NCBI RefSeq assembly: GCF_030409055.1
Contig: NZ_CP116619.1
Coordinates: 4,857,303-4,890,579, forward strand
Direction: 5' to 3'
Length of the DNA stretch: 33,277 nucleotides
DNA from: Trichocoleus desertorum NBK24
GTDB lineage: Bacteria > Cyanobacteriota > Cyanobacteriia > FACHB-46
Made by a program: the position numbers and the translations under genes. Positions 1-33,277 of the stretch are shown here, piece by piece (the stretch's first letter is position 1; each line of letters begins with the position of its first letter). The notes under the pieces were generated by a model. It ran no database searches. It was not told the origin of the DNA and saw only the letters and a list, made by a program, of their open reading frames with translations.

Positions 1-97
1 GGTCGAGGTAGACCCCAACAGCCCGACGAGTAGCGGCATCGAAGACGTAAAGGAAGCAGACCTAGAACTGCGGGAGGCAAAGCCATGCACAGCCTAA
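1..97 (+). CDS. SH3-like small protein, C-terminal end only (truncated by window edge)
   Basis: The reading frame enters at position 2 and ends with TAA at 95-97. It encodes a VEVDPNSP...EDVKEADLEL stretch nearly identical to residues 71 onward of the complete 99-residue protein at 11007-11306. The last residues differ (EAKPCTA against EVQLR) because the downstream gene was deleted in the other copy. It overlaps the start of the next gene (85) by 13 bp. The N-terminal 16 codons of the same kind of gene lie at the right window end (33230-33277), so both pieces may be one gene across a circular junction. Function unknown. Confidence 0.8.
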   Translation, partial: VEVDPNSPTSSGIEDVKEADLELREAKPCTA

Positions 98-876
98 CCC
101 TCCCCCCTGATTGGGGCTTACCAAAGTTCCGCTTCAATCAGCCCGTGAAGCTGAAGCGCAATGGCGACATCGGCACCATCGTCGGCTTGCAATACGAGCG
201 TGGTGGCCCCGCAAAGGGATGGCACTACGAACTAGAACTACAACCCGATAGCGAAGCATGGCAACCTGACTGGCTCGAATGTGCCCGTGAAGCAGATCTA
301 GAAGCCGTTGAAACCACAAGCTGTTCCTGTGAGCTCGTGCCTGCGGCTCTGCCTCTGTCGCGTGATGCTCGAATTCAAGCCGTGCTCTCTGGCATCTGTC
401 GCACCCTGCACCAACCGCTAGAACCTGCCGAGTACTGCCAGCGCTGGGTGTTCCATCCTCTGCACCTCCAGAACTATAAGCAAGCTTGTGATCAAGCTTT
501 GGCTCAGGCTTGCGGTTTGCTGCCGACCGAGGTGCAGTTGTGGGGTAAGGAATGGCGCAAACGGCCCAACTATGTGCCCTATCTCCTGCGCCTAGCTGAT
601 ACGATCAAGTGCTCTCAAGCCCTGGGAGTGTGCGCTTCCAAACTCAAGAACCAGACCCCAGAACTAAGCATCGCCCTGCCTGGGGGCATCCCTCACCCCC
701 GCTTCCACTTCTGGCAGCAAGTTCGCATTACTGACGAGTGGAACGAGTGCGGGGTGATTGTCGGCATGGAGTATCAGAACGGCTGGTGGTACTCCATCGA
801 ACTAGACCCAGACACGCCTCACCAATTCATTGAACCCGTGCGTCACAGCTTCGAGACGGAGGTGCAGCCAAGATGA
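85..876 (+). CDS. Two-domain SH3-like barrel protein of unknown function
   Basis: This 263-residue protein has two related domains. One lies near residues 12-72 (LPKFRFNQPVKLK, GTIVGLQY, GWHYELEL), the other near residues 203-258 (HPRFHFWQQVRIT, GVIVGMEYQNGWWYSIELD). Both share an F-x-Q-x-V ... G-x-I-x-G-x-x-Y ... G-W-x-Y-x-x-E-L pattern with the 99-residue neighbour family, which suggests small SH3-like beta barrels. The middle 110 residues are helical, with several Cys and Trp. The stop codon overlaps the next start as ATGA, so the two genes are probably translationally coupled. The left-arm operon copy (9958-13088) lacks this gene; the loss maps to GGAGG at 73-77 and 858-862. The operon context suggests a plasmid maintenance or replication accessory role, which is inference. 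There is no catalytic signature. Confidence 0.75.
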   Translation: MHSLTLPPDWGLPKFRFNQPVKLKRNGDIGTIVGLQYERGGPAKGWHYELELQPDSEAWQPDWLECAREADLEAVETTSCSCELVPAALPLSRDARIQAVLSGICRTLHQPLEPAEYCQRWVFHPLHLQNYKQACDQALAQACGLLPTEVQLWGKEWRKRPNYVPYLLRLADTIKCSQALGVCASKLKNQTPELSIALPGGIPHPRFHFWQQVRITDEWNECGVIVGMEYQNGWWYSIELDPDTPHQFIEPVRHSFETEVQPR

Positions 877-1925
877 GCACCTCCCCTAATCTCACCTATC
901 TCAAGCTTTGCAAAGAGTACGTCCAAATCACCCAGCGCAACTACTGCGCTGCTAAAATCCTCGCCATCATCGAGGGCTGGCAGCAGTGGAAAGCCAAGCA
1001 CAAGCTTGACGACTGGGTGAGGTTGACCCTAGAGCAAATCCGAGAGCACCTGTTTGAGGAGTACAGCATCGAGACCATCCGCCAAGCCCTCGCCAAGCTG
1101 ACGAACAAACTGCAACTCCTCAAGCGACGGAATAACCCCAAGGCGAAGTATGACCGAGCCTACCAGTACCAACTCAACCGAGAGGCCATTGAAGCAGCTC
1201 TCACTCAAAAGCAGGCTAAAACCCTGACTCCGTCTCATTTCAAAAATCTAGGAGATGATGACCTTGATTCTGGGAGTTCATCTCCTAGCTCAGTAGTCAT
1301 CAACTCCAAAACGAGTGGTGATCATATAGAAATAGATTCCACTCTAGACACCCCAATAGACACCACAACAACGGAGCCACCCGCCCACCCTGTTGTTGTA
1401 GGGGTAGAAGGATCTGAAGATTCCAAGCCAGCAAGCACTGCCCTGCCTGTTAAGTCTCAACCCGTTCTAAAAGCATCTGGGTCAGAAGCGGAACAGGTTG
1501 CAGAGGACGCTGATTCCGCCGCTGCTCAAGCCGCAATTTTTGAAAAAATTGAACAAGCGGGATTTCCGCTCACCTCGCCTTTGAAAGCTGAAGTTCTAGC
1601 CGCTCCTCTCCAGGTGGTTACAGATGCTCTGGCTGCTGCCGTTGAGTATCGAGACAGGCATGAAGTCAGAAACCCGATCGGCTTGCTCAGGGACGCAATC
1701 AGTCAATGCTGGAAACTGGGAGGCAGTGAGCATCCGAAAGCAACCAAGGCCGCAGAACCAGGCTTCAAAGAATGGTTCGACTTAGCTCATCGCCTCAGAT
1801 TGGTGACTGCTAGCCAGATGATTGGAGGGGAGCAATACATTCTGACTAACGATGACGAGTGGGAGCCCTGGGATTTCTTAGCGGCTGCTTTCCCGATCGC
1901 TCGATTGAGACAGATGCTGAGTTAG
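873..1925 (+). CDS. Putative plasmid replication initiator / winged-helix DNA-binding protein, copy A
   Basis: This 350-residue soluble protein has three parts. Residues about 20-110 form a helical winged-helix-like region (LTLEQIREHLFEEYSIETIRQALAKL, then the basic KLQLLKRRNNPKAKY) that resembles the DNA-binding part of phage O/DnaD-type and plasmid Rep proteins. Residues about 120-220 are a Ser/Thr/acidic linker. The C-terminal domain (about 225-350) contains VRNPIGLLRDAISQCWK, a pattern I associate with replisome-organiser-like proteins of mobile elements. It is the last gene of a tightly packed operon and starts by ATGA overlap with the 263-residue gene. A second copy lies at 9958-11010, differing mainly in the linker, and a decayed third copy at 2742-2828. 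The replication role is inferred from fold and context; a transcription regulator is the main alternative. Confidence 0.65.
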   Translation: MSTSPNLTYLKLCKEYVQITQRNYCAAKILAIIEGWQQWKAKHKLDDWVRLTLEQIREHLFEEYSIETIRQALAKLTNKLQLLKRRNNPKAKYDRAYQYQLNREAIEAALTQKQAKTLTPSHFKNLGDDDLDSGSSSPSSVVINSKTSGDHIEIDSTLDTPIDTTTTEPPAHPVVVGVEGSEDSKPASTALPVKSQPVLKASGSEAEQVAEDADSAAAQAAIFEKIEQAGFPLTSPLKAEVLAAPLQVVTDALAAAVEYRDRHEVRNPIGLLRDAISQCWKLGGSEHPKATKAAEPGFKEWFDLAHRLRLVTASQMIGGEQYILTNDDEWEPWDFLAAAFPIARLRQMLS

Positions 1926-2038
1926 AAAAGTAGTAGTGAACTGCGATCACTTCTAAACCTGAGGTTTTCATTTAACCTGTTTTTTAGAAGCTCTTCGCGT
2001 GTTTGACTCAGCTTAAAAACTCAAGGAATTTTACGCAC

Positions 2039-2422
2039 ATGTTACAGAACATATACGCCACATTCGTAGTATCTAGTTTTGAATCTAGTCTGGCTTTTTA
2101 TGATGCTATTTTCAAACCGTTAGGCTACCAAAGACTTCACACAACAGATGGAGAAGTAAAATCTGCTGAATATGGTATTGACCCAACAGCAAAAGTCTTG
2201 GAGATAGTTGAAGGGCAGAACTTCACTCTGCCAGGGCTTCCAGTCATGACAGTAACTCTTCCCTGTAAAGAAAAAAGCATTGTGGATCTTGTTCACGATA
2301 CAGCCCTAAAAATGGGGGGGATCGAGGTTGCCAAACCTAGTCTAAATGCTAATCAAACTTATTCGACTTCTATAAAAGATCCAGACGGTCATGCATTAGT
2401 TATTAAGTTTTCGCAGTCATAA
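2039..2422 (+). CDS. VOC-superfamily protein (glyoxalase/bleomycin-resistance/dioxygenase fold)
   Basis: This 127-residue protein has the single-module VOC pattern: an opening strand and helix (ATFVVSSFESSLAFYDAIFKPLGY), a central MGGIEV helix end, and the closing YSTSIKDPDGHALVIKF strand, whose Glu/His-type positions often bind metal in this fold. It is about the usual length for one VOC module, which normally dimerises. I chose the ATG at 2039 because AAGGA lies 11 bp upstream; a TTG at 2003 would add 12 residues without a better ribosome site. The gene is more AT-rich than the flanking operon and sits between the intact initiator gene and an initiator relic, which fits an acquired cargo gene. 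The substrate cannot be told. Confidence 0.8.
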   Translation: MLQNIYATFVVSSFESSLAFYDAIFKPLGYQRLHTTDGEVKSAEYGIDPTAKVLEIVEGQNFTLPGLPVMTVTLPCKEKSIVDLVHDTALKMGGIEVAKPSLNANQTYSTSIKDPDGHALVIKFSQS

Positions 2423-2473
2423 GCATGCTCAGTATTTTTTGATTGCACCAAACGGGTGGCTTACGTTAATCGC

Positions 2474-2516
2474 GCGATCGCCCCTAACTTTTCCCCAATT
2501 GGGGAACGTAACCAAG
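2474..2516 (+). repeat. 43-bp repeat with CCCCAATTGGGG core, left partner of an inverted pair
   Basis: A HIP1 site, then TAACTTTTCCCCAATTGGGG, then AACGTAACCAAG. The reverse complement of 7608-7652 matches this whole stretch with one substitution and a 2-bp insertion. The core palindrome also occurs at 15277-15296, 27953-27971 and 29012-29030. Confidence 0.85.
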
Positions 2517-2741
2517 TCAGAAAACTACTGCTCATCGCGCCAGTTGTCCAGAATTCGGACATCTTCCAGCCGCAGTTCTAGGGTGAGGTGCAATGGGCAC
2601 CTTATAGGTAAGGCGATCGCACGACTAAGGGGGGCAAAGACTTGGTAGCGCGATCGCCCCTGCTTTTGGAAGATGGGTTCAAATTCCGAACTTTTCGGAA
2701 TATCAAAGGCTTCAGCGATCGCCACACGTCCCAAATTGGGA

Positions 2742-2828
2742 CAACTGACCCACGAAGATGAGTAGGAGGCTTGGGGCTTGTTGGCTTCTGCATTTCCCGT
2801 AACGCGATTGAAGCAGATGCTGAGGTAA
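2742..2828 (+). pseudogene. Relic of the C-terminus of a third initiator-like gene
   Basis: The frame QLTHEDE-stop-EAWGLLASAFP-VTRLKQMLR-stop lines up with ILTNDDE-W-EPWDFLAAAFP-IARLRQMLS at the end of the initiator gene at 873-1925. About 70 percent of bases match by eye over 87 bp. The conserved Trp codon TGG is now TAG. Only the last 29 or so codons remain recognisable; upstream of 2742 the similarity fades. The relic has the same orientation as copy A and lies about 0.8 kb beyond it, with the VOC gene in between. Confidence 0.8.
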
Positions 2829-2871
2829 AAAACATCTTTTCAAAAAGTGTTACTGTTCACCAGCCAATTGA

Positions 2872-5064
2872 CTAGTTATCTGGCTCGTCTCCCTGCTGTC
2901 TCAACTCATACTCTTGAATAAACTGATGGACTGCAATTGCCTGCTTCCCTATTAATTCATTACTTTGAATCATGGCTCTTAATCGGTCGATGATGCCTGA
3001 AGGGGCAAAGTAAGGCTCAAATTGGGTGGGGTCGAGTCTATATTGCTTCCTTATAACTGAATCACCAGTAGTTTGACTAACACTTGTTCTCAAAAACTGT
3101 TCTAAGAAAATAACCAAGGTCTCATCGGTGCCAATGATATTTTGGACCCATTGCCTCACTTCCTCTTCATCAGTTAGACATTTCCAGACATATAAAACAT
3201 CGGGAAGTTGTGGTGTTGTCAAAAAAGAGCTTGTCTGAGCAGCAGCTCGAATTTTGCTTATAACTAATTCTTCTATTTCCTGAAGCTGCTGCTCATTAAC
3301 ATCCCACTCTGATTCTCTTCCAGATCTCTCAGCTTCGTACTTGCCATGTTGCTGGCCGAAGACCACAACCTTATGCACAATCAGCGATAGAGCATTACCC
3401 TCTGAAATTGCTTCTCTTAGCAGCTCAAAACGTTCTACTTGACCTAGTTGTTGTCCAAAATGGTAGATAACGCTGCCCATCCTATACTCGTTACCAATGT
3501 CAAACAGACCTTGACCTTCATCTTCAGGACGTAAAAGTTGATCTCCGATGTCAAGCAAAGATTTTATAACTACAGAAATCTTATCTAGAGACAAATCTTG
3601 ACTAGCGTAATCCCCAAGTCGGTCAAGGAATGGACGAACTCGTGTTCTACCATCAGGATTTTTTTGATTGGCGAGTTCTATCAGCTTTTCTCCAAATGCC
3701 TGCTGATTGTCCGTTAGGGCTAGAATGCTTTTGATCTCAGCATTAGAGATGCTATTGCTTGGCACTGCCAAACGAAAATAATTTGGAAATATATCAGGAT
3801 TGCAAACATGAAGGCGCTTTCGGCCCTGCCCTGTTTCTGGTCCAAAATAGCTATTATTCCAAACAGCTTGTAGCTTAGGAAAAAGACGCAGTAGTAACTG
3901 TTTGACTGACTGTCTATCTTCTTCTGGCACTGAAGTTAGCCACGAGTTATGTAAAATTTTCAGTTCTTCTATTCTTTGCCTCTCAAAAGAACCTGAACTG
4001 ATACTGGCATAACCTGCAAATGAATCAGGATTTTTGCGAATCAGGTCATATATGGTTGGACAAAAGACTCGTAGTGATTCAATGGCAATAAAGTCCACCA
4101 CATTTACTTCGCCTCGTACAGCTGAATATGTCACGCTTAAAGTATTGATGAGCCGAACGATAGCACGAGGGGTATTAATGAAGTGCTTAATGCCATCTAA
4201 GTAGATATTTATCCAGTAATTACGATCAAAAAGGTTGTCTGGAGTATCGGCAACGATTACATCAAGCTTTTCAAATAGTAGTTTTTCTAATGCAGTGTTA
4301 TCTGGAAGTGGTAGCTCGAAGGGAACTTGAACAATTTTTTCGAGGTAAGCCTCACCAGATTTAGTTTGCGTATCTTTGAGAGCGTTGACAACAATTTCTT
4401 TGTCGAAGAATAACAAATAAATAACGTTGGGAAAGTTGGCGACAGTTTTGATTACTTTGAAGAGCTGACGAATTTCCTCGGCAGTCAGCCTATCAATATC
4501 ATCAATTACAATCAGAATTTGCTTTTTCTGCTCTCTGAGCCTTTTGTCAATCTCCGTCTTCAAGCTGTAAATGTCTTTAGGTTTTGAGACAGCCTTCAGC
4601 ACTGCTCCACCAGCTTTAGCCCCAGGAATAGGAACCTCAGAGATGCCATCAGCAAAGCTACCAAGCGCTGATAGCAAATCCTGCCCCGTAGATTGCCATT
4701 TTGTATTCAGAACTGCCTGTAACTGATCGAAAAAGTGTTTTGTAAGAGCTTCTTGACCTGAAAACCACCAGGGGTTAAAAGGCACAATAATAGGCTTTTC
4801 AGCCTCTGTTTTTTTCTGCAAGTACTGGAGCACAAAATTCAACAATGTTGATTTGCCGGAACCCCAGGGGCCACAAACGGCCATTACTAATCCTTCTGTC
4901 AAAGATATTTTGCCAATTTGCTCTGCAAGCATTTTTGCAAAAGGTGCGTACTCTAAGCAGTCACTACCTACATCAGTTAGAGGGCGATCGGCAGACAGGA
5001 CACTATTAGATTGGAACGATGCTTCAGGGCTTATCTTTGGCTGACTCATAGACTTTTTGTGCAA
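2872..5064 (-). CDS. KAP-family P-loop NTPase, candidate defence protein
   Basis: This 730-residue protein has a Walker A motif GPWGSGKST at residues 65-73, the KAP-type FNPWWFSGQEAL segment just after it (about 96-107), and a Walker B ILIVIDDIDRL at about 183-193 followed by a sensor-like strand IYLLFFD. This is the KAP NTPase layout (named for Kidins220/ARMS and PifA; PifA is a phage-exclusion protein). Many KAP proteins have membrane helices between the Walker motifs; here that interval holds only a short Gly/Ala stretch, so the protein is probably soluble. The C-terminal 400 residues are helical and unrecognised. TTG at 5064 has AAAGGATAGG about 10 bp upstream; ATG at 5049 is the alternative start but lacks a ribosome site. 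It lies 132 bp downstream of the 218-residue gene, same strand, probably one operon. Confidence 0.85.
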   Translation of the reverse strand: MHKKSMSQPKISPEASFQSNSVLSADRPLTDVGSDCLEYAPFAKMLAEQIGKISLTEGLVMAVCGPWGSGKSTLLNFVLQYLQKKTEAEKPIIVPFNPWWFSGQEALTKHFFDQLQAVLNTKWQSTGQDLLSALGSFADGISEVPIPGAKAGGAVLKAVSKPKDIYSLKTEIDKRLREQKKQILIVIDDIDRLTAEEIRQLFKVIKTVANFPNVIYLLFFDKEIVVNALKDTQTKSGEAYLEKIVQVPFELPLPDNTALEKLLFEKLDVIVADTPDNLFDRNYWINIYLDGIKHFINTPRAIVRLINTLSVTYSAVRGEVNVVDFIAIESLRVFCPTIYDLIRKNPDSFAGYASISSGSFERQRIEELKILHNSWLTSVPEEDRQSVKQLLLRLFPKLQAVWNNSYFGPETGQGRKRLHVCNPDIFPNYFRLAVPSNSISNAEIKSILALTDNQQAFGEKLIELANQKNPDGRTRVRPFLDRLGDYASQDLSLDKISVVIKSLLDIGDQLLRPEDEGQGLFDIGNEYRMGSVIYHFGQQLGQVERFELLREAISEGNALSLIVHKVVVFGQQHGKYEAERSGRESEWDVNEQQLQEIEELVISKIRAAAQTSSFLTTPQLPDVLYVWKCLTDEEEVRQWVQNIIGTDETLVIFLEQFLRTSVSQTTGDSVIRKQYRLDPTQFEPYFAPSGIIDRLRAMIQSNELIGKQAIAVHQFIQEYELRQQGDEPDN

Positions 5065-5196
5065 AATATCGCTACCTATCCTTTAACACAGTCAACCATC
5101 CGAGAATTTCTCAATACTTAGGAACTTCAGCGATCGCCCCTCTGCCTCTCTTCACTTCATGAGAGCGATCGCTTTTATTCAAATCAATCCAGACAG

Positions 5197-5853
5197 CTAT
5201 TGAAGGGGAAGATGAATATGAAACCGCTCTGCGATCGCAGTTACCGCGTTGATAAAGCTTGCAACGTCTTTACCACTGGTCCAGAGAGCAAATAAAGCTC
5301 CCTTAATTCTTGCCACTTTAGTAGGAGTAGCAACTACTTCAGCTTTCAAGACTTCTATGGAATCAGCAGCTACGTCTTGATTCTCCTGTGGGATATTTGG
5401 GACTTCCTGTTCTAACTTTTGTATTAGCTTAAGAACTTCAGCCGCATCCATCCCAATATGCTGAGTAACTTCAGCCCTGTTGTAGTTTCCGTTTTGTACG
5501 GCCCCTACAGCAGCATGAAAGTTTTGAACGACTGATCCAGAAAAGTGTTCAGTAGAGCCATTAGGGTTCCTAATTGTTTGTTCGAATTCGCGAATCCCTT
5601 CATGACAAATCCAGATTGGAGCTGATTGACCTCCATAAATACTGCCTTGAATCTTAATCAAGCCTTTAGCAGCTAGGTACTCTAAGATTCGAATAAGCTC
5701 TTGACCCTCCTCTCCATTGACCCCCGTTGCTTCGTAAACTTCACTAAAGATTGTAGGGGTATGCTTATCACCCTGAGTCTGATCGTAGATAGCTTTTAAG
5801 ACCAGAAGGCGTTTCTTATCCTTCTCTAAAACCTGCTGAAGATCGTCTTGCAT
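5197..5853 (-). CDS. Winged-helix protein with GAVQ-type motif, partner of the KAP NTPase
   Basis: This 218-residue protein has an N-terminal helical winged-helix-like region (about 8-95; IRILEYLAAKGLIKIQG and WICHEGIREFEQ fit recognition helix, wing and final helix). A Gly/Asn-rich linker follows, with the GAVQNGNYNRAEVTQ motif at about 117-131. This GAVQ-x-G-x-x-N-x-A-x-V-x-Q pattern occurs in many bacterial proteins linked to effector or abortive-infection modules. A helical C-terminal domain (about 135-218) follows. There is no catalytic motif, so a sensor or adaptor is likelier than an enzyme. It is the first gene of a two-gene operon with the KAP NTPase. That combination suggests a conflict or antiphage system in which this protein detects a trigger or recruits an effector; this is inference. 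Confidence 0.75.
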   Translation of the reverse strand: MQDDLQQVLEKDKKRLLVLKAIYDQTQGDKHTPTIFSEVYEATGVNGEEGQELIRILEYLAAKGLIKIQGSIYGGQSAPIWICHEGIREFEQTIRNPNGSTEHFSGSVVQNFHAAVGAVQNGNYNRAEVTQHIGMDAAEVLKLIQKLEQEVPNIPQENQDVAADSIEVLKAEVVATPTKVARIKGALFALWTSGKDVASFINAVTAIAERFHIHLPLQ

Positions 5854-5992
5854 ATCGAGTTATTGACTATGGTGCTGAATCCTGTTCTAGCAAAATATCG
5901 TCTAGAGAGGTAATTGGAGGTAACCGAGCGATCGCCTGACCATTCCAGCCCTAACTTGTGATACCTTCTTCTCTCTGATTAAAGAGGGCAAG

Positions 5993-6280
5993 ATGCCAGG
6001 TTGGGTGATTCCGGTTGTGCCAGTAGACAAGCTGGAGGCAGGAAGGAGGCGGAGTGAGGTTGGCAAGCCTCGTGCTTGGGTTGGTGAAGGAGTGATTCTG
6101 ATTGCACCTCAAATCAATGGCGGCATGGTGACTGCGGCAATGGCCGTAACTGAAGATATAGAAGGAGCCGTAGAGGTGACGGACGTTGATTCAGGTGAGA
6201 CATTTGCGATCGCGATTCCAGAGGGGACTGAACACTGCTGGATTCTAGATGCCGAGTTCAACCTGAATAGGGAATCCTAA
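5993..6280 (+). CDS. Conserved-looking hypothetical protein, 95 residues
   Basis: I do not recognise this protein. It is beta-rich, without signal peptide or membrane segment; the central part reads VGEGVILIAPQINGGMVTAAMAV followed by VTDVDSGETFAIAIPEGTEHCW, which suggests a small barrel. The start has a usable ribosome site (AGAGGGC, 5 bp before the ATG) and the gene is followed 24 bp later by a clear intrinsic terminator, so it is probably a real single-gene transcript. It is divergent from the KAP operon, sharing the 139-bp upstream region (5854-5992). Confidence 0.6.
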   Translation: MPGWVIPVVPVDKLEAGRRRSEVGKPRAWVGEGVILIAPQINGGMVTAAMAVTEDIEGAVEVTDVDSGETFAIAIPEGTEHCWILDAEFNLNRES

Positions 6281-6304
6281 ATTATCTTGCATAAGAACTA
6301 CTGA

Positions 6305-6326
6305 AGCGCTCCTAGGGGCGCTTTTT
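6305..6326 (+). terminator. Intrinsic terminator after the 95-residue gene
   Basis: AGCGCTCC-TA-GGGGCGCT forms an 8-bp stem with one G-T pair and is followed directly by a run of T. It lies 24 bp after the stop codon at 6280. Confidence 0.8.
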
Positions 6327-6639
6327 CTATTGGTGATCGCTGCCCAGCATTGGGAGTGATAAGGCCCAAAATCCAATCGGCTCTGTGCTTTTGCCCACAA
6401 GGCTTTGAGTGCCCAAAATTCAAACTCGTCAAATTCTCAATTGGGGGCTGTCTTTATACAAAAAGCCCCCTGATTCAAGCTGAACCGGAGACTGGAGTTA
6501 TTGCTATTTTGTCTTCTAAAATTATGTGCGTGGCGATCGGATTTGGGAAGAGGGGTGAAGGGCGCGATCGCTCTGGGAAAGTGGAGAGAGCAAAGAGTCA
6601 AAGGGGCGATCGCTGGCCCTTGGGTGATGCTTGCAACCT
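6327..6639. other. Gene-free stretch with HIP1 sites and a GGGGGCT hairpin
   Basis: No convincing gene. GGGGGCT (6443-6449) and AGCCCCC (6464-6470) form a hairpin with a 14-nt loop and no T-run on either side, so it is probably not a simple terminator. Three HIP1-related sites follow. Open frames on both strands here have biased composition and no ribosome site. Confidence 0.5.
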
Positions 6640-6861
6640 TTAGAGATCTTCCCATTCCTCTCTGCTAACGTTGGCTTGCCGCAAAACGCGAGCCAATAGG
6701 TCTCGGCTAATATCTCCTTGATGTGGGTTAGGAATAGTCAATCTCAACTCGTCTTTGACCATGTATTGATGTTTGCCTCCTGCATAGGGGCCATCAAAGC
6801 CAAGGGAACGTAGATACACAACTAAGTCTCTCCATTTGATAGGCCCAAATGGTGGCATCAT
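6640..6861 (-). CDS. hicA: HicA-family toxin (mRNA interferase)
   Basis: This 73-residue protein matches the HicA/YcfA dsRBD-like fold: an opening helix (KWRDLVVYLRSLGF), the GGKHQYMV strand with the conserved His at residue 31 that serves catalysis in HicA enzymes, a second strand ending in IPNPHQGDIS, and a closing helix (RDLLARVLRQANVSREEW). HicA proteins cleave mRNA and are blocked by HicB. The gene overlaps the HicB-like gene by 4 bp (ATGA), so the two are translationally coupled with antitoxin first and toxin second. The length is typical. An alternative start is the second Met codon. Confidence 0.9.
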   Translation of the reverse strand: MMPPFGPIKWRDLVVYLRSLGFDGPYAGGKHQYMVKDELRLTIPNPHQGDISRDLLARVLRQANVSREEWEDL

Positions 6862-7103
6862 GCTACCTCTTGCTGCTGGGGATTCAGGTCAATACCGTCA
6901 ATAACTGGCAAAGTATGCCCTAGCCGTAAGCCCAAAATCAACCAACCCTCTAGAGCATCTTGCAGATTGTCTCGGCACGCTTCGAGCGTCTCAGCATTAC
7001 CCCATACACCTTGGCAGCTAGGTATCTCACCATAGAAGGTGCTATCTTCAAGCAGCTCATAAGTTGCTTGATGCATAGCAGCCTGGATGTAGTTAGTCAG
7101 CAT
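6858..7103 (-). CDS. hicB: HicB-like antitoxin
   Basis: This 81-residue protein has the HicB pattern: an N-terminal strand pair (YELLEDSTFYGEIPSCQGVWGNAET), the helix LEACRDNLQDALEGWLILGLRLG, and the closing strand LPVIDGIDL. It is the short form without a C-terminal DNA-binding domain, so autorepression would need another protein. It is coupled to the toxin gene by a 4-bp overlap, and its start lies within the end of the 39-residue gene upstream (11-bp overlap). Confidence 0.9.
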   Translation of the reverse strand: MLTNYIQAAMHQATYELLEDSTFYGEIPSCQGVWGNAETLEACRDNLQDALEGWLILGLRLGHTLPVIDGIDLNPQQQEVA

Positions 7104-7212
7104 GAGCTCGCTCCTGCTTCATTTTAAGGAATCGCAGGAAATCTAAAACCTCTTCTAGTAGTGATTCTGGGACTTTCTCTAGCTCCTGAATGATGAGTTC
7201 CTTCGCTGTCAT
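7093..7212 (-). CDS. Small DUF2281/VapB-like antitoxin-type protein, 39 residues
   Basis: The frame starts MTAKELIIQELEKVP and continues ESLLEEVLDFLRFLKMKQ. This is the short helical pattern (T-x-x-E-x-I-x-x-x-L-x-x-L-P-E-x-x-x-x-E-V-L-D-F-x-x-F-L) of DUF2281-type proteins that accompany toxin genes in cyanobacteria. It ends 11 bp inside the HicB start, giving a three-gene overlapping unit. It may be an extra antitoxin, a remnant of another toxin-antitoxin pair whose toxin was lost, or a DNA-binding partner for a HicB that lacks its own DNA-binding domain. The choice among these is inference. Confidence 0.7.
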   Translation of the reverse strand: MTAKELIIQELEKVPESLLEEVLDFLRFLKMKQERAHAD

Positions 7213-7607
7213 TGGTTGGTCTCCAAAAGTCTCCTATCAATCCGCCGTGGTTAGTGGCGTTGCCAGGGTTGATGAGCCGAAAGTTTTAAGCTTAAAGCTC
7301 TAGACCTGGTACTCAATTCAGTTGGTAACTCCGGTATTACCAGCGCTACCAGCGATCGCGCACCCGATCACCCAGTCACACGATCACACACTATTATTAT
7401 CAGCCAGCAGACTACTCTAGTCAGCGTGAGAGCCATCGTGTCTACCGTAGTAGTTGCGGTGGTTACCAGCACGGCAGGCGATCCGCTCAGCAGCTTGTGC
7501 TGGTCTAGGCAGCGGCATTGTGGTCAGCTACCCACAGATGCTCTAGTCAACCGTTAGTAAACGCAGTTTCAATTTTGAATGGTGGGGCGATCGCGTTTAC
7601 AAAGCAG
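7213..7607. other. Gene-free stretch
   Basis: No gene supported. A plus frame is open from 7276 to a TAG at 7555-7557 but has no ATG, GTG or TTG start with a ribosome site and a low-complexity translation rich in Ser, Thr and Val. CAGC/GCTG words are frequent around 7340-7520. No tRNA fold or clear RNA gene was found. Confidence 0.5.
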
Positions 7608-7652
7608 CTTGGTTGCGTTCCCCAATTGGGGAAAAGTTAGAGGGGCGATCGC
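7608..7652 (-). repeat. 45-bp repeat with CCCCAATTGGGG core, right partner of an inverted pair
   Basis: The reverse complement matches 2474-2516 with one substitution (AACGCAACC against AACGTAACC) and an extra CT. Together the two copies bracket the KAP operon, the 95-residue gene and the HicAB unit. Confidence 0.85.
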
Positions 7653-7701
7653 TATGTAGAGAGAACAGCTCCAGTTTGCTTAATCCCAACACTACCTTTG
7701 A

Positions 7702-8169
7702 TCAACTTTTTATTTTCTTCAGCTCTTCCTCAACAACTGACACGGGGATAGTCATTAGCCACGTATTTAGTGGCTTGTCTGGCTGTAGTGGATTGGGAAG
7801 TGCAACATCATCGGGAAACCACATCACCAAAATTCGTTCCTTGTCGAAATCGGCTTCCTGAACTAAGTGATGGAGGTCTGGAATCTCTGGAAGGTCTGTA
7901 TCAGTTTTCTGATAAGCCCTTATTAAAATTGGATGATTCATGGTGTCTGGGTTAACACCTTGCTGTTTCAGTTGGTTGCGGGCATCCTCGTCGGCTCGCA
8001 GGTTTACATAGACAATATCTTTGAGTTTTAGTTGCACGAAGCTAGTGCATGCCACTTCCAGCGTGTTGATCAGGAAATAGGCTGATAGCGCTTTGGAAAT
8101 TCCCTTGATCAAACTGGTTTCTTTACCAAAATTAGAATCTTGAGCCTTGCGGCGTTTAGCCTCTCCCAT
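7702..8169 (-). CDS. Hypothetical protein with MGEAKRRK start, 155 residues
   Basis: The basic N-terminus MGEAKRRKAQDSNFGK is a start seen in several cyanobacterial small-protein families (DUF2839-like); the rest is not recognised. The body is soluble: a helix (GISKALSAYFLINTLEVACTSFV), then a mixed region with DADLPEIPDL-like acidic loops, an ERILVMWFPDD strand, and a charged C-terminal helix EEELKKIKS. GAGGAAGAA lies directly before the ATG at 8169. It may form one transcript with the genes upstream on the same strand (8289-9800), though separate gaps of over 100 bp argue against tight coupling. Confidence 0.65.
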   Translation of the reverse strand: MGEAKRRKAQDSNFGKETSLIKGISKALSAYFLINTLEVACTSFVQLKLKDIVYVNLRADEDARNQLKQQGVNPDTMNHPILIRAYQKTDTDLPEIPDLHHLVQEADFDKERILVMWFPDDVALPNPLQPDKPLNTWLMTIPVSVVEEELKKIKS

Positions 8170-8288
8170 TTCTTCCTCTTTGATTCATCCATATTGCTGA
8201 TGTTGACACTAATTTAACCCAGCGATTGCCTGGGGGAGGAACGAAGGGGCGATCGCTGTAGTGCAGAGAAAGAAGCAATTCATCACAC

Positions 8289-8795
8289 TTATGACCGCAC
8301 TAAGGCTTCCGTAAGCGTTGGCAAGTAAACATAGGGTTGTAGAATAGAAGGCTTCCAACCAGTAGCTTCTTGAATAAACCCGCCTTTGTCAGCTTGTTCA
8401 GAATTCCAAAGTTTATCTACTACTGGTAGTCTGAGCCAATTTAGCAGTTCTCCAGTAACAGCATTAATTGGTTGCGTAAAGTGGGTCAAAAAATCATTAT
8501 TGCGAATAATACCCTCCAACTCAGCATGCTCATACTGAAAGGGCATGAATTCTAACATTCTTTCCGGAATCTCAACTTGCCAAAGAATAGGAATTAAGCC
8601 ATTTGGATATTTTTCTTGAATTCGCTTGGCCCATAGCTCGAATAATTCAATGGCACTCATTTCATCAGGCTCGTAGCTATCGGTAATTGGATCGTCGAAA
8701 ACTTCCCAGTACGCTTGTAGTGAAGTTTTCAGTTCGTGTCCATATTGAAGGCTAGAAAACTTCCAGGTTAGTGGTTGCTGAGCTTTATTTTTCAT
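8289..8795 (-). CDS. Hypothetical soluble protein, 168 residues
   Basis: Not recognised. The protein is Trp- and Pro-rich with no membrane segment: WKFSSLQYGHELKTSLQAYWEVFDDP, an acidic loop, then IELFELWAKRIQEKYPNGLIPILWQVEIPERML, and a C-terminal part WKPSILQPYVYLPTLTEALVRS. The composition suggests a globular protein. The ATG at 8795 lacks a strong ribosome site. A 12-bp inverted repeat (8846-8890) separates it from the PadR pair upstream, so it probably has its own promoter. Confidence 0.6.
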   Translation of the reverse strand: MKNKAQQPLTWKFSSLQYGHELKTSLQAYWEVFDDPITDSYEPDEMSAIELFELWAKRIQEKYPNGLIPILWQVEIPERMLEFMPFQYEHAELEGIIRNNDFLTHFTQPINAVTGELLNWLRLPVVDKLWNSEQADKGGFIQEATGWKPSILQPYVYLPTLTEALVRS

Positions 8796-8845
8796 ATTTG
8801 CAGTGAGAATTCAATACTGAGCTGTCTATCAATAAAATTTTGCCA

Positions 8846-8890
8846 GCTGGCGATCGCTCGCGAAAAGGCTACACACCTGCGATCGCCAGC
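8846..8890 (-). terminator. HIP1-containing inverted repeat after the PadR operon
   Basis: GCTGGCGATCGC (8846-8857) and GCGATCGCCAGC (8879-8890) are perfect 12-bp complements with a 21-nt loop. On the minus strand the stem is followed by TGGCAAAATTTTATT, which gives a T-rich tail. It lies 20 bp after the stop of the 172-residue gene, so it may terminate the PadR transcript. Confidence 0.55.
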
Positions 8891-8909
8891 CAAACTAGTA
8901 CTGCTGACT

Positions 8910-9428
8910 TTATGCTTTGCCTCGAAGCTTGAGGATTAAGTCAACGATTTTGATGTCTAAGGAAGACACAATGAGACGAATGATCTGACCTACATTAACG
9001 ATGCTGATCATCCATTCCGGATATCCCTTGCGCATCATTTCACGGTTGACTTCCTGTAGGTCACCCAACCATTCCTCGCGCTGTTCTTCAGAGAGCATGT
9101 AGGCGATCGGGGCAGAGAGCCAGTAAGTGATCCGAGGTTCTGTTGGATCTTTCGGCCTGAATTTGCGCGATCGTTTCTCTAGGCCAATGTACTCTTCAAT
9201 CAGTTCAATCCAGCTTTCCTGTTTTTCTCGGTCAGCTTTAAGGATTTTATAACTGTTTTGTACTGTCAGGCTTTTCCTTCCTAGGTTATAAGCAGCTAGG
9301 TTATAAGCAGCCTTCATCACCTCTGCTTTGTCCTCTGAAGACAACGAGTAGAAGACTGAGTAAGCCCCTTGCCCTGATGGTTTCCCTGCTTGCTGCTGAT
9401 CGCCGTTATTGTCTTGGTCCTGGGTCAT
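8910..9428 (-). CDS. Partner protein of the PadR regulator, 172 residues
   Basis: The gene starts 15 bp after the PadR stop with a good ribosome site (AAGGGGAAAC), so the two are co-transcribed. The N-terminus is Gln/Gly/Asn-rich and probably disordered (residues 1-25). A helical domain follows (SSEDKAEVMKAAYNLAAYNLGRK ... ESWIELIEEYIGLEKR). The C-terminal half reads YWLSAPIAYMLSEEQREEWLGDLQEVN ... GYPEWMISIVNVGQIIRLIVSSLDIKIVDLIL, where the last 25 residues are hydrophobic enough for a membrane-associated helix. I associate this YWL-x(n)-EQREEWLGDL-x(n)-GYP-x-W pattern with cyanobacterial genes next to PadR. The molecular role is unknown. Confidence 0.7.
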   Translation of the reverse strand: MTQDQDNNGDQQQAGKPSGQGAYSVFYSLSSEDKAEVMKAAYNLAAYNLGRKSLTVQNSYKILKADREKQESWIELIEEYIGLEKRSRKFRPKDPTEPRITYWLSAPIAYMLSEEQREEWLGDLQEVNREMMRKGYPEWMISIVNVGQIIRLIVSSLDIKIVDLILKLRGKA

Positions 9429-9443
9429 GGCTTTAGTTTCCCC

Positions 9444-9800
9444 TTACACAGGTTGCCAAGACATCAGATTAGTGCGAAGCTGCTGCGACTCTTTAATGGC
9501 AGAGCTTCCCAGTCCTGTCAATTGGTAGTAGCGCCTGCGTGCGCCTGCTCGCTCTTCAGGTCGGTCATCGCCCCAGCGGGAGCTAATAAAGCCTTTCTTT
9601 TCAAGTCGGTGAAGTGTGGGGTATAACGATCCAACGGCGAGTTTGCGTCTGCCGTTACTAGCTTCTTCAATGGCTTGGACCATTTGCAAGCCGTAGAGTT
9701 CTTGATTCAACAATGCGGTCATGATTAATTCTTCCAAAGCTGAGAGATCAAGCTCGCTTGGTTCTTTGTTGCGAGCAGTTAATGGATTTTTTAGTGGCAT
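9444..9800 (-). CDS. PadR-family transcriptional regulator
   Basis: This 118-residue protein shows the PadR winged helix: DLSALEELIMTALLNQELYGLQMVQAIEEAS, then the recognition-helix and wing segment VGSLYPTLHRLEKKGFISSRWG, then GARRRYYQLTGLGSSAIKE. These correspond to the family's LYP-x-L-x-x-L-x-x-x-G and R-R-Y-Y-x-L-T signatures. It is short, with little of the C-terminal dimer helix left. PadR proteins are usually repressors released by small molecules and often control their own operon. AAGGA lies 9 bp before the ATG. The leader region upstream (9834-9892) can fold into a multi-stem structure. The partner gene at 8910-9428 is downstream. Confidence 0.88.
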   Translation of the reverse strand: MPLKNPLTARNKEPSELDLSALEELIMTALLNQELYGLQMVQAIEEASNGRRKLAVGSLYPTLHRLEKKGFISSRWGDDRPEERAGARRRYYQLTGLGSSAIKESQQLRTNLMSWQPV

Positions 9801-9833
9801 GTTGACTAGTCCTTAGGATGCAAGCAGAAAAAC

Positions 9834-9892
9834 AAAACAAGTAACTAGCTGTTACGACCCTCCCACTATTTGAGGGCAGCTGGCCTTGTTTT
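9834..9892 (-). promoter_or_regulatory. Structured leader or operator region upstream of padR
   Basis: An outer pair AAAACAA (9834-9840) / TTGTTTT (9886-9892) encloses GTAAC-TAGCT-GTTAC (9841-9855) and CCCTC (9858-9862) / GAGGG (9872-9876), a three-way-junction layout. AGCTG (9847-9851) can instead pair with CAGCT (9877-9881), extending the CCCTC stem and breaking the first hairpin. It may be an RNA leader or protein operators. Confidence 0.4.
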
Positions 9893-9957
9893 ATTATGTC
9901 TTACAAAATTGATAATGCGTGCAAATTAGATAGATAACTTTGAGAAAGCGCTCTCTT

Positions 9958-11010
9958 TCATCCCAGCATCTGCCTAAGCCGTGCGATCGGGAATGCAGCC
10001 GCTAAGAAGTCCCAAGGCTCCCACTCGTCATCGTTAGTCAAGATGTACTGCTCCCCTCCGATCATTTGACTAGCAGTCACCAACCTGAGCTTATGAGCCA
10101 GGTCAAACCATTCTTTGAACCCTGGTTCTGCGGCTTTGGTTGCTTTCGGATGCTCACTGCCTCCCAGTTTCCAGCATTGACTGATTGCGTCCCTGAGCAA
10201 GCCGATCGGGTTCCTCACCTCATGCCTGTCTCGATACTCAATAGCCGCAGCAAGGGCATCCGTGACCACGCTCAATGGAGCGGCTAAAACTTCAGCCTTC
10301 AAAGGCGAGGTGAGCGGAAATCCTGCTTGTTCAATTTTTGAAAAAATTGCTTCGTGAGCAGCGGCGGAATAGTCGTCCTCTGCAACCTGTTCCACTTCTG
10401 ACCCAGATGCTTTTAGAACGGGTTGAGAGTTAACAGGCAGGGTAGCGCTTGCTGTCTTGGGATCTTCAGATTCCTCTACACCCACAACAACAGGGAGGGT
10501 GGGTGGCTCCGTTGTTGTAGTGTCTATTGAGGTGTCTAGAGTGGAATCTATTTCTATATGATCACCACTCGTTTGGGAGATGATGACCTCTGAACTTGGA
10601 GATGAACTCCCAGAATCAAGGTCATCATCTCCTAGATTTGTGAAATGAGACGGAGTCAGGGTTTTAGCCTGTTTTTGGGTGAGCGCTGCTTCAATGGCTT
10701 CTCGGTTGAGTTGGTACTGATAGGCGCGATCGTACTTGGCCTTGGGGTTGTTACGCCGCTTGAGGAGTTGCAGTTTGTTCGTCAGTTTAGCGAGAGCTTG
10801 GCGGATGGTCTCGATGCTGTACTCCTCAAACAGGTGCTCTCGGATTTGCTCTAGAGTCAGTCTCACCCAGTCGTCAAGCTTGTGCTTGGCTTTCCATTGC
10901 TGCCAGCCCTCGATGATGGCGAGGATTTTAGCGGCGCAGTAGTTGCGCTGGGTGATTTGGACGTACTCTTTGCAGAGCTTGAGATAAGTCAGATTAGGGG
11001 AGGTGGTCAT
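9958..11010 (-). CDS. Putative plasmid replication initiator / winged-helix protein, copy B
   Basis: This 350-residue protein is a near copy of the one at 873-1925. The winged-helix region (residues 1-120) and the C-terminal domain (225-350) are almost identical; changes cluster in the Ser/Thr-rich linker (for example ASTALPVKS against SATLPVNS) and near residues 215-225. It is the last gene of the left-arm operon and starts by ATGA overlap with the 99-residue gene, where copy A overlaps the 263-residue gene instead. Sequence similarity between the copies stops right after the stop codon, so the duplication ends at the gene boundary. Two intact initiator-like genes on one replicon may compete for or share origins. 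Confidence 0.65.
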   Translation of the reverse strand: MTTSPNLTYLKLCKEYVQITQRNYCAAKILAIIEGWQQWKAKHKLDDWVRLTLEQIREHLFEEYSIETIRQALAKLTNKLQLLKRRNNPKAKYDRAYQYQLNREAIEAALTQKQAKTLTPSHFTNLGDDDLDSGSSSPSSEVIISQTSGDHIEIDSTLDTSIDTTTTEPPTLPVVVGVEESEDPKTASATLPVNSQPVLKASGSEVEQVAEDDYSAAAHEAIFSKIEQAGFPLTSPLKAEVLAAPLSVVTDALAAAIEYRDRHEVRNPIGLLRDAISQCWKLGGSEHPKATKAAEPGFKEWFDLAHKLRLVTASQMIGGEQYILTNDDEWEPWDFLAAAFPIARLRQMLG

Positions 11011-11306
11011 CGTAGCTGCACCTCCCGCAGCTCTAGGTCTGCTTCCTTTACATCTTCGATGCCGCTACTCGTTGGGCTGTTGGGGTCTACCTCAACCAGG
11101 TAAGACCAGCCCACCCAGTCGAGGCTGTTAGACATCGCCTCAGACATGCGAGGGGTGAAGTACTGCAAGCCGCGAATGATGCCGTAGCCTTGCTCTTCCT
11201 CTCCCCACTGCACCTGCTGCCCAAATTGGTACTTGGGCAGGGGCAAGTCTGCGGGTAGAAGCAGCCGCCGAGATTCTCGTCTCTGGCGTTGGTGCAGTGG
11301 GTGCAT
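11007..11306 (-). CDS. SH3-like small protein, complete copy (99 residues)
   Basis: After a basic N-terminus (MHPLHQRQRRESRRLLLP) comes one domain, LPKYQFGQQVQW ... GYGIIRGLQY ... GWSYLVEVDPNSP ... EDVKEADLEL, related to both halves of the 263-residue protein. A small SH3-like barrel is likely. The start codon overlaps the stop of the 104-residue gene (TAATG), and its stop overlaps the initiator start (ATGA). The last five residues, EVQLR, resemble the end of the 263-residue protein (EVQPR) rather than the end of its own paralogue, which marks the deletion joint. Function unknown. Confidence 0.75.
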   Translation of the reverse strand: MHPLHQRQRRESRRLLLPADLPLPKYQFGQQVQWGEEEQGYGIIRGLQYFTPRMSEAMSNSLDWVGWSYLVEVDPNSPTSSGIEDVKEADLELREVQLR

Positions 11307-11620
11307 TACTTGACCTCCCCCATTGAGTCACTAAGACGGCGATATTCTTTCTGGTCGATGCGGCCTTGCTCGTAGAGTTCGTCATACATCAAGCTGATGA
11401 CGAGGTTAGAGAGCCAGTTGTCCATGAAGCGCTTGCCTGCTTCTAGCGCCGCTTCAGCCGAGGGGTAGCAGATGTCATTACTCATGAACTCGCCTTCTGA
11501 GGTGAGCACTGTAAAGGTGAAGCCACCCTTCTCTACGACTGGACAGAGGTAATGGGCTTTGTACACTTGGCCGTAGAAGTGGAGGTACTTGGGCTGAATC
11601 AAGGTTGTGGCGATCGTCAT
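11306..11620 (-). CDS. Operon protein of unknown function, 104 residues, copy B
   Basis: It is soluble, with no catalytic motif. The N-terminal half is a beta sheet (YLHFYGQVYKAHYLCPVVEKGGFTFTVL), followed by a helix with AEAALEAGKRF, and a C-terminal helical pair ending MYDELYEQGRIDQKEYRRLSDSM. The last part (L-x-x-G-x-I-x-Q-x-E-Y-x-x-L-x-x-S) and the A-x-A-I/A-x-A pattern are also found in the neighbouring 111-residue protein, so the two are probably distant paralogues. The gene overlaps its upstream neighbour by 4 bp. The copy at 32916-33230 differs in the sheet region but keeps the C-terminus. Confidence 0.7.
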   Translation of the reverse strand: MTIATTLIQPKYLHFYGQVYKAHYLCPVVEKGGFTFTVLTSEGEFMSNDICYPSAEAALEAGKRFMDNWLSNLVISLMYDELYEQGRIDQKEYRRLSDSMGEVK

Positions 11621-11952
11621 GACTCATACTCCTGTAGGGGCTTGGTTTTGAGGGGAAATAATTGCTGCATGCCCTTCTCGAAGGACACGAACAAGTGCTG
11701 GTATTCCTGTTGGTTCAAGTGCTGGCTGTCTCGCAGCTCGATGAGCAGTTGCTGCATGGCGCGGCTGGGGCTAGCCCAAGTGACGAAGTTCACAGCTGCC
11801 TGAATCGCATCAGCCGCAAAGGCATAAGAACTCTTGATGGTGGCAAAGTCTTTACCCCTCGGATGCTTGGCCTTGGCACTCCAGCCTTCTGCGTCAAAAG
11901 TGACTCGGATGAGCCAACCACGGTAGGGGAATTCAATGGCATCGTGACTCAT
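11617..11952 (-). CDS. Operon protein of unknown function, 111 residues, copy B
   Basis: The sequence opens with a curved sheet (IEFPYRGWLIRVTFDAEGWSAKAKHPRG), a Ser/Tyr segment (TIKSSYAFAADAIQAAVNFVTW) and a helical tail (LIELRDSQHLNQQEYQHLFVSFEKG). The Y-R-G-W-L-I-x-V start followed by a helix resembles small cyanobacterial plasmid proteins with no assigned role. It differs from the right-arm copy (32584-32919) at only one residue (His3 against Gln3), so this gene was duplicated or converted recently. It overlaps the genes on either side by 4 bp. Confidence 0.72.
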   Translation of the reverse strand: MSHDAIEFPYRGWLIRVTFDAEGWSAKAKHPRGKDFATIKSSYAFAADAIQAAVNFVTWASPSRAMQQLLIELRDSQHLNQQEYQHLFVSFEKGMQQLFPLKTKPLQEYES

Positions 11953-12215
11953 GGTTGACTCCTGTCTGTTGTGGCGTAGAGGCGTTGTCCCACCCAGATG
12001 ACTAGGTGATACTTTTGTTGGAGTAAGTGGCGAGTGTGCCAGAGCTCATCTGCCAGGAAGTAGTCGCCACAGTGGGTAGTGATGTGCTTGTGAGCCAGAG
12101 TGATGCTGAGCTTTTGCGGTTCTTGGCACTGACTCAAAACCATCTCTATCCAGTGAAGTAAGCAGGCAGGAGAGTTGGGCTGAGAGCAGCCCAGAGGGAG
12201 AAAGTCTAAGGACAT
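11949..12215 (-). CDS. Operon protein of unknown function, 88 residues, copy B
   Basis: The protein has a short Pro/Cys-containing N-terminus, a helix (PACLLHWIEMVLSQCQEPQ), a strand (KLSITLAHKHITTHCGDYF), then a helix and a strand (LWHTRHLLQQKYHLVIWVGQRLYA). It resembles nothing I can name. The start follows the stop of the 288-residue gene after 3 bp (TGA-GCC-ATG), and the end overlaps the next gene by 4 bp. It differs from the right-arm copy (32321-32587) at two residues only (His/Asp and Glu/Asp). Confidence 0.7.
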   Translation of the reverse strand: MSLDFLPLGCSQPNSPACLLHWIEMVLSQCQEPQKLSITLAHKHITTHCGDYFLADELWHTRHLLQQKYHLVIWVGQRLYATTDRSQP

Positions 12216-12218
12216 GGC

Positions 12219-13088
12219 TCAGTCCCCCATCACAGAATGAATGGCTGAGTCGAGAATGCCGAGGTCGTCAGCGGTGTAGACATTGACCATGCGAGTGGTG
12301 CCGCCAACGAATTGCTCTCGCTTCTGAGGAGGACGACCATGACGACCGCGATAGAAGGCAGCAGCAACTTGACCGATTCTGAGTAGTTGCTTTGTATTGG
12401 GGTTGTAGCCCAAGTCAAGGCAGCGGTCAGAGATGGGTACTTTTAAGCGCTTCGCCTGCTCTGGCTCTGCTGCGACTGCGGCTTCAATGGTTAGGGTTGA
12501 GTCAGCCGCAAGTAAGCGCTCTTGCATCAGCAGATTCATGAGCTGATCTTTGAGCAGCATCTTTTGGCGATCATCAAACCCGCCGAGCTGGTTGCCGATC
12601 GCGACTGCTTCTTTTAGTACGGTGAGGCGATCGGATGAAGGAAGAGCGGGAGCCTCAGTGGGAGCAGTAGCGTATTCAACGGCATTGAGTAGAGATGTCC
12701 TGACTGCTTTGGCAATTTCAGAATCGCGTAGGAGCATCCCTAAGCGCAGCGCAGCGCGAGGGGGCCAAATAGTGAGATTAGGAGCTTTAGAACTGATGGA
12801 CAAGATGTCCACCACATCCTTCACCTCTTTGCCCCGTAAGGTTTTTAGCCCATCGGCTTCAAATTCATCCCGGTGGCGCTGGGAAAGCTTCTGAACGGTC
12901 TCAACATCGGTTTCATAGAACTCTGCCAACTGGGCAGAAGTTGCAAGCCCTACCCCTTGCCATAAGGCAAAGAATAGGGCTTTAGTTTTGTTCAAAACTT
13001 CAGTCGCGCGATCGTGACTTATCGTTGTGAGTTGATCGTTACGTGCAGATTTAGACTCCACGAGTACGGAGTCGGATACGATATTCAT
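12219..13088 (-). CDS. Antirepressor-like DNA-binding regulator, copy B (288 residues)
   Basis: The N-terminal half has a helix-turn-helix-like stretch (ATSAQLAEFYETDVETVQKLSQRHRDEF) followed by ADGLKTLRGKEV and a conserved IWPPRAALRLGMLLRDSEIAKAVRTSLLNAVE segment. The latter resembles bacterial KilA/Rha/antirepressor-type proteins, in which a PRA-x-LR-x-GMLLRDSE helix follows the DNA-reading part. The C-terminal half (about 160-288) ends with a second DNA-binding-like stretch RLKVPISDRCLDLGYNPNTKQLLRIGQVAAAFYRGRHGRPP. I chose ATG 13088, preceded by AAGGTGAGG; this matches the right-arm start at 31436, while an upstream start at 13166 has no such match. It is the first gene of the operon. Confidence 0.7.
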   Translation of the reverse strand: MNIVSDSVLVESKSARNDQLTTISHDRATEVLNKTKALFFALWQGVGLATSAQLAEFYETDVETVQKLSQRHRDEFEADGLKTLRGKEVKDVVDILSISSKAPNLTIWPPRAALRLGMLLRDSEIAKAVRTSLLNAVEYATAPTEAPALPSSDRLTVLKEAVAIGNQLGGFDDRQKMLLKDQLMNLLMQERLLAADSTLTIEAAVAAEPEQAKRLKVPISDRCLDLGYNPNTKQLLRIGQVAAAFYRGRHGRPPQKREQFVGGTTRMVNVYTADDLGILDSAIHSVMGD

Positions 13089-13205
13089 GGCCTCACCTTG
13101 GTTAACAGCTGGAGGTGGAGTACAGGGGCGATCGCAGAACTTTGGTAGGGGACGCGATTGCCTCAAGATTTTTTTAGTCAGCAGTAAGCAGGAGCGATCG
13201 CTTCG

Positions 13206-13475
13206 TTAATCACCTCCATCGCTGCTAACAATTTCAAATAGGTCGCAAAGACCGCAGCTAAAGTGCTCACACAGCACTAGTGCGGTATCACAGTCGATTC
13301 GGGTGAACTGATTGCGGCATAAACCGCCAATAGTACTGATTGCCAGACCAGTCTCTTTTGCGAGCGCTACTTGAGATAGCCCCCGATCATCCATCATCTT
13401 TTGGAGGTGGCAACGTATAGCCGTTGTCAACCCTCGGCTTGCCTTGCGTTTAGGCATCTCATCTACAGCAATCAT
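13206..13475 (-). CDS. XRE/Cro-type helix-turn-helix repressor
   Basis: In this 89-residue protein the helix-turn-helix is IRCHLQKMMDDRGLSQVALAKETGLAISTIGGLCRN, with the family's G-L-S-Q-x-A-L-A-x-x-T-G-L ... S-T-I pattern, followed by CDTALVLCEHFSCGLCDLFEI. That continuation is the usual last helix pair of a Cro/C1-type domain of the short toxin-antitoxin or plasmid copy-control kind. GGAG lies 7 bp before the ATG at 13475. It sits between the initiator operon and the divergent gene at 13653, and beside a 22-bp near-palindrome (13549-13570) that overlaps the divergent promoter. It probably represses both directions. The right arm has a ribbon-helix-helix gene at the matching position. Confidence 0.85.
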   Translation of the reverse strand: MIAVDEMPKRKASRGLTTAIRCHLQKMMDDRGLSQVALAKETGLAISTIGGLCRNQFTRIDCDTALVLCEHFSCGLCDLFEIVSSDGGD

Positions 13476-13542
13476 TGAACAACTCCATACTTACTGCATT
13501 GATAGAACCTTAGCAAAGTAGCTAGCTAGTTGTCTAGAGCTA

Positions 13543-13572
13543 TTGACGACTAATTGACTAGTCAGTTAGTAT
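13543..13572 (+). promoter_or_regulatory. Candidate promoter with overlapping near-palindromic operator
   Basis: TTGACG (13543-13548) and TAGTAT (13567-13572) are spaced by 18 bp. The spacer is almost filled by a 22-bp imperfect palindrome (13549-13570) centred on TGACTAGTCA, with arms ACTAA and TTAGT. It is a likely site for the XRE protein encoded just beside it. Further CTAG-containing words lie at 13521-13536. Confidence 0.5.
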
Positions 13573-13585
13573 GAGTACAGAGAAA

Positions 13586-13615
13586 AGGCAGTCCACCTTC
13601 CACAGTTAACTGCCT
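13586..13615 (+). promoter_or_regulatory. Leader hairpin before the 127-residue gene
   Basis: AGGCAGT (13586-13592) and ACTGCCT (13609-13615) form a 7-bp stem with a 16-nt loop, followed by a T-rich CTTCTCC. It lies in the leader, 38 bp before the ATG at 13653. It may attenuate transcription. The right-arm homologue also has a leader hairpin (30136-30178), of different sequence. Confidence 0.45.
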
Positions 13616-13652
13616 CTTCTCCAAACCAACCTATTAAAAGGTCTTAACCACT

Positions 13653-14036
13653 ATGGTATACGCACCCGATCGCATTCAGACACCCCCCCAAACCGAAGAA
13701 GAGCGGGGTTCTGGTCGCATCCAAGCAACGGCTCAACTAGAACTCGAAACTTATTTAGAAGAGCAAGTTCGTTCGATCGCCCCTGCCAAAATCGACAGCC
13801 TCACCATCACCGACGGCTACACCTATCTCTCGGTCATGGATCAAGACCGCCCCATCACCAAGCAACCCACACGCCTCATCATCCAACTCGAAGACTGCCA
13901 AGGTAATGAACGGCTTGTGGATCTGGTCACTAATAACGATCGCTTCGCCTTCATCACCCGGATCATTCGCAACCACTTCGACTCGTGCTGGAAAATTGGC
14001 GAAACCTGGACTCCTGAAGACGGTTGCCCCTTCTAA
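13653..14036 (+). CDS. Acidic protein of unknown function, 127 residues, left copy
   Basis: The N-terminus is charged and variable (up to residue 20), then comes RIQATAQLELETYLEEQVRSIAPAKIDSLTITDGYTYLSV, a basic RPITKQPTRLIIQLEDCQGNERLVDLVTNNDRFAFITRIIRNHFDSCWK, and a closing ETWTPEDGCPF. The predicted content is alternating strands and helices, with no membrane part and no catalytic motif I can name. The right-arm gene (29731-30105) encodes nearly the same protein from residue 18 on, with a different N-terminus. It is divergent from the XRE gene and probably under its control. The matching arms each begin with this gene, so it may belong to the core of the element. Confidence 0.75.
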   Translation: MVYAPDRIQTPPQTEEERGSGRIQATAQLELETYLEEQVRSIAPAKIDSLTITDGYTYLSVMDQDRPITKQPTRLIIQLEDCQGNERLVDLVTNNDRFAFITRIIRNHFDSCWKIGETWTPEDGCPF

Positions 14037-14116
14037 ATAAAAACGATCGCTCCTCTACATACCCAGAGGGGCGATCGCAACCATTAATGGGATGCCCTCA
14101 TTCAATCAGTAAAGTC

Positions 14117-14161
14117 ATGGAATTAGATCAGTACCCCCAAGCGATCGCCACAGTTTTTCAA
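14117..14161 (+). pseudogene. Broken start of the coiled-coil gene family, fragment 1
   Basis: ATG at 14117 begins MELDQYPQAIATVFQ, which matches MNLNEYPQAIAQAS of the gene at 14907; after about 15 codons the frame runs into hairpin sequence. Leader words ATTCAATCA and AAAGTC precede the ATG, as for fragments 2 and 3. Confidence 0.65.
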
Positions 14162-14276
14162 GAGAGCAGCCACCCTTGCTCAAGGGCCACAAAAAACGAT
14201 CGCTCCTCTATATGCGGTAGGGGGCGATCGCAACTACGTCGTCTTTATAAGACTTTTTCATTCAATCAACAAAGTC

Positions 14277-14339
14277 ATGGAATTAAATCAGTACTTCAGT
14301 GCAATCGCCGCAGCTGTTCAAGACAATGGCCTCTTCTAG
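14277..14339 (+). pseudogene. Broken start of the coiled-coil gene family, fragment 2
   Basis: ATG at 14277 begins MELNQYFSAIAAAVQ and stops after 20 codons (TAG). The 30 bp before and the first 18 bp of the frame match fragment 1 closely. Confidence 0.65.
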
Positions 14340-14420
14340 CTAGGCACAAAAAAGCGATCGCTCCTCTCTCACTAGGGGCGATCGCTGCATCGTGAACTTC
14401 CTTATTCAATCAGCAAAGTT

Positions 14421-14510
14421 ATGGACTTGAATCAGTACCACCACAATCGCTCCAGAGAACGGCTACCGCCTCTAAATAGCCACAAAAAAGCGATCGCTCC
14501 TCAAACCCCT
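14421..14510 (+). pseudogene. Broken start of the coiled-coil gene family, fragment 3
   Basis: ATG at 14421 begins MDLNQYHHNRS; the frame then runs through the fourth hairpin, where HIP1 reads KAIAP, and stops soon after. The leader (TATTCAATCAGCAAAGTT) matches fragments 1 and 2. Confidence 0.6.
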
Positions 14511-14583
14511 TAGAGGTGCGATCGCGCTTCATTAACTTACAGAGAAATCAGTAATTTCTGCTCTCACTCTACAGCGAACTCCA

Positions 14584-14628
14584 ATGGCACTTCATCCGTA
14601 CACCCAGCGCGATCGCCATAGCTGCTGA
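14584..14628 (+). pseudogene. Broken start of the coiled-coil gene family, fragment 4
   Basis: ATG at 14584 begins MALHPYTQRDRHSC and then a stop. The DNA lines up with fragment 1 (ATGG-x-ACTT, GTACACCCA, GCGATCGCCA), but a one-base shift changes the frame before the HIP1 site. Confidence 0.5.
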
Positions 14629-14778
14629 CGAGAATAACCTTCTCAAGAAAAAACGATCACTCCTCTACATACCCAGAGGGGCGATCGCCTAACAAGGAAA
14701 TTAGCTCCTTTACCCTACCTCGGATGACTCTAGAGCCACATCCGTGCTCTGGCCCGACACTTCTTCTCTCCATCATTC

Positions 14779-14910
14779 ATGAACTCAGAACAGCGACACC
14801 AAGCCGCGATCGCCTTTGTCCTGCTCATCGTTTTATTGCTGTCTGGCATTGGTGAACCGCAGCCAGCCTTACCCAGATACACACTCCCCTACGGAAGCAT
14901 TCGACCATGA
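14779..14910 (+). CDS. Small single-helix membrane protein, 43 residues
   Basis: The frame begins MNSEQRHQAAIAF and continues VLLIVLLLSGIGEPQPALP, giving one hydrophobic helix of about 15-17 residues after a short polar start, then a Pro-rich tail. Its stop codon overlaps the start of the coiled-coil gene as ATGA, so it could be translationally coupled to it. The first 12 residues loosely follow the N-terminal pattern shared by the fragments upstream (ending AIA at a HIP1 site), so this gene may have been made by joining that start module to a different body. Expression is unproven. Confidence 0.5.
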   Translation: MNSEQRHQAAIAFVLLIVLLLSGIGEPQPALPRYTLPYGSIRP

Positions 14911-15272
14911 ACCTAAACGAATACCCTCAAGCGATCGCCCAAGCCTCAACCCTCGTTAATGATCTGGAATTTCAGATCAACCAGACCAAGCGAATCATCA
15001 CCGCAGTAGAAGGCAGAGTTGATTCTCAAGTTGCCTTTGGTGACTTCAAGAACGATCCTCAGCGCAAAGCTGCCCGCTTTGATCTACTCCACACTGATGC
15101 TGACTACCAGGGAGCACTCCATAACCTCGGTCAACTGATTGCAGCTAAAGCCAAGGCGATGGTTCAACTAGAGCTAACCCGCAATCAATATTCTGTCGCG
15201 AAGATTGAAGCCAGAGCTGAGATGGTGAGGCAAATTGCCGCTTTAGATTGCGCTGAATTTGTTGGCTTGTAA
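14907..15272 (+). CDS. Coiled-coil protein of phage-accessory type, 121 residues
   Basis: The sequence begins MNLNEYPQAIAQASTLVND and is mostly long helix: DLEFQINQTKRIITAVEGRVD, a short AFGDFKNDPQRKAARFDLLHTDADYQGA loop with the KND-x-Q-R-K-A pattern, then LHNLGQLIAAKAKAMVQLELTRNQYSVAKIEARAEMV and a tail QIAALDCAEFVGL. I associate this two-helix pattern with small accessory proteins of phages and integrative elements; their role is not settled. It probably forms a coiled coil. It is translationally coupled to the 43-residue gene. A palindrome element follows 5 bp after the stop. In the right arm only the two ends of this protein survive, fused (29031-29108). Confidence 0.7.
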   Translation: MNLNEYPQAIAQASTLVNDLEFQINQTKRIITAVEGRVDSQVAFGDFKNDPQRKAARFDLLHTDADYQGALHNLGQLIAAKAKAMVQLELTRNQYSVAKIEARAEMVRQIAALDCAEFVGL

Positions 15273-15276
15273 TTCG

Positions 15277-15296
15277 TTTTCCCCAATTGGGGAAAA
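15277..15296. repeat. Perfect 20-bp palindrome TTTTCCCCAATTGGGGAAAA
   Basis: It lies 5 bp after the coiled-coil gene stop. The flank AGCTCAACGGCGATCGCTT is shared with the right-arm copy at 29012-29030. On both strands the stem is followed by A, not T, so an intrinsic terminator is unlikely; a protein-binding site or cruciform is possible. Confidence 0.85.
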
Positions 15297-16035
15297 GCTC
15301 AACGGCGATCGCTTTCCACTTCACTAGGGTCGATCGCTTCCCTCTGTACTCCCTCACTTAGTAGCATTTCAGGTTTTCCAATGATTGAATTTGACACCAA
15401 AATCTTCAGGCTAGGACGCTTGTGCAAAAACGGTCATGACTTTAATGGCTTAGGGCAGAGTATTCGGTATCAAAGCAACGGTAGATGTATTGATTGCATG
15501 ACGGATACGAAGCCATACATCAAGCGAGAAAAGCATCCGGTACCAGAGCATTTAATAGGAACTTTTGATCCATTGTTGTTCCGCTTAGGCAGTTTATGTA
15601 GAAATGGTCATGACTTTAACGGCAGTGGTAAAACTCTCAGAAAAATAGATGGTGGCCACTGTCTAGATTGCTTGAGAGACTACAAGCAATCTTATTACCA
15701 GGAAAACCGCGAGACAGTACTTGCCAAGCAAGCAGCTCATCGACAGGCCAACCTAGAAGAGGTGAGGCTTCGCAAAAGGAAATGGTACAGAGACCATAGG
15801 GAAGAACACCTCCAACAATGTGCTGAGTACAGAGAGAAGAATAAGGAGAAAATTGCAGCAAGACGGGCTCTTTACTATCAGAGAAATAAGGAGAAACGTG
15901 CTGAGTGGAACGCTAAATATCAGCGAGAAAATAGAGATAAACTTCGTGTCAGTCGTGCTCAGTATTATCAGAAAAACAAGGAAATCCTTGCCCAGAAAAG
16001 CGTTGAATACCGCGCAAGAAATGCAGAAGCTCTTA

Positions 16036-16948
16036 GAGGGTGTTTGAAAAGTCGGGTAAACAGTAGAAAAGCTCACTCAGTGTAAGCTGCGAATACGAAA
16101 GAACACAGCACCGAGTGAGCTAGATGGGTAAATCCTATCCCAGTAATCTGACCCGTGCCGAATACGAATTTCTCAGTGACCTGATTCCAGAAGCAAAACC
16201 CGGTGGTCGCCCACGCAGCATCGAGATGTGGGCAGTTCTCAATGCCATCTTCTACGTCCTAGTCGAGGGGTGTCGTTGGCGAGCGTTGCCGGGAGACTTT
16301 CCGGCATGGCAGACGGTGTATACCTATTTTCGCAACTGGCGCAAGGACGGCACTTGGATTGTGATTCATGACCGCTTACGTGAGTGGACGCGCATCGAAG
16401 TGGATCGCCAGCCCAGTCCCTCTGAAGCGATCCTCGACTCGCAAAGTGTCAAAACGGCGGCAGGGGTGAGCGAACAGGTGGGATTTGACAGTGGCAAAGT
16501 GATCAAGGGGCGCAAGCGGTTTATCAGTGTCGATACCTTGGGACTGGTGCTGCGTGTGTTCGTGACTGCTGCCAGTGTGGGAGAACGAGCAGGGGGCAAA
16601 CGGGTACTCAAGCGGGTCAAACGGATGGACAAAGCTGTGTTTCGTCTAACCACCATTTGGGTCGATGGTGGCTTTGATGGCGCACCGTTCCTAATGTGGG
16701 TGATGGACGTTTGCCGTTGGATTATCCAAGTGGTGCTGCGACCTGAACAAACCAAGGGGTTCGTGCTGCTCAAAAAGCGATGGGTGGTGGAGCGGACATT
16801 CGGTTGGTTGATGCACTGTCGTCGTCTAGTGCGTGACTATGAGTTATTGCCAGAGACCTCAGAGACATTAATCTATCTGGCAATGATTCGGATAATGGTC
16901 AAGCGATTGGCGTAAACTTTGACTCGTTACAACTTTTCAAACACCCTC
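16036..16948 (+). mobile_element. IS5-family insertion sequence, 913 bp
   Basis: Terminal inverted repeats GAGGGTGTTTGAAAAGT lie at 16036-16052 and (as complement) 16932-16948, identical over 17 bp. A TTA target duplication flanks it (16033-16035 and 16949-16951), which fits the T-N-A target of IS1031/IS427-type IS5 elements. If the element instead starts at AGGG, the duplication reads CTTAG. It carries one transposase gene. The ends and the gene look intact, and excision restores the host frame, so the insertion is recent. Confidence 0.92.
16124..16915 (+). CDS. IS5-family DDE transposase, 263 residues
   Basis: This is a complete transposase with an N-terminal DUF4096-like region (LTRAEYEFLSDLIPEAKPGGRP ... 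WRALPGDFPAWQTVYTYFRNWRKDGTW) and a DDE catalytic core: D105 in ILDSQSVKT, D181 in TIWVDGGFDG, and E223 in RWVVERTFGWLMHCRRL. The Y-(2)-R-(3)-E-(6)-K-type signature after E223 is only loosely met. It is read from a single frame, unlike IS427-type elements that need a frameshift. The start is 88 bp inside the left terminal repeat. All catalytic residues are present, so it may be active. Confidence 0.93.
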   Translation: MGKSYPSNLTRAEYEFLSDLIPEAKPGGRPRSIEMWAVLNAIFYVLVEGCRWRALPGDFPAWQTVYTYFRNWRKDGTWIVIHDRLREWTRIEVDRQPSPSEAILDSQSVKTAAGVSEQVGFDSGKVIKGRKRFISVDTLGLVLRVFVTAASVGERAGGKRVLKRVKRMDKAVFRLTTIWVDGGFDGAPFLMWVMDVCRWIIQVVLRPEQTKGFVLLKKRWVVERTFGWLMHCRRLVRDYELLPETSETLIYLAMIRIMVKRLA

Positions 16949-17382
16949 TTAGACAATATAGAGCCCTTCGTCTTAAAGATCCCAGAGTCAAAGCTTGCAG
17001 ATGGAAGAATGAGCAAAAACGCAGAGCCCTAAAAGCCGCAAACCACCACGCAGCATTTACATTAGAGCAGCTACAAGAGCACTTTTCTAAATTCAATAAC
17101 AGCTGTGCCTACTGTGAAAAGCTCACCAAGCTAACAATTGACCATTTCATACCGATTAGCTTGGGCGGTTCGGATTGCCTGAGCAATATTGTTCCAGCTT
17201 GCCGAGGTTGTAATGCTTCCAAAAATAAAGCTGATCCGAAGCACTGGTACAAACGTCAGCCTTTTTACTCTTCGCGACGGTGGAAGCACATTCTCAAGGT
17301 TTTAGGTAAGGCTGAGGATAACTACTCTCAGATACCTCTGCTTTAGCTCTCGAAATATCTATAGACACCTAATACCTGCGAC

Positions 17383-17407
17383 AAGCGCTCTAACAGGCGC
17401 TTTTTCT
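17383..17407 (+). terminator. Intrinsic terminator after the split HNH gene
   Basis: AAGCGC (17383-17388) pairs with GCGCTT (17397-17402), followed by a T-run to 17407. It would separate HNH transcription from the tape measure gene. Confidence 0.75.
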
Positions 17408-17461
17408 TTGGGCGACTGACCCGTAGGAACCCTACGACGATTCCCTAGTCGTTGCTGTGTC

Positions 17462-20400
17462 ATGCCTGAAGAAATTGGGTCGCTGAGTATATCCCTTCAC
17501 CTGGAAAAGGAGCAATTCAATAATGACCTTCAGGCCCTGGAAACGCTCCAGTCGCCGGAATTGGCGATCGCGCCCAAATTAAATACGGACGGCATTGGTA
17601 GGCAGCTTCAGGGACTTCAGGGTGAAGTTGCAGTTGGCTTGCGACTGGAGAAGGGGCAGTTTGAGCAGCAGTTGCGCGAGCTTGGTAGTCAGTCCGGGCT
17701 GAGCATCACCGTCGGGGTGCGACTGGATGATAGTGGCGTTTTAGATCAGGCTAGTGCCCTCAAGGGTCAGCTAGAGCAGCAATTTGGGCGGGTCAAGCTA
17801 CACCTCAAGCCAACAGTTGACGACTCGGCTCTGACCAAACTCAATCAACACCTTGACCTAAAGCAGCGGCACTTTGCCCAGGTTCGACGGGACTTTCGCA
17901 ATCCTGTTAAACCTGCGATCGATACCTCTGAACTAGATGCAGCCTCAGCCCAGTTTGATGCACTGAAGCAGAAGATCGCCGATCTCCAGAATCAAGCGGC
18001 TTCGGTTCGTTTCACGGCAGACACCAGCGAAGTTGATGCCCAAATCAATCGACTTCAAGGCAAGAGTATTCGGCTCAAATCCACCGTGGAGGGGGGTGAG
18101 TCTTCTGCTACTGAGTCGGCGGATATCTTTGCTAAGGCGATCGCTAAGGCTCTCAAGAAGAGCAATTCTAAAGGCATTTTTGGCGGACTGTTTGAGGGGA
18201 TTGGCTCAATTGTTTCCGCTCCCTTCAAGGTAATCGGCGGCACAATTTCCAACGTTTTCACAGGCGTTGGCTTAGGGATTGGAGAGCAAATCAGCAAAGA
18301 CCTAGGGCAGGGGTTGTTTGCTGGGATTGAGGATGAGCTGTCTCCCCTAATTGGTAGTTTTGAGCTGGTCGGTCGCAAGGCTGGGCAGGCGCTTACAAAA
18401 GAGCTGTTAGACGCGCTAGGGGGAGACGCAGCAGGGATTCAGCGGGTACTTAGCGAACTGCTGGGACAGGATGATGTTCTCGTCCAATCTGGGGTTAAGC
18501 AATCTCGCCGCAAGAAGACGAATAATAGCGATCGCGTTGAAGCGACCCGATTCTTTCAAGAGGAAGATCAGCAACTTGCCCCCAAGGAGCGGGTGAAGCT
18601 AGTTAGGCAGCAGTCTAAGTTATTTGATATCGAACCTGCACTCCTTAACGACCAAGAAAAAGAATTAAAAATTAAGGTTGGTCAACAGGTTCAGAAACTC
18701 GATCAAGCTCGGATTAAAAAACTTGACAACACAAAGATCGCTAAGCAAGTTGAGCTAGTTACCAAGCAGATAGAGACAGAGCAACAAAATCTTTCTGCAA
18801 TTCAAAATAGATTAAAGCAGCAAGAAGCGGCGATCGCTGATGCCGAAAAGCTGGTAGAGGCGCTAAAGGTTAGTGACCCCAAATCGCCCAAGCTAGCACT
18901 GGCAAAGGAAAATCTTAAGCAACAACGTGCTGGCCTTTTTGACGCCCAACAACAACAGCAAGCCAGCCAAAACACCACCTCTCGCCTGACAAATCAACGA
19001 GAGGAGCTTAAGGGGCAAGATAAACCCCTGGCAGTTCAAATTGAGGCAGCGGCGGAGCGAGTTAAAGCTGAAAACAGTAAGCTCAAGCCCATTCGCGGCA
19101 CCCTGGATCTGCGACAGAAAGAGGTTTCAGAGGCTCAAAAAAACCTCTCAACGCTGAGGCAGGTTGATCCAAAATCCCCCGAATTTAGCCAAGACAAAAT
19201 AGATAAAGCTAGAGAGGATTTAGCACAGAAGCAAGCTCGTTTAGCCCTAGCTCAAAAGGCGGCGGCGGCAATTAGCAGTAATGTCCTGCAATACTCCAGC
19301 AAGTTAGACCAACTGGTAAAGACTTTAGACTCCTTTGAGGAGACAGCAAACCAGGTCTTTCAGCCGCAGTTTGAACAGCTTGAAATTGCAAGAGATAGCT
19401 TACGAGATCGACAAAGGCGATTCACCAAAAAGAATCAGATTTTAACGGCTCCTGATGCTTTGGGAAGAATTCAGGCTCCTGAAACTTTGGACGCTGCGAT
19501 CGCGGATAGTCGATCTAAGATTTCAGCAAAAACTGAAGAACGCTCTAAGGTCCGCGCTGATCTTGTTCAAGGTCAAGACCAGATTGCAACGGCGCGAACT
19601 TTAGCACGACAAGAGCGAGAGAACGGAGAAAAATTTACAGCAGAATCCAAGAAGGGGCTAAAGGTTTCTACCCTGACTCCTGAGCGGGTTAAGGCAGCGG
19701 TCAAGCCTAGCGCAGTATCTCCGGTCGTTGACGAAAAGAAGATTCGGCGACTGAACGAAATTGCGATCACGCTGGAGGAAGACACCCAGGTTGTTCGATT
19801 TGCAAAATACAGGCAGCTAAATAGGGAGATTGCTAAAGAGGAGGCTTTAGTTCAATCACTGTTGGCGCAAAAATCGACGACCGCTGCAAAGAGTTTTAGC
19901 GCAGGCAAGCTGCGACAGGAAATCACCAAAGCAATTGGTGAGGAGAAGCGGCTAGATGCTGTATTAGAGAAGCAGATTGCACTTGGTAACGAAGCTGAGG
20001 TCAAACGCCTTGAAGGACTAAAGCAGCAATACAAAGGCAAAATCGACGCTTTACGCTCTCAGCTAGCATTGCTGGGGGATGCGGGGAGTGCGTCTCCTGC
20101 TGCGACTTCAGCCCCTCCTGCTGCACCTTCGGCCACCCAAGCCAAGCCATCACAAAGCCAGTCCGCCAAGCAGTCGTCTACTGCTGAACCCCTGCCAGTT
20201 GCCTATGTCCAGGCCATCCAAAAGTCAGCGCTGGCAATTACGGGGCAGTCTATTCCAGCCGAAAAGATTCCATCCCTAAAGGAAACAACCAAAAACGGAC
20301 TGGGTGCAGGGTACGTTCCTGAGAAAAATGCGATCGCACTTCAGCCTAACTATCTAAAAGTTTTATCAGAGAAGGTCACTAGAGACTCGCTCGGAGAACT

Positions 20401-23400
20401 TGAAGAAGCGATTGGGTTAATTACACATGAACTCACCCATGCTTTTCAGTTCGATTTTGGTAAAAACGATCCTCAGGATACTGGCTTCAATCCGTTAGAG
20501 GGGCTGAATCCGACTCCGCAGGAGGTTAAAACCTTTGGCTCTAGGGTTGAGCAGTCTGTGGCTTCTGGCGAATTCAAGAACCGGGATGTCATCAGAGGCT
20601 TGGAGTCTCAGGCTTATGTTGCTCAAGGACGCTTTGGGCCGCAGATTGCCAAAGACGTCATCAAGCAAAAAGCGATCGCTCAAGTCCAGGATGCAGGAGG
20701 GTTTGGGGGGGTAAAACTCAAAGACAGCCTCACTGGTTTGTACGGCAACCTAAAAGAAGTAATTGCCGAGGCCAAGGCAGCGGGAATTGATGTTACTGCC
20801 GAAAGAGACGCAATCCTGCAAAAAGCCAGCGCGGCTAGAGAGCAAATCGTTCCTCTAATCCAAAAGAGCGCAAATCTAGAGATTCTGCCAGTCGAGGAAA
20901 TTCTAGATTTACAAGAAGAGTTTGAGAAATCAGTCGGCACGCTAGTTCCGATCGCAGGAGATATTCAGCGACTCAGGGATCGAATTGCAGGCAAGGCAAC
21001 GCAGGCAGGCATCGCTCAGCCTGGGGCGGTAGGTCCAACCAGTGGGCAGTCCGCAGCAACCAACTTCAAAAGTACTCTGGGACTTGGGGCGGGCAAACTT
21101 CGCGGCGGATTAGAGCAAGCGGAATTCGCGATCGCAGGCACGCTTCAGGAGATCACGGAAGTTGCCGCAGCGCTGGGGGTAGAATCCGCTCAAGAAATTC
21201 AAGATGCGATCGCCAACATCAACAAAGCCAAGGCTGACCTAGAGCCACTGTTCGACAAAGCGGCTCAGGTCGATATCCTACCTGTTGAAGAGATTGCGGC
21301 GCTGCAAGAGCAGATTCAGGCTAAAACTCAGGCCGCGATCGACATCATTGAGAGCCAGCCCGACATCGTTACTCAGCAACTAGAGGCCAAAGCAGGTAGC
21401 GGAGGGCTTGCAACTCAGGAAGCTCCTGAACCAGCAGCCGATCGCGAAGAGCTACAGGGGCTGTTGCGTCAATTTGGGGTCAAGAAACTGCGGCCTCTGG
21501 CTCAAGAGTTTGGCATCAATACAGAGGGACTGAAGAAAGGGCAGATCATTAATCGACTCACTAGTGAGGTCGATCCTCAAGTCCTTCAGCCCAAGGTATT
21601 TGAACTCACGCGGGCCAAGGCTCAGCAGCAGGTCGCTCGCCAAGAGCAGTTAGGGGCGATCGCTCAAGGTACTGGCAGCGTTGCCAAGAAACTACTAGAG
21701 GCAGGGCAGAACATTGCAGGTGTGTTGGCTCCCTTTACGGGTGCGGCTGGCAATGCGGTCAAGGCTTTGGGTGCAGTTGCTAAAGGTGGCTACAAGTTAG
21801 CCGAGGCTAGTGAATCGCTAGTGCTGGACATCATCCCCTTTGGTCGCACTGCCAAGGGTATCGGCCAGCAGTTCGTATTACCTGCTGCCACATTTGCCGC
21901 TGCCTCCCACCTACCAGGCGGGCACTTAATAGCGGAAGGGCTAACCAACGTCGCGACGGGTGCGATTAGTCCGTTTGCTCATGGGGCTGCGGGAGGGGCG
22001 ATCGATGCAGCAAGCGGTTTTATCAACCATGCCGTCCCCAATGTATTTGGGCTGCAAAGTCATCTAACTGGGGCAGTTAGCGGTGGCATTAGCTCACTTG
22101 CAGATACAGCAACCGGAGTATTGGGGCAGGCAGGAGCTGCGGTCTTAGGTGGCAAAACCATCACGGCGATCGCGGGTCGTGGGGCGAATGCAGCGGGTAG
22201 TGCAGTAGTTAATGCACTGGCACCGGGAGAAGACAAAAAGGCGCTGCCACCTGCGGAACCTGCACCTCTCGCTATTCCAGAAGCACAGCCGCTCAATATA
22301 CCTCTACCAGAGCTGACGGCTGAGGCTAAGGGTGAATTAGTGCCAGTCACTAAAGTTGAAGCGCCGATCGCTAAAACCAAGACTGCCAATGAAGTTGTGC
22401 GTCAAGCTGGAGAGCAGGCGGGTAAGGCTTTCAAGGCGACAGCGGACAAAGGGCAGGCGATCGCGGACAAGGCCAAGCAGACAGCGCAGGCTGTTGCTAG
22501 CACGGGTCAACAAGTCTTCAACGTTGTTCGCCAAATCAACCCAGACGAGGCACTGGAGCAAGCCAAGAACATTGCCTCCAGTTTTAACGGCACTTACAAA
22601 GAGCTAAAGGACGCTCTAACTGCTCAGAAGAAGGCTCTTAGAAAAGGCGACTTTAGTGCAGCGCGGGATTTAGGGAAAAAGGCTCAAGGCTTAGCAAAAA
22701 CAGTTCTTGACCTAGCCGACAAAGCCCAGCAGGACATTGCGGGCCTCACCAGCTCCCTAGGGGATGCCGCTGCGTTTGGCACGGATTTAGGCGGCAAGCT
22801 AGCCAACAAAAAAGCTCAGATTTCACGAGTTCGCAACGAAGTTTCGCGAGTTCAGCGAATTGGCAAGCTTGATGACACTGCGGGGGTTGTAGACGTTTCT
22901 TCGACCAGTAGCCCTGCCGAGGATGACGGCTTAGCGGCGTTTGGCGATCTCCAGAAGCAGATTGAAGAGCGAATCCAGAAGCTACGGGAACTGGCTCAAT
23001 CGACGCTAAAAGATGAAAGCTTCCTGACCGATCAAGCGGTCAATATTGGCGGGCTTGTTGGCGGCAAGATTGGATCACAGTTTGGCCCCGTGGGTGAGGC
23101 GGGCGGTGACATAATCGGCGCGCTGGCGACTCGACAAGCCATTACGGTTGGCAAGGCTACCAATACTGCCTTTAACACCATTAAGGATACAGACGAATTT
23201 AAGCAGGCAGGTAAATTCCAGCAACTCATCCTGCTAACTCGGCAACTCAAAAAAGAGCTGCAATCTCCCGAAATCCAAAAAGCCTTAGGGGGAGAGCTAA
23301 CGGGTGACATTGCGGGCTTCGTGATTGGCAATATCGCCTCCAAGCTGGGAGGGGCAGGACTCCAGGCGCTAGGCGGCGCAGTGCCAGGGGCGCAGATGCT

Positions 23401-26400
23401 GAGCATGGTTCCTCAAGGGGCGATCGCGGCCAGCATTGCAGTTCCTAAGATTGTTCAAGCCAGAGAACGCTTTGCTAGTAACGCCCAAGCAGTGCCAGGC
23501 GACGGACTAGCAGCCTTCGGTGATATCAACCTGGAAATCCAGAAGCGGTATCAGCAGATTGCCAAGCTGCTCAATGGGGGTGCGCCAAGCTCAAGCACAG
23601 CCGACATTCAGGCCAAGCTGCAAGAACTCGATCGCGAGATTGATCAATATGTAGGCGATCGCATCGACACTCTGGGAACGGAAGTGGCGCTAGATGATAA
23701 CTCCCCAGCAACTCCTGAGCTTGAGGCTCCCGAACTCACAGACAGACGCAGACGCAAGCAGCAGGCGCTATCCCCAGAACAGCAACAGAAGTTTGCAGCT
23801 CTAGAGATTGAGGCAGAGCGCGACCTGAATGAGGATTTAACGCCTGATGCTTTGGTGAATGCGGCCAAGTTTGATGCCGCAGCAGAACGGATCAGCAACA
23901 GAACTAATAACACGTTTGAGCAGGGAGCAAAGCAAGACCCTCTGGCATCTAAACCTGCAACTGCGGGCGATCGGCTCAAGGCGACTGCTGGGAAGGAGCT
24001 GGGCGAGTATGGCAAGGCACTTCAGCAGGGGATTGGGCAATTTGGTGTTGACCTGAGTAAGTTGCCAGGATTTGCTCAGGGTATCTTTGCCAAGCTGGCG
24101 GAGGGGCCAAAGGCTCTTAATGATGCCTTTAAGGGGCTGTTGGGTAATGTTGGCAATTTAGCCAAAGCCTTTGCTGCATTCCAGGGAATTCAATTTGCTG
24201 CCAGTCTCCTCTCCAATCTTGGCCAGCAAGCTCTTAGCGCCTCAATCAGGCTGGATAACTTGCGGACAGCGCTCAACTACTCAAGTGGTGGCGAGGATGC
24301 TGGCGGCCAAAGCTTAGCATTCGTCAATCGACAGGCGGACGAATTTGGGGTTCCCTTGGAGCCATCTATTGAGGGTTTTACTAAGCTGTCGGCTTCTACC
24401 AAGGGAACTGCGATCGAGGGCAAGGCTACCGAAGATATTTTTACAGGCGTTTCATCAGCAGCAACAGTTTTAGGATTAACCGCTGACCAAACGAGCGGTG
24501 TATTTCTGGCCTTTTCCCAGGCAATGTCTAAAGGGAAGCTGTCGATGGAGGAGTTGCAGCAGATCGGAGAGCGCGTGCCCGGAACCTTTTCTCTGGTAGC
24601 AAGATCGCTCGGAGTGAGCGAAGCACAGCTTTCCAAGATGCTCCAGACAGGGCAGGTTTTGTCTGAAGACGCTTTGCCAAAAATTGGTAAGGAATTTATC
24701 AAGACCTTCGGTGGCAGCGCTAAAACAGCGAGTGACAATGCTCAGTCATCCATCTATAAGCTGCAAAACTCTATTACCCGATTGCAGCAAAGCGCTGGAG
24801 ATATTATCAAGCCTGCTGCTAGCGTAGGCGCGAAAGCATTAGCTGGAGTCTTCGATCTCTTAGCTAAAAATAGTGACAAAGTTGTGGCAGTTCTGGGAAT
24901 TGCAGCGGCTGTGACGATACCAGCCATTCTCGCTGGTTTAGCAGTCTTAGGCCCAGCACTCGTTGGTTTAGCAACAACCACATTTCCATTTTTAGCTGCT
25001 TCTGCAACTGCGGCTTTTGCTGCACTTGGCCCAGTAACCTTGGCGATCGCAGCCGTTGGAGCTGTAGCGGTGGCAGTCGCAGAACCGGGTGCTCGTGCTC
25101 TAGCTAACGCCCTTAATGGCACTACCCAAGCTGCGATCGAGGCAGTAGATGCCCTAGCAGCGCTAGATGGCCGCTATAACAAGTTACTAACCAGGAAGGG
25201 TGGAGCATCACAAGAAGAAGTTGCAGGTATTAGCAAAGAGATTCGGGATCAAGCTGCTAAAGGTGAATACCTGCCAGGGGCCACCATTCAGAAAAATCAG
25301 CAAGTTGCTGAACAATTGATTGCTCAATTGGAGCGAGTTGCAGCGGCATCAAGAGCGGCGGCTGAAGCCAAGAGGCAGTTACTTCTATCGATTAAAAATT
25401 CTGCTGAAGCTTTTGCCAATGAAAGCAGCCAACTAGACATTCAGGACGTTAACCAACAACGAGTCATTCAAGAAGGTGTCAATCGAGGCGACTTAACCGA
25501 GGGTCAGGCAAGGCAGCTCAACATTGATGGACAGAAAACAATTCTTACCGAGCGAGCCGAACTTCAAGACAATCGACTATCAGACCTGAATACCCAATTG
25601 CAAGGACTGCAAAAAGATCCCAGTTCCAGTCCCGAATATCTCGAACAAGTCACGAAAATTCAGGAGGAGATCAAAACTGGGGAGTTGCAGTTAGCGCAAA
25701 CTCGCCTGCAACTGGCTCAAAGCGTAGCAGAGGGTAAGAAAAATTCAGAGCAGGATATTCTGAAGAGTTTTCAGGATGCGAATGCTCAGGCTGAGGCAGC
25801 TATTCGTAGATCTGAAACCGACAGAATCGCTGGCATCCGGGGCAAGCAGCTTAAAGGTATTCTGACTACTGACCAAGCAGAAGCACAGATTGCCACGACC
25901 AAAGAGGATTCTGCCACTAAAGATTACGAGGAAACGAAGCGGCAGCTCAACGAACTCAATCAGTTGAAAGTTGAAGGGGGGCTACCTGCCGAAGAAATTG
26001 CCAAGCGTGAACTAGAACTGAATCAAAAGCTGTCGGATGCCAACCTGAGACGGATTGAGGCTCAAATTGCAGCCCGTGACCAAGAGAAGCGACGCATCAT
26101 CGAGAACTTAGATTTAGCTAATCGCAAGGCTGAAAGCGCGATCGCCCTCTCTCAAACGACTCAAACCACAGCCATCAAGCGACAGGTGTTCTCAGGTGAT
26201 GCAACCTCAGAGCAAGCTGCCATTGGTCAGACTGAGGTTCAGCAAGAAGCAACTCGCAAACGCATTGCTCTGTTGAAGCAGGAGCTGGCAGATACCGAGC
26301 GACTTAGGGCTGATGGCACCTATAACCCCAAAGAAGCGACTGAGAAGGAACTACAGCTAAAGCAAAAGTTGGCAGAAGCCAACGGGCAGTTGGTTGATGG

Positions 26401-27949
26401 TGAAATCCAGAAGCAGGAGCAATTACGAGCTGCGATTGAGCGAACCTTCCAACGGCAGCAGGAGCAACTGAAGCTCGCTAGTAAGCAGACAGCCAATCAA
26501 ATTGATCGCGATGCTTTAGTCACTCTTAAAGCTGGGCCTGTAGATGCTAAAGGGCTAGACCTGCAAACCCAGAGTCTCAAGCTCAAGAATGATGGCAATG
26601 GAATCGCTCAGAATCTCACCCTATCTCAGCAAGAACTAGCCGCCATTGATGCCCTCGGCCAAAAAGACCAGGCAGCAGCGGACAAGAGAAAAGCGCTTGC
26701 TTTGCAGATTGCCGACCTACAAGGCCAGCTAATCGCGAATGAGAAAGAACAGTTCCTCAATGCTAGAGAGCAAGAAATTCGAGCCATTGAGGAGCGGGCA
26801 GCAGCTCAGAAACGGGCATCCGAAGAGGCGATCGCGGGTGTTCAGCAACAAAAAGATGCCAATGATTTGCTCCTCAGTTCACTGGATGCCCAGTCCAAGC
26901 TGCTAGAAAGTCGCAATGGTTTGAGTCAGGCACTCAATGAAGTGGATCTGGCTCGATTGGGTGGTGAGTCCAAGGCTAGCGATCGCTCTCTAGGTCTACG
27001 TCAGAAACTCAACGACAAAAAACTTGATCCAACAGTTCGTAAGGAGGCGGAACGACAGCTCAGATCTGAGGGCTTCAACCCAAACACCACTGAACTGAAG
27101 ATTCTTGAGCGCAAGCAGGCACTAGAAGATGAGATCGCTGCAAAGAAACTTGCCGCCTTGGGTGCAGAGCAGGAATTTCAACGCAGGGCACTGGAACTGG
27201 ACTTACAACGACAGAAGATAGCGGCCCAAAACCTCTTGTTTGAGGCGGAGATTTCCAAACTACGCTCAGAAGCTAACCAGGCAGAGGCACGAAGCAATCT
27301 GGAAATTGCTCAAAAATCTGGGGATACGACCAAAATTGCCGAGGCTCAAGCCAAGTTGAATTTGGCTGATCGTGAGGTAGGGTTAAGCGATCGCAAGCTT
27401 ACTAATGCTCAAACCAGCTTGGGCTTGCAAGATGAGTTTGCCAGCAATGCCCTACAGACACAGGGAGCCAAGCAGCAGACAGAGCGGATCAACTTCAATT
27501 CGGAGCAAGAGTCTAGGGAGAGTGAGAGAGGCTTGAACCTAGCAGAGGCGATCGGCAAAACTCCTCGCAGTGGTCGTAAAACTTTCGCGCCTCGCAGTGC
27601 ATCGCGCGGTGGTCGTAGCGTGCCCAACCTGCCTGAAATCCGAGCCTCTGAAGGCATCGATCCTTCGATTGGTCGTACGGCTCCTCAATTCCCAACTTCT
27701 CGCCCTGTGGAAACTCCCAGCAACAAAGCCCCCAGCCCTAGCAATAAGGTGACGGAGCTTAATGACAGTCTGCGGCTGGCCGTGTCTGCCTTGACCGCCA
27801 TGCGACCACAGATCGATAAGATTGCCCAGGAGTTGAGCAAGCCACGGGTTGAAAACCTGTATGTCAGCACACCAACCCCTGTGAGCGATGCAGGTTCAAT
27901 CTTGAGCGACATCGCTTATCAGGGTGCGGTGGGTGCAGGACTGGCTTAA
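17462..27949 (+). CDS. Giant phage tail tape measure protein with zincin-like and SAP-like segments (3495 residues)
   Basis: Tape measure proteins set phage tail length and help DNA ejection. The core domain at about 2260-2440 (LRTALNYSSGG ... FVNRQADEFGVPLEPSIEGFTKLSAST ... MSKGKLSMEELQQIGERVPGTFSLVARSLGVSEAQL) matches the TMP_3/TIGR02675-type signature. A hydrophobic block follows at about 2475-2545; others lie near 236-290, 1443-1520, 1855-1900 and 1948-1998. Residues 390-900 and 2640-3350 are coiled coil. Two unusual parts: HELTHAFQ at 989-996 with a possible third ligand E1048 (gluzincin pattern), and a SAP-like KKLRPLAQEFGI ... GLKKGQIINRL near 1341-1365. Internal repeats include ILPVEE (about 1139 and 1270) and DGLAAFGD (about 1820 and 2013). 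No Shine-Dalgarno site precedes ATG 17462; two competing small hairpins (17422-17452) do. No other tail gene is nearby. Confidence 0.92.
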   Translation: MPEEIGSLSISLHLEKEQFNNDLQALETLQSPELAIAPKLNTDGIGRQLQGLQGEVAVGLRLEKGQFEQQLRELGSQSGLSITVGVRLDDSGVLDQASALKGQLEQQFGRVKLHLKPTVDDSALTKLNQHLDLKQRHFAQVRRDFRNPVKPAIDTSELDAASAQFDALKQKIADLQNQAASVRFTADTSEVDAQINRLQGKSIRLKSTVEGGESSATESADIFAKAIAKALKKSNSKGIFGGLFEGIGSIVSAPFKVIGGTISNVFTGVGLGIGEQISKDLGQGLFAGIEDELSPLIGSFELVGRKAGQALTKELLDALGGDAAGIQRVLSELLGQDDVLVQSGVKQSRRKKTNNSDRVEATRFFQEEDQQLAPKERVKLVRQQSKLFDIEPALLNDQEKELKIKVGQQVQKLDQARIKKLDNTKIAKQVELVTKQIETEQQNLSAIQNRLKQQEAAIADAEKLVEALKVSDPKSPKLALAKENLKQQRAGLFDAQQQQQASQNTTSRLTNQREELKGQDKPLAVQIEAAAERVKAENSKLKPIRGTLDLRQKEVSEAQKNLSTLRQVDPKSPEFSQDKIDKAREDLAQKQARLALAQKAAAAISSNVLQYSSKLDQLVKTLDSFEETANQVFQPQFEQLEIARDSLRDRQRRFTKKNQILTAPDALGRIQAPETLDAAIADSRSKISAKTEERSKVRADLVQGQDQIATARTLARQERENGEKFTAESKKGLKVSTLTPERVKAAVKPSAVSPVVDEKKIRRLNEIAITLEEDTQVVRFAKYRQLNREIAKEEALVQSLLAQKSTTAAKSFSAGKLRQEITKAIGEEKRLDAVLEKQIALGNEAEVKRLEGLKQQYKGKIDALRSQLALLGDAGSASPAATSAPPAAPSATQAKPSQSQSAKQSSTAEPLPVAYVQAIQKSALAITGQSIPAEKIPSLKETTKNGLGAGYVPEKNAIALQPNYLKVLSEKVTRDSLGELEEAIGLITHELTHAFQFDFGKNDPQDTGFNPLEGLNPTPQEVKTFGSRVEQSVASGEFKNRDVIRGLESQAYVAQGRFGPQIAKDVIKQKAIAQVQDAGGFGGVKLKDSLTGLYGNLKEVIAEAKAAGIDVTAERDAILQKASAAREQIVPLIQKSANLEILPVEEILDLQEEFEKSVGTLVPIAGDIQRLRDRIAGKATQAGIAQPGAVGPTSGQSAATNFKSTLGLGAGKLRGGLEQAEFAIAGTLQEITEVAAALGVESAQEIQDAIANINKAKADLEPLFDKAAQVDILPVEEIAALQEQIQAKTQAAIDIIESQPDIVTQQLEAKAGSGGLATQEAPEPAADREELQGLLRQFGVKKLRPLAQEFGINTEGLKKGQIINRLTSEVDPQVLQPKVFELTRAKAQQQVARQEQLGAIAQGTGSVAKKLLEAGQNIAGVLAPFTGAAGNAVKALGAVAKGGYKLAEASESLVLDIIPFGRTAKGIGQQFVLPAATFAAASHLPGGHLIAEGLTNVATGAISPFAHGAAGGAIDAASGFINHAVPNVFGLQSHLTGAVSGGISSLADTATGVLGQAGAAVLGGKTITAIAGRGANAAGSAVVNALAPGEDKKALPPAEPAPLAIPEAQPLNIPLPELTAEAKGELVPVTKVEAPIAKTKTANEVVRQAGEQAGKAFKATADKGQAIADKAKQTAQAVASTGQQVFNVVRQINPDEALEQAKNIASSFNGTYKELKDALTAQKKALRKGDFSAARDLGKKAQGLAKTVLDLADKAQQDIAGLTSSLGDAAAFGTDLGGKLANKKAQISRVRNEVSRVQRIGKLDDTAGVVDVSSTSSPAEDDGLAAFGDLQKQIEERIQKLRELAQSTLKDESFLTDQAVNIGGLVGGKIGSQFGPVGEAGGDIIGALATRQAITVGKATNTAFNTIKDTDEFKQAGKFQQLILLTRQLKKELQSPEIQKALGGELTGDIAGFVIGNIASKLGGAGLQALGGAVPGAQMLSMVPQGAIAASIAVPKIVQARERFASNAQAVPGDGLAAFGDINLEIQKRYQQIAKLLNGGAPSSSTADIQAKLQELDREIDQYVGDRIDTLGTEVALDDNSPATPELEAPELTDRRRRKQQALSPEQQQKFAALEIEAERDLNEDLTPDALVNAAKFDAAAERISNRTNNTFEQGAKQDPLASKPATAGDRLKATAGKELGEYGKALQQGIGQFGVDLSKLPGFAQGIFAKLAEGPKALNDAFKGLLGNVGNLAKAFAAFQGIQFAASLLSNLGQQALSASIRLDNLRTALNYSSGGEDAGGQSLAFVNRQADEFGVPLEPSIEGFTKLSASTKGTAIEGKATEDIFTGVSSAATVLGLTADQTSGVFLAFSQAMSKGKLSMEELQQIGERVPGTFSLVARSLGVSEAQLSKMLQTGQVLSEDALPKIGKEFIKTFGGSAKTASDNAQSSIYKLQNSITRLQQSAGDIIKPAASVGAKALAGVFDLLAKNSDKVVAVLGIAAAVTIPAILAGLAVLGPALVGLATTTFPFLAASATAAFAALGPVTLAIAAVGAVAVAVAEPGARALANALNGTTQAAIEAVDALAALDGRYNKLLTRKGGASQEEVAGISKEIRDQAAKGEYLPGATIQKNQQVAEQLIAQLERVAAASRAAAEAKRQLLLSIKNSAEAFANESSQLDIQDVNQQRVIQEGVNRGDLTEGQARQLNIDGQKTILTERAELQDNRLSDLNTQLQGLQKDPSSSPEYLEQVTKIQEEIKTGELQLAQTRLQLAQSVAEGKKNSEQDILKSFQDANAQAEAAIRRSETDRIAGIRGKQLKGILTTDQAEAQIATTKEDSATKDYEETKRQLNELNQLKVEGGLPAEEIAKRELELNQKLSDANLRRIEAQIAARDQEKRRIIENLDLANRKAESAIALSQTTQTTAIKRQVFSGDATSEQAAIGQTEVQQEATRKRIALLKQELADTERLRADGTYNPKEATEKELQLKQKLAEANGQLVDGEIQKQEQLRAAIERTFQRQQEQLKLASKQTANQIDRDALVTLKAGPVDAKGLDLQTQSLKLKNDGNGIAQNLTLSQQELAAIDALGQKDQAAADKRKALALQIADLQGQLIANEKEQFLNAREQEIRAIEERAAAQKRASEEAIAGVQQQKDANDLLLSSLDAQSKLLESRNGLSQALNEVDLARLGGESKASDRSLGLRQKLNDKKLDPTVRKEAERQLRSEGFNPNTTELKILERKQALEDEIAAKKLAALGAEQEFQRRALELDLQRQKIAAQNLLFEAEISKLRSEANQAEARSNLEIAQKSGDTTKIAEAQAKLNLADREVGLSDRKLTNAQTSLGLQDEFASNALQTQGAKQQTERINFNSEQESRESERGLNLAEAIGKTPRSGRKTFAPRSASRGGRSVPNLPEIRASEGIDPSIGRTAPQFPTSRPVETPSNKAPSPSNKVTELNDSLRLAVSALTAMRPQIDKIAQELSKPRVENLYVSTPTPVSDAGSILSDIAYQGAVGAGLA

Positions 27950-27952
27950 TGG

Positions 27953-27971
27953 TTTCCCCAATTGGGGAAAA
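27953..27971. repeat. CCCCAATTGGGG palindrome after the tape measure gene
   Basis: TTTCCCCAATTGGGGAAAA begins 3 bp after the TAA of the giant gene and ends 8 bp before the stop of the converging HNH gene, so it fills the gap between the two convergent genes. Confidence 0.85.
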
Positions 27972-27979
27972 GTTGGAGG

Positions 27980-28939
27980 TTATAGCAAGGGAATCTGGTT
28001 ATAGTTTTTCTCGGTCTTGCCTAAGACCTTGAGAATTTGACGCCATCGTTTTGCCGAGTGGAAAGGCTGATGCCTAAACCACTCTTTTGGGTCTTTATTC
28101 TGCTTGCTGCTATTACAGGATCGACAAGCAGGTAACAAGTTCCCTAAGGTTTCTGAGCCTCCATTGGCGATCGCAATGAAATGATCAAGCGTCAAAACCT
28201 CCGGTGAAGCACAATAAGCGCAGCAGTTACTAAAAGCTTCAAGGATGGACTGTTGCTGCTCAGGTGTATACGAAACCTGATGATTGAGCTTTTTAATCGC
28301 TTCCCGCTTTTGCTCTAACTGCCGTCTAATCAAGCGCCCTCTTGGACTTGTACGCCAGATTTTATTTCGAGCTAATTTCTGCTCTCTATGCTTCTGATAA
28401 TTTTTTTGGCCCCTCTGCCTATATTTTTCTGGGTTTAATTTACGATCCTCACGTTTTTGAGCTAGGATTGCCTCTCTGTTTTGAAGATACTTAGCCCTAC
28501 CGTACTCAATCAATCTTTGGGAGTTTTCTTGTCTGTACTGCTTGTTGTAATTAGACCTTTCAAGCCTCTTGCGTTTGTAATACTCACGCATGTAGTTACG
28601 TCTTTTCTGACGGTTGCGTCGGTTGTAGTCAAGTTCTCTTTCTCTCGCCTTCTCAAGATTATTTAGCCGATACTGGCGATCCTTCTCTTTGAGTCGCTCT
28701 GAGTTTTGCTGTCGGTACTGCTGGTTATATAACTTCTTGGCCTCAATATTTTCCTGATAATATTCGGCCTTGCGAGCTAAAATCTTCTCTCGATTTGCCT
28801 GGTAGCTTTCCTGCTTGCACGCCACACAACTGCGATCGCTAAGGTGTCTCAGGCTCTGCTCTGATTGCTCGAAGTGATGTCCTCGCTTGCAGAGTTGCCC
28901 TAAGTAATACTTGCTTGTATCAAACTCAAAGTTGCTCAT
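27980..28939 (-). CDS. HNH endonuclease with zinc-binding N-terminus (right copy, intact)
   Basis: The 319-residue protein has one N-terminal zinc-like motif (C17, H21, C38, C41 in LCKRGHHF ... SCVACK), against two in the left copy. A very basic region of about 170 residues follows, with repeated Tyr/Asn-rich units (YYQENIEAKKLYNQQYRQQN and similar), probably a long DNA-contacting helix. The HNH core is near 238-278: CAYC, LTLDHFIAIANGGSETLGNLLPACRSCNSSK. The C-terminus ILKVLGKTEKNYNQIPLL is almost the same as in the left copy. It is expected to be an active DNA-cutting or nicking enzyme. It converges on the tape measure gene, so the two HNH genes flank that gene in opposite orientation. Confidence 0.88.
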   Translation of the reverse strand: MSNFEFDTSKYYLGQLCKRGHHFEQSEQSLRHLSDRSCVACKQESYQANREKILARKAEYYQENIEAKKLYNQQYRQQNSERLKEKDRQYRLNNLEKARERELDYNRRNRQKRRNYMREYYKRKRLERSNYNKQYRQENSQRLIEYGRAKYLQNREAILAQKREDRKLNPEKYRQRGQKNYQKHREQKLARNKIWRTSPRGRLIRRQLEQKREAIKKLNHQVSYTPEQQQSILEAFSNCCAYCASPEVLTLDHFIAIANGGSETLGNLLPACRSCNSSKQNKDPKEWFRHQPFHSAKRWRQILKVLGKTEKNYNQIPLL

Positions 28940-29011
28940 AAACCGATTATGGGTAGGTGGGACTAAAAAGCGATCGCCCCCTCAGCTCAGAAGAAGCGAT
29001 CGCCGTTGAGC

Positions 29012-29030
29012 TTTTCCCCAATTGGGGAAA
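29012..29030. repeat. CCCCAATTGGGG palindrome after the coiled-coil gene remnant
   Basis: TTTTCCCCAATTGGGGAAA adjoins the stop of the 25-codon remnant. Its flank (reverse complement AGCTCAACGGCGATCGCTT) matches the left-arm copy at 15277-15296. Confidence 0.85.
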
Positions 29031-29108
29031 CTACAATCCAACAAATTCAGCGCGATCTAAAACGGCTATCTGTTGCGCGATCGCTTGGGGGTACTGTTTT
29101 GAGTCCAT
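29031..29108 (-). pseudogene. Internally deleted remnant of the coiled-coil gene, 25 codons
   Basis: The frame reads MDSKQYPQAIAQ then QIAVLDRAEFVGL and a stop. The first 12 residues match the N-terminus (MNLNEYPQAIAQ) and the last 13 the C-terminus (QIAALDCAEFVGL) of the 121-residue protein at 14907-15272; about 96 central codons are missing. The fused frame is still open and could make a micropeptide. It sits between the hairpin at 29155 and the HNH gene, the mirror position of the intact gene. Confidence 0.85.
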
Positions 29109-29154
29109 AGCAGTGGTATCATTTAATACAATTGAATCGTGAAGATTTAGACAA

Positions 29155-29190
29155 CGATCGCCCCCTACCGCATATAGAGGAGCGATCGTT
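29155..29190 (+). terminator. HIP1 hairpin with T-run, right-arm member of the array family
   Basis: Its reverse complement matches the second hairpin of the left array (14191-14230) over about 40 bp, base for base through the loop TATATGCGGTAG. On the plus strand it ends CGATCG followed by six T, so it would stop rightward transcription into the genes at 29201-30105 from their 3' side. Confidence 0.75.
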
Positions 29191-29200
29191 TTTTGTGCTT

Positions 29201-29659
29201 TTAGAAGCCGTACAAGTACACATCTCGCTCATCAACCGCATTGATTGCTGCCAAGATTGCCTGTTGCTGCAACTGGGGAAACTGGATTAACGGGTACTCA
29301 ATCCCTTGATCCCACATCCCCAGAAAGCAAGCTCTGCCCTGAGTTTTGACTGCTTCATCCACCAGTCCATCTAAATCTTTTACAACCGTAGTTAGAATGC
29401 GTTGTTCTTCATCGCAGCAACCCCCTTGGATGTAGCAAATGAGCTGGATCGCCACATCAGCGGGGGATAGGCAGGAGTATTTCAGGATCAAGTTTGGGTT
29501 TACATCCGCCAAGCACTCTTTAGCGACTTGTCGAGCTGTAATCTCAGCTTGTTGCCCAGTAGCGACGATATAGTTCTTGTCATCCAAACAGAAAATAGGC
29601 AGACCGAAGAAGTCTTCAGGCAATTTTTTGAGTAGAGGGGGAGTGATAGCAGGAGTCAT
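29201..29659 (-). CDS. Hypothetical protein, 152 residues
   Basis: Not recognised. It is acidic and soluble: PLLKKLPEDFFGLPIFCLDDKNYIVATGQQAEITARQVAKECL, a Cys-rich middle (KYSCLSPADVAIQLICYIQGGCCDEEQR), then a helical part (VVKDLDGLVDEAVKTQGRACFLGMWDQ) and a C-terminus ending AINAVDERDVYLYGF. The Cys pairs (CCDEE) are not arranged like a standard zinc finger. It has no left-arm counterpart; the hairpin array occupies that position. It starts after a terminator (29681-29717) behind the acidic-protein gene, so it may have its own weak promoter or be read through. Confidence 0.65.
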   Translation of the reverse strand: MTPAITPPLLKKLPEDFFGLPIFCLDDKNYIVATGQQAEITARQVAKECLADVNPNLILKYSCLSPADVAIQLICYIQGGCCDEEQRILTTVVKDLDGLVDEAVKTQGRACFLGMWDQGIEYPLIQFPQLQQQAILAAINAVDERDVYLYGF

Positions 29660-29680
29660 AAACCTTGCCAGATAGGAGAC

Positions 29681-29717
29681 AAAAGAAGGCAGTCACCCGT
29701 TTTTGTGAGTGACTGCC
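29681..29717 (-). terminator. Intrinsic terminator after the acidic-protein gene (right copy)
   Basis: GGCAGTCA (29688-29695) and TGACTGCC (29710-29717) form an 8-bp stem with a 14-nt loop. On the minus strand the stem is followed by TTCTTTT. It lies 13 bp after the stop of the gene at 29731-30105. Confidence 0.8.
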
Positions 29718-29730
29718 GGGAGTGAGTTAG

Positions 29731-30105
29731 TTAGAAGGGGCAACCGTCCGTAGGAGTCCAGGTCTCGTTGATCTTCCAGCAAGAATCGAAGTGATTGCGG
29801 ATGATGCGAGTGATGAAGGCAAAGCGATCGTTGTTCGTTACGAGGTCAACTAGGCGCTCGTTGCCTTGGCAGTCTTCGAGTTGAATGATTAACCGGATGG
29901 GCTGCTTGGTGATGGGGCGATCTTCATCCATCACTGAGAGGTAGGTGTAGCCGTCGGTGATGGTGAGGCTGTCGATTTTGGCAGGGGCGATCGAACGGAC
30001 TTGCTCTTCTAGGTAAGTTTCGAGTTCTAGTTGGGCAGTTGCTTGGATGCGGCCAGAGCCACGCTCTTCTTCGGTTTGAGTGGGTGCAATAGTTTGAAGT
30101 AGCAT
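29731..30105 (-). CDS. Acidic protein of unknown function, 124 residues, right copy
   Basis: From QTEEERGSGRIQATAQ onward the sequence is nearly the same as the left-arm protein at 13653-14036, with a few changes (Asp/Gln, Ile/Thr, Asn/Gly). The N-terminus differs (MLLQTIAPT against MVYAPDRIQTPP), so the match starts inside the gene. I chose ATG 30105, with AAGGA 10 bp upstream and a length close to the paralogue; a longer frame from 30195 would run through the leader hairpin. The gene is divergent from the ribbon-helix-helix gene, across a region with three operator-like repeats. Confidence 0.75.
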   Translation of the reverse strand: MLLQTIAPTQTEEERGSGRIQATAQLELETYLEEQVRSIAPAKIDSLTITDGYTYLSVMDEDRPITKQPIRLIIQLEDCQGNERLVDLVTNNDRFAFITRIIRNHFDSCWKINETWTPTDGCPF

Positions 30106-30135
30106 AGTTATATCGATCCTTAGAGTAGGTTTCGT

Positions 30136-30178
30136 AGAGAGAAGGCGATTTGCGGTGAGAGGCGATCGCCTTCTCTCT
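30136..30178. promoter_or_regulatory. Strong leader hairpin before the acidic-protein gene (right copy)
   Basis: AGAGAGAAGGCGAT (30136-30149) and ATCGCCTTCTCTCT (30165-30178) form a perfect 14-bp stem with a 15-nt loop. It lies 31 bp upstream of the ATG at 30105, in the minus-strand leader, and could act as an attenuator or RNA-stability stem. Confidence 0.55.
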
Positions 30179-30192
30179 ATTTCAATATAAAT

Positions 30193-30273
30193 CAAGTGAT
30201 GTCAGATTGATGCAAATGTGTCATCACTTGTTCTGATGAAAGGTGACTAGAACCATAAAATCAAGTGATGTCA
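30193..30273. promoter_or_regulatory. Three 12-bp operator-like repeats
   Basis: CAAGTGATGTCA occurs at 30193-30204 and 30262-30273, and inverted with one change (TGTCATCACTTG) at 30219-30230. They lie in the divergent promoter region and are the natural sites for the ribbon-helix-helix protein encoded at 30341. The left arm has none of them. Confidence 0.65.
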
Positions 30274-30340
30274 CATATATACACTTTGATGCCTAGCATG
30301 GCTATACTGATGATGTCGTCAGATAATAGCGAGGTACCAA

Positions 30341-30568
30341 ATGGTTTGTAGTTGGGAAATGAAGGGGCAAAGGTTTACTTTTACAATCGAGCCTGATTTG
30401 TACGAGCCCTTGAAGGCTCAGGCGAAAAAAGAGCGTAGGTCTATTGGCTCCTTGTTAAACTGGCTGGCTGCTAAATACCTTGAAGAGCAGCAAGGTATAG
30501 AGATTGAGCCAACAATTCAGCACGGCGGCGATCGCAAGTCTGACGCAGCAAAAGAGGACGAGGAGTAA
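30341..30568 (+). CDS. Ribbon-helix-helix (CopG/Arc-type) regulator, 75 residues
   Basis: The sequence RFTFTIEPDLYEPLKAQAKKERRSIGSLLNWLAAKYLEEQQ fits one ribbon strand (F-T-F-T-I-E) and two helices of the Arc/CopG fold, with the R-R-S-I-G-S-L-L-N-W turn. The C-terminal tail is charged (HGGDRKSDAAKEDEE). GAGG lies 7 bp before ATG 30341; a second Met at residue 7 is possible. Such proteins act as plasmid copy-number repressors or toxin-antitoxin autoregulators. It probably binds the three operators just upstream. It sits where the left arm has the XRE gene. The stop overlaps a 24-codon frame (TAATG) that leads to the next gene. Confidence 0.8.
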   Translation: MVCSWEMKGQRFTFTIEPDLYEPLKAQAKKERRSIGSLLNWLAAKYLEEQQGIEIEPTIQHGGDRKSDAAKEDEE

Positions 30569-30642
30569 TGAACCCTCAATCCATTAACCCTCTTGCTCTC
30601 TTTTCGGTGTCACTAGAGAGGCGATCGCATCCGATTAAATGA
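30568..30642 (+). CDS. Possible 24-residue coupling ORF between regulator and toxin-like gene
   Basis: ATG overlaps the regulator stop (TAATG) and the stop overlaps the next start (ATGA), with GAGGA just upstream. It encodes MNPQSINPLALFSV then SLERRSHPIK, no known domain. Overlap at both ends suggests it carries ribosomes from one gene to the next; it may have no product of its own. Confidence 0.35.
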   Translation: MNPQSINPLALFSVSLERRSHPIK

Positions 30643-30899
30643 AAACCACCCGATATTTTGAAGAGCGGGTTCTCAATGGTCGTCCAGATATTCAACCAGA
30701 GTGGTGCGAACGAGTCAGATTAAATCCATTAGAAATAGAAGTACAGCACGATGGACGAGTTCGATACTGGGGCGTAGTGCCAGAAATGGAAGGGCGAGTT
30801 TTGAGAGTTGTCACACTTGAAGATGGTGAAACTATTCATAACGCCTTCTTCGATCGGAATTACCGCAAAAAACTGCAAAGGGAGTCCGAGGAATTATGA
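30639..30899 (+). CDS. DUF4258-like protein, candidate RelE-type toxin
   Basis: In this 86-residue protein the segment FEERVLNGRPDIQPEWCERVRLNPLEIEVQHDGRVRYWGVVPEMEGRVLRVVTLEDGETIHNAFFDRNYRKK has the H/R-rich helix, the RVRYWG strand and the RVV-x-L-x-D-G-E-T-x-H-N-A-F-x-D closing strand seen in DUF4258-like small proteins of the RelE/BECR type. It overlaps the DUF2283 gene by 4 bp. That neighbour pair recurs in cyanobacteria and is thought to be toxin-antitoxin-like; this is family knowledge, not shown here. Confidence 0.65.
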   Translation: MKTTRYFEERVLNGRPDIQPEWCERVRLNPLEIEVQHDGRVRYWGVVPEMEGRVLRVVTLEDGETIHNAFFDRNYRKKLQRESEEL

Positions 30900-31348
30900 A
30901 ATTGCATTACTACCCAGAGACAGACACGCTCTATATCCAGCTAAAAAACGAGCCGAGTACTGAGTCAGAAGAAATTGCTCATGATGTAGTAATTGACTTT
31001 GATGCTAACGGCAAAATCGTTGGCATCGATATTGACCATGCTAGTCAGGCCGTGGATTTATCTGAGTTGAACATTGAATCTCTTGCTGAAACTCTTGAAC
31101 GCCCTAATCAAGAAGCAACCCAACTCAAAGCAGGTTATTACTTTCTCGGCAGAGGGACGATTCAATCCGCTCTTTCCCAAGGTGCAAGAAGACGACGTCA
31201 AACAAACCCAGAAATGGTCAAGTTGGCCAGACAAATTTTAGGGGATGCTCAATCTAGTAAAGCTGCTAGAAAGTTAGCAGCTTCTGTTCTCTCGCAACAA
31301 GCATCTACTAGAACTCGCAGCCCAAGACTAAGGCGCGATTCGGAATAA
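30896..31348 (+). CDS. DUF2283 protein with an extra basic C-terminal half
   Basis: Residues 1-66 are a clear DUF2283 domain (MKLHYYPETDTLYIQLKNEPS ... VVIDFDANGKIVGIDIDHAS ... VDLSELN), which is normally the whole protein at about 65-75 residues. Here 80 more residues follow: GYYFLGRGTIQSALSQGARRRRQTNPEMVKLARQILGDAQSSKAARKLAASVLSQ, a basic helical part of a kind seen at the ends of small cyanobacterial proteins, then an Arg/Ser tail. The DUF2283 part is a likely antitoxin for the 86-residue product; the tail could bind nucleic acid. It may be a fusion with a second small gene. Confidence 0.72.
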   Translation: MKLHYYPETDTLYIQLKNEPSTESEEIAHDVVIDFDANGKIVGIDIDHASQAVDLSELNIESLAETLERPNQEATQLKAGYYFLGRGTIQSALSQGARRRRQTNPEMVKLARQILGDAQSSKAARKLAASVLSQQASTRTRSPRLRRDSE

Positions 31349-31435
31349 CCGGAAGCCTGAAGCGATCGCCTCCCTCGCCAAAGTTCAGCGATCGCCTCTG
31401 CACTCCACCTAAAACCCTTTAGCTCAGGTGAAGCC

Positions 31436-32317
31436 ATGAATATCGTATCCGACTCCGTGTTAGTGGAGTCTAAATCGGCACGCAATAATCAGCTAGCGCA
31501 GGTATCGCACGACCGCGCGACTGAAGTATTGAACAAAACTAAAGCTCTGTTCTTTGCCTTGTGGCAAGGAGTAGGGCTTGCAACTACAGAGCAAGTAGCA
31601 GAGTTCTATGAGGTCTCTACAGAAAATGCTCGGCAGCTCGTCAGAACTCATCGCGATGAGTTTGAAGCAGATGGACTGAAAACCTTAAAGGGTAAAGCTC
31701 TCAATGAAGTGCGTGATCTCTTATCACTCACTTCTAAAAGCGTGAATGCCACCATCTGGACTCCTCGCGCTGCTCTGCGTCTCGGCATGCTGCTGCGGGA
31801 CTCTGAAATTGCTAAAGCGATCAGAACTTCTTTGTTGGATGCAGTAGAGCACATTATTCCGACTCTTGCTCCCACTGCTGAACCTTCTGCTCTCCCTTCA
31901 TCCGATCGCCTCACCGTCCTAAAAGAAGCAGTCGCGATCGGCAACCAGCTTGGCGGCTTCGATGACCGTCAGAAGATGCTGCTCAAAGATCAGCTCATGA
32001 ACCTGCTGATGCAAGAGCGCTTACTGGCTGCTGACTCAACCCTAACCATTGAAGCAGCAGTCGCAGCAGAGCCAGAGCAGGCGAAGCGCTTAGAAGTGCC
32101 CATCTCAGATCGCTGCCTCGACTTGGGCTACAACCCCAACACCAAACAACTGCTCAGAATTGGTCAGGTTGCCGCTGCCTTCTATCGTGGTCGTCACGGT
32201 CGTCCTCCTCAGAAGCGAGAGCAATTCGTCGGGGGCACCACTCGCATGGTCAATGTCTACACCGCAGACGACCTCGGCATTCTCGACTCCGCCATTCATT
32301 CTGTGATGGGGGACTGA
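31436..32317 (+). CDS. Antirepressor-like DNA-binding regulator, copy A (293 residues)
   Basis: It is a paralogue of the 288-residue protein at 12219-13088. The last 140 or so residues differ at only one position (LEVPI against LKVPI); the N-terminal helix-turn-helix part has many differences (ATTEQVAEFYEVSTENARQLVRTHRDEF against ATSAQLAEFYETDVETVQKLSQRHRDEF), and a five-residue insertion follows the AVE segment. DNA-reading specificity has probably diverged while the effector or oligomer part stayed the same. CAGGTGAAG lies before the ATG. It is the first gene of the right-arm operon, 3 bp ahead of the 88-residue gene. Confidence 0.7.
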   Translation: MNIVSDSVLVESKSARNNQLAQVSHDRATEVLNKTKALFFALWQGVGLATTEQVAEFYEVSTENARQLVRTHRDEFEADGLKTLKGKALNEVRDLLSLTSKSVNATIWTPRAALRLGMLLRDSEIAKAIRTSLLDAVEHIIPTLAPTAEPSALPSSDRLTVLKEAVAIGNQLGGFDDRQKMLLKDQLMNLLMQERLLAADSTLTIEAAVAAEPEQAKRLEVPISDRCLDLGYNPNTKQLLRIGQVAAAFYRGRHGRPPQKREQFVGGTTRMVNVYTADDLGILDSAIHSVMGD

Positions 32318-32320
32318 GCC

Positions 32321-32587
32321 ATGTCCTTAGACTTTCTCCCTCTGGGCTGCTCTCAGCCCAACTCTCCTGCCTGCTTACTTCACTGGATAGAGATGGTTTT
32401 GAGCCAGTGCCAAGAACCGCAAAAGCTCAGCATCACTCTGGCTGACAAGCACATCACCACCCACTGTGGGGACTACTTCCTGGCAGATGACCTCTGGCAC
32501 ACTCGCCACTTACTCCAACAAAAGTATCACCTAGTCATCTGGGTGGGACAACGCCTCTACGCCACAACAGACAGGAGTCAACCATGA
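32321..32587 (+). CDS. Operon protein of unknown function, 88 residues, copy A
   Basis: It differs from the copy at 11949-12215 at two residues (ADKHI against AHKHI, ADDLW against ADELW). The same strand-helix layout is present and no motif is recognised. The start follows the 293-residue gene by 3 bp and its stop overlaps the next start by 4 bp, so expression is tied to the operon. Confidence 0.7.
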   Translation: MSLDFLPLGCSQPNSPACLLHWIEMVLSQCQEPQKLSITLADKHITTHCGDYFLADDLWHTRHLLQQKYHLVIWVGQRLYATTDRSQP

Positions 32588-32919
32588 GTCAAGATGCCAT
32601 TGAATTTCCCTACCGTGGTTGGCTCATCCGAGTCACTTTTGACGCAGAAGGCTGGAGTGCCAAGGCCAAGCATCCGAGGGGCAAGGACTTTGCCACCATC
32701 AAGAGTTCTTATGCCTTTGCGGCTGATGCAATTCAGGCGGCTGTGAACTTCGTCACTTGGGCTAGCCCCAGCCGCGCCATGCAGCAACTGCTCATCGAGC
32801 TGCGAGACAGCCAGCACTTGAACCAACAGGAATACCAACACTTGTTCGTGTCCTTCGAGAAGGGCATGCAGCAATTATTTCCCCTCAAAACCAAGCCCCT
32901 ACAGGAGTATGAGTCATGA
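32584..32919 (+). CDS. Operon protein of unknown function, 111 residues, copy A
   Basis: It is almost identical to the copy at 11617-11952 (one residue differs), including nearly all third codon positions by eye. It has the YRGWLIRV sheet start, the SSYAFAADAIQAAVNF helix and the LNQQEYQHLFVSF tail. The C-terminal pattern is shared with the 104-residue neighbour, which suggests that an old tandem duplication gave both genes. It overlaps neighbours at both ends by 4 bp. Confidence 0.72.
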   Translation: MSQDAIEFPYRGWLIRVTFDAEGWSAKAKHPRGKDFATIKSSYAFAADAIQAAVNFVTWASPSRAMQQLLIELRDSQHLNQQEYQHLFVSFEKGMQQLFPLKTKPLQEYES

Positions 32920-33230
32920 CGATCGCCACAACTCTGATTCGGCCCAAGTACCTCCACTTCTACGGACTCGTCTACAAAGCGCAGTACCTCTGTCCCATTG
33001 CGGAAGAAGGCGGCTTTACCTATGAAGTGCTCACCTCCGAAGGTGAGTTCATGAGTAATAACAGCTACCACCCCTCACCCCAAGCCGCAATAGAAGCAGG
33101 CAAGCAGCTCATCGACCACTGGTTGTCTAGCCTCGTTATTGGCTTGATGTATGACGAACTCTACGAGCAAGGCCGCATCGACCAGAAAGAATATCGCCGT
33201 CTCAGTGACTCAATGGGGGAGGCCAAGTAA
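32916..33230 (+). CDS. Operon protein of unknown function, 104 residues, copy A
   Basis: Compared with 11306-11620 the N-terminal (MTIATTLI-PKYLHFYG) and C-terminal (LMYDELYEQGRIDQKEYRRLSDSM) parts are the same, while residues 20-70 differ at many positions (CPIAEEGGFTYEVLTSEGEFMSN against CPVVEKGGFTFTVL). The gene next to it is nearly identical between arms, so this local divergence points to patchwise recombination or conversion. It is soluble with no recognised motif. Confidence 0.7.
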   Translation: MTIATTLIRPKYLHFYGLVYKAQYLCPIAEEGGFTYEVLTSEGEFMSNNSYHPSPQAAIEAGKQLIDHWLSSLVIGLMYDELYEQGRIDQKEYRRLSDSMGEAK

Positions 33231-33277
33231 TGCACCAACTTCACCAAAACCAAAGGCTAGAATCTCGCCTGCTCCCC
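33230..33277 (+). CDS. SH3-like small protein, N-terminal end only (cut by window edge)
   Basis: Sixteen codons, MHQLHQNQRLESRLLP, match the start of the 99-residue protein (MHPLHQRQRRESRRLLLP). The start overlaps the 104-residue gene stop (TAATG). The piece missing before the fragment at 1-97 is about 54 codons. Confidence 0.75.
   Translation, partial: MHQLHQNQRLESRLLP

Follow-up and report, generated by a model that had tools for sequence, protein, structure and literature searches.

Candidate satellite-like islands around the tape measure gene of a Trichocoleus desertorum prophage

Known elements in phage late genes

The described systems closest to the islands of Trichocoleus desertorum NBK24 presented here are the helper-embedded PICIs (HE-PICIs) and the HEG-islands. 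HE-PICIs are satellites that reside in the late genes of prophages and have relatives outside prophages as well. They combine a zone of domain-swapping Bro-network regulators with a replication zone, encode an integrase of one clade, AlpA and a primase, and each lies inside a single late gene, oriented as that gene is and set between duplicated att sites; among the 208 helper prophages mapped, one held two HE-PICIs (Tommasini, Mageeney and Williams 2023, PMC10111431). The NBK24 islands resemble HE-PICIs in being candidate satellite-like units among prophage late genes with putative regulator and replication zones. They differ in number (six), in the lack of an integrase or AlpA among the island ORFs scanned, in the nuclease genes at their edges and in the reversed orientation of two of the six, and they stand between late genes, none of which is visibly disrupted, with recurrences of gene ends at two of the six islands. 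In HEG-islands, homing endonuclease genes, whose classes are interchangeable, stand on both sides of essential phage genes or operons such as those for tail or capsid, and the block has high nucleotide identity between phages that are otherwise dissimilar (Barth, Dunham and Seed 2023, PMC10448857). The NBK24 tape measure gene is likewise bracketed by two HNH genes. There, however, the proposed cargo is the essential phage genes themselves, whereas in NBK24 each nuclease gene is backed by about 8-14 kb of replicon-like DNA.

Ordinary siphovirus prophages with morons offer a further comparison, since they integrate at tRNA genes, keep a canonical late-gene order and carry defence or toxin-antitoxin (TA) genes on the opposite strand of the late operon. 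The NBK24 element has all of these features, but half of it is insert, arranged in six units with homologous replication cassettes.

The tape measure gene and its prophage

The window analysed here, a stretch of 33,277 nucleotides, contains a tape measure protein (TMP) gene at 17462..27949 on the + strand, which encodes 3495 aa from an ATG start without an internal stop; the first-pass annotation had reported a tape measure gene of 3495 codons at this position, and it is real and intact. Its conserved TMP_3/tape_meas_nterm domain lies at 24227..24790 (+), corresponding to residues 2256-2443, and its identity agrees with the curated tape measure models PF20155 (TMP_3; Pfam, E 1.2e-26 over the same residues), TIGR02675 (E 5.2e-17) and phrog_2335 (tail length tape measure protein; PHROGs, E 5.4e-51, residues 2093-2858), with a further match to the solved tape measure protein 9ndy_F (3.3e-13). 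At E 0.001 no other TMP_3 match occurs in the whole genome. The span of up to about 520 nm that had been calculated for the protein is no more than arithmetic on the whole chain; family similarity is confined to residues ~2093-2858. A search of virus and plasmid databases, which the same annotation had recommended, returned 777 phage and 12 plasmid records by tblastn, all with the C-terminal piece of 1495 residues, whereas at E 1e-5 the first 2000 residues matched neither phage nor plasmid records. Every one of the 777 phage records was below 60% identity, none covered 80% of the query and the best 25 covered 12-20% of the C-terminal piece. For this same piece, protein-derived pattern searches found no close relatives in viral contigs, and the two sister genomes held no relative at E 1e-30. 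A metalloprotease-like motif, HELTH, occurs at residue 989, and a single-sequence structure model of the protein has a mean pLDDT of 40.

It had also been claimed that the window lacks capsid, portal, terminase, tube, sheath, baseplate and lysis genes, and indeed none was recognised among the window ORFs scanned or read, the sole other piece of the late operon seen there being the 3' fragment of an upstream tail-region gene, gene A (5930..6280, +). The gene is nevertheless neither the orphan nor the solitary gene that the first-pass annotation had suggested: tail and head genes next to it beyond the window, named there as the finding that would make it an ordinary phage gene, are present in the same prophage. 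Because these genes occur beyond the window, TMP is to be read as a phage gene in a large element. This element is a prophage of 148.6 kb (~73 kb without its islands) in a chromosome contig of 5.46 Mb (5.458 Mb), bounded by a perfect 59-bp repeat with a tRNA-Ser(cga) gene at one end, where a phage-type integrase (phrog_1) adjoins the att repeat. The idea of a large phage-plasmid thus holds for the large element and fails for the plasmid, the flanking chromosome and the att sites ruling out an orphan or plasmid-borne gene.

Besides the att repeat and the integrase at a tRNA gene, the prophage has a terminase, a portal, a major capsid protein and the tape measure. PHROGs matches place TerL, portal, scaffold and major head protein in canonical order, with a weak match to a tail tube (E 0.0055), and the prophage is probably siphovirus-like. 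The relative G358 has no such islands; of 22 late ORFs compared with it, the 5 that match (those for portal, scaffold and capsid, a 130-aa gene and a baseplate-like gene) keep their order and fall within ~24 kb. Among 388 genomes of the class, 3 besides that of the prophage encode relatives of the capsid protein, at 56-57% aa identity, and protein-derived patterns found none in viral contigs. The late operon also includes a small moron, a PemK-like toxin gene.

Six related islands between the late genes

Between the late genes stand six related islands of 9.7-17.2 kb each, 75 kb in total or 51% of the prophage, and it is because of them that the late genes appear solitary. Each consists of a homologous replication-initiator/antirepressor cassette, a variable slot and cargo genes, with a nuclease gene facing outward from one end; islands 2 and 5 are reversed relative to the rest. 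TMP is flanked by islands 5 and 6. The right part of island 4, which starts at window-relative -4464, occupies 1..5929 (+) with a 263-aa gene, the replication-initiation-like gene (Rep) and then cargo. Island 5 (6281..17461, -) has its cargo, Rep, small genes, antirepressor and HTH genes on the - strand and its 127-aa, 121-aa and HNH genes on the + strand. The left part of island 6 (27950..33277, +) continues to window-relative 37618, and has the HNH, 152-aa and 127-aa-family genes on the - strand and the slot genes, antirepressor and small genes on the + strand.

Two of the six islands, 4 and 6, each follow a tail gene, and beyond the island the 3' end of that gene appears a second time. The gene A fragment at the far edge of island 4 has 68% aa identity to a full-length copy at window-relative -4980..-4465, and the last 223 residues of TMP (27278..27946, +) recur beyond island 6 at window-relative 37619-38275, also at 68% aa identity, with a stop closing both copies. 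With the 3' ends of these genes recurring beyond the islands, no late gene is visibly broken. At islands 1, 2, 3 and 5, a search with exact 12-mers and translated searches for five late genes and for the start of TMP gave no recurrence beyond scattered low-scoring hits taken as chance. Since the late genes otherwise follow the canonical order and are colinear with those of the island-free relative, the sequence evidence points to the islands on both sides of TMP, rather than TMP itself, as the newcomers.

In five of the six islands a gene of the HNH, LAGLIDADG or GIY-YIG family faces outward and abuts a late gene; island 1 has at the same end a TnpB gene, which is not a homing endonuclease, and its nearest late gene is 3 kb away. 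At its L end, island 5 has an HNH-family gene (15381..17343, +) that abuts the TMP start and is interrupted by an IS4/5-type transposase gene (16124-16915); its first part has no Pfam match and is assigned by similarity to other HNH genes. At the L end of island 6 the HNH gene (27980..28939, -; PF01844, 6e-10) lies 30 bp from the TMP stop and faces TMP, which is therefore situated between two HNH genes, one of them IS-split. The block from the capsid gene to the 132-aa gene is similarly bracketed by HNH and LAGLIDADG genes. The HNH flanks are the part of the earlier proposal of a mobile passenger that stands. Their presence on both sides speaks for a solitary mobile gene, yet terminase, portal, capsid, tube-like and baseplate-like genes are ordered around it in one att-bounded prophage and its 3' end recurs exactly at the end of island 6. 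This explanation has next to no likelihood and is, because of the flanking sequence, already refuted for the NBK24 genome. The TMP block may still have been moved by homing, as has been proposed for the published HEG-islands.

Runs of N touch both edges of the window, within the cassettes of islands 4 and 6, and raise the question of whether repeated cassettes led to the mis-joining of unrelated contigs. We regard an assembly error as very improbable, as the spacing across both runs (293 and 1081 bp) is exactly that of island 1, which has no gap, the late-gene order agrees with G358 where comparable, each piece of gene A and TMP is on the side of the join where it would be expected and, within the window alone, cassettes flank TMP on both sides. 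Pieces of the islands are also present in the two sister genomes, where they are without matches to the late genes of the TMP prophage.

Rep (873..1925, +, in island 4, with a match to phrog_428 at 6.6e-7; 9958..11010, -, in island 5; 350 aa each) has six full-length copies in the genome, all in the prophage and all open, with dN/dS of 0.10-0.18 at a mean dS of 0.42; the island cassettes are diverged yet under purifying selection. Weak and partial relatives of Rep occur on 11 plasmids, all with cyanobacterial names, which lends some basis to the earlier description of the locus as plasmid-like. The phage search returned no relative, and of 63 stretches in genome contigs that matched the pattern none was confirmed. 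The antirepressor-like regulator is found in island 5 at 12219..13166 (-), with an ORF6N-like N-terminus and the shared C-terminus, and in island 6 at 31436..32317 (+; PF10543 weak, 2.9e-4, below cut-off). Its N-terminus is swapped between two islands and the other four, and the ORF6N and AntA matches of the island regulators all fall below curated cut-offs, island 4 having none. In the repressor slot, island 5 has a Cro/C1-type HTH protein (13206..13475, -; PF13443, 2.8e-12); DNA similarity among the slots is limited to 37-76 bases near the edges, and in island 6 no HTH was recognised, the slot genes tested against families being those of islands 3 and 5 only. The notion of six unrelated repressors is weakened, with the slot proteins of islands 1 and 3 being homologous (49-58% identical) and that of island 4 resembling the prophage's own (37%). 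Among the small genes of island 5, the 127-aa L-operon protein (13653..14036, +) is confined, among 388 genomes of the class, to 3 that all belong to this genus, and has no relatives in viral contigs or plasmids; the 121-aa L-operon protein (14907..15272, +) shares 63% identity with a copy that belongs to the prophage itself, at window-relative -82002.

The cargo includes, by PADLOC and Pfam, PifA-like, PD-Lambda-2_B-like, MTase_II with helicase, and AbiTii genes. The first is represented in island 4 by a KAP P-loop NTPase gene, PifA-like (phage exclusion), at 2872..5064 (-; PF07693 5e-68, PifA 6e-118). The Pfam scan took in 39 of about 100 listed island ORFs, most others being copies of scanned cassette genes and about 27, four of them longer than 250 aa, lying outside it. 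Neither integrase, AlpA nor primase was found among the scanned island ORFs, no structural genes were recognised in the islands, and a self-search gave no relative of either of the two prophage integrases inside them. Phage satellites in general bring a replication initiator and regulators of their own and depend on a helper for virions; of these traits the islands show the Rep and regulator genes.

Six prophages of the same family, integrated in turn and then decayed to different blocks, would account for cassettes that resemble phage control regions and are partly homologous to the prophage's own early region. Against this, the late genes are non-redundant and in canonical order (a translated self-search at E 1e-4 gave no second terminase, portal, capsid or tube, the two short 3' ends excepted), and one att repeat pair, identified by comparing the two boundary regions, encloses everything, so that we hold serial integration to be decidedly improbable.

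A repeated palindrome and the possible origin of the islands

The 16-bp palindrome TTCCCCAATTGGGGAA has 20 copies in the genome, all within the prophage, often directly behind a stop codon or at island ends. Those in the window lie at 2491..2506 (island 4, in a conserved R-end context), 7618..7633 (R end of island 5), 15279..15294 (just 3' of the 121-aa gene, L end of island 5), 27954..27969 (just 3' of the TMP stop) and 29014..29029 (L end of island 6), and the 36-bp context of the copy behind TMP recurs behind the second TMP 3' end. The palindrome is rare in the class (2 of 388 genomes). It is not unique in nature, as at least 120 stretches of genome contigs and 14 viral stretches match it, several of the 80 genome-contig matches listed coming from two Anaerolineales MAGs. 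A comparison of the 14 viral stretches and 8 bacterial ones with the prophage ORFs gave hits for two of them, L074 and L080, both to a 987-aa protein. A role as intrinsic terminator is not supported: the three palindromes within 14000-33277 are absent from the list that a terminator scan of this region returned, and three palindrome contexts fold only slightly better than shuffles (z -0.9 to -1.7). Mycobacteriophage stoperators are dispersed repressor sites, short repeats found throughout one prophage and absent elsewhere in the host, and the NBK24 repeat is similarly confined, within its genome, to many sites in one prophage; it differs in being a perfect palindrome and in its positions after stop codons or at island ends. 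We know of no protein that binds it.

We consider it about an even call that integrase-less, satellite-like defence islands have gathered in the one late operon of the att-bounded prophage to which TMP belongs. The islands would be satellite-like replicons, several with defence cargo, that came separately, and their mostly different repressor-slot genes could allow them to coexist. Nuclease cuts near late genes would probably have started recombination, with repair from a donor that carried an island and the adjoining gene end; the lysogen would gain defence and the islands a free ride.

A rather unlikely alternative is that the islands are overgrown morons, never self-replicating or self-moving, that accumulated as defence modules through homologous recombination among related phages at the cassettes and palindromes they share, with the nucleases hitch-hiking. 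Several cargo genes are defence- or TA-like, the PemK-like gene is a small moron in the same operon, the cassette 121-aa gene and the island 4 slot protein have homologues in the prophage itself, and the cassettes show mosaicism, with a dS between islands 4 and 6 of 0 for the 104-aa gene against 0.42 for Rep. Every island nevertheless keeps an open, selected replication-initiation-like gene, which a passive moron would not need, and in five of the six an outward nuclease gene sits at the junction with a late gene.

It is unlikely, though a bolder form of the satellite idea, that the islands are six compatible satellite replicons, integrase-less and with mostly different repressors, installed by nucleases beside essential late genes, with the palindrome as a shared silencing or excision signal, that pop out upon induction. 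Were this so, induction would restore a packageable phage of ~73 kb and free up to six satellites, and the homing-type nucleases would cut island-free competitors. The slot proteins are not six unrelated repressors, which lowers its probability slightly.

To our knowledge no second genome has the same six-island arrangement, which is described here from one prophage. If gathered, satellite-like islands are the correct reading, six nuclease-edged and integrase-less units would represent a second route for defence-carrying elements into phages. The arrangement makes testable the movement of 10-kb cargo by homing nucleases, the coexistence of satellites and the survival of interrupted late operons, and it cautions that an interrupted prophage may show itself in a short contig only as a seemingly "solitary" structural gene.

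The tape measure gene and its prophage

The first-pass annotation described a giant tape measure gene (TMP) and considered it an orphan. The gene itself is upheld, as the forward-strand ORF at 17462-27949 is uninterrupted over 3495 aa, and Pfam, NCBIfam, PHROGs and one solved structure agree on its tape measure identity. The family similarity lies in residues 2093-2858, and no other gene of the genome matches TMP_3; residues 1-2000 had zero matches at E 1e-5 among 50,697 phage and 72,556 plasmid records. The N-terminal half also carries HELTH, an HExxH metalloprotease-like motif, at residue 989 (20426-20440), where Pfam has no match and a single-sequence fold is unreliable. Within the window the gene is an orphan, since none of the ORFs scanned or read there was recognised as encoding a head protein, a terminase or a further tail component, but beyond the window late genes surround TMP in the same prophage.

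The window occupies 4857303-4890579 of one 5,458,034-base contig, from a genome rated 99.99% complete, and the flanking DNA was examined for 60 kb on either side plus a further 60 kb leftward (coordinates here are window-relative, those negative or above 33277 lying outside). A perfect 59-bp repeat occurs at -102422 and 46130, its left copy overlapping the 3' part of a tRNA-Ser(cga) gene with a phage-type integrase adjoining, and the prophage between the repeats measures 148,552 bp. By reading, the chromosome genes to its right look like ndhC/K/J and leuC/D.

From left to right the prophage encodes the integrase, early genes, a TerS-like ORF (named by eye, without a Pfam match), TerL, portal, scaffold, major head protein (the capsid, which also matches PF20036), a tail-fibre-like gene (weak PHROG matches to tail and head-fibre), a tube-like gene (E 0.0055), gene A (phrog_34388, function unknown in PHROGs), TMP and an 817-aa gene. 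One early gene encodes a DnaD/O-like replication protein of 499 aa, and the product of another is single-strand-annealing-like (E 4e-5). The 817-aa gene has no family match and resembles the gene behind the TMP of G358, another capsid-carrying genome; from its position it may be termed baseplate-like. All recognised late genes run in a single direction, and a small moron within the late operon (-23412..-23026) encodes a PemK/MazF-like toxin in the opposite orientation.

The capsid is found at E 1e-40 in four of 388 class genomes, its own included. The late region of G358, whose terminase is labelled from position alone, has no such islands as are described below, but ORFs of 379 and 182 aa run in reverse there, and the shorter reads like a tyrosine recombinase. 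Of the 22 of its late ORFs that were compared, five match the prophage with order kept (portal, scaffold, capsid, 130-aa gene and baseplate-like gene) and 16 have no match there at E 0.01. Its TMP belongs to a different family (PF10145), with only a chance-like coil match to the prophage, within the split HNH-family gene of island I5 (below). Another genome, G120, has a sheath gene, which marks it as contractile and more distantly related.

Six islands with homologous cassettes

Six related islands lie among the late genes, which set their bounds on either side: I1 (-63942..-46758), I2 (-42492..-30070, reversed), I3 (-22183..-7914), I4 (-4464..5929), I5 (6281..17461, reversed) and I6 (27950..37618). 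Together they total 75,122 bp (51% of the prophage); if they were removed, the late region would span 36.7 kb between the TerS-like ORF and the right end, of similar order to the ~29 kb of G358. N runs of 163 and 344 bases at the window edges fall within the I4 and I6 cassettes; in each case the distance across the run is, to the base, the one measured in gap-free I1, which speaks for correct joins.

All six islands hold a homologous cassette of two operons. The leftward one has a 127-aa-family gene plus a gene of 121 or 152 aa; the rightward one consists of slot genes (the slot being the variable segment from the 127-aa gene to the antirepressor), an antirepressor-like gene, small genes and the replication-initiation-like gene Rep. 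Full-length Rep matches number six in the genome, every one within the prophage. Rep 3' fragments lie past the intact Rep at 35863-35973 in I6 (at most some 37 codons) and 2745-2822 in I4 (at most some 26), suggesting a possible second layer of the insertion with gene-end replacement described below. The octamer GCGATCGC is frequent (369 copies in 213 kb), and a ~40-bp repeat family containing it or near-variants occurs at 14039-14688 and 29150-29189, adjoining leftward-operon genes of I5 and I6.

Slot ORFs encode 72 aa in I1, 85 in I2, 178 and 78 in I3, 80 in I4, 89 in I5, and 75, 86 and 150 in I6, and slot DNA is similar in 8 of 15 island pairs, there only close to the edges and over 37-76 bases. 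The I1 protein shares 58% and 49% identity with the two I3 proteins, and the I4 protein shares 37% with the HTH protein of the prophage itself, with a weak likeness to I3 (E 0.003); those of I2, I5 and I6 match no other slot protein at E 0.01. Family scans, which covered slot proteins of I3 and I5, confirm an HTH in the I5 protein (HTH_26) and the 178-aa I3 protein (HTH_31, with a weak GIY-YIG match). Distinct immunities among most islands are plausible from these sequences. The antirepressors share a C-terminus, their N-termini being AntA-like in I3 and I4 and ORF6N-like in I1, I2, I5 and I6; these matches fall under the curated cut-offs, and the I4 antirepressor has no Pfam match.

A shared 16-bp palindrome

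The palindrome TTCCCCAATTGGGGAA occurs 20 times in the genome, from -98074 to 38712 and never outside the prophage; regional base composition predicts 0.0013 per genome, and the reversed control gives none. Islands hold 13 copies and the backbone seven. Six sit in a conserved context at the island R ends, one per island, and five follow the 121-aa gene or its remnant at the L ends; three lie within early ORFs, one follows the prophage's own 121-aa gene, one the TMP stop and one a second TMP end, and three are elsewhere (-72420, -7921 and 38712). Our preferred guess is that a protein common to prophage and islands recognises it as a putative operator or for silencing. The alternative of a recombination site draws on the palindromes bracketing five of the six islands, I4 being the exception.

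Sites differing from the 19-base R-end form at 0-2 positions are present in the sister genome G002, next to island remnants (contigs C33 and C67) and also on contig C91; at the C67 site both arms are changed and the palindrome is still perfect. A further genome (G001), G358 and G120 have 3-mismatch sites only, 1 to 3 each, at or below the control pattern count. Exclusivity to the islands or prophage is ruled out by at least 120 matching stretches in the genome-contig scan. The viral contig IMGVR_UViG_3300049734_000348 has three copies (L069, L071 and L073), and proteins in the stretches examined there show no similarity to the prophage.

Island edges, cargo and relatives

An outward-facing nuclease gene closes the leftward operon of every island: HNH in I2 and I6, LAGLIDADG in I3, GIY-YIG in I4, TnpB in I1 and, in I5, a split HNH-family gene (so called from similarity to the other two, its first part lacking a Pfam match) interrupted by an IS4/5-type transposase gene at 16124-16915. 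The nuclease gene adjoins the late gene in five islands, the exception being I1, where cargo including AbiTii intervenes. The Pfam scan covered 39 of about 100 listed island ORFs, the rest being mostly copies of scanned cassette genes, with about 27 unscanned. At the other end, I1 carries MTase_II together with a DpdJ/Mko-like helicase as cargo, I2 a PD-Lambda-2_B-like protein, I4 a PifA-like KAP NTPase, I5 a PadR regulator and I6, by eye, a TA-like pair with a 94-96% identical relative in G002; scanned I3 cargo has no defence match, only transposases and unmatched proteins.

The last 110 residues of gene A recur behind I4 at 68% identity, and the last 223 of TMP behind I6, also at 68% (dN 0.23, dS 1.5); no such recurrence was found at I1, I2, I3 or I5. 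The recurring ends are the pattern expected of donor-templated repair, in which an island would arrive with a gene end of its own and strand the old one; all such statements of mechanism are drawn from sequence. The closest systems in the literature searched are HE-PICIs (PMC10111431) and HEG-islands (PMC10448857). That open literature, which excluded most subscription papers, yielded neither another prophage with six islands nor a mention of the palindrome.

Rep is open in all six islands, with dN/dS of 0.10-0.18 and dS of 0.31-0.60 (15 pairs), and the copies therefore represent old lineages held under selection, not recent duplicates; constraint is much weaker in the middle third of Rep (dN 0.128, dS 0.199). 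Mosaicism of the cassette is clear, the 104-aa gene of I4 being identical to that of I6.

Weak Rep relatives are carried on plasmids, among others those of Nostoc, Tolypothrix and Acaryochloris, which together with the abundance of GCGATCGC suggests a cyanobacterial genome. The 127-aa protein is found in three of 388 class genomes, all of the same genus. The C33 remnant of G002 (L043) holds a Rep end, a palindrome and the relative of the I6 TA-like pair, a few kb from a gene reading, by eye, like a terminase small subunit. The two sister genomes contain island pieces in which Rep is fragmentary or divided between two frames, along with some relatives of prophage early genes, and prophage late genes were unmatched in the 13 stretches searched. 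The island family therefore exists apart from the late operon, there in decayed form.
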